From NCBI RefSeq assembly GCF_000003815.2, contig NC_049979.1, positions 9,688,764 to 9,752,763 of the forward strand: a stretch of DNA of 64,000 nt, written 5' to 3'. The notes below the pieces were generated by a model. It worked only from the letters and a program-made list of their open reading frames with translations. It ran no database searches and had not been told where the DNA came from. Both the position numbers and the translations under genes were made by a program. Of the stretch, positions 1 to 64,000 are shown in pieces. The stretch comes from Branchiostoma floridae. Its lineage: Eukaryota; Chordata; Leptocardii; Amphioxiformes; Branchiostomatidae. Position 1 is the first letter of the stretch, and each line of letters starts with the position of its first letter.

Positions 1-233
1 TTTGCACCTATCGTTCACCATTCAAAGAAAAGATCTTGTTCAGACTGAGAATTTAAGATTAATTGAAGAGCTATGATGTAAAAGAAATTTCCATATAGTA
101 TCAACTCTCATAAAAACAGTGAATTTAAAGTTAATACTTAAGCGCAGCAAAAACTCACAGACATATGAGATCTTTAATGTCTTGCTTAGCTGTTCCTAAT
201 TTGCTTCATTTCAGATGGCCTTCTATGACTCAC

Positions 234-342
234 CTCTTCCTGCTAAGTCCTTGGCCGTCTCAAAGCCAATGCCCTGGTTGGCCCCAGTTATAAGTACTGT
301 CTTCCCGTCAAGACGGGCCTTGCTCTGGCACATCGCAGGCAT
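234..342 (-). CDS. Short-chain dehydrogenase (retinol dehydrogenase-like), first exon only
   Basis: Reading down the minus strand from ATG at 342-340, the exon encodes 36 residues. They contain the Rossmann-fold cofactor motif TGANQGIG, preceded by CQSKARLDGKTVLI, which is the usual start of RDH11-14-type short-chain dehydrogenases (NAD(P)-dependent retinal/retinol interconversion on ER or mitochondrial membranes). The exon ends at a strong donor (AGAG|GTGAGT) at 234, in phase 1 within a glycine codon after residue 36. The rest of the gene lies left of the window. No N-terminal membrane anchor is seen before the Rossmann fold, unlike RDH13. A second ATG three codons downstream could also be used. 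Family assignment is secure; the exact RDH subtype and substrate are not determinable from one exon. Confidence 0.7.
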
Positions 343-1759
343 GGTAGATCTTTACACTGACCTTACGTCAGGTTTCCTATAAGTTGAAGATATAAATTTA
401 AGGTTTAACATTGTGCCCATTAACATTGTGCCCATATATCTAGATCTTGTCTATTAAGTGACCAAAATTCTTTTTTTTCTTCTTCTGTGTGACTAACCTC
501 AAAAAGCTGAGTCACTGGCACGGGGGTTGGGGGGTACAACTGTCTGAAGGCAGGTATGATCACTATTTGTACTATAGTTTACAAGTTTACACTAGCAGGC
601 TTCTAGCTCCTCAGCACAGGGACATTCTCTGGCTTCAGGTATGCCTAAACACCATAAACGACCCTAAACAATCATGATCACCACAAACGGCTCTAAAATA
701 CAATGTACGTGGGGCAAGGACCTTGTGTGACACTCTGGATTTAATCTGAATAACTTTATTGCAAGAAGGCTAATCACAAACAGAATTGTATACTTAACGA
801 GGAAGGAAAACAAAATGTATTTTTCTTTAGATTTAGATTTATATAACGGTTAGGTAACTAATTCCATAACGTTACCGTAAGCAATATCAATTCACCTAAC
901 GTTATATTACATATAAGTTGTGAAGGGAATATACATGAATATGCAATGTTTGAATATACATTTCTAGTATTTCTTGACCTGGTACAATCAGTTTTTCTTG
1001 CTCCTATTTATCTGTTTGTCATTTTCTTGTGACAACAGATGTCTACCGAAGGCACATTCACTACGTGCTTGTATAATTTTGAGGCTGAAACCACTTTGTA
1101 TCTAGAAGTTTTATGAGTTGATAATGATAGAATTGACCTGGAATCACAGAAAAAAAATTGCAAGTCACGCAGGATCTAACGTTACTAACGATAATTTAAC
1201 ATAACGGGGTTAACTATAAACGTTAACGTTTAACGGTTAACTGCAGTGAAATGGGACCCTATATGGCTACAAAACAACGTTGATCAGTTTGGAGTGTAAT
1301 TCAATCAGATGTCTCAAACATTCCTATTCCTGGTAAAGTCTGTAAAACATACCCACCCGCATAAAGTTCGTCCACAAAACTGCTGGTGCTGTTGCTGTGC
1401 GGAAGTGGTAACGTTACCTTTGGATGCTGACCTTTGACCGGCAGGGTACGCAAACAGCTGATTGGCTGCCACTAGAGTACCCCGCCTATAACTTTTCCAC
1501 ACATGTCTACAATCACGGTATGAAATTGAAGATAGAGAAAAATCCCGAAACCACCAGAGAAAAGTACAATGTACGATTTACATTATAATTTGTCAGCACC
1601 ACGTCCTGTATAATGTCCTTGGTCCTGAAATGCATTCAAGCAGACAGCCTGGTTTAAAATCAAGTGAGACACGTTAAATAACGTTTCCTCCTCGTACATA
1701 AATGATTAATGTTACCTTTTTGATATCCGAATAATTCTAAGGGACTTGACGATATTTAT
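343..1759. other. Intergenic, no gene recognised
   Basis: AT-rich DNA upstream of the dehydrogenase exon. It should contain that gene's promoter, but no TATA box or other site could be assigned. Open frames here are short and without recognisable domains. Confidence 0.5.
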
Positions 1760-1890
1760 CGGGGAAGGGGCTGGTGCATGGGGGGGGGGGGGGGGGTAGG
1801 GATGGCCATTGAAATTTTTTTTGGCCTGGGGAGAGGGCCATCGAAAAAAAATTTGAGCCGGGGGGAGGGCCATAGAAAAGAATTGCCTTA
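1760..1890. repeat. G-rich interspersed repeat with poly-G tract
   Basis: A run of about 18 G at roughly 1780-1797 is followed by imperfect copies of GGGGGAGGGCCATAGAAAA. The same repeat occurs in the opposite orientation at 16290-16425, there with a poly-C run. The G-runs could form quadruplexes. Confidence 0.7.
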
Positions 1891-1925
1891 GGGGCCTTAA
1901 TAAATACAAGCAAAACGTGCCCCTA

Positions 1926-2225
1926 AAATGCAGGAAATGAAGTTTCAGATGGTCAAGATTTCGATTTTTCTCTGGACGTCCCTTGCGATGGCTTGCGCCT
2001 CCGGCGCCCAGGACGCTCCGGTGCTCGTCGCCATCAAAAATCAGACAGAAATGTCATTACATTTAGCACAGTATATCAGCAAAGTTTATCCCTCAAAATG
2101 CAGAAAATCGTGTTTCAGAGGGTCCAAACTTCAACATTTCTCCAGACCTACCTTGCGACGGCTCGTGCCTTGGGCGCTCGAATTCGTGAAAATACGTTTG
2201 GGGTGTCGTCTCCCTCAAAAATAAG
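1926..2225. repeat. Two diverged copies of an interspersed repeat
   Basis: The segments 1928-2030 and 2097-2220 are diverged copies of one unit: AAATGCAG.AAAT..., GTTTCAGA.GGTC, TTTCTC..GAC, then a CCTTGCGA.GGCT and a GCGC-rich stretch. The open frames across it are a consequence of the repeat and show no domain. Confidence 0.55.
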
Positions 2226-4400
2226 CTAAAACCATGTGAAGTTCTACTATAAAGGTAGCCCTGATATGATATAGCGTCCTGATTCACCCCGTTCGCCGGA
2301 TCCAACTTTTGCTGATAGATGGGGTCCCAAAAAAAGGTAAAGTTCGATAATGGACCTCAGCAACTGGTTACGATACTGCAGCTGAGCTTGAAAGTTTGAG
2401 CTTTTCCAGAAGTGAAAGATAGGAATATAGATGAAAATCAATTATGCAAATGATGACCTCATTTGAATGGTTAATGAGAACAACCTATAATACTATGTTT
2501 GGAAATGATAGAATTTTTGCCATCAGGTTAACCATTTTCGAACTTGGCTTCCTTTCTACAACCGCTACACACCTTCCAAATGATTCCAACTTATACATGA
2601 AGGGTCCATTTCACACTGCATGAAAACTGCTCTTTAAGCACTCTTAAAGTGTGCTGAAAGGTACCGTATTGGCATTCTTTAAGCTACATTACGTCATGCT
2701 TACGCATTCGGAAATATTATATTTAAGCCATGATTACGTGCGTCCGTAAAGGGCACGTAGTGGCACACATTTAAGCAACTTTTAAGCATCGTAAACTATG
2801 TTTAAATTCTCATCTTTACACAGCGTTTTTAAAAGCACCGTAAATGCTCATTGAATTGAGTGACATACGTCGACTTAAAGCGTGCGTATGGAGGTGAGGG
2901 ACAAGTTTTACATGTTGGGAAATGGAAAGGGTACATTCTTTTGATGGTCTACAGGTTCTGTTAAGGAAGGGAGTCCAATGGACCATCCATTTCACAAACT
3001 TCAGGATGTGGGAGAGGGGGACCGTCCATTTTCGGAAGTTGGAGAGTGTGGGCGGAGGTGGGTATCATTTCACTAAAGGGGCATTCCACTCAAGACGGGA
3101 CTGTTATTTTCCGATAGATATTAATTGTAGGAAGTGACAAATGTATAGTACGTAACATTATACGATGAAGTACCCATTAGCCCGACGCATCAAAAATCCT
3201 TCAGTCTTCTACAAAACTCCCCAAGTACCGTCTTATAAAATTAATCAATCTCAGCCTATGGCTGAATACTATGTGCCTGACAACGCCTGACTTAAGTTAG
3301 GTTACGAAACTAATTTCTGGGGCGCTAAGAAAAACACGTCTTGTTATGTGTTCTTTGATATCTTGTGAACAATTATCTTCTTGGCTTGCTTAGCGCCCCT
3401 CATGTATGCCGAAAATATTCACGATAAAGGAAGTCTCTACACGCATAGGGAATACATGGGTAGGGTCTGCGTGGGTTTCGTGAGTGTCACTTCGGTCTTC
3501 GCGTAACCCGCTACAAGTGGAATTCCATAAAACGTCGGCGGATCATGTATTCGTTGATACATTATCTATTTCAATATAACACTCCCTTCTGCAGTGGAAT
3601 GAGAAATTGAAACAACACCTGGTTTAAAACAGTTTATTCAATAACATTTCTTGATACATTTGGGGAAACAAAGTGTACAATATGTTGGTTAGGTTGTACT
3701 TGACATTTTCAACCGTTGATCACAGAAATACATTACAAGTACTCAAACGAAAAAATCTTAGGGTTCTTGGACAAGATGACTTTCTATAACAATGTGGACA
3801 AGGTTGCTAGTATTGTACTAGAAAGTCCACAAATTACACGAAATATAGAGTGAGAACAAAAGGTCTTAATGGAAGAAATACATGGAAAGAATACAAGACA
3901 AGAAATACATCAATACGTACTATGTATAGCATTTTGTAAACACCGACTACTGGCTACAGTCAAACCCAGACGCCTTCAGAACACAGTACGTACAATGTTT
4001 GTAAAAGCAACAGTCCTTAACTGAGAAAGATGAGAAAAGACTACTAGTAGTTTTTATTTGTGCTGATAGAAAAACAAATCAATGTAACTTGCTCAGAGGT
4101 ACCGGTGCTTACAGTGCGCCAGATAGACTCCAGAGGACATTGATGACTATAAAATTGTACACTTTGTATTCGTGAAAACAAGAGCTTCATCTACAGACTG
4201 CTGGGGACATGACAGGAAGTAACTTGATTTGTGATTGTAGTTTCGGTTCTAGGTTCAACCTAGAAATGTCCCATCCCCTCTGTCTACCTGAAGCATTATC
4301 AGCGGAGAGAATCATCTCTTGATAAGCGGCAAGGTGTTGAGTACATTTTGATGACGCCCCGAGTAATGCTCCCAGTAGGGGGTTAGGACATTCTGAGAGC
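2226..4400. other. Intergenic, no gene recognised
   Basis: No coding potential was recognised. The segment 2930-3080 carries GGACCATCCATTTCAC-type words. These are the reverse complement of the unit in the degenerate array at 12170-12830, so it is probably a fragment of the same repeat family. Confidence 0.5.
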
Positions 4401-4404
4401 AGTG

Positions 4405-4910
4405 GCTACTTCTACACACAGCGCTTCAGCCTATTTCTGCGGTATTCAGGCCCGATGTATGGCCGATTTGGTTTCTGTGACCATGTCCATGGCCGAGACT
4501 GCATTCGAAGTTACTGCAAAGTTCTGTCCTTCAGAGAACAGAGACCTCCCAGTTCTGTCAGCTCAGAACAACTTGCACTCTTCAACCACCTGTCTTCCTT
4601 TCTGGCCCTGTGCCGTCTTCTTGGTTCGGGAGCCAAGATTACGACACAGGGCATCTTATGTAATGGTCTACTAGTAGGTTCCCGGCCCTAGACTATCACA
4701 CAAGGCAGAAAAGGCGACAGGTGGTAGAAGAACCCAAGTCGTCCCAAGCCAACAGATCCAGCAAATCCCTGCTTTCTAAAGGACTAAACTTCGCAGTAAC
4801 TCCGAACACAATCTCAGCCATCAACACAGTCACGGAAGCCAAACCAGCCACACACCGGGCCTGTACACCACAGAAACGGGCTGAAGTCCCGTGTGCAAAA
4901 GAAGCCCCCA
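4405..4910. mobile_element. Foldback element with ~230-bp arms
   Basis: The left arm (about 4420-4680) and the right arm (about 4690-4905) are imperfect reverse complements. Both contain the pairs TTCAGCC.GTTTCTG.GGT, GGCCGATTTGGTTTCTGTGA-like and CCACCTGTC..CCTTTCTGGC words. Related copies sit at 7637-8035, 9325-9725 and 11185-11560. No transposase is encoded, so this is a non-autonomous inverted-repeat element. Confidence 0.7.
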
Positions 4911-6789
4911 CTCACAAAATGCCCTAACCACCTACCGACAACATCACTCAGGGTGTCAACAAAACACACTCAAGCACCTTGCCACCAACAAGAGATTGTG
5001 ATCGGCCCTGCCAACAATGTCTCAGGTAGACAAAGGGAATCTTAATATCAGCAAAGTTATGAATGTAACATCACAGATCATTTACTTCCTATCATGCCAA
5101 TCCCAGCCCAGTTCTGCAAGACAGTTCCGTTTTAAACGATCAAACCCCTTACAAGACATGTACGAACTTAACAGTTCCAGGTCCTCTGGTATGGCGTACA
5201 CACGAGCATCGGCCTTTCTGGCTGTGGAGATGGCAACCTCTCACCAGGATCAGATAGCATCTTCCAGAATTAACTACAGCTGAAATGGTGAGAGATGTCT
5301 CCTTCCCTGCGTCTTCCCACTACAAGGACGTGAAATAAACAATCAATTAGGACAAGGCAGACTAACGTTATTTTCATTTTATGTAATCAAAACATTTAAA
5401 AGGGTCACAGGGATGCCTTTATGCCCCAGCAGGAGAGAAAATGGTAACCGAAGTTATGCAGAGTTACGTGATAGAATATTGCAATTGTAATGAGGGGTCC
5501 CAAAACCCCTTTACTTTGAATCCAAAAGAACACCCTACCGTGTTGAACTTGGTGCCTCCTTGGCTTGGTCATGCACTGAAGTCGAGAAACACCTTCAGTG
5601 ACGCTGCTGCGTGGCACCTCCCTTATCCAGTTCCTCTCTTAGTGCGTCCAGACATGAATTTTGCTGTGATTTCGGTAAAAGAAACAGACATTCATCAGCT
5701 GATTCACCACGGCTGCAACAACCAGGAAAGGCTCAACGACTGTCCATTGGTTGAATGTGATACACAATATTAGAACCTCTAATAGTACTACTAATGTCAA
5801 TATTTACCTTGTGGGGGATACCGTGTAGGATTCCTAGGTGAATTAGGCTTTGCTGCCTGTCGTGTCACCCTCCTGTCACACGCAGTTCTCCTTCCTCCCC
5901 CAGCTCAGCACAGTTCCAACCGTGCTTCGAAACTGTTCACTGATTCTGCAGTCACGACTTCTGCTGTCAGAAATACAGAAATTAAAACTGTAAATATAAT
6001 AATGTGTTGTTTTGACAAAGACCGTTGTCCTATCAATAAATATCTGATGACGACATATTACTAGCATTTTTCCTCATGAATACAGGCTTTCCATGACATC
6101 ATACTAATTATAATTTTAATCCTCCGACGACCATGTTGGCTGTTAATTGAATTAAGCATCTTCGTGTGGTTAACAGACGTACGCTGTAATCCAACATGGC
6201 GCAGATGACGTCAAATGAAAAGCCTAGTCTGTATTATACAACCAACTAACTAACTAACTACCAACACAGCTTCTATACCTTGTCATATGCCTGGGAAAGC
6301 ATAGTCGTCAGTCTGTTGTTTTGAGCACCGCGGATGTTCTCAAAGATGAACCCGTAAATTCTCCCGACGTCTCCCGGAACGTGTCGTGAAGTACCGGTAG
6401 AATTTTTTTTCCATATTGTGCGATTCCGATAGAAGGGACGGGCTCGCATCAACTGTCTCGCCACCGCTGCAACAAACACAGAAAGATTCAACGGCTGCCC
6501 AGCGGTAAGTGGAAAAGTGGCGCACAATTACAAATGTAGAACCGGACACCTCTGATAAACAGCAATGAATTAATAATGTCCACCTACATAGATAAGCAGG
6601 GCTTGTCGTCTGTCTCGTCGGACGTTATCGTGAAACACCTACGGCTACGGTAAAGGTTGGCGTCTCTCGTCGGCAACCATTGTGTCCCTTGCGTTCGGTC
6701 GTGCGAGACGAAGCGGTTACGGTCTCGTATGATTCAAGAATCGAATGACAATGCCGTGGCTTGGAAAAGCTAACAAACGCGTGCCCAAC
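4911..6789. other. Intergenic, repeats but no gene recognised
   Basis: No protein domain is recognised. A short dispersed repeat is shared between about 5705-5790 and 6458-6560, around a GCTGCAACAA...AACGACTG-like core. A palindromic CRE-type site TGACGTCA lies at 6206-6213 next to CCAACATGGCGC. This could mark a promoter, but no exon could be attached to it. Confidence 0.4.
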
Positions 6790-7111
6790 ACAGGTGAAAA
6801 AGATGACTGGTCTGTGATTGGTCAGGAAATTATAAAACTTTGTAGACTGGGCGAATCCAAGACCTGCCCCTGTTTTAATCTGCGTGAAACCCCGGCAATC
6901 GTCTGCCAGCGCGTCTAAGGTGACGGACACAGGTAAAAAAGGTTACTGGTCTGTGATTGGTCAAGGAATTAATCTATTATGCTATTATGCAGACTGAGCG
7001 AATCGAAGACCTGCCCCTGTTCTTATTTGCATGAAACCCCGCCACTCGTCTGCCAGCGCCAGGTGACGGACCCAGCTCGCAGCACACAGAACATCGCGGC
7101 CGCTTGAGACA
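6790..7111 (+). promoter_or_regulatory. Duplicated CCAAT/octamer promoter-like region with candidate 5' UTR exon
   Basis: Two tandem ~140-bp copies (about 6790-6922 and 6930-7075) each contain CTGTGATTGGTCA (inverted CCAAT box, at 6817-6822 and 6957-6962). The second copy holds an ATTTGCAT octamer at 7025-7032. Downstream, ATCGCGGCCGCTTGAGACAA ends in CAG|GTTAGT at about 7110, a plausible splice donor. CCAAT plus octamer elements are typical of histone promoters, and histone-H4-like fragments lie just downstream. The link between promoter and those fragments is inference. Confidence 0.4.
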
Positions 7112-7636
7112 ACAGGTTAGTCTGCGTCTTTATGTGTTTATAAGTTTATACGTCTTGTACGGGTTATCAGTAGTCCAATAAATAAAAAAGAAAAAAAGTG
7201 CCATAATAATCTTCTCTAAGATTGAAGGCACAGAAGAAGAAGAAGAAGAAGAGATAATCGACAACGTTCAAGTCTTTTGTGACCGTTCGAGAATGCAAAA
7301 ATTTACATGTGGGGCATCCTTGTGCCTTATTCATGAATTCATTACCAAAATAAGACGTTATTCTGCCTCTACCTTATTCCCCTTTTTTTGCTTCTAGGAG
7401 CTTATTGGTGCCATCATTCCCGGATCAACAAGGTTCTACTTGGTTCAAGTTAAGTGCTTATGTGTCTTATGGGGTTAAAATGGTAACATCTTGCAAATAT
7501 GGACTGGGACTAACTTGTCATAAGGCACCGTATGATAGAAAGTAAATGAATTGAGCGTGTTTTGTTGACATACCAAGGGATGTTTCTGGTAGATATTCGG
7601 ACGTGCATTTTGTAAACGGAGGCTCTTTTTGCAGTC

Positions 7637-8035
7637 AAGGCTTCAGTCTGTTTCCGTGGTGTACATGCCTGGTGTGTGGCTGATTTTTGTTTCTGTTGGT
7701 TTCTGTGACTGTTGATGACCGGATTGTATTCGGTCAGTTATTGTACGTACATTCTGTTCTTTACAAAACAGGGTCTTCCCTGGTTCACCATCTGTTGTAA
7801 TTTCTGTTTCATGTCGTGGTCAGTGGTTGTCGGGAACCTAGACCATTACATAATCTGCTTTGTGTTGCTCTCTTGGGTCCCGAACCAAGAGAACAACACA
7901 GGCCAGAAAGGACGACAGGTGGTTGAAGAACCTATTTTATATTAGTAGTAGTAATTCTCGGCGTAGACACAGTCACAGAAACCGAATCAGCCATTCATCG
8001 GGCTTGTATACCACAGAAACAGACTGAAGCAGCCA
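7637..8035. mobile_element. Foldback element, copy 2
   Basis: Inverted arms GGCTTCAGTCTGTTTCCGTG (left) and its complement ending near 8030. It belongs to the same family as 4405-4910 and lies inside the first duplicated unit. Confidence 0.65.
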
Positions 8036-8284
8036 TAGCTTCTCGAAATTTCAACCGAAACAAACGTCAACATTACTTGGGATTTCATCGAAGCACACTC
8101 AATCGTTACTACACATAAATTCATCCCACTTTTTCCACGACAAACCTAGAACGGAAGTTTTAATCACAAACCAAGTTAACTTTCCGTACTTTAACTTACG
8201 TGTAAGGTATATTTCCTATATTTTTGAGCCAAAATAATTCATTTCGTCTCGTCTTTTCTACCGAGGATCATCGCACCGCAAGAA

Positions 8285-8345
8285 GAAATATCCGGACGTG
8301 GAAAGGGAGGCGAAGACTGACGAAGGAAGGTACCGGACGTGACCG
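8285..8345 (+). pseudogene. Histone H4-like N-terminal fragment, start codon lost
   Basis: The sequence encodes SGRGKGG, as at the amino end of histone H4 (and H2A), but the initiator is ATA (8288-8290). A TGA follows after GGED. It is the counterpart of the fragment at 9973 in the next duplicated unit and cannot be translated as it stands. Confidence 0.5.
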
Positions 8346-8505
8346 AATGTAGATTCACAGTCTTCCAACACATGACAAGGTATCGTACCGTATTGTGTGA
8401 AAGCACACATTCTTTAATTGTAAGACAACAGTCTTTGGCTATATTGATGAGTGATCATGACTTTTTCATTGGTGTTGGTAAACTTAAGTTTTCAGAATTA
8501 AAATA

Positions 8506-8617
8506 AAAATGATAGCAGCTCATTCGTCCCCTGTGGTTTCTTCAGTTTAATCCAAAGTTTCAAGGACACTAAACTGAAGAAACCCGGCAGGGGACGAATG
8601 AGCTGCTATCATTTTTC
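8506..8617. repeat. Near-perfect hairpin, ~45-bp stem
   Basis: The left arm 8506-8550 (AAAAATGATAGCAGCTCATT...) and the right arm 8570-8617 (...AATGAGCTGCTATCATTTTT) are reverse complements with only about two differences, separated by a loop of about 20 bases. It lies between the two copies of the 1.69-kb duplication. It may be a minimal foldback transposon or, if transcribed, a long hairpin RNA. Confidence 0.85.
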
Positions 8618-9324
8618 CTAAGTTGACGTGGGGGTCACATCGGGTCAAATTCTCGCATTAATAATGACAAAAATGGCCGGCCGCTAGCTTTTATGAATGG
8701 AGCTTTGTCTTTGAAGCCCTGGTGGGGACCATCTCGGGGCTTCTGGAGTTGTTTTTTCGCCCGTCAAGGCAGGTAAGTGCGTTGGGAATCTAGGGAGTTC
8801 AAGAATCCGGCGCTATGGGCAAGAATAAAGGCCCAGTGAACACACGTTGGATCTCTTGTATGGCTCGCTTTGGGACGGTATTATGTAATATACCGTCCCT
8901 TTGGGGCTAGGTTTGACTGTTTGTGAAGTGGAAAAATTGGTCGCAAACATTGTTATCCGTACCTTGTGTGTTTGTTGCAGCGGTGTTGAGGCAAATCATG
9001 CATGACTTTTTCTTCTACCGATTTGTGCCTTATTTATCACGAAAACGACGTTAAACCTGCACCTTATTCACTTTTTTTCTTCTTATAGGAGCTTATTGGT
9101 GGCTTCATTCCCGGATCAACTGCAGCTACAAGGTTCAAGTTAAGTGCTTATGTGTCTTATGGGGTTAAAATGGTAACATCTTGCAAATATGGACTGGGAC
9201 TAACTTGTCATAGGCACGATAGAAAGTAAATGAATTGAGTGTGTTTTGTTGACATACCAAGGGATGTTTCTGGTAGATATTCGGACGTGCATTTTGTAAA
9301 CAGAGGCTCTTTTTGCAGTCAAGG

Positions 9325-9725
9325 CTTCAGTCTGTTTCCGTGGTGTACATGCCTGGTGTGTGGCTGATTTTTGTTTCTGTTGGTTTCTGTGACTGTTGAT
9401 GACCGGATTGTATTCGGTCAGTTATTGTACGTAAATTCTGTTCTTTACAAAACAGGGTCTTCCCTGGTTCACCATCTGTTGTAATTTCTGTTTTATGTCG
9501 TGGTCAGTGGTTGTCGGGAACCTGGACCATTACATAATCTGCTTTGTGTCGCTCTCTTGGGTCCCGAACCAAGAGAACAACACAGGCCAGAAAGGACGAC
9601 AGGTGGTTGAAGAACCTATTTTATATTAGTAGTAGTAATTCTCGGCGTAGACACAGTCACAGAAACCGAATCAGCCATTCATCGGGTTTGTATACCGCAG
9701 AAACAGACTGAAGCAGCCATAGCTT
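9325..9725. mobile_element. Foldback element, copy 3
   Basis: Nearly identical to the copy at 7637-8035 because it was carried along in the tandem duplication. Confidence 0.65.
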
Positions 9726-9972
9726 CATGAAATTTCAACCGAAACAAACGTCAACATTACTTGGGATTTCATCGAAGCACACTCAATCGTTACTACACAT
9801 AAATTCATCCCACTTTTTCCACGATAAACCTAGAACGGAAGTTTTAATCACTAACCAAGTTAACTTTCTGTACTTTAACTTACGTGTAAGGTATATTTCC
9901 TATATTTTTTAGCCAAAATAATTCATTTTCGTCTCGTCATTTCTACCGAGAATCATCGCACCGCAAGAAGAA

Positions 9973-10080
9973 ATGTCCGGACGTGGAAAGGGAGGAGAGG
10001 ACTGGCGAAGGAAGGTACCGGACGTGACCGAATGGGGATTCAGTCTTCAACACATATATGCAAGGTATCGTACCGTATTT
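9973..10080 (+). pseudogene. Histone H4-like N-terminal fragment with intact ATG
   Basis: The ATG at 9973 opens MSGRGKGG, identical to the start of histone H4, followed by a diverged stretch with RRKV (H4 has RHRKV). After that the similarity is lost: the frame continues as WGFSLQHIYAR to a possible donor (GCAAG|GTATCG) near 10060 and otherwise stays open to 10188. The histone fold is absent, so no functional H4 is made. It may be a pseudogene fragment, or a first exon that took over the H4 start. No partner exon in the correct phase was found. Confidence 0.5.
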
Positions 10081-10361
10081 TGTGAAAGCACACAGTTTTT
10101 AAGTAAAAACAACAGTATTTGTCCATGGATGGCTTTTTCATTTGCGTTGGTAAGTTTAAGTTTACAGTTTCAATGTCAATTTTGGTAACTAAAGAATTAG
10201 ACTTTCAGTAGAAGAGTCTTTTCTATTACTTTGAAGTATATGAATACATTTGTATTACGGTTTGAAAATTGTTCGTAAACATTGATATCTGTACCTTGTG
10301 TGTTTGTTGCAGCGGTGTTGAGGCAAATCATGCATGACTGTTTCTTTTACCAATTTGTTAG

Positions 10362-11126
10362 AAACACCTGCACGCCGTAAGAGAGGAAAGGAGCTTGGGA
10401 GAATTGAGCTGTCAATCGCCTGTCACTGAAAGTGCTGGTCAACATCCAGTGCATCACCGAGCCAAGGAGGCATTCAGTCTTTCCGAGACATATGACAAGG
10501 TGCTGTGCTGTACTGTATGAAAACAGTAATAGGATATAGGATAGCAATCTTTAGCTGACAAGTTCAATGCCTGAACCTGAACAATGCTTAGTAGAGTTTT
10601 CTTTTGTTTTTCAAAATTAGGACGTAGGCGTGGACAGCTTAGCTGCGAGGAAGCTGATGCGTGCATACGTCCTGGCCCTGCATGTGAACCTGTTCGCTAT
10701 CATTGGAGGAAGGAAGCAAACAAGAAGACTGTTGACTGGGTTAACACAACTGTGAGTATCCTGTACAACTCACACCGCAAATACAGTGTGTCACTGATGT
10801 TAAACAGTTTATACCAACTTTGATCAGATAAGATCAGTATAATAACCTCTACTTTTACCAGTATTCTTTTGATGTCTTCTGCATGATTTCTGCTACCATT
10901 TCCGCTCCTGGCAAGAACGTAAGCCAAACTTGAGCCAAAGTTCAAAATGTTTTGATTCCAAAACAGCAAAATATTTTTGGTCTCTCGTCATAATTGTTTG
11001 CTGTTCACTTTCTTGCAGGTACAACAAGTTTGGAATGAGACAACTCTCAGCAGCTTCCAGTATCTTATTGGTGCCATCACGCCCGGAACAACTACAGCTG
11101 CAACGCTCATGTTTGGACTTATCCTG
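10362..11126 (+). CDS. Candidate multi-exon gene of unknown function
   Basis: Three exon-like segments with good splice signals lie in a row. Exon one, 10362-10499, runs from an acceptor (TTGTTAG|AAACAC) to GACAAG|GTGCTG and has 46 open codons. Exon two, 10621-10751, runs from AAATTAG|GACGTA to CAACT|GTGAGT and encodes a stretch with VDSLAARKLMRAYVLALH. Exon three starts at 11019 after TTCTTGCAG. The in-phase continuation reaches a stop just after position 11126. The first start codon is not found, and no family is recognised. AATAAA at 12117-12122 could end the transcript. The first exon overlaps a degenerate histone-H4-like segment in another frame, so a repeat-derived origin is equally possible. 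Confidence 0.25.
10375..10472 (+). pseudogene. Degenerate histone H4-like segment
   Basis: In the frame of 10440-10472 the sequence reads NIQCITEPRR, preceded by RLSLKVLV. This aligns with the H4 segment [20 protein letters not shown]. Upstream bases keep a GGAAAGGAGCTTGGGA trace of the glycine-lysine-rich tail, with frameshifts. Like the two other H4-like fragments, it is followed by ATTCAGTCTTT... and a GACAAGGT donor-like end. Confidence 0.5.
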
Positions 11127-11184
11127 GTGAGAGGCTGCCTGATGCCCTCTCCACGGTGACGTCCAGAAAGATGCACTCAGGACT

Positions 11185-11560
11185 TCAACCCGCTTCTGTG
11201 TTGTACAGGCCCGATGTGTGACTGATTTGGTTTCTGTGACTGTGTCGATGGCCCTGATCGTACCCAACCAGTTACTGTAAATTCTGTTCTTTATAAAACA
11301 GGAACTTTCCTGGTTAATCATCTGTTGTCATTTCTGTTTCATGTCGTGGTCAGTGGTTGTCGGGAATCTGGACCATTACATAATCTGCCTTGTGTCGCTA
11401 TCTTGGGTCCCGAACTAAGAGAACGACACGGGCCAGAAAGAAAGACAGGTGCTTCAAAAGCCTATTTGATCTTTGGTCCTTTAGAAACACTCGACTTCTC
11501 GGTATCGACACAATCACAGAAACTGAATCAATCAAATAGAATGCAAAGTGTGTCATCCTA
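11185..11560. mobile_element. Foldback element, copy 4
   Basis: Left-arm words ACAGGCCCGATGTGTGACTG and GATTTGGTTTCTGTGACTGT pair with complements near 11505-11560. It is a diverged copy of the family at 4405-4910. Confidence 0.6.
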
Positions 11561-11589
11561 CAGCCATGATCTATATGATGATGTTAGAT

Positions 11590-12169
11590 ATATGTAGTTA
11601 AGCTTGTATTTTTGTACATAAGTGGTGGTCTACAGTTTAGATAAGTAGATGTCAACATTGTCCGTTTATTGTGTAGAGGTTGTTTGTAGCCTTTTAAATC
11701 AGTCCTTTGGAAATTTCCCAACCCAAGGCTTAGGCTGACGTTTACACTAACACAAACACAAACACACACACACACTAACGCACCATACACACACACTAAC
11801 AGACTAATACAACATATTTTTGTAACACTAACAATCAGCTCAAAGCTTTAAACTTAAGACCGCATAAAAGATTTCTATGATTCTTTACTTACAAAGGCTC
11901 CAAGCTACCACTATACCATGTACTGGCAATGTCGACATTTACTGATTCTAGGCTTTGATGCCTACTGTATCCCAGAGTGAGGATAATTGTTTACCTAAAT
12001 GGGTAGATATTAAGTTTTAGTTCGATTTATTTAGCTTTAGTGCTAGAGCAATTTTTTACTGTGTGGCTTTGTATATTGTACACATGTGTACACTTTGCAT
12101 TCATCTATTGCATTTAAATAAACAGTTTGAAATCAGTTGTGTTGTAATTGTTTTATGGCTTTCCCCTTT
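11590..12169. other. Non-coding, (CA)n microsatellite and possible 3' end
   Basis: A CA-rich microsatellite lies at about 11752-11800, and an AATAAA signal at 12117-12122 is followed by a GTTGTGTTG stretch. It could be the 3' untranslated region of the candidate gene at 10362-11126; nothing else is seen. Confidence 0.35.
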
Positions 12170-12835
12170 TTAGACCGTTACGCCCATGTGTATTGGATGG
12201 CCCCTTCCCATACCCTTAATCCCATGTGTGAAGTGATTGGTCCCCCCGTACCATTGTTTCCATGTTTGCCCCTTTCCAAGATCGTTTATACCATGGCCCT
12301 TTTCCAGATCCATAACCCCATGTGAAATGGATGATCCCGTCCCAGATCTTTGGTCCCTTTCTATATTCTTTATCCTGTTAAATGGACGCCCCCTTCCCAA
12401 AGCCATTACCCCATATGATGTGACTGGTCCTTCCCTAGCTTGACCTTCACCCCGTGTAAAATGCATGGTCCCAATGTGGAATGGTTGGTCTCTTCCTTCC
12501 CTGGCCCTTTGCTCGACATGAAACAGATAGCCTTTCTTCTTAGACCCTTACCCCCATGTAGAATGATCGTCCCCCTTTCTCACACCCTTAATTCCATCTG
12601 AAATGGTTGGTCCAATACTTCCCATACATCCATATTTATATGGCAAGTTCCCCTTCCCAGAACCTTTGACCCCACGTGTCCTTCCTTTACCCAACCCTTA
12701 CCCTTCGTGAAACGGATGGTCCCTCCCTTGCCTTACCCTTGTGGAGTGGATGGTCTCTCCTCCCACACCATGTGAAATGGATGGTCCCCCAAATCCTTGC
12801 TCCATTTTGCACTTGCACCATGAACAGACGTACTT
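12170..12835. repeat. Degenerate minisatellite, ~50-60-bp irregular unit
   Basis: Repeats of CCATGTGAAATGGATGGTCC and CCTTCCCAGACCCTTACCCC-like words recur irregularly, with the two strands strongly asymmetric in C and G. Long open frames on both strands come from the repeat. A fragment in inverse orientation is at about 2930-3080. Confidence 0.7.
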
Positions 12836-12841
12836 ACTATG

Positions 12842-13539
12842 GTGTTCAGCACCAATGGCAGGCTTAGTTATTCACGTATTGATAGTGTTCAGCACCAAGG
12901 ACAGACTTAGTTGCTCATGTATTGATAGTGTTCAGCACCAAGGACAGACTTAGTTGTTCATGTATTGATTGTGTTCAACACCAAGGACAAGCTTAGTTTC
13001 TCAGGCATTGATTGTGTTCAGCACCAAGGACAGGCTTAGTTGTTCATGTTTTGATAGTGTTCAGCGCCAAGGACAGATTTAGTTGTTCATGTATTGATAG
13101 TGTCCAGCACCAAGGACAGACTTAGTTATTCATGTATTGATAGTGTTCAGCACCAAGGACAGACTTAGTTGTTCATGTATTGATAGTGTTCAGCACCAAG
13201 GACAGAGGTAGTTGCTCATGCATTGATAGTGTTCAGCACCAAGGACAGAGGTAGTTGCTCATGCATTGATAGTGTTCAGCACCAAGGACAGAGGTAGTTG
13301 CTCATGCATTGATAGTGTTCAGCACCAAGGACAGGCTAAGTTGGCCATGTATTGATAGTGTTCAGCGCCAAGGACAGATCTAGTTGCTCATGTATTGATA
13401 GTGTTCAACACCAAGGACAAGCTTAGTTTCTCAGGCATTGATTGTGTTCAGCACCAAGGACAGGCTAAGTTGCTCATGTATTGACGGTGTTCAGCACCAA
13501 GGACAGACTTAGTTGTTCATGTTTTGATAGTGTTCAGCT
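12842..13539. repeat. 43-bp satellite, 16 head-to-tail copies
   Basis: The unit starts GTGTTCAGCACCAAGGACAG and ends ...CATGTATTGATA. Unit starts fall at 12842, 12885, 12928 and so on with an exact 43-bp step to 13530, so no copy has gained or lost a base. A higher-order pattern is visible: three adjacent copies (about 13186-13314) share the AGAGGTAGTTGCTCATGCAT variant. A truncated copy ends at the junction with the next repeat. Confidence 0.95.
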
Positions 13540-13680
13540 AGGTACTCGTTTTCACCTTAGTTAAGTGAGGAAAGTCGTATAAAGTCCCTTTCCAAAGGCA
13601 CAAGATGTGTGACACATCAGCAGTTTTGAACCCGTTACCTCTGGGGTCTAGGTCAAACACCTTACCGTAAAGTAAAATGG
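13540..13680 (-). repeat. Interspersed SINE-like repeat
   Basis: On the minus strand it contains CTTTGGAAAGGGACTTTATA, then ..GAC.TTCCTCACTTAA..AAGGTGAAAACGAGTAC. The same words occur on the plus strand at 40490-40545, which marks it as a dispersed repeat family. Confidence 0.6.
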
Positions 13681-13984
13681 CTGTAAAAAGTGGAGCCAAA
13701 AATAGGAAACATTGCTTTGCAGTTCTCATCTTAAAAGGTGCATCAAAATGTGTGTCTTACCTGATGATGAAAGATGCCTGGTGGACTGCTATCGCTTTCT
13801 GCAGTTTGCTATGTTTCCAACAGGTAGCGCTGTTGAGCTGTATTAAAGCGAGAGAAACATGCAGGTGTCAGATTTCTAAAAAATAAAGACAACAGAAACT
13901 CCTTCAAAGACTTGGGAAGCCCGCCCGTCCCACTCATTTTGAAATTTGGGTTACAATCTATTGTCATAAAAATATCAAATTATT

Positions 13985-14950
13985 TTTTTATTATTTCTTT
14001 ATTTCAGGCACTACAGGCCCATAACAATACAATCAATTAAAAACCGGGAGACATATATTTACATGTAAATACAGAGTGGGTAGAACTGGATGATACAAAA
14101 GATATGTACAGAAAGAAGGCATTAGTGCTTGTAGACCAGGTCGACATAGTGATGCCAATAGTTGCAGAGATTGAACAGGTCGAAATGAATTGTGAGCCTA
14201 ATGATCTCATTGTTTGAGTTGAAAAGGCGAGTTACAAAAGAGTGAGTCAATTTCCTTCTCCGGGCATCAAGGGTGTCAACCCCCATGGACACAAACATCA
14301 GACTGGCACTTTCGTATTTTCCATATGAAAACAGGATTCTGAAGGCGTTATTGTAAGCCGTACGTAGCTTGCGAATAGTACCCAGAGTGTATTGTGTCCA
14401 CAGCTGGGCGCAATACATAGAAGAACAATACGCATTGAATAAAGTACGCTTAACTTCAGTAGAGGCGAACTTGAATTTGCGGACCAGGGAATTAGCTCTG
14501 GTGTAAAAGCCTCTGATGTGAGCTCTTATAGTCTCGTCATCATACAGGTTTGAAGGGATCTGGTTGCCCAGATAGTTGACGGATGAAACATACTTCAAGT
14601 CTGTACCATAAAGCCTTACTGAGGGGGGCGTACATTTCAGTCTGAATCTATCACAAGGGAAGTACATACAGTGGCTCTTCTTTTCACTGAAGAGAATATC
14701 ATTATCATAGCCAAAGCTTTCACAAATGGAAATGAGTTTTTGCAAACCTTTAGCGGAAGGACTGATTACACATAAGTCATCTGCATACAAAAAATGATTC
14801 ACTATAGTATTACCAATGTAGCAGCCAACGCCACTCGAGTTCAGCTCAACGCTAAGGTCAGACATGTATACATTAAAGAGAAAGGGAGACAAAAGGCTTC
14901 CCTGTGGTACACCGTTAGTAAGTAACCTTAGACAAGAAATAACAATAGCG
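13985..14950 (-). mobile_element. 5'-truncated non-LTR retrotransposon (LINE)
   Basis: Minus-strand LINE fragment holding the second half of a reverse transcriptase and a 3' untranslated region that ends in an A/T-rich simple repeat (AATAAAGAAATAATAAAAAA near 13985-14010). The 5' end breaks off near 14950, inside the RT domain, as expected for incomplete target-primed reverse transcription. Confidence 0.8.
14122..14945 (-). CDS. LINE reverse transcriptase, C-terminal part
   Basis: The frame enters at about 14945 and runs to a stop at 14122-14124. Near the start it shows NGVPQGSLLSPFLFNVYMSD (RT motif with PQG and SPFLF), then FLYADDLCVISPS, the catalytic YADD. A thumb/connection region follows, with LYGTDLKYVSSVNYLGNQI. 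The frame is open and the YADD aspartates are intact, but the upstream palm and the endonuclease are missing, so the copy cannot move by itself. The order of motifs fits CR1/L2/RTE-type LINEs; the exact clade was not decided. Confidence 0.85.
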
Positions 14951-15880
14951 ATAACACATTCGAATTACCAAAGTAGGGTAGAGTTATTCCGAGGCCCACC
15001 CACGTTCTCCGTCAGATGAGTGCCGGAGAGACGTGAAGATTTCACCGAAAACAAAAGTTTTCCGTTACGCTGGGGATGCGGTCGGTCTGTAGGCGAACTG
15101 TAGCAAGGCCAGGCGTCCCTTGAGCTCCCATTCTGGCAGAGCCCATAGTTTTTGTCCCCAGAGCTGCCACCTCTTTTTTAAGCTCGGCTTCCGCTGTGGC
15201 CTTCTCCATCTCCGCCTTTCGCTGTTCTAGGGCGGCCATCGCAGACTGAGGGCTGGAGTCCTCGGGCTCGGTGTGGTCCTTTGCCGCCGGCGGATCCTTC
15301 GAAATCCCCTGGCAGTGCTTAGTTATTATCATAGTTATTATTCATTATCCCGCCTTGTGACAAGACAGCGGTTCGCCACAACCGGAGCACTTCTTTACTC
15401 TTTTTGGGGTCCTCAGCATGGTTATGGTGGAAGAAGGAAAGGAAAAACAGAGGAGACTGCGGTGCAGCCTTCTCCCACGATCTGATGGCGGGAGTGAGTG
15501 GGGATCCCATCCCACATGTAGGTCGGACCCTGGGAGCGACTGCGCTGCATCTAATTAACAACTTCGATCCCGGGGGGCTAATCTCCAATCAGATCCTACG
15601 GTGCCATAACATAGTATCAAAGCTGGCCAAAGAGTACAGCCGGCCAAAGTGAGTCAAGCCGGCACATTTTAGAATACCACAATTATTTTGCTATAACAAC
15701 TACATTGTATTTGTTTATTTGTTTGTTTTCGTATTTGTGCATTTTTAACGGATGTGTAATCTACTAGGAGTGGTCAGTACAGGACGGCGACTCAGGTGAC
15801 CAGACTGGATGACGACTGTCAGAAGTGGAGAACCTTTATGGACAGACAGACTGCCCCTAAAGCTACCTAGCTATGGGACG
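14951..15880. other. Opposed open frames of unclear origin
   Basis: On the minus strand, 15332-15042 encodes a lysine/glutamate-rich stretch (AALEQRKAEMEKATAEAELK) likely to form a coiled coil. A short minus frame near 15420-15350 shows CSGCGEPLSCH, a possible zinc-binding motif. On the plus strand, an open frame ends SKLAKEYSRPK at a donor (CCAAA|GTGAGT) near 15650. It could splice to 15769-15870, which ends in DRQTAPKAT and a stop. Either could be a transposon remnant or a small gene. No family is recognised. Confidence 0.25.
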
Positions 15881-16289
15881 GACGGACGGAATGTGACAGT
15901 GTACTCTAATGGATGTCTGGCGGAAAGTTCAAGCGCTCAGTTTCGAGATCTTGCCTAACGTTCCCAGTGAGACTTTTTTCACGTAGATCGGAGAAGTGAT
16001 AACGTTATCAGACAAGGTAAGTTTTATAACCGCTGCAGTGCGAGTGTAACAACATCAAGTGCTACATGTTTGTATACATGTCATCAAAATGAAAAGTCGG
16101 CTGTTGTAAAACTTTGGGAGAGATATGCCCCAGCAGGACTCCAACGTGCGTAATTTGTTGACGCGCGGGTCTTGACACCCAGATCGTCGGCCCGTTCAAA
16201 CAACACTACCGCTATTTATATTATTGCTAACGTTATATTATTTGATAATACACAGTGTGTGTAATGGAAAAGGTAAGGAGGAAATTTCG

Positions 16290-16425
16290 GGGGAGGGCCA
16301 TTTAAAAAATTTTTGGGGCGGGGGGAGGGCCATAGAAAACATTTTGAGGGCGGGGGAGGGCCAGAGAATTTTTTTTTACCAGACCCATTTTGCACCAGCC
16401 CCTAACCCCCCCCCCCCCCCCACCC
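16290..16425. repeat. G-rich repeat with poly-C tract
   Basis: Three GGGGGAGGGCCA units about 35-45 bases apart are followed by about 16 C. It is the inverse-orientation relative of 1760-1890. Confidence 0.7.
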
Positions 16426-18109
16426 TGCTTGAAACGTAACTAATAAATACTAGTATTCATGAGAAGCTCAATTCGGCCTGCAGGTCGCTTTTCATTGAGG
16501 TCATGAGGGAAGAGATAAAGGTCATATAATTGTATAACAGATACCGTTTGTATGAGCCTATACACATATTTTTTACACACATATGGTACAAAATACTAAC
16601 GGTTAAGTGTGAGAGCTGCTGCCTGATTCAAGTCAACTTTGGTCGATATTGCCTGGATGTCCCGCCATATTGTTTAACAATATGGCTGATTGTTTAACAA
16701 ATAACCAGAGAAACTGGCCATGCCACGTGAGAACTCATACGTAATCAGTTTGAACATGCTGACGAAGGGCATTATGTGTGATATCACTGCGCTGACAATG
16801 GGAGACATTGTGTCAACATTTGAGTGGCCGCGCACAAACGTTTGTTATGGTAGGTTACTGGGATAAACATTTCATATGTTATATATCTCATGATGACGAG
16901 GTGACCAGTAGAGCCACTTTTAGACCGGTCTACTGCTAATAAGTCAGCGACAGTCATTCGGGACAGGCCAGTCAATGTTGATACACTTTTTTTATGCATA
17001 TTGCCATATTGATTCGATTATATGGATGTTCGACCATATTGTAAATCGTACAAATCAGCTGTAGAATGAGCACATAACGGTATATGCCGTAAATTGAAAC
17101 AAAAAAACAACAACGGAAAACGGATACTAATGTCATAGAATGCCAAAGTCAATCCCAAAGCCTAAGAAGAAGTTGTGAAAGGAAAAAAATGAAAATATTT
17201 TGTTCAGTACAATGTATACCATACTGAACATGTGTGTTTAGTCATTTGTTCAACCTTCCCAAACACTTCAGGGACGTGCTATGGGTCCTTGCCATGTACA
17301 CCCAGGTCCTGTGACGTCACGGTATTGTGTGAACTACATGAGTGGTTACCCTCGAGTAGAAACTATTGAGTCTGTGTCTTCGCTCCGGTAGTCATCAGGC
17401 GACAATTGTTTGCAATGTGGTAGGTATATAGCACTACAAAAACTTACCGACAGAGCAAATACACAAAAACTTACCGACAGAGCAAATACACGTAACGTTA
17501 ATTCTAAAACTATCAGTACAGTACATATCTGAATCACTAATGGTCTACACATATGTGGGTGAAACAGGAAGGGCACAGTTATCTTTCACTTCATCAATAA
17601 CTTCATTTTTCTGCGCTTGACTGTCTTGAATACATTAAGCACATCTCAATTGTAATACACGCCCAGCCTGTCTTTTTTCGTAGCGCCCCTGTGTGTCTGT
17701 CTTAAATTTCTATTTGTGCAGCCAAAATGTGCTTGTTATTTTTTTCTTCAATGTTCTGATAAGACGGTGTTGAAAAGTCTCAAAATAGAATAAAAATCTT
17801 TTAAGAAAAATAATGTCAGTGAATCTAAATATGTGCGGGAAGGAAGCTAAATGCTGCATTGAAAAAGTTGTAAATGCTGATTCATATAGCAAATATATGA
17901 AAATATATATTTGCTCTTGTTGAGGGCACGATGGCTTAGTAACGACGACTGTGAACTTGAAGAAATGGGAAACCAAATAGTCGACATGTTTGACTGCTTG
18001 CTGTACAAACTGAAGTGGAGATATTATAGAACTCATAACTAGCAGCTCGTTTACATGTAAGTAACCTACAGCCGAGATCTGTCCGTTTCCTTGGCGACCT
18101 TCAGAAATA
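16426..18109. other. Intergenic, no gene recognised
   Basis: No domain is seen. A short direct duplication ACAAAAACTTACCGACAGAG lies at about 17434-17490. A palindromic TGACGTCA is at 17312-17319. Confidence 0.4.
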
Positions 18110-18590
18110 GCGACCCAGTTGTGACGTCACCGAGATCGGAAAATACCCAGTGACTGATGCTGTCACTGGTCTGTGTATCGTATCTAGCCACGTGCTATAA
18201 CTGACAAACAAGATGGCCACTCGTCCTTTGAACGCATTGACAGGTGAGCTAGCTGTATACGTAAATAAAGGGTGTGGCCATGACGAAATCAAACAGTGAG
18301 ACGGGCCAGCTCAGCCCGCCATTCTTTACGCAGTCCCTGGGATCGGCATCTGCCTATGAGTCATTGACGCTGAATTCCGACCTATCAGACGGCTGTTTCT
18401 TTATATATAGGTGGCAAATTTATGTCCAAGGATGTTTAGTTGTTCCAGTGAACACCTTGCCAAGCTCTACGTTGCGGACCAACCGCCTGGCACTGCGTGG
18501 TAACTCGTCCTACTTTAAGCGACCATTACGGAGTGGTTGGAGTCGGGTTTCAAGACTGCCGTACAAAGGAACCATCACCGACTAGGACGA
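18110..18590 (+). promoter_or_regulatory. Candidate promoter with CRE and short first exon
   Basis: TGACGTCA at 18122-18129 precedes ACAAGATGGCCACTCG at 18208. That stretch both resembles the AAGATGGC initiator element of housekeeping promoters and gives an ATG at 18214 in good context. Ten codons later there is a strong donor (TTGACAG|GTGAGC). A possible acceptor at about 18407 would give a stop after nine codons, so the downstream exon is probably elsewhere or the ATG is 5' UTR. An overlapping frame from ATG 18280 to 18585 has no recognised domain. Confidence 0.3.
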
Positions 18591-19610
18591 CAAATACCTA
18601 AAGGTATAGACCAACATTTTTGCGGCTTAATGCTATAAGCCGCTGCTGCGAAAGGCTGTTCCAATAAAAAGAAATATCGGGCATTAATACCTTACATGTA
18701 CAGATGTATTTCTGTTTCTTAAAATTCTCCCTAAATATGTTTAATCCCTGGGGTGGGCACAACCTACATGACCCGTGTTGCCTTTTTTTCCTTACCATCT
18801 TACCCATTGTTTGTTTGCTTATTCTGGGACGGTCCAAACTTTGGACCGCTGTGGCGCAGCTGCATATGATACTAAAAACGTTCGGTTTGGTTTCTAAGCA
18901 TCCAAAAGTAATACTCTCAGCCATCAGTTAACACCGTTATTGTCCCACAGTGTCCGTTTCTATCAACATAAGAAATAAAAATGATAGAAATGCATAAACA
19001 TTTGCCACACAGAGTTATCATGTATATTCCACAGAGAAATCCACCTACTCTGTGCGTCCTGTTAATTTCTAACGATACATGATAACAACCCCTCATACAT
19101 TTTTCTATCATACTGTCTGAGATAAAGTTACGCAGACAAACAGTTCTGGGACAATCAGAAGCTAACTGTTACTAGTAGGGCTGTACGATTTTCTCAAATG
19201 TGGAGATTCTCGGCAAAGAGCTATGCATTCCGACAAGCCACGCCTCTTTTCTCAGGTCGCTAAACAAAATGGCTGAAAAGATCCAGTAGGTCATTGACTG
19301 TGAAACCTACTGTGCAGGCTTACGAGTCTGGCTTTTTCGTTTATAAGATGATGCTTTCTAAACAGTGTTTGTAAATTCTAGATTGAACACTTGTTAGCAT
19401 GCTAATTCGGACAGAGTTGACAGACTCACTTTTCTGCGAACAGCAAGTGACGCTGTCGTGCTAATAATTACAACCATGTACAGATAAATGTTTGAAATAG
19501 CTTAGCAAAAAATATTCCCACTAGGCCTGAAATTGTGCTTTAGAAAAATCTTAGCATTTTTACTGATACAGCAATACTTAATGCATGTGGGGCATGTGCG
19601 TGACATGTGG
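18591..19610. other. Intergenic, no gene recognised
   Basis: Short frames only. AAACAAAATGGCTGAAAAG near 19264 looks like an initiator-type element but has no adjoining exon. Confidence 0.4.
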
Positions 19611-19760
19611 TTGCTGCCATGGTGAGTGACGTCATAATCAGACAACACGGCCTGTCGGTCAAACGGATGCTACAATGGAGGTGATCCCAAAGAACTGGCA
19701 TAAACGGCCTTGCCCAACTGGTTCGATGAATGGGATTATCATGTCCTTGTGGTAGGTGGC
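19611..19760 (+). promoter_or_regulatory. Candidate promoter and first coding exon
   Basis: TGACGTCA at 19627-19634 is followed by an ATG at 19675 in favourable context (ACAATGG). It opens 26 codons, MEVIPKNWHKRPCPTGSMNG onward, to a donor-like TTGTG|GTAGGT near 19752. The protein start is not recognised, and no matching second exon was found before the Patched-like gene. Confidence 0.25.
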
Positions 19761-22043
19761 TATTTGAGTTGAGTTGAACTTCTTAATTTAAACGCTAACG
19801 ATATAGATGATCTGTTTCATCTAACATGTTCGCAGAGATAGTGTCATAATCATGGCTATCATGGGCCGGTAACGTTAAACGTTATGTGTAACGTTAGATC
19901 GGTACCAGGCAGTCTACAGCACGTTAGCTGACCTACTTTTTATCATTGCTTGTTCGGGTTCTATGAGGTAACGTTATAGCTAGTAAACTACTAAGAGGAT
20001 TCCAAACTACATGAACCAGCAAAGCACTTCTGTGTTATTATAGTGCCAACTCAAATCCTGCATGCGAACGGTGCCTTGTTTCTCACTGAAGCTGAGGCAC
20101 GCTGGTGACCTCGCTGCGGCATAACTATTTGACAAATCTTTTCACTTTTTGTGCTTTGTTGTGTTTTAGTCATACTTGTACTTTTTCATGATATTCACAT
20201 GATAAAGTAACGGTCAACACAGATGCAATTTAAGGCGCATCGACGCAAACCAACATACCACAGTCCAATACGATAACCACTTAATAGTCTTTAACAAGAA
20301 ATCCAGGTGTTGCATTGTCGTTGATGCCAATTTAGGGCATTTACAAGAAAAGTATCGCAAATACTCTTAATGTGTCATATTTATCCGAGTACCCGTAGAC
20401 CAGCTTTCTGTAGACGTCAGCGTTTACTCAGACAGACATAATTCATTTGTTACCATGCATTTGTGATACAAACGTACGGGATAACAATGTTTGTGCAGTT
20501 CGCACAGTCTACATAGCTTTGCCATTTTAAAACATGTATTGAAAATAATGCAGCTATGCAATCGCATATCTTCAGTTGTGTTTCATTCTAGGAATAAGGA
20601 ACAACTGAACAGAGAGAAGTGGGAGTCTGAAGTCAATTGAAAAGTTTTATTCGCAAGTTCTTCCCCAGTGGCTAATTGCAACACGAAACAATAACGTTAT
20701 ATAAATTTAGAAAAAAGTCTTATCATCTAAAGATCACACATGTTGTGGTTGAGGTATATGTCATGGAGCGGTTGACTCCCAGGGAGAGAACCTGAAAGCG
20801 AAGGTATTCATGTTTCAAACTACGGCAGGAATGTCCCGCTTCACCACCACCCACCCAATCCGTCAAAGAAGGATATAAGCTTTTATATTGACTTCGTACA
20901 GAGAGCCTCTGGCAATGATTGATAAACGAATTGAATAGATATGGTACTGATTTTTCACTTCATAACGCCACGAATCAGATATTTTTAGTTTCTACTTATT
21001 TGCTGTTGTTCAAAGTCGATGTCTCTAGTTGGTGATGTTTATGTTGATTGATGAACTCGGCAAGAATGCATTATGACCTTGTACTTCACAGATGCATCGG
21101 GATCTAGATCTGATAGTCATCACTGAAGAAAGTCACCACGACTCCAAGTGTCTTGAATCGATATGTTTATTTTAGGCTTCTTATCTCCCAAATTGTTGAC
21201 TCATTTCTCTAATGCATTTTAGTTTGTTCAACATACTTTCCACACATGCTGACAAAGGAATACACATCAAAAACATGAATAGTTAAATGTGACACACGTG
21301 ACACAAGGCAGATGTGCCTGAGCCGAACGCTGACGTGGTGCTTGTTTAAGTATCAGCTGTCACAAAGATGACAGGGGTGCAAGCAGAACGCGGTCTCTAT
21401 TTGTTGTAGAAACAAACAAAAGTAGGGTAAAGGTGAAATGGCCAGTGCTGTCCCATGTAGGTTATATAACTTCGCTAGTTTTGCCCGTAGATGTTTCATC
21501 ATCTCAAAATTGTATAACCGGTAGACTACCCCATGGCCTAACATACAAGGTCAGTATCTAGGGTCGATTTAATACTGCACAGGTGGCTTGAACGATGACG
21601 TAGCTCAAAAGACAGCGCACCATACCTTCCCCCAAAAGTCTAGCTAGCAGACACCTCAAGGTTATCCATCTTTTGAAATGATAGCCTGACGTAAAGGCTC
21701 ATTGCGTCCCCTCCGATAGACCAGAGACTTTGCTATTATCAAGGATCAAAACTTGGACGCCAGAACTCGATTTGGATCCCCCTGATCTTGTGGACGTGAA
21801 TTGCTGACCAATAGACCACAGCATGATTCTAATCTATTCTTAACGAATGTCATTTTTTGTAAAACTGTTTTATTATGGTTTGACAATGCTTAAACAACCA
21901 TATAAAAAGTCATATTACAATGAAGACAATGTCGTCATGATAACAGACTTAGCGCTGAAAACTGTATGTTTTAATTGTGATTTCTCTGTCTCGTTTCAGA
22001 CATCTGACGAATTCAGGTGCTGGGCAAAACGTTCTGCGCCGCC
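19761..22043. other. Upstream region of the Patched-like gene
   Basis: No coding sequence is recognised. A good acceptor (TCTCGTTTCAG|ACATC) at about 21999 lies 45 bases before the Patched-like start codon. This suggests a non-coding first exon somewhere in this interval. Confidence 0.4.
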
Positions 22044-25000
22044 ATGATGGAACATAGCTTCATTGAAAGATGGATGAGCAACGGTTTCAAAGAGTTTGGG
22101 CGGTTAATAGCCAAGCAACCACACGCCTTTCTCTTCGTCTCCCTGCTTGTGGCTGGAGGTCTGGGAGCAGGACTCTACTTCATAGACAACGAGAATTCTA
22201 TCGAGAAACTTTACACTCCCGACAGTGGGGCAGGGAAGGTGGAGAGGGATTACATTCAAGAACATTTCCCCATCAACGATTCGGAACACTTTCTGCCCTC
22301 TCGTCTGATCACATCGGGGCGCTATGCCGCCATCATCGTCAGAGGTTGTGGCGATCTAGCAAACAATGTGCTACACGAGTCAGTAGTGAATGCGGCTGTT
22401 TCCCTTCATAAAAACATCACGCAAATAGAGACGGAACATCATGGTTTGAACTTCACATCCGTCTGTGCTAGATGGGAATCAGAATGCGTTGTAACCGGTC
22501 TGGACTTTTTGGATTACATCGCGTCACAGGTGCCGAATGTTACGGTAGGATACCCGCTCCAGGGAACAATTTTCAGTGGTGCCGTCCTCGGCGGCGTGTC
22601 GGTAGATGACGGGACGGATACCATCCGGAAGGCGACGGCTTTCAAACTGATCTACCATCTAAGGTCGTCCCACGAAGAGGACGACGAGTCGAGCGAGGCA
22701 TGGGAGCGCGCGTTCCTCGGCTTCATGGCGACGTTTTCCTCGGATTCCATCGACGTGTCGTGGTCGACATCCCGCTCCCTGGAGACGGAGATCTCGGACC
22801 TGACCATCAGCTCCGTCCCTACGCTAGCGGCCTACACCGGCAGCATTCTGATGGCGTTCGCCATCCTGTCCTGCCTGATGATCGACCCGGTGCGCAGCAA
22901 GCCTTTCCTGGGCATGGTGGGCGTCCTGGGCGCGGGAATGGCCGTCCTGGCGACCATCGGCCTGATGTCCTACTGTGGGGTCAAGTTCAACACACTGGTG
23001 GCCGCCATGCCTTTCCTGGTGATAGGTCAGTACTGAGTACTCGTATTCTCCAGTTGTATCCCCTTCTTGATTTTGACTGTCATCTGCTATTTTATGTTAT
23101 TTTGAGCAAAAGACGCTCATAAGCAAGAGTGCTTCTTGTCTAATGACCAATAAATGAATGTGAATAAAACAAAACAAAGTACGTAATCTCCAAGCAAAAG
23201 CTTCACTAATGACGTGGTTCCATCCTTCCCACACCCACTCAGGTGTCGGCGTGGACAACATGTTCATCCTGCTAGCGGCGTGGAGGAAGACCAACCCGTG
23301 GGACAGCGTGCAGGACCGGTCAGCCAACACCTACGCCGAGGCCGGAGTGTCCATCACCATCACGACACTGACCAACGCCTTAGCTTTCGCCGTCGGTGCC
23401 ATCACCAGCTTCCCGGGCGTCCGCGTGTTCTGTATGTACAGCGGCATAGCTATCGTGTTTGCCTACTTGTTTCAGCTTAATTTCTTTGGCGCGTGTATGA
23501 TATATGACGGTTACCGAGAGAAGCAGAACCGACATTTCCTGACATGTATGACGGTCCCCATACCCTCTAAAGACGACCAGTCCGGTTGTTGCCAACAGTC
23601 GTGCTGCAGGGGCGACGCAAAGGCGGGAGTCAAAGATCACAATGACCACCTCATTATGTTATTCTTCAAAAAGTATTACGGACCTTTCATGACAAATGTG
23701 TGGGTAAAAGTAGTGGTCATGATTATGTTTGTCGGGTACCTGGGTGTCGCGATTTGGGGGTGCGTCCAGCTGAGGGAGGGCGTCCAGCTCAGTAAGCTTG
23801 CCGGCGACGCATCGTACGTTGCCCGCTTCCTCGAGCAGGACGATAGCTACTTTAGCGAGTATGACGTCAGGGTCGCTGTGATTGTAAAGGAAGAACTAGA
23901 CTACTGGGACCCTGACGTGCAGGATAGAGTTGATAACATGTTAGCGGGGTTTGAGGACACGGCGTTCACTTGTGGCAAGAACGAGTCTGAATCATGGTTA
24001 CGCGATTTCTTGGCATATGCAGACCTGATCTGTCTCAATCCCTATCTACCAGCGTTGAACCCAGCTAACAAAACGTCCTTCATAGAATGCCTTAGAGACC
24101 GCTTTCTTTCAATACCTGAATTCAAAAGATATGCTCACGACATGTTGTTCAATGAAAACGGTACTGAAATCATAGCCAGTCGTTTTTTCGTTCAGACAAA
24201 GGAAATTGACGGGACTTTAAAAGAGAAAAACATGATGATAAAGATGAGGGATTTAGCATCCCAATCATCGATTGAAGCAATTGTTTACCATCCGTCGTTC
24301 GTTTATTACGACCAGTACATCGCCATTCTACCCAACACCTTGCAAAACTTAGGTATCGCCACGGCGGCCATGTTGGTTGTTTCTCTCTTCCTCATGCCCC
24401 ATCCAGTCAATGCCGTCTGGGTCACTCTCGCCATTGCGTCCATCTGCACGGGGGTGCTCGGGTTCATGACGCTCTGGTCCGTCAATCTAGACAGCGTTTC
24501 CATGATTAATATCATCATGTGCATCGGCTTTTCCGTCGACTTTTCGGCTCACATAGTATACTCCTTTGTCACGGCTGAGGAAAGTGGTCGGGACGCCAGA
24601 GCCGTGCATGCGCTGTACAGTCTTGGCGTACCGATCCTCCAGGGGTCGTTATCAACCATTCTGGGCATAGCAGCGCTGAGCACGGCTCCCTCGTACGGCT
24701 TCCGCACCTTCTTCAAAACGGTGTTTCTGGTCATCGTGTTCGGCCTCGTGCACGGTATTGTCTTCCTTCCCGTCATGCTCTCCTGCCTAGGTCCGCAAGG
24801 CGCGGTGAACCTGAAGGAGAACAGGAGCGACGAGGCCCAAGCTGGCCATTTTAGTACCTCCAATCGTAACGCTGAAGACGGTGGTAACGTCGTGCTACAA
24901 GATGTAAAAGTAGAGGGCAGGAAAGATAACCCACTGATGACTCTCAGTATGAAGGTCTGGCTCGACCACTTAAATGAGGAAAATGGACTGAAAGACAAGG

Positions 25001-25077
25001 GCACGACGGAAAGTCAATTAAATCTGGCCGCGAACGCAGAAATGAGCGTTTCAACGGAGGAAGATTCAAAATTATAG
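22044..25077 (+). CDS. Patched domain-containing protein (PTCHD3-like)
   Basis: Two coding exons, 22044-23025 and 23243-25077, join in phase 1 to give 938 residues. The start was chosen at 22044 because GCCGCCATGATGG is an ideal initiation context; an in-frame ATG lies 27 bases upstream. Residues ~24-47 form the first membrane helix and a large extracellular loop follows. Residues ~258-400 form the sterol-sensing-domain helices. The RND signature GVGVDN spans the exon junction at ~328, and a second GFSVDF-type motif is at ~756 in the second helix bundle. TM7 is near 480. This duplicated RND layout is that of Patched-related transporters and receptors, in which the aspartates are thought to relay ions during lipid transport. 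A Cys-rich CCQQSCC lies in an inner loop and the last ~130 residues are a charged tail. AATAAA signals at about 25511 and 26366 may end the mRNA. Ligand and pathway are unknown. Confidence 0.9.
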
Positions 25078-25299
25078 CCCAGTAACATTTCTGGAATCAT
25101 TTATTCCAGCAGTAATCGTAAGTGCAATGTTAACAACCGTCGCGCGTTCTAAACATCCGTCATGAATATCCACTACTGAGTGCCATGGAAAAAGTCGATT
25201 ACAGCAAGCAATCCATACAAAAAGAGTAGGTGTCAAAATCTGAAATCTTCCAGGCTGTCAAAATGTGTTAATGTGTCAAGGTGGCAAACTCGTAAGACA

Positions 25300-25400
25300 T
25301 TCCAATGTAATATGAAGTTGTACAAATGTTGTACAAATCTTCCAATGTAATAATAATATGAAGTTGTACAAATGTTGTACAAATCTTACTCATGCAGTGA
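25300..25400. repeat. Short tandem duplication in 3' flank
   Basis: AATATGAAGTTGTACAAATG with TTGTACAAATCTTCC is repeated at 25308-25344 and 25352-25388. It is probably within the 3' UTR of the Patched-like gene. Confidence 0.7.
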
Positions 25401-25904
25401 ACTAGTCTGTATTTATAAACAATAATGTGCCTCACAGTTAGGTCATGGATTAGGTAGCTAGAAGTTGTGTATATCCCGGACTGCAAAGCAGCATATTTTA
25501 ACCAAGGCACAAATAAACACCGTGTATAATGTTTCTGTATTTACTGAGGCCAAATATAATTAGGAAAAACCCAGCTGCCATTTTTACCATGACAGAGGAA
25601 TGTGATGTAACGTTGTTTGTTTACGTTCAAATGTAACTTCACATCCTTCTACATCACTTTTGGTGCAATACAACATTTATAATGCAAAATTACAATCAAG
25701 TAGGTACTTCTAGATTTTTATGTATTTTGTTATTACAATGAGATTTGTATATAAAGTAAACGTGCTTGTAAAGCGTGAGTCAGGTCTTGGCGACAGTCCT
25801 TATTTGTCAAAAGCAAACGAGACATATCATAGGGCAAACCAACGTCTGGCAGGTAAGGTCGATCATTCACTGTGGAATTCACTAGATTATTGCCAGTATA
25901 GCGT

Positions 25905-26080
25905 TATGATATAGGATGGCTAGGATGAGTTTAAAACAGCTGCAAATGTTATATCTATATGAAATTTGATTATGTAAGGCCCAGCGTCACCATCCTTTAT
26001 TGTAATTGATTATTATGACATAGGGTGGCTAAGATGAGTTTAAAACAGCTGCAAATGTTATATCTATATGATATTTGAGA
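25905..26080. repeat. Tandem duplication, ~115-bp offset
   Basis: GATGAGTTTAAAACAGCTGC plus AAATGTTATATCTATATGA occurs at about 25924 and 26034. It lies in the likely 3' UTR/flank of the Patched-like gene. Confidence 0.75.
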
Positions 26081-26512
26081 GAGATGCAACAACAATGCAA
26101 CTTGTATGTTTGTTATCATGTCAAGGTGTATGAAGTGGAAGATGCAACAATCGTTGCTATGTACGTTTGTATGTCTTTTTAATGTCCTAATTAATATGTA
26201 TGATGGGTTTACACAAGAAAATTGCTATTTATGTTTGAGCAATTAAATCCTCTTTTGCAGTTATCACCTTTGATATTGTGCTTATGTTATAAGTTATGTG
26301 AAGACTTTATCGAGATTTCTGTTGTGTGTTGTTTTCTTAATTGAACCTGTCATAAAATGCAAGAAAATAAATGTGATATTCTCAGCTTGCTTTTCGTTTT
26401 TTTATGGTTTGTTTTCTAAGTTAACATAGCGTGTTATTGGCGAGAAGGTGTACGAAGCTTTCAAAGCTCTCTGAAGTGTTTCATGATCGCACAACATACG
26501 TCGCGTGCTACT

Positions 26513-26727
26513 TCACTGCACTTGGGGCACCGGTGCGTCACTGCGGGGTTCGTTCACTGGGCACTGTTGTGTTATTTTCGCAGATTTATTTATAAGTTAG
26601 ATATTGCGTAACACTTAAAAGCAAGACAACAAAATACACAAAACGTAAGAAATTTCGTTCTTTGTCTCTGAAATTCGAGAAATGTCTCGAACCCCGCAGT
26701 GCCGCACCGGTGCCCCAAGTGCAGTGA
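26513..26727. mobile_element. Foldback MITE with ~39-bp terminal inverted repeats
   Basis: The left end 26513-26552 contains CACTTGGGGCACCGGTGCG and CACTGCGGGGTTCG. The right end 26688-26727 is its reverse complement with one or two differences. The ~135-bp interior is AT-rich and non-coding. No target duplication could be fixed by eye. Confidence 0.8.
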
Positions 26728-27400
26728 GATACCACCTTTAGTAAGAAAATTGTACATATGGTCTAGGGTTCTGATAAATTCCGCCGCCTTTCGGCAGTGC
26801 GTATATTTGCAGATTTGTTTGCTTCAATAGGACCAGGGAATCTTCATTTAGGCCATGTTGATTTCTATGTATGGATTACATCACCGGGGAACCCTAAAAC
26901 TGATACGAGCGTAAGAATTTAAAAAAGAATTGCCCAAAAATTAACTTCATTTTGAAATCTAAGCGGTCAGGAAGGTTGAACAAGTGACTGGAATTTATAT
27001 AAAATGAAAAATGGGGCAGTGCCGATATCTAACCACAGATGGCTTCAGAATACATGAATTTAAAGTGATATGAAGGGATAAGCCAATCTTTCATCAGTAA
27101 TCCAGCTGCAGAGATGTATATACTTCAGACATTTATGTGCTGACGATAATATTACAAGAAGGCCTCTATAGCAACAGTTTTGATGTGGCGATATTATGGC
27201 ACCCGCCAGAATTATGAGGGTTGATGTTACATGTGGTCTAGTATATGAACACCGCCACCTTTCGGCAATCCGTACATCTGCAGATGTGTATGCTTCAGTA
27301 CGCCTAGGTAATCTTCATTTAAGGCCACACCAATTTAATTCGTTGGTTCTCGGAATCGCCGCTTCTAATTTTCCCAATTTCAAAAAAAAAAAAAATTCCA
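26728..27400. repeat. Two copies of an interspersed repeat
   Basis: The word pattern CCGCC.CCTTTCGGCA, GCAGAT.TGT.TGCTTCA and GGGAATCTTCATTTA occurs at about 26775-26870 and 27240-27330. Such copies without coding potential are interspersed repeats. CAGTGCCGATATCTAACCAC at about 27016 recurs near 28890. Confidence 0.6.
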
Positions 27401-29473
27401 TTCAGTAATCGTGCTGCAAAACTTTGGTTCCGTTAGAGAAACAGAACGTCTGGAAAGTACCAGTGCATTTACTTTTTCTCACCCCCAAGTCCTTTGCTAC
27501 CAATTGATTCATATCTTTTTTGTTGCAAAGTATATTTAGGAACAAATAAATCATCGTAAATGAGATACACATGGGCATAACATAACGTAGCAGAACCAGA
27601 AGTTCGGCTGAGCATGTGCTCTCTCTCACACACACTTTCACATGCAAATTTTCAATTGAAACACAGAAATCGGCACCCAAACAAACAACTCAATAAATCA
27701 CCAATACTTTTTCACTCTTGTACCTCCATAGCCAACATGTTTTGATATGCCTGAAATGCTCAAAGTCTTCCAAATTGAGATGAAAATGAAGTCGGAAAAT
27801 CTCGGGCGGCCATCTTTCTTCTTCTGTAAGTCAAAAAAGCGCCCCCACGCTGTTTGTAATGGAACTGCAGAGCTGGCTAGATAGTACATGGTGTACCATT
27901 TCAGTGCTGATTTCAGTGATTTGCATGTAACATTAGGTTTTTCTAAGGAAGTTTAATCAAACTGCATCTTAATTTTTTGTCAACAAATAATTGTACATGT
28001 AACAAAAAGAGAGAATAAACCTATGGTTTTATGCAACATGTAGTTCAGTACTTTGGCTTGTTCATGTATTTTCGGGGGAGTGGAATTCGAAGTATTTGTA
28101 ATTTTTTTTCCAATTTGCACCAGTTGACCATGAAATGTAATTAGAGCCTTGGATAGACAGATTCTTATCAACTCAGAGAGCAAATAAGTCTTCCAGCGAT
28201 GGTATTTTATTTCTAGAGGCAAACTTAAATAATGTTTGTTGTTGTCGTTGCATCTCTGTAAAAATACTATATTGGTCTATTTGAGATGTTTTGTGAACAT
28301 TTCTGTATACTGTAGCAACTGTACATAATTTAATGTATATTGTACAAATTTATGCCAACATGCAATTTTGCATGTAATTTTAACTGATTAACTATTTCTA
28401 TCACACGTATACCATGAGTTCAGGTCTGGACTAACCAGCCTGGACCTGAACCCAGACTTGTTGCAAGTTTTTTTTTTTTTTTTTTTTTCGCCCTGTCGCT
28501 TCAATTTTTTTAGGAAAAAATCCGAGAACCAACAAATTAAATTGGTATGGCCTAAATGCTTGATTTATAATTATTCCCGATCCCATCAGTTGGCTAATCT
28601 GTACATATTGGCCAACATATATCCATCATGTATGAATGGGATATAAAACTACTCTCGTAACCACAAGTCTAGATCTGATTATCAGGCTTCCTCACACAGA
28701 AACCCATTTCATGACAAAAGGTGGAGGTAATGATTTACCTGCCGATACACATGGAGTCAAGTTAAAAAGCAAGGGTCACAAACGGACCTTTGAGTTGCCC
28801 ATTTCTTTCAGCAGGAAGCTACGTGAACTTTGGTGCATGACGACAGATCGAGGAAATGTGTCTTACATTTTGCTAATAGCGACAGGGTCAGTGCCGATAT
28901 CTAACCACAGATGGCTTCTGTCGTCTTCCACAGCAGGAGTTGAGATATGTAAACCGCACCGCCCCTTGGAAAGGAGCCAGGCAAACAAGAAACAAACGAA
29001 CTTTTGGGCGTCGTAATCAGCCACGTGTGACAGTATACACGCAGTAATTACAGGCTACTAAATTCAGGAGGACAGAAAGTAAGCACTCGGGACGTGTTGT
29101 ACCAGGAAACCGCCCCTTTTTGATTGAACGTCATTGTGTGCAACTGTGGCAAGACTCAGGCAGCGCCTGTGACGAGAGGCCAAGGCCCAAGAGTAAGGTC
29201 ACATTTCTGGACCGACACACTCGCGGAGAAGGAACTAACGGATTCAATCAAGACACTGTCCTGAAGGATCCTGGAGGTTCTCGCTCTGCCAGCTCAGTGA
29301 CCTTTCTGAGTTCGGAGATTTCTAGGGAATTTACTGACAGTCCGCAGCAGGAGGTGCTAGTTCTGCACACATCGGCTGAGAGCCAAGTTGGTCATATAGC
29401 AAACCAAGGGTCACAAACGGCGTGTTTTAGCTGTTTAATGCAGAAGAGGTAGGGCGAACTTTAACACATCACC
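27401..29473. other. Intergenic, no gene recognised
   Basis: It contains a T-run at about 28469-28488 and a shared word (CAGTGCCGATATCTAACCAC) with the preceding repeat, but no recognised exon. The final ~400 bases should contain the promoter of the carboxypeptidase gene; no TATA box is obvious. Confidence 0.4.
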
Positions 29474-32400
29474 ATGGATGGAAGTCGGGGAAGATTTCTC
29501 CTGGTGGCCGCCATAGGGCTGGTGGCGGGCGTCGTTCTCGGGGTGGTCATCGGCTATTTCTCCCGCCAGCCCGGCTCAGCCGCGCCCTGGGCGGAGGAGC
29601 TGGTCCGGGATGGGGACGCCTCGGCGGGCCGGAGGGTGCAGGAGGAGATACTGCCCGAGAACATCGAAGAAAATCTCAGGTAACGTCAAGACTTTGAGGG
29701 ATAATCATTATCATCGTTTGGTCTATAGATGTTCCATTATTACCCTGGCCTCTGCTCAAGTGTGTGTCCATATCTTCACATGTTTCTATTTCAGGACTCT
29801 TTCAGTATAATAAATTGGCCATGGGAGCTCCCAGATTTTTGGTGTCGATTGCGGTTTCTTGAAATGTCTACGGTAAATCATTCGGGGGCAAATCTTTCTA
29901 AAAAAAGGCCTCTAGTGCTGAATCATTTCCCCCTGAACAGAGTACGTCAACATTGATACTTTATACAAACACATCTCAAGCTACATATTTAACATAACTA
30001 AGAAACGAGAAGAAGCCGAACAAATGTACTAGAATAGTTTTAGAATTTATGTTTTAGATTAGTCTTAGAAACCATGTTTACTGCATTACTACCCTTTGTA
30101 TCTATATGCCTGTACTTAGCCCGATAGGGCATGAATGTGCAATAAAGGCGTATTACACATTATATTGAACAGCCCCACCCGTAATTAACGGTAGAGGACT
30201 GGATCGATTGTAAACATGCAATCTATATTTTGCTTGTAATAAACGAATAATGTATTACAAGAGGTGTCTCGTGACAAATTGTTAGAAGTTGAGACCACGT
30301 GGAGGCGCTTTTGATAGGTCGTTCCTTATTGTCCCACATACCCATGTACCGTGTATAGAAATTTCTCAACCAGCCGTTTCGTGTTAAAGTGGCCCACCAT
30401 TTCATACTGTGGCGATGACAAGTTGTAAATCTTTGCTACACATCTGAAGCCGCGCCCCACATGCATGCCATTGTAATTTGTATTCATTGTAGGCACAGGT
30501 GTCACGGTGGCCTCGTGTTTAGAGTTGTTCCCATGATGTGCATCTTGTAAAGTCACGTGCACCCTAAACCAATTTCCCCAATCGACTCAGGCGTAAATAA
30601 GAACCTACTAGCCTTTGTGTTTGATGTGAGCTATACGTATCGAAATGTGTGTTGGGGGTTCTTCGCGGGTGTTAGTAGATCGAAAACTTGTCCGGATATG
30701 CAGCTTGTATTCTTCAGTGCTCCAAGCAGAGGTTGAGTCGCGGAGATATAATAGTAGTCGGGAAAACTACAAATCTACTACCCTCCTTAAAGAGGAGCGC
30801 GCCTGTAGATTCCCCGACTACTACTATATCTCCGCGACTCAACATCTGCTTGGAGCCTTGGTGAGTAGTGTAAATGCAGAAATGTTCGCGGTGGATTAAT
30901 GTTCGCGGTTTTCGCGGTGACCACTTCACCGCGAACTTAAAACCACCGCGAACATTTTTCTATCATGGTATTAGACTGCAGTGTATGGTGTTACCGCGAA
31001 CTTAAATCCACCGCGAAAAGTCCCTTTTCCCGCTACCGCGAAATTAAATCCCCGCGAACTTAAATGCATTTACAGTATTCTTCAGCGCAGCTCCTGGTGT
31101 GTTTAAAGACCCTTTAAACGGTATGCACCACAAATACACTTAAGCGACCACGCCTTTGGCCATTAGACCTTGAGCAATATTCCATGCTACGTTTAGTACA
31201 TGTACTGTAGCCTTCACCCAAACTAGCTACCAGCCTACAGTGGGATATTTACACACCTGATAAGCGTTGGCAGCAGCTAGGTTACTGTGCCAAGTCATTT
31301 ATCTAAATTACCCGTGTCAAGTAGTAAGAAACAGGGGGCGGTTCAGTTTGGTAAACACTTTCCTGATGAGCCGCATTCTCTGTAGCTGTCTATGCGCCTT
31401 TATTTCACACTCTCTCACTCTTAAAGGCAACCTAAGCAATATTACAGCGTCAAAGTGGAAATATTCTGAATAAGGCAATCTGCATGATATTGACATTTAC
31501 TGCATGATATTGACATTTACTGCACTGTATTCTCACATTTACATCATAATTTGATACTTTGAGCGGCTAAAAACAGCCCAGAGACAAGTTGCACGAGGAC
31601 ATTCTTTATTATTGTACCCCCCCCCCCCCCCCCAAAAAAATAAGGACTTGATCTGGAATCCTTGTGCAACTCATTCCCGCGCTGTTTTTAACGGCTCAAT
31701 TTATGAAATAATTATGTAAATGTACTAAAATAGTGCATTAGATGTCAATATTATACAGACTGCCTTATTCAGAATATTTCCACTTTTAACAATGTGATAT
31801 TGCTTAGGTTGCCTTTAATTTCCTCGTTTTGCTAATATTCATCAGCGTACATAAGAGGAAAAAGAAATCGAAAACCTCATACCCTCGAAGTATTTGTCTT
31901 CAAATTTCTTAACAAAATGTAACACCGTGCCACGTCCCTTTCACACACTACTAGTAGAAACCCTAGTACTCTCCATCCTCGGCTGCCTGACTTCATCATC
32001 AGCAACATTCATTTCCGGCACGCCTGTAGCCTGGATACCAGACTGTTTACAGGGCCTATACAGCCCGAATCCTCGGCTCTAGTGCCAACGTGGCCCTATG
32101 GTAATTCTACAGTAGGTCCCCTCAGTTTTGCACGATAGATGTTATTGAGATCGGACCGGTGTCTGGTATCCAGGCTAGTAGGCCTGCGGCACAAGTTTGG
32201 ACCGGGCCGGCCACCCCAGCCTAGACTGGAGTCCAGCCTTGTTTAGCTTTAGTCCCCTACCCGCCAACATTTGGGAGCGGACTAAAGCGAATAAGACTGT
32301 ACTCCAGGCTAACTCCAGCCTTCAGGATGTTATCATGCTGTTTCAGTAGTTAATATAAAGGGTTCCACATTACAGTACTGAGTTTCTTTGATGATTTGCA

Positions 32401-35400
32401 GATCGAAGAAATTGGTCAAGTTTTTAACCTTTTAAGGCATATAGTGATTACGGAAATTGAGTGGGAGATACAAAGGGAGGGAATATCTTGTGTAGGTGAA
32501 TATGAGTATCAGCTGTTATAATTGCACGCTCGTTACAAAAACTCGAGATGGCAGATTAGTAGTAGATATTATAATAGTCAGTATTATATCAATGGTTAAG
32601 CTTCTACTGACTGCAGTCCTATCCCTGAGGATATTCGGAGTAGCATTATCTTGTCTGCCTCCTACACACTGCACGCCAATTCAAGATACGAAAACTAGCA
32701 TTCAAACTATAACTTTATTCATAATCACATTGACGACACAAAAATATTCTCAGCATATTTCATGGTTGGTTTGTATTTTCAAACGTGAATCTCAGTTGCC
32801 ATTGTACACTGCACGGTGTATAACATTGAAGTGTCTGAGAACTTCCGAAGATCATTCCTACTTACATCAAGTATAGAAAAGCGAAACCTTGTCTGGCTTC
32901 ATAAGTAAAGTCACAAGTGTATTGTTGCACCTCTATAGCTCTAGAGTTGTAATATTCATCACCTGTGGTGTTATATAAAGGTTGTAAATTAGTCTGCCAC
33001 TCAGAATGTGTTTACGATGTTCCAAGCAGGTGGTGACGCAGATCCAACATTTCTTAAATGACTGATACAGGAGGCTTATAATCAGACTGGTTTGTATGAA
33101 AATTTCTAAGGCACAAGAAATTCAATGTCCTGTATCCGATGATCGTCATGAAAAGACGGTTTGTAGGTAGGGATTGTCTTTCTGCAACTTTTTTCAGTCA
33201 GATGTCAAATCGAAATTTTACATCCCTTGCAAGCACCACAGTCGCAAAGACTAGGGTCGGCAGGTTTTGCTAGAATCAGTACTCCGTCTCAATTTCTGTC
33301 TCAGGAAATGTAACGTAAACGTGATCAGAAATATCTGTGTTAGACGAAACAGAGTCTAAGTCCGACACGTGTCCGTTTTGAGGTTCTGTTTCCTCTTTCC
33401 GTTCCTCTGCATTTTCTGTCTCAGGTAATGTCACGTAGAAGTGGTCAGAAATGTCGTCTACGATCGACACAACACTGTCTGACACTTGTCCGTTTTGACG
33501 TTCCGTTTCCTCTTTCCGTTTCTCTACATTTTCTGTCTCAGGCAATGTCACGTAGAAGTGGTCCGAAATGTCGTCTGCGATTGACACAACACAGTGTGAC
33601 ACTTGTCCGTTTTGACGTTTTGTCTCTTGTGTGTGTTCTTCAACATCATCCGTCCCAGGAAACGTCACATATGTGTGGTCAGAGTAGTCTTCTGTGTCTG
33701 ACGAACCGGTTGCTATATCTGACGCTTCTACGCTCTTTTTTCCTCGCTCTCTTTGCTGTTCTTCGGCATTTTCTGTCCCTGGAAACGTGATATAGGTATG
33801 ATCAGAGCAGTCTTCTGCATCTGACGAATCTGTTGCTATTTCTGACGCTTGTCCATTCTTTTTTCCTGTTTCTCTTTGCTGTTCTTCAGCATTTTCTGTT
33901 GCAGGAAACGTGATATAGGTATGATCAGAGTAGTCTTCTGCGTCTGACGAATCTAAGGCTATATCTGACGCTTGTCCATTCTTTTTTCCTGTTTCTCTTT
34001 GCTGTTCTTCAGCATTTTCCTCCCCAGGAAACGTTACGTAGGTGTGATCAGAACTGTCCTCAGAGGTGGACAAATCTCTTCCTGTTTTTCCGTCAGCATT
34101 TTCCTCCCCAGGAAAGGTTATATAGTCGTTGTCTGACAAATCATTAGCACATGCAGACGTAGATGCAGAGTTCCTGTCTTCTGGTTTGCTCTGACTTTTT
34201 TTGCCCCCTTCTTCAACCCCAGTGCCTTCTCCCGGAGAAAGGTTGGGGAGCGTCATATAGTCATGGTCTGAATCGCTGTCGTCATCATGTCGTTTGGTGC
34301 TTTCTGAAGCTTTTGTGACCGAATCCGCGACGGGTCTCTCGTTGGCATAATGCCCGCCGTCAGAAACAGCATTGTCCAAAGATTTAGTTGCCTCACGGCT
34401 GTTCAGCCCCACAGAGTCTTTGTCGTTGTCATAATGTCCGCTTGCTTGTGCTTGAGCATGAACGTCTGCAAGGACGGTTAATACCGTACTCTTGGCTTTG
34501 CGCCTGTCCTCTGTCGCTCTTCTCTTAGCCAGTCTCTTCTGAATGCGGCGCCGCCGGGCATGTTCGGCCTTGGCAAGGGAAAATGTCTTCCTTGTTTTTT
34601 TACTAACCAACTTGTGAGGGATTGTCCTGTGCGAGCTATCATCATCGGAGAACTGGTCGTCGTAATCGTATTGATTCGTATTTGCTCCGTCTGTGTCCGA
34701 AAACTGGTCGTCGTTTTCGTATTGGTTCCTATTTGCTCCGTCTGTGTCCGAAAACTGGTCGTCGTTTTCGTATTGGTTCCTATTTGCTCCGTCTGTGTCC
34801 GAAAACTGGTCGTCGTTTTCGTAATGTACTCTTGCGCCGCCAGTATCTGAAAACTGGTCGTCGTTTTCGTAGGTGACTCCTCTGGCCGAGTCCGTGTCTG
34901 AGAACTGGTCATCGTTCTCGTAGTGTCTGTTTGCAGCATCCCTTTGTCCATCGGCGTTGTCCTGCTGTCGGACCGCTTTACACTTTCTCACACAGAAAGC
35001 TATCACTCCAGCAATAACAGAACAGCCAAGAAAAGATGCTAGTCCAACAAGGGTGAGATGTATCGCTGACAGTCCAAAACCAGGACCAGTTGCGACCTCC
35101 TTGCTCTCTACTTGTGTCGTGGTATCCCCAACCGTAGTTTGGGACTGAGACGTGTACGTAGTCGTTCCTGTGCTTGTCTCGTGTGTTGCGTTCTTGAGTA
35201 GTTCTCCTGGAAATCCAGCGACAGGAAGCATGGTGGATGCACCTGGGTCATTAGAATGTTCATACCTCACTGGGCAAGAATACGTACTACGTTCCATTAT
35301 GTGGTTTGGTGCTGGGATTTGCGAAGTGGAGTGGCACCTTCTCCATGGTTCGAATTCATGTTCTGTGCCGGCTGAGCCTTTAGTCACGTTAGAGGTACAC

Positions 35401-38400
35401 CTCAGATCGTCCCGCCGAATCCACCTGAGTCTCTTGGGTAGTCTAGTGACAGGATGTGCACAGGTGATGTGCCACTGCAAGTGGTTGTTCATTGTCATCC
35501 ATCTTTTCATCTCTCGCAGCCTGCAGTCGCACAGGATCCCGTTTTGAGCCAAAATCAGACTTAAGATGTGCTTAAGCTCTCCAATTTCAATGATTGACAT
35601 TATAGGATTATAAGTCATTATGAGCTTTAGGGGCTGAGTTGTCTGATCTGTCCCCCGAGGGATGCTGGAAAGGCAATTTTTATTCAGTGTCAGCTTACGC
35701 AGTACGGTGAGCCCGACAAACGCCGCGCCATCAATGTAGTGTAGTCGGTTATTATCCAAGTCCAGGTCTTCGAGCTTGGCCAGTCCCCTGAAAGTCTCGG
35801 CCTCTAAGCGGCTGATTTTGTTCCCAACCAGGGAGAGTTCCAGCAGATTCGTCAAGGTTTGAAATGACCCTGGTTGGATAGTCATAACCTGGCTTCCCTG
35901 TATGATTAACGCCGTCAGCGATTCGAGACGAGTAAAGTCCCCCGTCACGATCTTCGGGATATTCTGATGCGAGACCATGAATCGTTCCAGACTTGTTGGT
36001 AACGGTTTGGGAATGGAGCGGAAAGAACAGACTTCATCATAGCAAGTGAGCCTGGTAATGTTTCCATTGTGCATGCTATAGTACGTCGGACAACAGCACT
36101 TCAGGTTCGGGTAGGAAGCTGTGCAACCTAGTCCACTCCATGCCAGAAATATGACCAAACTAAGCAGTCTCGAGTGAGCCATGTCAGAGTCGCGCCGTTC
36201 TACGAAGACGCCCGAGTAAAGTCTTTTGCTATATCTTAGACACTCACCTACAGAGTCCAGAAAACATGAAGAGTACACGAGGTTCCTTCTGTCTTTTTCT
36301 TACAGCCAGGTGCTGAGAAAACCATACCAATGTCCGTGTCAAATCTCTCCAACGTCTTGGCAGAGCGGACAGGGCGGTTTGGGATCCAGAAACTCGGCCT
36401 CCGCCCTTCTGGCTGCCTATGTGTTTACCAGCACTTTTTCCACAGCCGTTTTCCAGTCAGAAGTCTTCTGAAATGAAAAATACCTGCTCGCACGTAGTCT
36501 GTGTGGATGAATAGTTATAACCGCGGCGTGGGAACTAATAATAACCGTTTGCAGCTGAATTGAATATTTATAGAAACTGCTCGATCGGATTATTTTGATT
36601 TTTATACCCAAAGAAGTCACGTAGCAATGCCAAACCACTGCCGAAAGGCACGGGTTGATATAACACAACTAACAGTACCAATTAAAGTCCATTTTGGACA
36701 GGTACACATATGTCAAGGTTTTATTATAGGTCTAGTTCTTAATGGCGAATAAAGAAAAAAAATACAAGCATGATCCGTAGTCATGACTGTCCTTTATACA
36801 CAGCAATGAAATAGGCTTGCATCCAGCGACACAACAGAATAAGGAGGTTGAAGATGACGGATAACATACATGTCGCGAACTATGGTGTGTTATCTAGCTT
36901 TGACTTGCAATTTACGTCATATATTTGCTTGTTTTTGGAAACGGATGAAAAAATTATGAACACGCGGGTATCATTCACATGGCCTTGCATGGCCTACATG
37001 TAGAGTAATACACAGTTAGTAATGGGGTTAGTTCTTCAGGTGAGTTGTAGTCTGACGACAGTGTCCGTACGTCCCCAGGAGGCTGACCTCCGTGCCGCAC
37101 ATCGCGGGAAGGGAGATGGACCTGGGACAGGCGGAGGATCTGCGGGACCGCTGGCTGCAGTACGGGCTGGACTCCGCGCGCCTGACCCCGTACGACATCC
37201 TGCTGTCCTACCCCAGCAGTGACGAAAACAGGTAATTTTGTAGCCTGTATAAGGAGCACATATCGATGTTTCACATTGTGACATCCATATATACCTGGAT
37301 ACCAGACCCCAGCCCGAACTCATAGATATTTTTGAGATCGGGCAGGGGCCTGGTATCCAGACTAGTAACTTTGCAGCTGTCCGGTGTTTCTTCACGGTAC
37401 TGCATGATGCTAACCTGGTATCCAGTCTACCGTGGATTCTCCAGGCTCTATTCGGGGCCGATGAAGCCATCTGCCGCCGGGGTAATACCTCGCACTCGGT
37501 AGGAGTTAAGTTAGACTTTTACATGGCACGTAATTAAACTCTGCTCGGTGAAAATCCTACGTCGTGAAAATCCTACCGGGTGCGAACGATTACTCCGGCC
37601 GCAGAGAGATTTATCTGTCCTGTAGAGAGCCTGGCCAAGCCACTACCAGGCTAGGTACTAGGTTAGCATGATACAAGGGGGTTTATGTATTACAGATCGC
37701 TGTTATAAAGCCCATGTCACACCTAGCCGACTATGGCCTCCCGTCCTTCTCCAGACTATGGTTGGGAGTTAGTCGTGAGCAATGCCATCTGCCTTTAAAG
37801 TCGTCTTCTCTAGTCGACGATATACTTTAGAAAATTGGGAAAGTCATGTTGTGCTTTGATGCGACAAGTGAAGCAAACTGAAGCTAGAATAGGATAGATT
37901 CCGGGCTACTCACAACCAAGGGGGTTAAAATCACAGCCCAGCGCCGACCTTGGTTGGGGAGAGGTCGGGAGCAAAGGGTGTGTGATAGTGGCTTAACCTG
38001 TCTCCTCCAGTCCCAGCCGGGTGACGCTGATGGAGGCTGACGGGACGGTAGTCATCCAGTCCCAGGTGGAGGAGGCTCCACTGGACCAATGGCAAGACGA
38101 CCCGAACATCGTCCCGCCATTCAACGCCTACTCCGGCTCTGGAGACGTCGAGGTATGAAACGATTCTAACAGGATTGATGTAGTCTCTTCCAATCTCTCT
38201 TTTCTTGCTAAAAATACTAGTAGTAGAATTTGACATAATGAGGTAAAATGATTTAGCACAAAAGCAAAGTACAATGCCAGGCTACCGAAAATAATTTCAT
38301 GAGGTTGGTAAAGTATAGGATATAGGAGAATTCTTGTACACAACCAGGATGTACTTACTTGCATACTGCAAGCGCCACCTACATCGGCTACATATAGCGG

Positions 38401-41400
38401 CAAGAAGAGGAACTCCAGTCAGAAGCTCTGAGGAAGGCGTCTGGTAGACACCGAAACGTAAGCAAGTAAGTACATCCTGGTTGTCTACAGAATTCTCCTA
38501 TATCCAATGCCAGACTGGTTCTGAGTATACCCTTATTGTCTTCCTTCTCACAGTTATACACTTAGTTTTGCTCGCTGGTTAAATGTCTCCGAAGTAACAT
38601 TAAGTGCTGTTACTCTTCTTCCCTACAGGGGGAGCTGGTGTACGTAAACTATGGCAGGGTCGAGGATTTCTTCCATCTCCAGCGTGACTTGAATATCGAC
38701 CCCTCCGGGAAGATCTGTATCGCACGGTACGGCAGCATCTTCCGTGGAGACAAGGTGAGTCTAGGGTGAGGAATGGCGTCTTAATTACAAAGTAAACGAA
38801 CCAACGAAGTAAGGAAGCCAACCTATGACCCCCAAATGACCATTTTGTTCTTGTACTACTTAATGTTTGCTGAGGTACCATTGACTCGAAATACATGTAT
38901 CTGCACAGATACATCTAGTTGCAAAGCTGGATCCATCTGTAGCCATGTTGCTAAAAAATCCCTAATACTATTTCACAACAACTTGGATTCAAGTCATACT
39001 CGTTGCCAGTGATGAAAACATGGATGAAACTTGTAAGCGTTTGGCTTAAGAAGAAGTTGAATGAATGACAAAACGAATTTGCAGCAGCCGGGCTCTTTCT
39101 TTTCCATTTTGTACATTTTTACTAAAAATAGCGTATAAAATAGTTAGGATGTCAATTATCAACATTACTTTGTTTCGAAGATGACTTCACATGTCAACAT
39201 GTCAACTTCTTCAGGCGGAAAAGGCTGAGCAGTTCGGGTGCCTCGGCCTCATCATCTACTCGGACCCGGCAGACTACTCCGCCCGCGACTACCCCGTGTA
39301 CCCGGACGGGTGGATGCTGCCGCCCAGCGGGGTACAGCGGGGGACGCTCATGATCGCACAGGGAGATCCACTCACTCCGTTTTATCCTGCAAACGGTACG
39401 AACAATACAATTTTCTTATGGCTCCGCTATTCTGAACACGACTCATTCTTCAATCGTTTCCATTGTAGACGATCAAGCACATGAAATATCCACAGTCATG
39501 TTGAATGTGCGTCCTTCCGTAATCTGAATAGATTCCGTGTTGATAGCAAAGTATCCACACTGACAATCATTGGATCATCCTCATTAGTGATGGGGGCAGT
39601 GCCGAAGTCGCGCGGTGGAAGCCGAGTCCCAGCAATGGCTATAAGGCGGGTGGGTGGGGAAAGAAAAGCGCTTCCCCTCCTCACAACGCTCTATCCACTT
39701 TTCCCACTCGCTACAGGTCGGCCCCACTTTGCTCTTCGGCACTAGTATTATGGATTTATCCAGATGAAAGCCAGTATGGATTATACACCCGTCTTACATA
39801 GTGTTATTCATCCGCTCTTTCTTTCATTGTCACCTGTTCATGTGCCAGGTCTGCCCCACCTTGCACTTCTGAGCTGCGGATGTCTCCGGGAGAATGGCAG
39901 AAGGGATTATGCACGCCGCCTTATATGGTATTATTTGATCACATGATTTCGGCTGACCAATGATCGTGCAGTGTGAATAGCAAAGTGTCCACACTGACAA
40001 TCATTGGATCATCCTCATTAGTGATGGGGGCAGTGCCTCCGTCGCGCTGGCTCCTCCCAATGTCCTGCAATAGGCATAATCACCACTTTCCTATACTTTC
40101 ACATGAAAGTATCTCTCCCCATCCTCTAGCTCATTATCCCCTTCCTTATTATCCCCATTCTTATCCCCTTACTCAATCGACCATCATGCACCGCCACCAC
40201 CGCACCCGTGCTTTGCGAACCCATGTAGACAGGATTGGCTGCACTGTTCCTCGGCCAACTTCCTAGTTTGAGATGTATGACCCTTTCTTTTGTTGGCTGT
40301 GATGCCTAGGAGAACCTCTTGCAGATTTCCCTATCTAATTTCAGTATCGCTGCTCCATCTTGGTCAATTCAAGAATCATTACTTCTATTTTCTTCTTACT
40401 TATACTTAGCCCAACTGAATTCCCATTTACTGAAAAGTCTTCACTGAGGAGAACCAGGTCATCTGCCAAGTCTGCGTGTTACCATACTTGTGCCCTTAGG
40501 AAAGGAACTTTATACGGCCTTTCTCAGGTGAAAATGAGTACTTAGCTTCGGCTAGGGCCGTCACTCAGATAGGACGTTAATGGAGGTCCCTGGGGACAGC
40601 CATATCCCGGGTACGTCAAAGAACCCACCACACGTGCGCTGTGAGTGGTTCAAAACCTACAGTTGCCACACCTGGGGCAATTACTGTCGTATTGAGGTCA
40701 CTTGAGTGGCGCCAAATGGCAGCTCGCTCCAAACCCTTGCGATTGAGCCCGGCCTATTGTTAGCTTCTCGCACATCAATCCCTGGCTGCCAAGAGAGAGT
40801 AGTCGGCCTACCCAATTAAATGACAAGATAACAGTAACCATAACAGGTCCAAATCCTCGAACTGCCCACGTCTGAACCATGGTATTCTCTAATCTCATAA
40901 CCCCGTCTATTACAGGTCCACCGAGGAGTAGTGACAAGATACGTTCTTACCTAATACATGACACGTTAAGACCCTAAACCATTCTGAGAGTTCTCCAATA
41001 TGTAGTCTTACAGCACACTCCCTCCCATTGCGAATTCCTCACACATGTTAGTTTCTCTGGTATATAGTGTAAACTTGTACGGCGATCACAGTGTAGGCCT
41101 GTGGACTATCGTTGGCCTTTCGAAGTCCCCTTATGCGGTGAATGGTGGGAGGTTTATTACGGGCAACCTAGTTTCCAACATTTGTCCCAAGACCCATATC
41201 TAATATACCTTGCTCACCATGCAATTATACATAGGCACATTCAACAATCCCAGATCACTCTTCAATACGTGCACTCTGCAATGCAACCGATGAGGACTTT
41301 TTCCCTACGTTAAGTCCTCACAGAGCCGAGTGAACTTCTAGTCACGAGACATTGTGTCCCTTTTACGTGATCATGCTTCCCAAGTCACGTGCACCTTGAG

Positions 41401-44400
41401 TGCTTAGTCATCAAATTTGAAGTTTGGTGGAGCGGCCGTATTGATGCTCATGATCTCAAATTCCCTTGCATTGATTTCAATCTGACTCTCCATGACTGAC
41501 GTCTATTGTCTCGTTACTTGTTGTAGCTCCTCTTCACTATTCTCTATAAAGGCGATGTCGTCAGCAAAGATTTAATGACCTCTGAACTCCTGAGGTTGTG
41601 ACCTCCTACGTAACAATAAAATATGCATATATACAGACCTCACTCCCTCTGTGAAGTCATCGGCGCCATGTTGGATCACAACACATGCTCGTACAGCACA
41701 CGACGATGTCATTGGTTAATTTAATTAACCTCCAATGTGGTCACCGGGGAACTCATATCTTAATTACCATGACACACCTGCGTCGTGGCGCCTGCCCAAG
41801 TCTATCAACTGATACCCCTGGGTATACACCTCGATACCAATTGTATCAATCCTGCCATTGCCAAATTGCTCACCTAACAAAATAAATACGTCTATTTCAT
41901 TCACGTAGCCCTTATATCCATCATATGAATGCCGGCACGGTCGCCGACACTTTCATTCACGTAAGCCTATGGTGGATGACTTGCCTCCTGCACGTAACGC
42001 CTGTGAAACTCTTGTCTCACGTTCATTACGTACCACATATCTTGTGTGACGTGAGATTATCCAACCTCTGCACACCCGGTGTGATAAAACTGATATAGCG
42101 TCCCAGACGCAATATATCCAATCTCAGCACACCCAGTGTGCTCGCTGCAAACTGCCATAGTCAAAGCTAAAGCCTAAGCAGCAACATAACTTACGTCCCA
42201 GACGTAAGATATTCAATCTCAGCACACCCAGTGTGCTCGCTGCAAACTGCCATAGTCAAAGCTAAAGCCTAAGCAGCAACATAACTTACGTCCCAGACGC
42301 AAGATATCCAATCTCAGCACACCCAGTGTGCTCGCTGCAAACTGCCATAGTCAAAGCTAAGGCCTAAGCAGCAACATAACTTACGTCCCAGACGCAAGAT
42401 ATCCAATCTCAGCACACCCAGTGTGCTCGCTGCAAACTGCCATAGTCAGAGCTAAAGCCTAAGCAGCAACATAACTTACGTCCCAGACGCAAGATATCCA
42501 ATCTCAGCACACCCAGTGTGCTCGCTGCAAACTGCTGTAGTCAGAGAACGCCCGGCGTAAGGGGACCAACAGCAAAGCAGCCGACGTCACGAGCTGGTTT
42601 CTTCGAGCAGTATTAACTCAATCAACCAGGTGCATACGCGCGCCACGTGTGCACAATCTACCGACGTCCCATCCACATGCAAATTTTATGGCGCCGCTCT
42701 CTGCTCCTGTAGGATGGTAACTCTGGCGGCAAAATCGCTGACTCAGGCTGTGAGTTATTGTGGTAGCTGCCGTTGCCACGATTTCCATGTACGTCTGCCT
42801 GCTTGGGTTGTCGTCGTTGTTCTCATGTTGTCGTCGTTGTCCTCTCCTCTATGAAATAATTGTCGACTTCTGTGAAGATCTACAGTTTGATAACGACATA
42901 AGAACACCACACGTTAGACTTTGCTGCATTCCGCTCAAATGCAGCGCTACCCCCAACCCAAGCAAGCTTCCGCCACGCGAAGCTAGATCGGGCAACGTCG
43001 TGGACGCACGGGAAGCTCGACTTGAAATGTCCACCCAGCTACCATACTGAATACGTGATAAACCCACCCGGAGACCCAAATCTAGACAGCACACTACCTC
43101 AGAAATGCAAATCAGCCCCATGTGCGCCCACCATCCACATTCTCGCCGACAACTCAAACGTGGAACAAATTGACAGCAAAATGCGAAAAAGACAATTCCC
43201 TGCACAAAGTGTTACCACTGCGACACCCCAAACCTTTCAGGTGGAAACTGTGCTAAACTCTGCTTCATCAGTACACGTGGCGTAGGGTTTTTCTGCACTG
43301 CTGCCAACACGACCCTGCTTGTGTCTTCTTGCTGCGGATGTCTCCGGGAGAATGGCAGATGGGATTATGCACGCCGCCTTATATGGTATTATTTGATCAC
43401 ATGATTTCGGCTGACCAATGATCGTGCAGTGTGAATAGCCTTCACCCTCTCCCTTAAATTGTGACCTGTCAGACCCAGGTTTCGCGTTTTGATGTTATGT
43501 TATGTTATGTTTGCGGTAGAATATGCATACAGGCTGACTGAGGAAGAAGCTAAGGTAGTGGCGGGACTTCCGGGCATCCCCGTGCACCCGATCGGCTTTG
43601 GGGTCGGCATAGAGTTACTGAGGTATGAGGAATTTTATGCAAAGTTATGAGTTTGATTTTGGTTCCAGTAACCGTTAGATTATACATAAGAACAGCCATG
43701 TTGGTTTATGTTTTATTGATTGATCAGTTGGTTCATAAACCTCCCATCGTAAAAAAATGTGTCTGTTCTTTTATCTCTACCAATTAATATCTGAAAAGGG
43801 AGAAGTTGAATTCATCTAGTGATACATGTACTTAGCCCAGTGTGGCAAAAACCTGCAATAAAGGCCTTGATTGATTGATCGATCGATCGATTGATTGATT
43901 GATTGGCTGTGTATCGACAGGCACTTGGCAGGCGATGAAGCCCCTGAGGACTGGCGGGGAGACCTGAACATCACATACCGAACAGGACCAGGGTTCCAGC
44001 AGGCACACGCGGGCAGGTCTGTAGTATCTTGCATAATGTTCATCCAACTTAATAGACTATTGATGTTGGTGGTCATTGAAAATCGTATCATGTTATCTAC
44101 GATCGAGGCATCAAATTCATTGGCAAAATAAAGAGGCAACTTTTTTGTACCATCACAGGAGAGTGCGGCTTCAGGTCAACGTGCAAAACGAGGTCAAGAG
44201 AACATACAACGTCATTGGCATCATCGAGGGCAGTGTGGAACCAGGTGATTTTATGTTCAACTAGTTAATACAGACATTTATGGGCATAGTATTTTGTTTT
44301 TATATCCTGATGTTATTTGTAGCATGTCTAGTAGTACTAGTACTAGTACTAGTACGTATATAAGTTAGACAGTTTGCATTACATTTATATGTGCTCTTTG

Positions 44401-47400
44401 TATGAAATGTAACAAGAGCCCCTTTTCGCTTGTTAAGTCTCCGTCGCTGATAAATCAGACCCCAAATTTAGAACGGTGTTGTGTCGAAAGGGGACACCTG
44501 TTATTAGCGTTGGCTAAACGTCGTGTCCGGAACCTTTTCTCCCAAGCCATACTTTCCCATTGCCCGCAGATCGGTACGTGATCATGGGGAACCACAGGGA
44601 CGCCTGGGTGTTTGGGTCCGTGGATCCTTCCAGCGGAACTGCAGTACAGGAGGAGGTTGCTAGGGCGTTTGGAAAACTGAAGCAAGAAGGTACATGTGCG
44701 GATGGCATCCCTACTTGTACTATTCTTTTAACATACGCAGTCATTTCTCTAGTTTCGTGTGGTTGACTGGCTAATTTTTGTTGCTTGAGTTATTTTTAGG
44801 TTTTATCGAAAACGACTACATTTCCTACTGACAGATCTACAGACTCTTTTTATCTTATGTGCTGGTACAATCAATTGTACAGAAATCTGACAGTGTTTTT
44901 TCTGCGCTTTTACTATATAATATATATATTCACATACAAAGATTGGAAATGTTCCTTAATGATCAAGTCATGGGGATTGGCTAGCGAGGCAAAAAAACGC
45001 CTCATTTCATATCAAAAGAACCTTAGGGTGATTTTGTCTCAAACACCTTTGTTTGGTGAGTTGCTTACACTAAAATCCTTCATTTTGAGAAGGTTGGCGC
45101 CCTCGTCGGAGCCTTGTGTTTGCCAGCTGGGGTGCTGAGGAGTACGGCCTGATCGGCTCCACGGAGTGGGTGGAGGAGTACAGCAAAGTACTGCAGGAAC
45201 GGGCTGTGGCCTATCTCAACGTGGATATAGCTGCTCTTGGTAAGTGACCGAACTGTCGAAAGTTTTTATAGGCTAGTTTTGAAGCTCATATTCAAGCCCT
45301 CAGTATTACTCAACTGGCTACAATAGTATGGGGACTGTGGTTGGTATGTAACAGTACCAAGGCTAGCACTGAAGCCCTCAGTAGTTCTGGTTACTATTGT
45401 ATATATGGGGGCTGCGGTTGGTATACACCAATAGTTCAGCACCAAGGCCAGTACTGAAGCCCTCAGTAGTACTGGTTACTACAGCATGGGGACTGTGGCT
45501 GGTATGCACTAATAGTTCAGCGCCAAGGCTAGTACTGAAACCCTCAGTGGTACTGGTTACCATAGTATGGCGACTGTGATTGGTATGCACCAATAGTTCA
45601 GCACCAAGACTAGTACTGAAGTCCTCAGTAGTACTGGTTACTATAGTATGGAGACTGTGGCGACCAGTATTTCAGCACCAAGGCTAGTAATGAAGTCAGT
45701 AGTACTGGTTACTATAGAATGTGGAATGTGGTTTGTATGCACCAGTACTCTAGCACCAAGGTTAGTACTGAAGCCAGTAGTACTGATCACTATAATATGA
45801 AGACTGGGTTTGGTATATACCAGTTGTTCAGTACCAAGGCTAGTACTGAAGCCCTCAGTAGCACTGGCTACTATAGTATGGCGACAGTTGTATATGTACC
45901 AGTAGTTCAGTAACAAGGCTGGTACTGAAGCCCTTTGTAGTACTTTTTACTATAGCATGTGGACTGTGGTTGGTATACACCAATAGTTCAGCACCAAGGC
46001 CAGTACTGAAGCCCTCGGTAGTACTGGTTACTATTGTATGGGAGCCGTGGTTGATATGTACCACTAGTTCCGCACCAAAGCTAGTACTGAATTTGAAGCC
46101 ATTAGTACTGGTAACTATAGTATGGGGACTGTGGTTTGTATGCACTAATATTTCCGCACCAAGGCCAGTACTGAAGCCCTCAGTAGTAATGGTTACTATA
46201 GTATAATGGAGACATTGGTTGGTATGTACCTGTGGTTCGGTACCAGAGTTAATATGTTGATTTATCTGCCCCTGCTCACATTTTTTCAACAGGTAACTAC
46301 ACGTTCAGGAGCAGTGCGAGTCCCGCTATGTTCCAGTCTGTATTTGAAGCCACGAAAAAGGTAACCTCCATTCCCCTTCACGGCAGGTTTCTGTAGTAAA
46401 AATTATACTTTGTAACCCAAAGACAGCTGATCACTTACGTCTATTGCTTACATGTACTTTCATGTTGACGCATACGGATTTCTTACTTACTTTTGTCCCA
46501 CATATGAGGAAAACATTCCAAAATAATGAACTAAGTGGAAACGTCATAGCCTTTTGTTGCCATGATATTTGAAGTCACATCAACACAAACAGTAGGGCAC
46601 TTTGACCTCGGTTTGGCTCCTCTCAACAGATTTCAACCGAGGAATGTCATGTACATGCCATTTACAGAAGGATTCACGTATCGTTAGTCACGTTATATTG
46701 TCTCCCGTTGCTGCTAGGTACCGGACCCGGGCGTCAACCCCGCTGGCAGTAGCTACAGCTCCCTCTATGACTCATGGGCAGCCAAGGTTCCCAAGGACGA
46801 GGGAGACCCTAACTCACTGCCAAAGTGAGGGGCATGACATTCTCTTATAATGTTGTCGGAAATGGAATTGATACGGTACTACTTTAGAAAAATCGTATTT
46901 GCAAGCCTGTAATTTCACCATCTAGTCATCCGCAAATGAACGGACGGCTTACAGAAGAGGGGAAAAAGTAACATCCACTAACATTCCCTGTAACCTGTTG
47001 TATGGTACAAACTTATGTAAGGTAATATTATACATTTCGACAGGTTCAAAACTAGCCGGAAAAACCACGAGTCGTACAAAACAATTACTCATGTACGCCC
47101 GCTCTTCCTAACAGCATTGGCCAGCTCGGGTCGGGAAGTGACTACACGCCGTTCTTCCAGCATCTCGGCATCTCGTCTATAGACTTCCGCTTTATCTGCG
47201 ACCCGGTAACGTACTTAACTAAATCTGTAGAGAAGTTGTTTTTTCATTCTTTTATTCACCGTACCTTAAGAAGATTAAAAACAATGTAACTTTGATGACA
47301 ACTTCTCAGCGACCACCTGTCCAAATCCACCGCTTTTTTCCGGTCCCGGGTGGTCGTCTTGGGCAGGTTTGACTGTACTTACCTACATGCATATAATAAG

Positions 47401-50400
47401 TACTCGTAATACTGCACACAGATATACACTTGAGTGAGACCTTCAGTTGCCATAGGGGGGTAAGACAGGGATGTATTCTATCCCCTTTTTTATTTGCATT
47501 TTATATAAGCGACTTAGATAAGCATCTGGAACAGAATGGATGTAGAGGAATTCAGGTTGGTGACACTGAAATTTTAAGTCTAATGTTTGCAGACGATCTT
47601 GCACTTTGCTCAGACTCAGTGGTGGGCCTACAGCGGGTTTTGAATGCCCTTAATTACCTCCATGAAATGTCATGGAATGGAGGTTATATTTACCTCCATG
47701 AAATGTCATGGAATGGAGGTTATATTTTCTGTTATGTGTCTCTGTCTGTGTAGATGATTACTCAAGAACGGCTGGATGGATTGGTTTCATACTTGTTGTG
47801 TTGGTGGGGTGTGATGAAAGCTCGAATCGATGAGATCTTGGGAGCCGTATCTGTCGTTATAATCGATGTAATAATATAAAAAATCACCCCTATATTTGAG
47901 ATATATTGGTACAGGCATCGTGCTGTATGTGTTTGTTAATGGGCTTAGCTCCAAGCAGATAGTGAGGTGACAGCTGTTTGGGGAACCCCCAGTAGTTTTA
48001 TTTATGTCTGCTTAGGACTGTTTGAAATATTTGTAACAGTTGGCACAGTAGTTACCTCCATGAAATGTCATGGAGGTTATATTTTCTGTTATGTGTCTCT
48101 GTGTACAAGATTACTCAAGAACGGCTGGATGGATTGGTTTCATACTTGTTGTGTTGGTGGGCTGTGATGAAAGCTCGAATCGATATGATTTTGGGCGCCG
48201 TATCTGTCGTTATAATCGATGTAATAATATCAGAAATCACCCCTATATCTGCGATATATTGGAACAGGCATCGTGCTTTAAGTGTTTGTTAATGGGCTTA
48301 GCTCCAAGCAGATAGTGAGGTGATTTGTATGACAGCTGTTTGGGGAACCCCGAGTTTTTTGAATATGATAATTAGTTTTATTTATGTCTGCTTAGGATAT
48401 CATGGAGATGTGAAGCGTAAGTATAATTGTAAGAAGTTGAGGTACATTTAACGGTAATGCTTAACAGGTATGGATGTCTCACATACTGTACTGCTGATTT
48501 GAGTGACATGGTGATTAAAATGCCATTAGGTCCTCTCATCTTAGATGGGTTGGGTGTCAGAAGTTTTATGGGCGATACAGATGTTCTGATTTCGTTGCGA
48601 TAAGGGACAGTTGTTAGTTGTCTCTTTCGTAGCCAATGGTACTTGTTTTTTAGCAGACGGGGTTGGCGCCAAGTATTCATCTTACAGTTGATGTAGGGCT
48701 ATCAGAGGAAAGTGTGCATCTCGTTTTTGTACCGTGTGAACAGCTGATGTTATGACATATTGGTGGAAAATCAAATCACCATCTGACTAAAGTTGGCCAC
48801 ATCCCTTCTTCTTTCTGAGTTTCCCAACTTCCTCCCACCACACCGCTCTGAGGCACATAGTCGAACCTCAATAATGCTGACAACCTTAGACAGTTTAAAT
48901 GCCAAACATCAAGCTTAAGGAACACCACGCTACCATATGCCGCCGACCTCTTAAACGCACATTACACAATTAAGTGTCACATTTTAATAATTACTAATCA
49001 GATGGACATCCTCTGTGTCATTAAATAAATACACCACTACTTTCCCATAACATTTATAACCATTACTCTCAAATACAACCGACTATAAACATACATACCA
49101 TCCACAAAAAAGCAATAAATATTTCATGGAGGTATGAGGTCCCCGAACTCTAGTTTCTGTTATGTGTCTCTGTCTGTGTAGATGATTACTCAAGAACGGC
49201 TGGATGGATTGGTTTCATACTTGTTGTGTTGGTGGGGTGTGATAAAAGCTCGAATCGATGAGATTTTGGGCGCTGTATCTGTCGTTATAATCGATGTAAT
49301 AATATCAGAAATCACCCCTATATCTGCGATATATTGGTACAGGCATCGTGGTTTCCCTCTTTGTTAATCACCTTATCTCCAAGCAGGTGGTGAGGTGATT
49401 TGTTTCGCCAGTGATAGCCATGAACATATGTTTTTATTTTATCAGTTGACAACAACTGTTTGGGGGAAACGATAGCCTCGACTCAAGAACGGCTGGGTGG
49501 ATTGGTTTCATACTTGATGTGTTGGTGGGGTGTGATGATAGCCCAGGAAGTGATTAGATTTTGGGCCTCATATCTGTCGATATAATTGATGTAATAATAT
49601 AAGAAATCATCCCTATATCTGCGATATATTGGAACAGTCATCGTGGTTTCCCTCTTTGTTAATCACCTTATCTCCAAGCAGATGGTGAGGTGATTTGTTT
49701 CGCCAGTGATAGCCATGAACATATCTTTTTTTTGGATCAGTTGACAACAACTGTTTGGGGGGAAACGATAGCCTCGACTCAAGAACGGCTGGGTGGATTG
49801 GTTTCATACTTGATGTGTTGGTGGGGTGTGATGATAGCTGGAAGTGATTAGATTTTGGGCCTCATATCTGTCGATATAATCGATGTAATAATATAAGAAA
49901 TCACCCCTATATCTGCGATATACAGTTGACATCGTAGTGCATTTATTTGCAAGTTGCCAGTACTATCATAACGTGATAATGTAAACATCATAAAGATTCC
50001 CCACACCTGTTGCATGTTACCATAGTGCCCATGTGATAACTATCCACACAACTAGTAGAAATAACACGAATACCATTACATACAAGTCATAATCAACAAA
50101 CATAAAATCGACAAAAACACTGAATATTTTATGGAGGTATGAGGTCGCCGAACTCTAGTTCCTATTGCGATAGATGTAAATTAGCAGTAAATCTGGCGAA
50201 GACGAAGGTCATGGTCTTTAGAAAGGGAGGTAAGTTGCGGAAAAGTGAAAAGTGGTTCTATGCAGGAAGCAGGGTAGAAGTGGTGAATACGTATAAATAT
50301 CTAGGGATAACCGTATCTTCAAGTGGAGGATGGTTTAGGGCGCAGGAAACGTTAGCTGGACAGGCGTCCAAGGCCTTGTTCATAATGAAAAAGAATATTG

Positions 50401-53270
50401 CCAAGTTTGGTACGTTGTCTCCAGATTTGATGTTTAAAATGTTCGACACTCTTATTCTTCCAATTATTATGTATTGCTGTGAACTATGGGGTTTCCATAG
50501 TGCCAATCAACTGGAAGTACTACACAACAAATTTTGCAAGTCCTATCTAGGGGTCGGGCAGTCCACACCTAATGCGGCAGTGAGGGGTGAACTCGGGAGA
50601 CACCCCCTCAGTGTCCTGAGACGAATTAGAATTATAAAGTTTTGGTTGAAATTACTAGAAATGAATGACAATAGGTACTCAAAGAAATGTTATACAATGT
50701 TGTATGAACTAGATAATGTAGGCAGGGGAAATTGGATAAGTAACGTGCGTGATTTATTGTTCAGTCTAGGATTAAGGGAAGCATGGTACAACCAAAGCAT
50801 AGGTGATAAAAACGCATTCATTGAAATTTTCAAGAAACGAATAGAGATTCAGGCTATTACACTTTGGAAAAACGAAATCTCCAGCAGTAGCCGTCTTACT
50901 ACCTACAGTATGATAAAGAGCGGTTTCTCGGCTGAAAACTACCTAAAAGTGCTAAATAACTCCGAACAAGCAAAAGCGATAGCGCGAATAAGATGTTCAG
51001 CGCATCAGCTTAACACAGAAAAGGGTAGACACACAAAAACGGACAAACGGGAAAGAGTGTGCCAGTTGTGTTCTCTTGACCTGGTAGAAGACGAATACCA
51101 TTTTGTTTTAGAATGCCCATTTTTGAATGCACTGAGAAAAAGGTATATTCCACCATACTATTCCAAACACCCAAACCCGCACAAGTTCATTGAAATAATA
51201 AACTGCCCTACTTCACACATCTCCAGACAATTGGCAAAATTTATCCAGTTAGCAACTGTTGTTAGAGAAAAGCAGCTGATGAGGCCTCCGTGATTATTTG
51301 CCTTTATGTGCGTTGTTGTTGTATATATTGTTTTTATTATTGTTTCTCATGTTGTTTCCGTCTGTCATTATGGTACTTTTAATATTGTTACTCTTATGGT
51401 TTCTTTTTCATTGTGATTGTTATATTTTATGTTTATGATATTGCTATGGACATTTGTTGTCTTAAAGCAAATAAATAAAGTTCAAAGTACAACATGCGGA
51501 AAGTCTTATGTATGCCATGTCGAGGCCTCACTGCTGTGTACTGAGCTAGCAATGGAAAAATCGTCGTGGTTCGTTTTCAACAATTTTTCATAACGTTACA
51601 TGTACTTTGTCTACATTTCTCCAGGCCGTGCTTGACTATTACGCCCTGTACCACTCGTCGTACGAGACCTTTGACCTGGTGAAGAACTTCATCGACCCTG
51701 AGTTCAAGGTTCACCAGGCTGTGGGGCGGGTGTTGGCGGAGATGGCGCTGGACCTGGCAGACTCGCTGGTCCTCCCGATCGACCCCACCGTGTACTCCAC
51801 CGCTCTACAGGACATTGCCGAGTCCGTCAGGACGGAATATAGCACGCAATTCGATGCACAGAGCATCTCAATGGGTAATTCGATTTTTACCTTCGCCAAG
51901 ATTCGTGTGTGTGTGTGTGTTTATCTGTGTGGACTCGAGAAGCCGTTGGGATGGGACATTTGGTATATTTTTAGAAACGATTAGGTTATGCCGCCTTTCC
52001 CCCGGGCCAGCGGATTTCCATGGTTCTGCAGAAGGACTTGGTTTTGATATCATGTGATAGCTACCAGAGAATCCCACAGTAGATAGCCCCTGGGAATAAG
52101 GGACATAAGTTGGGGCCCTCTTGCAGCTTACAATACGAAGGGGGTTCAATTGCAGACTTTGAAAGTGGATAAGTCTAGTACAATACTTGAATTTTACTTT
52201 CAGCCCAATGCTTGACACCATTCCAACCTTACGCATATGCCAATGCTAACATTACCTCATTTCAGAATACCTGGACTCGGCCGTGAGCAACTTCACAAGA
52301 TCAGCCCTCCGATTGAAAGACAGGATGTCGAACATTGACAAGAAGAAGTAAGAAAAATATTCTCAAGTTCAATCCTTCTATCCCCCTTCTCACCTTTAAA
52401 GAGATTCAGCGTTAAAGCCTTCAGAAATATTATTCACAGAGACAAGTTTGTGAAGTAAGTAAATCTATTAGAAGTGAAAAAAAAAGTGAAAGGCATGCGT
52501 CTGGTTAGAGTAGCAGAAACGCTTGTTTGAGTATAATTTGTTAATCTTGACATGATTTTGTTCTGTACAGTCCTTTGGCTGTCCGTGTTGTAAACGATCA
52601 GCTGATGCAGTTGGAACGAGGCTTCATTGACCCGCTAGGATTGCCGGGAAGGGAATGGTACAGGTAAGATGGCGTCTCCGCACATGTTTATGGTCAGTGA
52701 GGAATGTGGATCTTATCTTGCACATATTCGTTTTCGGTAAGAATGAAACATTTATGCTTAGCCTAGGAAGAGCATATCAAATGTACTATATTTTGAATAG
52801 TCAAATTGTTTGTCGGAAGCCTTTTGGTGAAGCGTGGAAGGACGCACTTGAGTCTAATGTGTGGTACTATGATGACATCACTGGAAAGGCAAAATCACGT
52901 CAAGTTACAGTCTCTCCTGGACAATTTTAGTTGCCATCGCGTTAGAAATGCTGCTCTTTCATTGTGTCTGTTACTTTGCCGCGGAAAAAAATGTAGCATG
53001 GTAAATACATAATGGTTAGTCAACTAAGTCCGACAAGACAGGGCAAGAACATTACAACAATCATTTTGCATTTCTAGGCATGTCGTTTACGCGCCCAGTG
53101 CTCATAACTCATACGCCGGCCAAGCGTTCCCTGGATTGGCTGACGCGATGTTCGACATTGAGAACGCAGCCAATCAGACGCAACGTTGGGAGGAGGTGAA
53201 GAAACAGCTAGCTATCATCACCTACACCGTCCAATCAGCTGCGACAGCGATAGAGGAAGGCGGCTTGTGA
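29474..53270 (+). CDS. Glutamate carboxypeptidase II / NAALADase-like membrane peptidase (M28)
   Basis: Seventeen coding exons keep phase and give 747 residues (human GCPII has 750). Coordinates: 29474-29679, 37079-37231, 38011-38152, 38629-38754, 39215-39395, 43520-43622, 43921-44016, 44159-44244, 44570-44689, 45093-45239, 46293-46360, 46718-46824, 47115-47205, 51625-51874, 52266-52347, 52571-52663, 53078-53270. ATG 29474 (CACCATGG) starts a type II membrane protein with a helix at ~8-30. A PA domain (~120-320), a zinc peptidase domain and a C-terminal dimerisation domain follow. Both zinc sites look intact: H373, D383, E420 (catalytic), E421, D449, H552. The family trims C-terminal residues, such as glutamate, from peptides outside the cell. 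Several GCPII glutamate-pocket residues differ, and [18 protein letters not shown] and GSGSDY recall NAALADL1, so the substrate is open. AATAAA near 53397 may end the mRNA. Confidence 0.93.
30719..30856. mobile_element. Foldback MITE, ~45-bp arms
   Basis: The left arm CTCCAAGCAGAGGTTGAGTC... (30719-30763) and the right arm ...GACTCAACATCTGCTTGGAG (30812-30856) are near-perfect reverse complements around a ~48-bp spacer. Intronic in the carboxypeptidase gene. Confidence 0.85.
30865..31077. mobile_element. Interspersed MITE-like repeat with CGCGAA modules
   Basis: The ends GTAGTGTAAATGCA and TGCATTTACAGTA form short inverted repeats. The interior has at least seven TTCGCGG/CCGCGAA modules arranged as imperfect palindromes. 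It lies immediately beside the preceding foldback element. Confidence 0.7.
31425..31814. mobile_element. piggyBac-type MITE with TTAA target duplication
   Basis: A 390-bp foldback element with arms of roughly 170-180 bp. The left end is AGGCAACCTAAGCAATATTA and the right end is its complement, ...GCTTAGGTTGCCT. It is bordered on both sides by TTAA (31421-31424 and 31815-31818), the target site duplicated by piggyBac-class transposases. A run of about 16 C lies near the centre. There is no transposase, so it is non-autonomous. Confidence 0.85.
32027..32177. mobile_element. Small MITE, 17-bp terminal inverted repeats
   Basis: The ends TAGCCTGGATACCAGACT and GTCTGGTATCCAGGCTA form the inverted pair. 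A related mini copy with the same ends (CTGGATACCAGACC / CTGGTATCCAGACTAG) lies at 37292-37366, with a further half at about 37410. Confidence 0.8.
32215..32311. repeat. Short imperfect foldback element
   Basis: AGCCTAGACTGGAGTCCAGC on the left pairs with a segment ending ACTCCAGGCTA on the right. Next to the MITE at 32027-32177. Confidence 0.55.
33276..36182 (-). CDS. Single-exon LRR transmembrane receptor with tyrosine-repeat cytoplasmic tail
   Basis: Uninterrupted 968-codon frame from ATG 36182-36180 to the stop at 33276. This start was chosen because it opens directly into a signal peptide ([20 protein letters not shown]); an in-frame ATG 32 codons upstream would bury it. In order: Cys-rich LRR cap (~29-52), about five LRRs (~65-210), LRR C-cap with CDC..C..C (~218-262), a Thr/Ser-rich stalk, and one membrane helix (~371-397). 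The tail follows. Six [10 protein letters not shown]-type repeats sit every 16-17 residues (Tyr 421-505), then a basic patch (~522-566). Nine Y-[MIV]-T-[FL]-P motifs at Tyr 642-956 follow, most 39-42 residues apart. Phosphotyrosine docking or endocytic YxxL/F sorting is an inference. The gene lies antisense within intron 1 of the carboxypeptidase gene. Amphioxus is known for large families of LRR immune-type receptors, but no orthologue of this tail is recognised. Confidence 0.88.
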   Translation of the reverse strand: MAHSRLLSLVIFLAWSGLGCTASYPNLKCCCPTYYSMHNGNITRLTCYDEVCSFRSIPKPLPTSLERFMVSHQNIPKIVTGDFTRLESLTALIIQGSQVMTIQPGSFQTLTNLLELSLVGNKISRLEAETFRGLAKLEDLDLDNNRLHYIDGAAFVGLTVLRKLTLNKNCLSSIPRGTDQTTQPLKLIMTYNPIMSIIEIGELKHILSLILAQNGILCDCRLREMKRWMTMNNHLQWHITCAHPVTRLPKRLRWIRRDDLRCTSNVTKGSAGTEHEFEPWRRCHSTSQIPAPNHIMERSTYSCPVRYEHSNDPGASTMLPVAGFPGELLKNATHETSTGTTTYTSQSQTTVGDTTTQVESKEVATGPGFGLSAIHLTLVGLASFLGCSVIAGVIAFCVRKCKAVRQQDNADGQRDAANRHYENDDQFSDTDSARGVTYENDDQFSDTGGARVHYENDDQFSDTDGANRNQYENDDQFSDTDGANRNQYENDDQFSDTDGANTNQYDYDDQFSDDDSSHRTIPHKLVSKKTRKTFSLAKAEHARRRRIQKRLAKRRATEDRRKAKSTVLTVLADVHAQAQASGHYDNDKDSVGLNSREATKSLDNAVSDGGHYANERPVADSVTKASESTKRHDDDSDSDHDYMTLPNLSPGEGTGVEEGGKKSQSKPEDRNSASTSACANDLSDNDYITFPGEENADGKTGRDLSTSEDSSDHTYVTFPGEENAEEQQRETGKKNGQASDIALDSSDAEDYSDHTYITFPATENAEEQQRETGKKNGQASEIATDSSDAEDCSDHTYITFPGTENAEEQQRERGKKSVEASDIATGSSDTEDYSDHTYVTFPGTDDVEEHTQETKRQNGQVSHCVVSIADDISDHFYVTLPETENVEKRKEETERQNGQVSDSVVSIVDDISDHFYVTLPETENAEERKEETEPQNGHVSDLDSVSSNTDISDHVYVTFPETEIETEY
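36280..37078. other. Upstream region of the LRR receptor, intronic for the carboxypeptidase
   Basis: No gene is seen. On the minus strand a donor-like CTGTAG|GTGAGT is at about 36245, within the 5' leader of the receptor. It could allow alternative splicing of the leader. No clear TATA box. Confidence 0.35.
37700..37994. mobile_element. Probable MITE in intron 2
   Basis: AAGCCCATGTCACACCTAGC at the left and the complement of TGTGTGATAGTGGCTT at the right form short inverted ends around a ~250-bp interior with inner inverted words. Imperfect; borders approximate. Confidence 0.45.
38316..38506. mobile_element. Foldback MITE, ~45-bp arms
   Basis: The left arm GGATATAGGAGAATTCTTGT followed by ACAACCAGGATGTACTTACT pairs with the reverse complement at 38462-38506. 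The spacer includes AGTCAGAAGCTCTGAGGAAG. It lies in intron 3 of the carboxypeptidase gene. Confidence 0.85.
39545..40040. repeat. Direct duplication, ~435-bp offset
   Basis: CACACTGACAATCATTGGAT through GTGATGGGGGCAGTGCC occurs at about 39554-39604 and again at 39989-40039. Intronic (intron 5). Confidence 0.75.
39873..39980 (+). repeat. 108-bp direct repeat, left copy
   Basis: The 108 bases starting GCTGCGGATGTCTCCGGGAG and ending GTGTGAATAG recur at 43331-43438 in the same orientation with apparently one substitution. The copies are 3458 bp apart and bracket most of intron 5. They have no TG...CA ends or primer-binding site, so LTRs are not supported. Confidence 0.9.
40335..40470 (-). pseudogene. 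LINE reverse transcriptase fragment
   Basis: The minus-strand frame reads [16 protein letters not shown] with a following ISKKKIEVM. This is the RT catalytic box (x-ADD) and the next conserved lysine-rich motif. It is a ~45-codon remnant within intron 5. Confidence 0.6.
40490..40730 (+). repeat. Interspersed SINE-like repeat
   Basis: GGAACTTTATACGGCCTTTC then CAGGTGAAAATGAGTAC..GCTTCGGCTAGGG is shared with the minus-strand copy at 13540-13680. Confidence 0.6.
41460..41580 (-). pseudogene. Second LINE reverse transcriptase fragment
   Basis: The minus strand gives [19 protein letters not shown] followed by a stop and then a further conserved stretch ([11 protein letters not shown]-like). It is a broken FADD-type RT remnant of a different element from 40335-40470. 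Confidence 0.6.
42060..42545. repeat. 95-bp satellite, about five copies
   Basis: CACACCCAGTGTGCTCGCTG starts at 42128, 42223, 42318, 42413 and 42508, an exact 95-bp step. The unit also holds TTACGTCCCAGACGCAAGAT. Copies are nearly identical; the first (from ~42060) is diverged. Intronic. Confidence 0.95.
43331..43438 (+). repeat. 108-bp direct repeat, right copy
   Basis: Partner of 39873-39980; it ends 81 bases before carboxypeptidase exon 6. Confidence 0.9.
43820..43912 (+). repeat. LINE tail plus GATT/GATC microsatellite
   Basis: CTTAGCCCAGTGTGGCAAAA followed by GCAATAAAGG and a GATT/GATC run is the layout of a LINE 3' end with a simple-repeat tail. A similar end, AGCCCGATAGGGCATG..GTGCAATAAAGG, is at 30118-30150. 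The microsatellite reaches to within a few bases of exon 7. Confidence 0.6.
44330..44356. repeat. (ACTAGT)n microsatellite
   Basis: About four perfect ACTAGT units in intron 8 of the carboxypeptidase gene. Confidence 0.8.
45300..46240. repeat. ~81-bp minisatellite, about 11 copies
   Basis: GTTCAGCACCAAGGC..GTACTGAAGCCCTCAGTAGT and GGTTACTATAGTATGG recur with GGTTAC starts at about 45389, 45474, 45555, 45636, 45707, 45786, 45867, 45945, 46026, 46110 and 46191. Most steps are 78-85 bp. Because 81 is a multiple of three, long stretches on the minus strand stay open; this is not taken as coding. Fills intron 10 of the carboxypeptidase gene. Confidence 0.9.
47430..51293 (+). pseudogene. LINE reverse transcriptase, interrupted
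   Basis: The first ~80 codons (47430-47675) contain the palm motifs ending after the FADD catalytic box. The second part, from about 50158 to the stop at 51291-51293, is a ~377-codon open frame. It includes the RT thumb and a conserved C-terminal domain ([20 protein letters not shown]). Both parts are open and in the same frame if the intervening insertion is removed, so the RT was intact when it was hit. The part upstream of the palm and the endonuclease are missing. Confidence 0.8.
47674..50158. mobile_element. Insertion built of ~5 copies of a TACCTCCATGAAA repeat element
   Basis: It starts with TACCTCCATGAAATGTCATG (duplicated once at 47676-47711) and closes with ATTTTATGGAGGTA at about 50126-50137, an inverted end, followed by ~20 bases also found at an internal end (49137-49155). 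Inside are about five related copies, near 47712, 48056, 49150, 49475 and 49770. They share GATTACTCAAGAACGGCTGG and ATCGATGTAATAATAT; each keeps a similar ~50-codon open frame without a recognised domain. TA flanks both sides, which fits a TA target site. Confidence 0.65.
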
Positions 53271-54550
53271 TGGCGCATGATCTAACTTGAGGAAGTTGTA
53301 GTTTGTCGTCCATGCCTACAAGAGCACTTAAAAGGTTCTTTACTTGTGATTGGGTAAAGATAGGTATGGACACGTCACCACCACTGTATTAAAGTAAATA
53401 AAAACACATGGACACACATAATGCCTGCAAGCCACATGCTGATTCAATCTGTTTCATCGAAAGCACCATAGAATTGATCTGAAGCACGCATGGGTCCAGT
53501 ACGGTACAATCAACCCCGCCCCTTGGCTCTAACCATATTATGGTGATGCGACGCTATCCGTCAGATACATGTATATGGTTTGATTATAGTGTTTGTATAT
53601 GGTCATTCCACCTTCAAGGGTTTGAAAATAATACATAGTAACATTCCTGGTTGCGCTTACCGAGGCTTCTGTAGGATTATTATGTAGTATAGGCAAACAA
53701 TATAGACATTGTGATTGTATTTTGCTTTTACAAGAGATTAAACCATTGATCATACACACCTACTTCTGTATCCTAATGGAACGAACCAGTTTCATTTTTG
53801 TTACAAACTGAACGCCAAATAAGTGATTAGAATTAAAGCGTGATGAGAAAGAGGATGCGCGGTAAAATGGGACGAAAGTGTTTTGATGGTCCAGATTTGA
53901 GTTCACATTTCTCATAATCTTTGCGAAATGGCATTTAATACTAACATGTTACATGGCTGGAAAGCTTAAAAAGTGATGGTTTTTGGTGAAAATTGATTTG
54001 ATCATGACTTGAGGGTGCGAATCCTCAAATTGACATCCCAAATAAACTGAGTATGCAAGTTTACATTTCCATGTCTGTCATGAGATGTGCGACACTTCTC
54101 CAATAGTTACCTTTACCCATACCTCAATCCAGGGACAGTAATTACCTACAGACCGCGGTGCCTCATCCTGCAAAATATCTATTAAATTACATCCCACGAC
54201 ATTACACTTACATGCATATGCTATTGACTATGGCAACAACCAATACACGTATAGCGCATGACGCAGCATGTGCTACTATGGTAACAGCCTGAATATTTCA
54301 CATATTCTTTTTTTAAGTAAAAAATGTATTAGAGACGTGTTGCTTTGATTGACACTTCAATTTGCCCAGAACCAATTAAGCAGTCGAGATTCGTCGTAAT
54401 AGGATGAGTGACGCAGGACGTGCATTATATATGCTGTCTCTTGCCTTCCCTATCTTAGCAAGACCGACCCGCATATGCCCACGCTCAGTGCTCCTCAAAT
54501 CCCGCCGAAGTTTACCTCTCGCGTCGCAGAAGATCAGAATTAGCTCGACT
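53271..54550. other. Intergenic, between the carboxypeptidase and GPCR genes
   Basis: The first ~130 bases are the 3' UTR of the carboxypeptidase gene. From about 54060 the DNA shares blocks with 56940-57400 beyond the GPCR (see that entry). An in-frame ATG at 54404 extends the GPCR frame by 49 codons, but the extension lacks a recognisable feature. Confidence 0.5.
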
Positions 54551-55858
54551 ATGTTTAACAACAGCTCTGACTCTCCGTTCGCCCCCGGAGGGACGTCACC
54601 ATTTGGGAAGTTCGACGGACAAGAGTCCTGTCTCCTGCGGCACCTACAAAATACGACTCTGTTCCAAGGCTACGCCCAGGCGCAGGAAGCCTGCTCCATG
54701 TACGCGAATACCGAGGAGTTGGGAACAGCGACCGCCGTCATCTCGTGGCTGTTGGGGCTTATCATTATCACGACCAACACCGCTGTGATCTGGGGAATCA
54801 TCAGAACAAGAGAACTCCACAAAGCGCTCTACTTTTACATGGCAAATCTTGCCGTTGCCGACTTGGTAGGAGGCATTGGGCTTCTGTATCGAACAGTAGA
54901 CCAGGTGGACTTGATGAAAATGCACAGGATGATGAATATTGTAACGTTTCTGATATATAGTCAAGTGATGTCGGCGTCAGCCCTGTCCCTACTATCAGTT
55001 TACTCCTATGTTGCTGTAAGGCATCATGTATACTTCTACAGCCATGCTGGCACTGCCAAGCGTGATGCACTTTTAGCTATTTTCTTCTCCTGGCTTGTTC
55101 TGTCCTTGATTTTTTTCTCACCCAGTATGGGTTGGAACTGTCTAGATATGCTCACAACAAACTGCCTGATGTTTTACCACGTAGTCTTCGTTGGTCTTGT
55201 AGCCACTATAGTCATCGTTCTGATCAGTACCATCCTGTTCACGAATATTAGCGTATTGCTAGGTTTGAAACAACGGCAAAAGAGAAGGTTCGGACCGCAG
55301 CCACAAGACAATAATCAGGGACAAAATGCGACAGCGCAAGTGCAGCCTCGCAATGTCGCCCAAGACGAGGCACGACGAAAACTCCAGAGAAGTGTGCAAA
55401 AGGCGAGAACAGTCTTGATCTATGTGGTGGTCGCGTTCATCTCCTGGCTCTTGCCTCTTGTGCTCATCCCAATATGCCTGAGTTTCGAGGACGGGTGCGC
55501 AGCTATTTTTGGTCCTCATGCAAGGGCCGTTCTGATAACTGTAAACTCAGCAATCAATCCGTTTGCAAGCATCATTCGCACGCCAGACTTACGGAAGGGG
55601 ATCTGGCAAACTGTGGTGGATATCCGCCGGGTGATACGGGGAAACCGTGTGAATCCACAGGGCGAACAGCCCGGACCAGGGAATGCACCTGATCTACCGA
55701 GAGGAGCCGCACGGGACACCGAGCCGAGCAGACCAACACAACGACAGGACAGCTCATCGGCAGTACACAGCAAAAGTCTTGTCAACAAGGGTATGGTAGG
55801 GCCAAAAGCAGCATTCTCCACAAGAGAAAATAACGATATTGCTATTGTAGAAATCTAG
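54551..55858 (+). CDS. Class A (rhodopsin-like) GPCR, EDG/cannabinoid-type, atypical DRY and NPxxY
   Basis: Intronless 435-codon gene. ATG 54551 was chosen because it is followed by an N-glycosylation-rich extracellular start (MFNNSSDS, then QNTT). An upstream in-frame ATG at 54404 is possible. Seven membrane helices are visible. TM2 has NLAVADLVGG. TM3 ends in SVYSYVAVRH where most relatives have x-DRY. The second outer loop has MGWNCLDMLTTNC, the Cys arrangement of lysophospholipid (EDG) receptors. TM6 has SWLLP and TM7 has NSAINPFASI, with Ser for the Tyr of NPxxY. The third inner loop is long, Gln/Asn-rich and basic. A Pro/Ser-rich tail of ~75 residues ends in IAIVEI, which could be a PDZ ligand. 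Ligand unknown; G-protein coupling is uncertain because Arg3.50 is missing. AATAAA at about 56261 may end the mRNA. Confidence 0.88.
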   Translation: MFNNSSDSPFAPGGTSPFGKFDGQESCLLRHLQNTTLFQGYAQAQEACSMYANTEELGTATAVISWLLGLIIITTNTAVIWGIIRTRELHKALYFYMANLAVADLVGGIGLLYRTVDQVDLMKMHRMMNIVTFLIYSQVMSASALSLLSVYSYVAVRHHVYFYSHAGTAKRDALLAIFFSWLVLSLIFFSPSMGWNCLDMLTTNCLMFYHVVFVGLVATIVIVLISTILFTNISVLLGLKQRQKRRFGPQPQDNNQGQNATAQVQPRNVAQDEARRKLQRSVQKARTVLIYVVVAFISWLLPLVLIPICLSFEDGCAAIFGPHARAVLITVNSAINPFASIIRTPDLRKGIWQTVVDIRRVIRGNRVNPQGEQPGPGNAPDLPRGAARDTEPSRPTQRQDSSSAVHSKSLVNKGMVGPKAAFSTRENNDIAIVEI

Positions 55859-56939
55859 ACTCGGACTGCAGACCCCGCCAGATGTTTTGCAATCTACAAC
55901 AGCTAGGTCGGTACAACCATTAGATTAGGCAAGCAATCAGAACTTGTTAGCTATCAGAAAAGCGCAAAAGGCAGAAACGGTAGAATGTACCGCGGAGGCT
56001 AGATACAAATCAGGGACAGGAAGAAACACATTGCTGATATTCAACCACCATGGCAAGTAGATGTTTCTTATGTTCTTTGTTTATATGTAAATCATGTAGG
56101 CTGGCTTTTGACAAACAGCCATATATATAATATGAGCTAGTGTAGTAGAAGTGTACTGTGTATTGGAAGATGCCAGTAGAGTTTGCATCCGAATTGGGAT
56201 TGTATATTTTGAAAACAATATTTTTGCTGGATACCCAGGACTTCGAAACTTCAGACATAAGAATAAAAAATCCCATATCTGTGAAAATCTTTTTATCATT
56301 GCCTTTTATTCTAGCAGAAGTAGGTTAAGATAAATACATACTATTTCAGGTTGCGTGGTTGAATTTATTACCTTCGTATTTGGCAGGGTCGGGAAAATCT
56401 CGACCAGGTTTGATAGGCCCCCTCAAAAGTACTGTGGTCGTGATGTTTGAGTGGTAGATAGCTCTTGGAGCCAAAAACCCACCAAAAGTCAACTCCGTAC
56501 ATTAACACACAAGAAAACGCGACTTTCTTCGAAGTAACTCAGGTCGAGTCCAGGAGTGGAGTACTTGAGTACCCTAAATTTCTGTCCACAAAGACACCAC
56601 TGAGTCGGACACTTCGGCAGCATGACGCAGCATGCCTTACTATGCATGGTACCCAGAATAAAATCGTAGCTTTTTTTTTACATATTTTTTCTTCAATTAG
56701 AAAAAAAAGATTCATATTTACTCTAAAAACTGCCAAAATGTGCTTCAAACTACATCCAATGATATTGACGCCCACGCAATAATAAAGACATCAATGCACG
56801 CATAAGGCAGCATGTGGTAACAATCAAAAGAGAACCCATGAAGATGTAGCTTTTACATATTCTTCCTTCAAGTACAAAATATTCAACATACGCACGTATT
56901 GGCTTGATCGACATTCAGATTTGCCCACGTGGCCACATC
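55859..56939. other. GPCR 3' flank, no gene recognised
   Basis: Probable 3' UTR to about 56280. A further piece of the flanking repeat, CATGACGCAGCATGCCTTAC, is at 56621 (compare CATGACGCAGCATGTGCTAC near 54257). Confidence 0.4.
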
Positions 56940-57400
56940 CAACACACAGTATAACGCAGCATGTGTTCTGTTAATGAAACGATAGAATCTAATTGAGAGC
57001 CGTCGTGCTAGGGTTACGCAGCGCCTGGAGCCTTCCTGTCTTGGCAAGAACGACACCACAGGCGTCCATAGATGACTCCAACGTCGGTCCATACTTTGCA
57101 TGTGTAGCCGTTTTACCAAGGTTTCCTCTTACGTGTCCGGTAGTTACTTTTATCCATACCTCGATCCAGGGACAGCGATAATATGTGGATGAAATACCTT
57201 TTAAATTACATCCCAGCTTATCACAGACACATGTTGTGATTTGATTGACGCACCTGACAAAACCCGAGCAAAAACAAATTATGTTTCTCCATCACTTTAA
57301 TCTATCAGTGTATGCTGTTGCCCGTGGTAACAACTAAAACATGTAGAGCGCGTGACGTTGCGTGTGTTGCTACGGTAGAAAATAAAGCCCATGAAATAAA
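56940..57400 (+). repeat. Diverged duplicate of the GPCR upstream region
   Basis: The segment 57005-57060 resembles 54405-54470 (GCCTTCC.T.TCTT.GCAAGA.CGAC). The segment 57135-57175 resembles 54100-54140 (AGTTAC.TTTA.CCATACCTC and ATCCAGGGACAG). CATGACGCAGCATGTG-like words occur near 54257, 56621, 56955 and 57352. The duplicated piece stops before any receptor coding sequence. Confidence 0.55.
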
Positions 57401-58572
57401 AAGTTAATCTTTATTCGTAAATCAATTCAGGGGCAGCAATAATCTACGAACTTTAGCCAGGTGCCCATTTCTGCCCAAATGCCCTGTAAACTCCATTCAA
57501 GGGTACGTGTTGACTGCGCTCACTCGTGGTTTATTCGGCGGTTATAGCAAATGACCTGGCCTTTGATACGACATCATAGACACCTCATGGTGGGTCATTA
57601 ACCCTTAATCCAATCACGCTACGCATCGGATGTAAAAGTCTATGTTGCTTTGCTTTGACCAACCCTGTCAACATTCCTACTTGGAACAAATAAGTTTCAT
57701 TACTGTCGGTCGTGATGAAAAAATGGAAGGGCTAAAATTTTAAGAATTGCGATCAGAAAGTCTTTAATGCCTAGATTTAACAATATAGTGACAGTATAGC
57801 CTGATTGAATTTCGCAAATATCAGTCTGGTGTTACACAAACAAGTGACACTAAAATCGCTATAGACAGGATAGGATAAACAATTCTATGATAATGAAAAC
57901 TGATACATGTGATACCAGAGCACATCCCTATTTAGGGCATTAACAGCAAATCGGTAGCTATGCCAAGTAAAGTTCCTGACTGTTAAGCAAAAGCGCCATT
58001 AAAATTAATATGTATAAATTAAAGGAATGAAATACAACAGTTCAGTATATCGAAGTATACAAAGAATACACCGCAGTTAAAAATGGCGGTCACTGATAAG
58101 AATTAACACTTAACATGATAATAGTTGTTTTGATTAAATTCACTAGCAGTGACTAAGCAATTAATATGCAGCTAAAAAAGCACCCCCTTCCTAAACATCT
58201 ATTATGTAGCTGTCGGCAATAAAGTTTATGCAAACTCCCTTTCTTGGACTTTTAACCAACCTTCTAGAGAAAAACCATAAAGTGCCACCAGGGGTTCATG
58301 GGTTGCTCCTGGTGTTCATTACGTCAGGATCTATGATGACGTTCAACCTTGCATTCTGCCGAGTGCAAGGCTAGCTCAATAAACCATTGCAACCTTGGAG
58401 CAAGCAGGATCGATTTAAAAGAATCTCTGAACCGTATAGTTCATAATCATTGAGCAATCAATATTGCAGCTCATTTTGCTAAAAAAAGGAAAGTTGAATA
58501 CATTTGACCAAATGATAGGAGAAGAAGAAACACAGACATTAGCAATTTGTTACGTAAAGGGCCTTTGGTCCA
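57401..58572. other. Intergenic, no gene recognised
   Basis: AT-rich and without recognised domains. The right end should contain the 3' UTR of glutathione synthetase; no clear minus-strand AATAAA was fixed. Confidence 0.4.
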
Positions 58573-61500
58573 TCAGACAAGATAGGGACTGTCCACGACA
58601 GCATGTCCAACATCAATCCCTCCGTCTGTTGTTGTATCGTTTGTCCTCAGGTAGTGTCCCCCTTGCTTGTTGTGAAACACTTGGTCCCCTTCACTAAAGC
58701 GTAAACAAAATATGCCACATTTTAATGAAAATTGTACAATATAAAGATTCTCAGCAATCGAGAAATATTTTTTTTTAATTTATACCACATTTACAGGGTG
58801 TCTGGTATCTCTCTACAGTATGTTCAAATCCAATCGGATCTCTACAACTGGATAAAAAATTACTTCCGAACGTTTTGAGTGACATCCATCAGTCTTCTTC
58901 AGTGTTCTTCAGGCAGAGCAATTCAATACAAGTACAGCTCGCTAGAACATGTCAATTCACTAATTCCTGAGGATCTTATGCAAATGTCACGCAATCGTGT
59001 TTACATGAAGAAGAACTTTATTGCGCAACGATCGTACACGGTACAATGTATGGCAAAAAAAAAGAAGAAGAAACAAACTTATCATCCTAATTACTAAAAC
59101 AAGTATCAAACTTAGTACATATGCAGATTATGAATATAGAATGAAATTGGCATCCTAAATTCTAGAACAATAGGAGCTAGCTTAAATCATTGATATTGTA
59201 TTACAATCGAGTGAGGCTAATTATGAGTTTCGGCATTTTTTCTTATGACAAAGCAGTCTTTTATATATTTACCTATTTTAGCATTGTTGGAATTGTTACA
59301 TCTGAATATATAATCAAATCTGTCTGTATCATTGAGTCTCTTAAAATCTGTTGTATTTGATTCGAGGAATAAGAATAACTCATTACGTGGAACATTGTAC
59401 CTACTGCACATCATGACAAAGTGAAATTCATCTTCAATTTGCTTTGCATAGTTCCCTATGGTAAGACAATACTTTGTGATGCAAAGTGGGGCCCCATCTC
59501 TAGAGTGTGATTTGTTTTCAAATCTTAACTTAACAAATCTGTTCAAGAAACACTGCAATTGTTTTCGATAAATGTTCGAGTTGAGTTGAGAAGATTTGAA
59601 TAAAGCAGAAGTATGAGAAACAATACACATACGCCATGAAGACTCCGAAAACGCCCAGCTCGCATGAAGAGCCCAGCAGTTTAGGCCTGTGTCCTGGCCT
59701 CATGAAGTAGTTTTGTACCACAGCAGGGCAGATCAGGTCCATGATGATGTATGCTGTTCTCTCCTCAGAGTTCTTTAGTTCATCCAGGATGGTCTTGATG
59801 TCCTCTCCGTAGATGTTGTTACCTGGTCAGCAACAAAACAGGTGTTAACTCTTGATATACACAGTCAAATAATATGAGAATGACATTCAAAAGTCGGTGA
59901 TGTACTGATGTGGTTACCCTCCGTCACAGAGTAAAAAGAAAAGACTTGAGGTTTGACTTGAGTTTGAAAGTTAACACCTGACCAACCAGAAGGAGCAATA
60001 CACAGGAGTAACCAATTAGAACTTTTTGAAGCACCATCGTAGGATTTCCTCACATTCTACCTTATTATGTGCTACACACCCAAAATTGTTTCTGTGCACC
60101 TAATTGTATAGATGCACCAGTGCATCTATTCCTGAAAATGAATCGAGCACTGTTTCTTAGTGATGACTGGTCTAATACTTACCGCCCCCTTCTCTTTGTG
60201 GCTTCATGACGTAATCTTCAGGACTTCTCATGGCCATCTGAACGGTCCGATCGCCTTCCAAACCCTGCAGGGCAAAGAACGGCTCAGTCACTCTTTTGTT
60301 GCGCTGAATTTCACTTGTCTTTACACAACTTAAGTACATATATCTACTGTAGTTCTAATATTGTTGAAAACACATCATCGGTAGTAACATAGGTTTGATG
60401 CACCCATACAGTTTTAGGTATCGTATGAAAGAGTACAACTGTTGCACTTACCATTTCCAGTGTGTGCTGTCCAGCAAAGGTTGCCCTGACTCTGCCCACT
60501 GACTTTGGGTCTTCCAGAAACCTCTCCAGTACACCAGGCTGGGCTAACTCCTGCTGAACCTTCTTAGTTCCAGCCAGATGGTAAGATATACATGGGCACT
60601 TGATCGCTCGGGATCTCTCAATCATCAGGCGGGCATTCCATTCCTGGGTACATAAAATTTAGAATTTACTCAGTCTAACCACGAGAAACATATAAGCTTA
60701 CTGGTCTTTCCCACAAGCAAATAAAAATAAAAAATCTCATGTACATTTTCTACAAAAGTAGTAAATGCACCTCACCTTTTCAGTTGGATAGTGGTCAGGT
60801 GAATATCCAGCTCTAAAGTAGACAACAGCAACTTCGGATCCATGCCTAGAAACAACAGAAATAGTGCTAACACGTTGCAGTGCAAAGGTACTTTCAGTAA
60901 AGTTTCTCGGATTTACTGATAGATTTTCAAAGCATTGTCAGGTTTGTTGCAGAGCTAGAGCATTGGCCGTAATACTCACATGAAAAGTGTCTTGTCCGAT
61001 TTGAGCTCAGCATCCTCTGCAATCTGTCTCAAGCTGTACCTTCTCACTGTTATGCTGGGATATCTGAGAAGATACGTTAACTGTGTTTTAGAGTACACAC
61101 TATACACTATGTCTGTTTGCTTGATAGACAGTGTCACATATCAAGCAAGTCTGTAACCATGAATGCAGTGTCCTTTTCTCATAATGTATGTAACGTTACA
61201 GTATACATCATCATCGACATTCGCTCATGGCCGAGCATTGTACAGTATACACATGTTAATGAATCTGTTGATGTTAATGTCGTTACTCACTTTTCCATCA
61301 CCGAAAATTCCATCAGTCTCTGCGAAAAGACGTTCCTGCATCTCTCCTCCTCTACTACGAACACTATGATGGCCCTGGTTGAGAAATAATTTTTGCTTGA
61401 TAAAATACAAAGTACGTACTCAAAACATGCAAAATATGAAAGTGATTTACTTTATACTAGATCTAGAACAAAATAACTCATCATGAGGGTAGTGTATTCA

Positions 61501-63175
61501 ATATCCTTATACTAAATGCAAGGTAAGGCAAGATAAAGGCATCAGAAAGACAGATGCAGGGTATATCAGAGGTACGACCTACGTCAGCAACATCACACAG
61601 GAAAATGATGACATTTTACCACATTTCTTGTGTATTTTTTTAGTGTAGTGGGGACTCACCTCTGTGATCCATACCGCTCCCATGCTGCCACAAAGCCTTC
61701 CACCTGGGAGTCCAGAGCTCTGTTCTCGGGGATCTGGACAGATGCAAGACTTAAGCATGTACACGAATTTAAAAACGTAGTACGGCTTGGGGATAAAACT
61801 AATATTGCCATGATAAGTTGATATCTGTTCATCTGAGGAATGCTATTGCTACAATATAAAACAATACATGAAACGTTTACGATACATTGTATATACTTAC
61901 ATGTTTGTAGGCATTAGTCACGCCCAGAAGATTCAGCACATGTCTACATGTAAACAATAAGATAAAGAAAGGGCTTTAGTGTTAGACAGTCATTTGTGTG
62001 CTTTTAAATGTCTACTTTCTATCAAAGGTTGGTTCAATCAGTGTACATGAAATGAACATGTGTACACCTGGGGCAGGCCTGTGGTTATGATTTAGTTTGA
62101 GGCGAGTCGCACACAGCTTAGTGTCAACTCTAGGTATTCATATGGCAGCAATAATTCTGGAGGATATACATGTATGGGTGAACTTCAAAATGCAAATACA
62201 CTAAGTGAACATGACGTTAACTACAATTTTTTTTTCTTTTCTTTATTGAAATACATGTAAAAATACAAATAAACGGACGAGGACAAAGTGACGGCGGACT
62301 CAAGTTACATTCAACTTATATTAACGCCGCCACTTATACAAGGATTGTAAATAATAAATTATACAGGACAATAATAAATAGATAGTTACATATGAATGAA
62401 CAGTGTACGTGAGTCGACCCCCCTTACTGGAGTAGAAAACTAAAACAAAGAATTATACTTGAATTTAAAAACGATTTGTTGTTGAAATGTAGACATGTGT
62501 TGCTTCCATAATTCTGCAATTGACATTGAAGGAACAAACAGACTACAAATTGCCATGCATGAAGTGAAAAGACGTTGTCTTTGTGTCTTTCAACAGTGAC
62601 TTCACAGCATTTCCATACCTGTGCACACTGGCCATCTTTTCTGCAAAGCCAGCCCCAGCGGCAGCAATAGTGTTGATCTCTGTCTGCTTGAGCTGGAACT
62701 GTCTATTTGCAGTTACTCCGTGTGTTTCCATGACAGCATTATTGGTGGTGTCAAGCAGGTAGTCTGATCTGTGGACTCCTAGGCAGATGGGCTGGATACA
62801 CAAAAACATGTGTGTTGATTTTGCATGTCAAATTCCATTTTCAATGCAGTGTGCAGCAGAAAAGATACGACACAATACGTTAGCGCGTTAAATAATTACG
62901 GGTATATTTCCGCAGCTGTACGTTAGATTTGCCACTTTTATTACAAAAGTGCCCAAGATGTAGATCAAAACGTCTTTCCAGGAATTGAATAATCCGAGTT
63001 CGTTTTTGATGCCGAAAAACAGAACATCGGAATGAAAGACACGTTGTCTCTGGACACGGTCCGGTCGGCTACATACATGTCGTGCAAAAAAATACCAACC
63101 TGAGCCACACCTTCCTTCTGCACCTGTTCATATATGTGGAACAGACCAGCTGTAAAGTTGTCCACCTTTATAACA
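58573..63175 (-). CDS. GSS: Glutathione synthetase, 5' end outside window
   Basis: Eleven consecutive coding exons keep phase from 63175 down to TGA 58575-58573: 63100-63175, 62619-62791, 61901-61943, 61660-61733, 61291-61374, 60980-61063, 60776-60845, 60452-60643, 60183-60264, 59633-59822, 58573-58693. They encode ~396 residues, equal to roughly the last 80% of the 474-aa eukaryotic enzyme. The enzyme joins gamma-glutamylcysteine to glycine with ATP in the cytosol and works as a dimer. Family marks in order: [63 protein letters not shown] (glycine-rich lid and ATP/Mg site), [17 protein letters not shown], and the C-terminal glycine triad [17 protein letters not shown]. All key motifs are present with no frameshift. 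The donor of the penultimate exon is GC|GTATGT. Exons for the first ~80-100 residues lie right of position 64000. Confidence 0.93.
59217..59628 (-). pseudogene. LINE C-terminal domain remnant in the last GSS intron
   Basis: Open minus-strand frame containing [20 protein letters not shown] and [20 protein letters not shown]. It corresponds to the C-terminal region after the RT domain (compare [12 protein letters not shown] in the LINE at 50158-51293). It starts immediately after the GSS exon donor and is in the gene's orientation. There is no RT core. Confidence 0.65.
62220..62450 (-). repeat. LINE 3' end fragment
   Basis: On the minus strand the segment ends in TTTCAATAAAGAAAAGAAAA, a LINE-type 3' tail, preceded by a GC-richer block (GTCCGCCGTCACTTTGTCC). 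It lies in a GSS intron (between 61943 and 62619). Confidence 0.5.
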
Positions 63176-64000
63176 CTGCATTTGAAAGCAAAGAAATACA
63201 ACGTTGCTTCAGAAACAATTATTTGGTGACTACCTAAAAGTCATAATTACTCACCTACGTCCTGGTAATAGTCATTTTGCTAGGGAATAAGTTTGATAGC
63301 AGAGATTTGTCTTGGGGGGAATCGTTGGTAGGTTGAGAACAAGCTGGGAGTAAGTCAGCAGTGTTTGTGGCGTGGTTAAGTTTTGAATTTGACCGCTAGC
63401 TTACGCCCGAACACCAGCCGAACACTAGCCAACCGTGCTGAACACCAGCCAACCACTAAACCAATCTACTACAGACCTGCCGTGCAGAGCAGAATGTTTT
63501 GAAAATTTCAAAACATTCGGCTGACGCAGCCAAACACCCGCCGCCTACAGCCGACCTAGATCCTGAATCACTCCTAACCATAGTCAGGCAAGAGTCGGGA
63601 GCCAAATTCGGCTATGTGTTTCAGGGGCTTTCGACTCTGGCTTTCCACACTGCATTGGTTGCTGCCCAGTGTTATCATTAACAACCACCTGGGCATCATT
63701 GAAATAAATGAAAACAGCAATTCGATACAAACATGCAAGTCAGGAGATGGTTTGGCTGCATAATCGATATCAATGAGGAAACTAGTGGATTTTCGTGATA
63801 TGACTCTCAAACATGTGGCATATGTAACAGAGATAGCGGGGAATATCGATAGATCAATTAATTATCATATAGCCAGGCGCCGCGGACCAATCAGAAGGCC
63901 CCGTTCCACGTTGGTTATGACGCCGTAACACGTAGATTCAGGCCAGGCAGGTGGGTATCGCTCCCCTGATGGTCAGAATGAATCGACACCGGCACCGGTG
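63176..64000. other. GSS intron, repeats
   Basis: The region is expected to be intronic for glutathione synthetase. GAACACCAGCC is repeated at 63408-63450. GGTTGAGAACAAGCTGGGAG and CAGGCAAGAGTCGGGAGCC resemble the ends of the probable MITE at 37700-37994. No exon could be recognised. Confidence 0.4.

Follow-up and report, generated by a model that had tools for sequence, protein, structure and literature searches.

How the number of docking sites affects phosphotyrosine signaling is usually studied by engineering that number. Tandem docking motifs are found in p130Cas, a cytosolic docking protein with a YxxP array. Receptors that combine LRR with an Ig domain (LRRIG) have reportedly expanded in amphioxus, whose immune genes were surveyed by Huang et al. 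2008. Among lancelet LRR receptors, the available portion of the report on BbLcLRR of Branchiostoma belcheri describes a 699 aa protein whose tail is phosphorylated by Lck and contains three mapped tyrosines, DDYATV, HDYSEV and HDYDDP, that are ITIM or ITIM-like (PMC8211107). Another one, FrLRR, is described in the excerpted source as found with Grb2 and lacking a cytoplasmic tail (PMC10199209), and so provides no direct support for Grb2-docking tails. A precedent for the latter comes from the condensates of the EGFR tail with Grb2, as excerpted from the source, where, as in LAT, a flexible, membrane-bound tail carries several Grb2 sites (PMC9181613).

In a stretch of 64,000 nucleotides of the Branchiostoma floridae genome (the window), we analyzed an LRR receptor gene with a long, repetitive tail. 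Like p130Cas, its predicted product repeats a single SH2 motif in tandem along a long, flexible segment; p130Cas, however, is cytosolic and uses YxxP, of which the window tail has 0. With BbLcLRR it shares the LRR type-I architecture and several tail tyrosines, those of BbLcLRR being phosphorylated by a Src-family kinase, whereas the available portion of that report mentions no array; the comparison with BbLcLRR (sequence MW390887) follows that published description (PMC8211107). From the LAT and EGFR tails, as far as the excerpted account goes, the lancelet family differs in having as many as 19 similar YxN units in tandem on receptors without a kinase domain (PMC9181613). Several relatives of the window gene carry an Ig domain as LRRIG receptors do, whereas the window gene itself has only half of one. 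In the open-access literature searched, which does not include the 2008 amphioxus survey, we found no description of a YxN-array tail and no occurrence of the string HYENDD.

Layout of the window gene

The gene and its flanks comprise the following features, all on the minus strand:

36565..36572, minus: candidate TATA box TATAAATA, 390 bp upstream of the ATG (pattern match only)
33276..36182, minus: LRR type-I membrane receptor, single open frame of 968 aa plus stop (ATG at 36182; Pfam LRR_8, E 7.2e-20)
36117..36182, minus: signal peptide, residues ~1-22 (hydropathy and start context; cleavage site inferred)
35391..36098, minus: LRR solenoid, capped at both ends, residues ~29-264 (Pfam; AlphaFold2)
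35193..35390, minus: Ig-domain remnant and stalk, residues 265-330 (alignment; pLDDT <50 for 265-330)
34992..35066, minus: TM helix, residues ~373-397 (hydropathy up to 2.3)
34641..34922, minus: family-1 array of six units, residues 421-514, 5/6 with YxN (motif reading, repeat analysis)
34479..34622, minus: basic patch, residues 521-568, net charge +16 (charge count)
34335..34436, minus: two degenerate YxN sites, HYDND (Y584) and HYANE (Y612) (motif reading)
33303..34271, minus: family-2 block, residues 638-960, nine SDxxY[MIV]T[FL]P modules, each matching YxxPhi (motif reading)
32714..32719, minus: candidate poly(A) signal AATAAA, ~560 bp past the stop codon (pattern match only)

The stop-to-stop frame spans 1007 codons, compared to 199 codons for the longest frame in 50 mononucleotide shuffles of the window, and the start codon has G at -3 and G at +4. 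The kilobase upstream of the ATG contains three TATAAA, TATAAATA being one of them, and the AATAAA is the sole A[AT]TAAA within 32300-33290. With a signal peptide, a capped LRR region and a single TM helix, the signal peptide and TM being called by hydropathy only, the product is predicted to be an LRR type-I membrane receptor. An AlphaFold2 model from 20 aligned sequences gave block means of 88-98 pLDDT for residues 41-260 of the solenoid; it was used instead of a single-sequence model of the protein, for which the pLDDT was 32.

The reading of this frame in the preliminary description, with LRRs and a cytoplasmic tail of ~570 aa, agrees with these results, as do the six family-1 tyrosines (421, 438, 454, 471, 488 and 505) and the basic patch that follows them. 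The SDxxY[MIV]T[FL]P consensus of family 2 fits 9/9 modules, with tyrosines at 642, 687, 715, 756, 797, 838, 877, 916 and 956; the earlier positions 757 and 917 were one too high. The sites at Y584 and Y612, located after the basic patch and ahead of family 2, are absent from the earlier list, and two or more YDN[DE] sites occupy this place in 12/15 tails compared. The ectodomain had been called ordinary, which is not quite so: an Ig domain lies between LRRCT and TM in 8/10 aligned rows, and only its second half is present in the window gene and in L009. Among ten relatives scanned, Ig matches were above the cut-off in L043, L045 and L029_6130 and below it in L034 and L033, and in the alignment the sister genes retain the Ig cysteines and tryptophan. 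The window gene, which by descent groups with the LRR-Ig genes, has lost half of its Ig domain; it has no Ig match in Pfam and lacks the complete Ig domain after the LRR that characterizes LRRIG receptors.

Motifs in the cytoplasmic tail

The tail is acidic (131 D+E among 569 residues), with DNA repeat periods of 51 bp and 117/123 bp. Its SH2-binding and YxxPhi motifs, previously thought to be matched only loosely, turned out to be exact at 7/21 tyrosines for YxN, the Grb2 class, and at 9/21 for YxxPhi, all of the latter in family 2; the sixth family-1 copy, YDYD, breaks YxN. Several YxN sites on a membrane-bound tail are the predicted site arrangement of a Grb2-docking scaffold of the LAT/EGFR-tail type, and the nine YxxPhi sites are putatively those of an AP-2 cargo. 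A pattern search of the 21 tyrosines gave 0 matches to ITIM, ITSM, ITAM, YxxM, YxxP and NPxY ([SIVL]xYxx[IVL], TxYxx[VI] and paired Yxx[LI] for the immune motifs), in line with the earlier remark that there are no classic ITIM/ITAM pairs, and we rejected an ITIM, ITAM, YxxM, YxxP or NPxY tail.

A known tail domain was likewise rejected, the best Pfam match having E 0.13, below the cut-off, and PDB giving 0 matches up to E 1. As for a Toll-like receptor, TIR was not found: the two tail matches in Pfam up to E 10 are far below the cut-off and neither is TIR. EF-hand- or TSP3-like ion loops were rejected on a sole check, the lack of conservation of the DTDG part among the paralogues compared.

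A paralogue family with variable arrays

The window receptor is not the one-off that it had been taken for: at least 104 matches in the same genome (513 Mb) led us to reject a lone receptor and place it in a family of LRR and LRR-Ig receptors, whose size as given here is a lower bound. We hand-picked 37 stretches from the 104 matches, screened 49 ORFs (48 matches and the window) and dropped 11 that lacked a TM or had an ectodomain of <=300 aa or a tail of <60 aa; among the 38 kept, the window gene included, L009, L019 and L025_6799 are shortened by a stop, and L039 and L038_7939 reach the locus edge. A search of viral contigs for relatives found none.

In these 38 ORFs, YxN occurs at 320/531 tail tyrosines, compared to 49.3 expected by shuffling, although matches within one gene are not independent since one ancestral motif was copied many times; the count exceeds the maximum of the ORF's own 300 shuffles in 29/38 and does not in 9/38. 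When units were anchored on QF at +5/+6, leaving Y and N unused, Y was at position 0 in 148/174 units and N at +2 in 165/174, whereas Y makes up 4.2% and N 8.9% of the tail background; with E[VEA]A as another anchor, Y was present in 27/36 units and N in 27/36. The arrays fall into two deep clades, with the motif kept across both, and in 14/14 ORFs with at least five YxN and at least two Y[IVM]x[LF]P sites, the YxN block comes first.

The number of YxN sites in the tail is 2 in L009, 7 in the window gene, 13 in L017 and 19, the highest value, in L039, and array lengths differ even between close paralogues. Together with linkers that are more alike within genes than between genes, these numbers bear out the suggestion that repeat expansion changes the copy number of a many-copy tyrosine tail. 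Loss of the tyrosines with retention of the rest had been named as an observation that would count against the tail; among the paralogues the opposite was seen, the exception being the nearest and adjoining paralogue, L009, which has lost most of its tail.

Selection on the repeat units

In family-1 copies 1-5 of the window gene, counting minimal changes, the core has 7 synonymous and 0 nonsynonymous changes versus 4 and 15 in the linker (Fisher 5e-4), a contrast that is reached by 8/20000 neutral relabellings and, the core having been chosen after the data were seen, by 366/20000 column shuffles. With the sixth copy (YDYD) included, the core has 7 synonymous and 5 nonsynonymous changes (P 0.005). 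Across 20 genes, the YEND positions have 44 synonymous and 66 nonsynonymous changes (P 1.5e-4 with the neutral share taken to be 0.24), and the linker positions, with 57 and 214 (P 0.89), are about neutral. At the Y position itself the numbers are 18 and 22, indicating that it is lost now and then. For family 2, the nine-copy core has 12 and 14 (P 0.019); among six copies, core (8/6) versus spacer (11/30) gives a Fisher value of 0.054, and the nine-copy core versus the six-copy spacer gives 0.12. These codon patterns show a signature of purifying selection on the YxN core and not on the linkers, with a weaker signal in family 2. In 13 paralogue pairs, dN/dS is 0.30-0.73 in the tail (<1 in 13/13) and 0.26-0.71 in the ectodomain, the value for the window gene versus L009 being raised, at 0.71.

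A predicted platform for Grb2-type adaptors

The SH2 domain of Grb2 has the consensus pYxNx in the excerpted source (PMC10279719), and the units, with Asn at +2 and acidic residues at +3/+4, are putatively assigned to the Grb2 class by that Asn. The same genome encodes a Grb2-type SH2 exon pair; in one exon (L061:788-937), 42/49 residues are identical to Grb2 in PDB (E 6e-25). By eye, other SH2 exons of this genome were classed as Src-family-like or SHP2-like. It appears, on balance, probable that the tails are multivalent phosphotyrosine platforms that recruit several copies of Grb2 and have expanded gene by gene.

Were the tail instead devoted to trafficking, with YxxPhi modules and acidic Ser clusters binding AP-2/AP-1 for fast internalization or sorting of ligand and Tyr phosphorylation being secondary, one would expect the 9/9 YxxPhi sites of family 2, the recurrence of this class in sister genes and its expansion in L030 (20 YxxPhi among 30 Tyr); we regard this as rather unlikely, given that it leaves unexplained both the Asn at +2 in 165/174 units and the YxN arrays of L028, L033, L043 and L045, which have 0 other YxxPhi, and that YxxPhi does not include the Pro conserved at +4. 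An inhibitory receptor, in which family-2 sites, once phosphorylated, attract phosphatases of the SHP or SHIP type, has a precedent in BbLcLRR (PMC8211107, as excerpted) and potential partners in the SHP2-like exons. It seems improbable, however, with 0 ITIM and 0 ITSM in the window tail, where Y[IV]x[VILP] is matched at Y877 and Y916 alone, and with ITIM matches confined to L039 and L041 among 38 ORFs in which a TM was found; moreover, none of the BbLcLRR sites listed in that excerpt is of the YxN or the Y[IVM]T[LF]P type.

A role of the acidic repeats that does not involve phosphotyrosine, whether ion binding, spacing or CK2-type serine phosphorylation, with a structural Tyr, would fit the high acidity of the tail and the SDTD within the units, but is highly improbable because [ST]xx[DE] sites are about as frequent as after shuffling (25 vs 24.9) and the DTDG part varies between paralogues while Y-x-N stays. 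The variable array length between close paralogues and the near-neutral linkers are what functionless tandem-repeat expansion would produce, too; yet the absence of nonsynonymous changes in the core of copies 1-5, the conservation of the motif across two deep clades and a tail dN/dS below 1 in every pair make this the most improbable of the explanations.

For the proposed Grb2 platform, we infer that the tail is phosphorylated, which kinase acts on it, that Grb2 binds and clusters form, how gain is controlled and what the second block does. Ligand binding or clustering via the LRR ectodomain would bring in a Src-type kinase that would phosphorylate the TM-proximal YxN array; one receptor would then gather many adaptors, each pYxN site being a potential docking point for the SH2 domain of Grb2 or of a Grb2-like adaptor, and adaptor cross-linking (Grb2-Grb2, SOS, WASP) might yield clustering and a Ras/actin output, for example, phagocytosis. 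A second class of sites would be formed by the distal Y[IVM]T[LF]P block, acting as a YxxPhi endocytic signal if unphosphorylated and/or, when phosphorylated, as a site for a different SH2 protein. Array copy number, altered gene by gene through tandem duplication, would set the gain. More tentatively, it is possible that at least a few dozen LRR and LRR-Ig receptors form a germline-diversified lancelet family in which each gene tunes its gain by the number of Grb2-binding YxN copies (2 to 19) and the separately expanded YxxPhi-Pro block is a brake or internalization signal, a receptor-borne counterpart of LAT with valency set by tandem-repeat mutation.

Within a single animal close to the chordate base, related receptors form a series in which one apparent Grb2 site is present in up to 19 copies, and with such natural variation in site number, the question of whether valency sets gain becomes a direct comparison. 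The family also points to large-scale use of Grb2-type tails, rather than ITAM/ITIM-type ones, by lancelet innate receptors, with a bearing on the origin of antigen-receptor signaling.

Other repeat-bearing loci

L046, near 3.0 Mb, with two of the six C10 matches, is by eye a C-type-lectin-like locus with an Asp-rich repeat and without YxN. Among other gene types, there is one candidate for a YxN array: L047, which has 0 Pfam matches up to E 1 and 4.5 kb of uninformative upstream sequence, carries YxN at 12 of its 31 tyrosines.

Receptor frame and composition of the tail

The minus-strand frame at 33276-36182 encodes 968 amino acids; across 50 shuffles of the window, the longest frame reached 199 codons. 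A Pfam search of the protein identified LRR_8 (E 7.2e-20) and, besides the LRRs, only two DUF matches below cut-off; the tail alone gave nothing above cut-off in Pfam and no match to PDB sequences up to E 1. The 21 tail tyrosines are distributed as follows:

six in family 1 (transmembrane-proximal repeats, mostly YxN)
two degenerate family-1 sites (Y584, Y612)
nine in family 2 (distal SDxxY[MIV]T[FL]P modules)
four others (507, 751, 833, 968)

By motif count, seven of these tyrosines are YxN, the Grb2-SH2 class motif, and all nine in family 2 are YxxPhi, a sorting-type motif; ITIM, ITSM, ITAM, YxxM, YxxP and NPxY are all missing from the tail. The receptor frame with a two-family tail, as observed in the preliminary description, is confirmed: both families and all listed tyrosines are present, although two family-2 residue numbers were one too high and Y584 and Y612 had been left out.

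A receptor family with YxN arrays

Searching the genome (513,431,437 bases, 431 contigs) with the window protein yielded at least 104 matches. The 37 stretches fetched from these (L-handles, with a suffix for the ORF where needed) contain 48 matching ORFs; requiring an ectodomain of more than 300 aa, a transmembrane segment and a tail of at least 60 aa kept 38 ORFs, the window gene included, and dropped 11. Among the 531 tyrosines in the 38 tails, 320 are YxN (49.3 in shuffled tails), 110 are other YxxPhi and 101 are neither. The YxN number per tail ranges from 0 to 19 and is above all 300 shuffles of the same tail in 29 ORFs, the other nine being L030, L025_6799, L029_6130, L009, L019, L041, L037, L044 and L029_1546. 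Four of these (L037, L041, L044 and L029_1546) are LRR receptors without an array (0 to 2 YxN) and provide an internal contrast within the family. In the relative L030 (1251-4259, minus strand), the second motif class has undergone a large expansion of its own: YxxPhi occurs at 20 of 30 tail tyrosines, mostly in DYQ[AFPS]L modules.

Family members that vary in YxN number lie in clusters at C18:14.56-14.72 Mb (L025, L026, L028) and at C10:17.33-17.35 Mb (L010, L012, L013). In L019, L021, L022 and L040, stops or frame breaks divide the family matches into several open stretches.

Conservation of the repeat units

The motif was also recovered from units chosen by flanking residues. With QF at +5/+6 as the anchor (174 units, 26 ORFs), Y occupies position 0 in 148 units and N position +2 in 165, and several of the misses resemble, by eye, the DYQFL modules of L030 in another register; with E[VEA]A as the anchor (36 units), Y and N were each found in 27. 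Where an ORF has four or more QF units (20 ORFs), the minimal changes at the Y, E, N and D positions number 44 synonymous to 66 nonsynonymous (P 1.5e-4, for an assumed neutral share of 0.24), and those at the linker positions 57 to 214 (P 0.89); the counts are 18 and 22 for Y alone, and 12 and 7 for N alone. In an alignment of 22 segments that were themselves chosen by YxN, all three Y columns are invariant, as is the E-N pair in units two and three; N of unit one reaches at least 90%.

Within the window gene, the family-1 peptide has been held by selection. Among the ten core codons of copies 1-5, all 7 minimal changes are synonymous, versus 4 synonymous and 15 nonsynonymous in the linkers (Fisher 5e-4); inclusion of the deviant sixth copy gives 7 and 5 for the core (P 0.005), and the controls gave 366/20000 (column shuffle) and 8/20000 (neutral relabelling). 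The evidence of selection on family 2 is weaker: the nine-copy core shows 12 synonymous and 14 nonsynonymous changes (P 0.019 versus neutral), core and spacer differ at Fisher 0.054 in six copies (8/6 vs 11/30), the nine-copy core compared with the six-copy spacer gives 0.12, and the 8/0 ratio at the S, D, Y, T and P positions comes from positions picked for being invariant. Core dS between copies is large (1.3 to 2.9, from few sites), and the copies are therefore not fresh duplicates.

Linkers are more alike among units of one gene (identity 0.39) than among units of different genes (0.17; 28 ORFs, 298 units), which fits array expansion inside each gene; core identity is 0.80 and 0.78, respectively, partly fixed by picking units by YxN. 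Among near relatives, YxN numbers are 7 (window), 2 (L009), 11 (L011), 5 (L010), 11 (L012) and 11 (L013). At least five YxN plus at least two Y[IVM]x[LF]P are present in 14 of the 38 ORFs, with the YxN block first in all 14. After the array, 12 of the 15 tails compared carry at least two YDN[DE] sites, and the window gene, L023 and L024 one each. For 13 paralogue pairs, dN/dS is 0.30-0.73 in tails, a rough estimate because repeat units may align out of register, and 0.26-0.71 in ectodomains.

Ectodomain and ancestry

The ectodomain tree (38 rows; midpoint root, some long branches) splits deeply into one group of 11 and another of 27, with YxN arrays in both. LRRs were found in all ten relatives scanned. 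In this profile-level scan, an Ig match passes the cut-off in L043, L045 and L029_6130 and stays below it in L034 and L033; at E 0.001 there is none in L011, L028, L030, L037 and L041. In the alignment, the Ig cysteines and tryptophan are present between the LRRCT and the transmembrane segment in 8 of 10 rows, including L011 and L028; the first Ig half is missing in the window gene and L009. In a structure model built from 20 aligned sequences (pLDDT 78.3, pTM 0.73), the LRR part of the window protein is confident and residues 265-330 fall below pLDDT 50. Given the missing half and this low-confidence segment, the most likely ancestor of the window gene is an LRR-Ig receptor, a folded Ig domain having been lost in the window gene.

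Candidate adaptors

An SH2 search of the genome gave 60 exon-wise matches, and 12 small stretches containing such matches were read. For the exon L061:788-937, the best 25 PDB matches are all Grb2 (E 6e-25), with 42 identities over 49 residues in the alignment. It retains the tryptophan (W121) by which Grb2 reads pYxN. For the preceding exon, L058, the score within one stretch is 55 bits with Grb2 and 35 with the better SHP2 SH2, and by summed score two-SH2 proteins rank above Grb2. Src-family-like and SHP2-like SH2 exons, named by eye, are also present.

The Grb2 consensus is pYxNx (PMC10279719), and the EGFR tail forms a condensate with Grb2 (PMC9181613). The tail tyrosines of the lancelet LRR receptor BbLcLRR can be phosphorylated by Lck, and in Jurkat cells this protein can function as an inhibitory receptor (PMC8211107); FrLRR, which is without a cytoplasmic tail, was recovered in the BbGrb2 immunoprecipitate and promotes phagocytosis (PMC10199209). 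A receptor of the window-gene family would be a candidate in this FrLRR/BbGrb2 context. Amphioxus immune genes are treated in PMC2575513 and PMC5787515, whose passages on these genes make no mention of a tail of the YxN-array type. The earlier proposal that repeat expansion sets a multivalent, putatively adaptor-binding tail is strengthened, and a candidate adaptor class (Grb2) and a gene family can now be named.

A different gene, L047:1051-2334 (minus strand; G000:C9:18330050-18331333), contains an exon with YxN at 12 of 31 tyrosines (HYENDEE, HYDND, HYKND) and two YADL; the exon matched nothing in Pfam up to E 1, and an ectodomain was not found. This exon suggests that YxN arrays exist beyond the LRR family. 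At L046:1696-2589 (plus strand), an Asp-rich tandem repeat, DDMSQLSDTVDDMKRN, adjoins, by eye, a C-type lectin-like exon.

Genomic setting

By eye, plus-strand segments around the receptor frame resemble a gene of the glutamate-carboxypeptidase-II type, whose first intron may hold the LRR gene in antisense orientation. Three further segments (29465, 44518 and 51550) gave no match in a domain search. Pattern matches and neighbouring features are:

390 bp upstream of the ATG, TATAAATA
about 560 bp beyond the stop, AATAAA
39185-39481, plus-strand neighbour segment, PA domain match below its cut-off
53028-53267, plus, transferrin-receptor-like dimerisation domain exon (E 1.5e-14), end of the nearby gene
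14125-14964, minus, retroelement fragment with a reverse transcriptase match in Pfam
47400-47750, plus, retroelement fragment, by eye
50124-51290, plus, retroelement fragment, zinc-binding RT domain match below its cut-off
22008-25074, plus, Patched / sterol-sensing-domain gene, two long frames
54380-55855, plus, rhodopsin-type GPCR, single long frame (7tm_1, E 5.9e-20)
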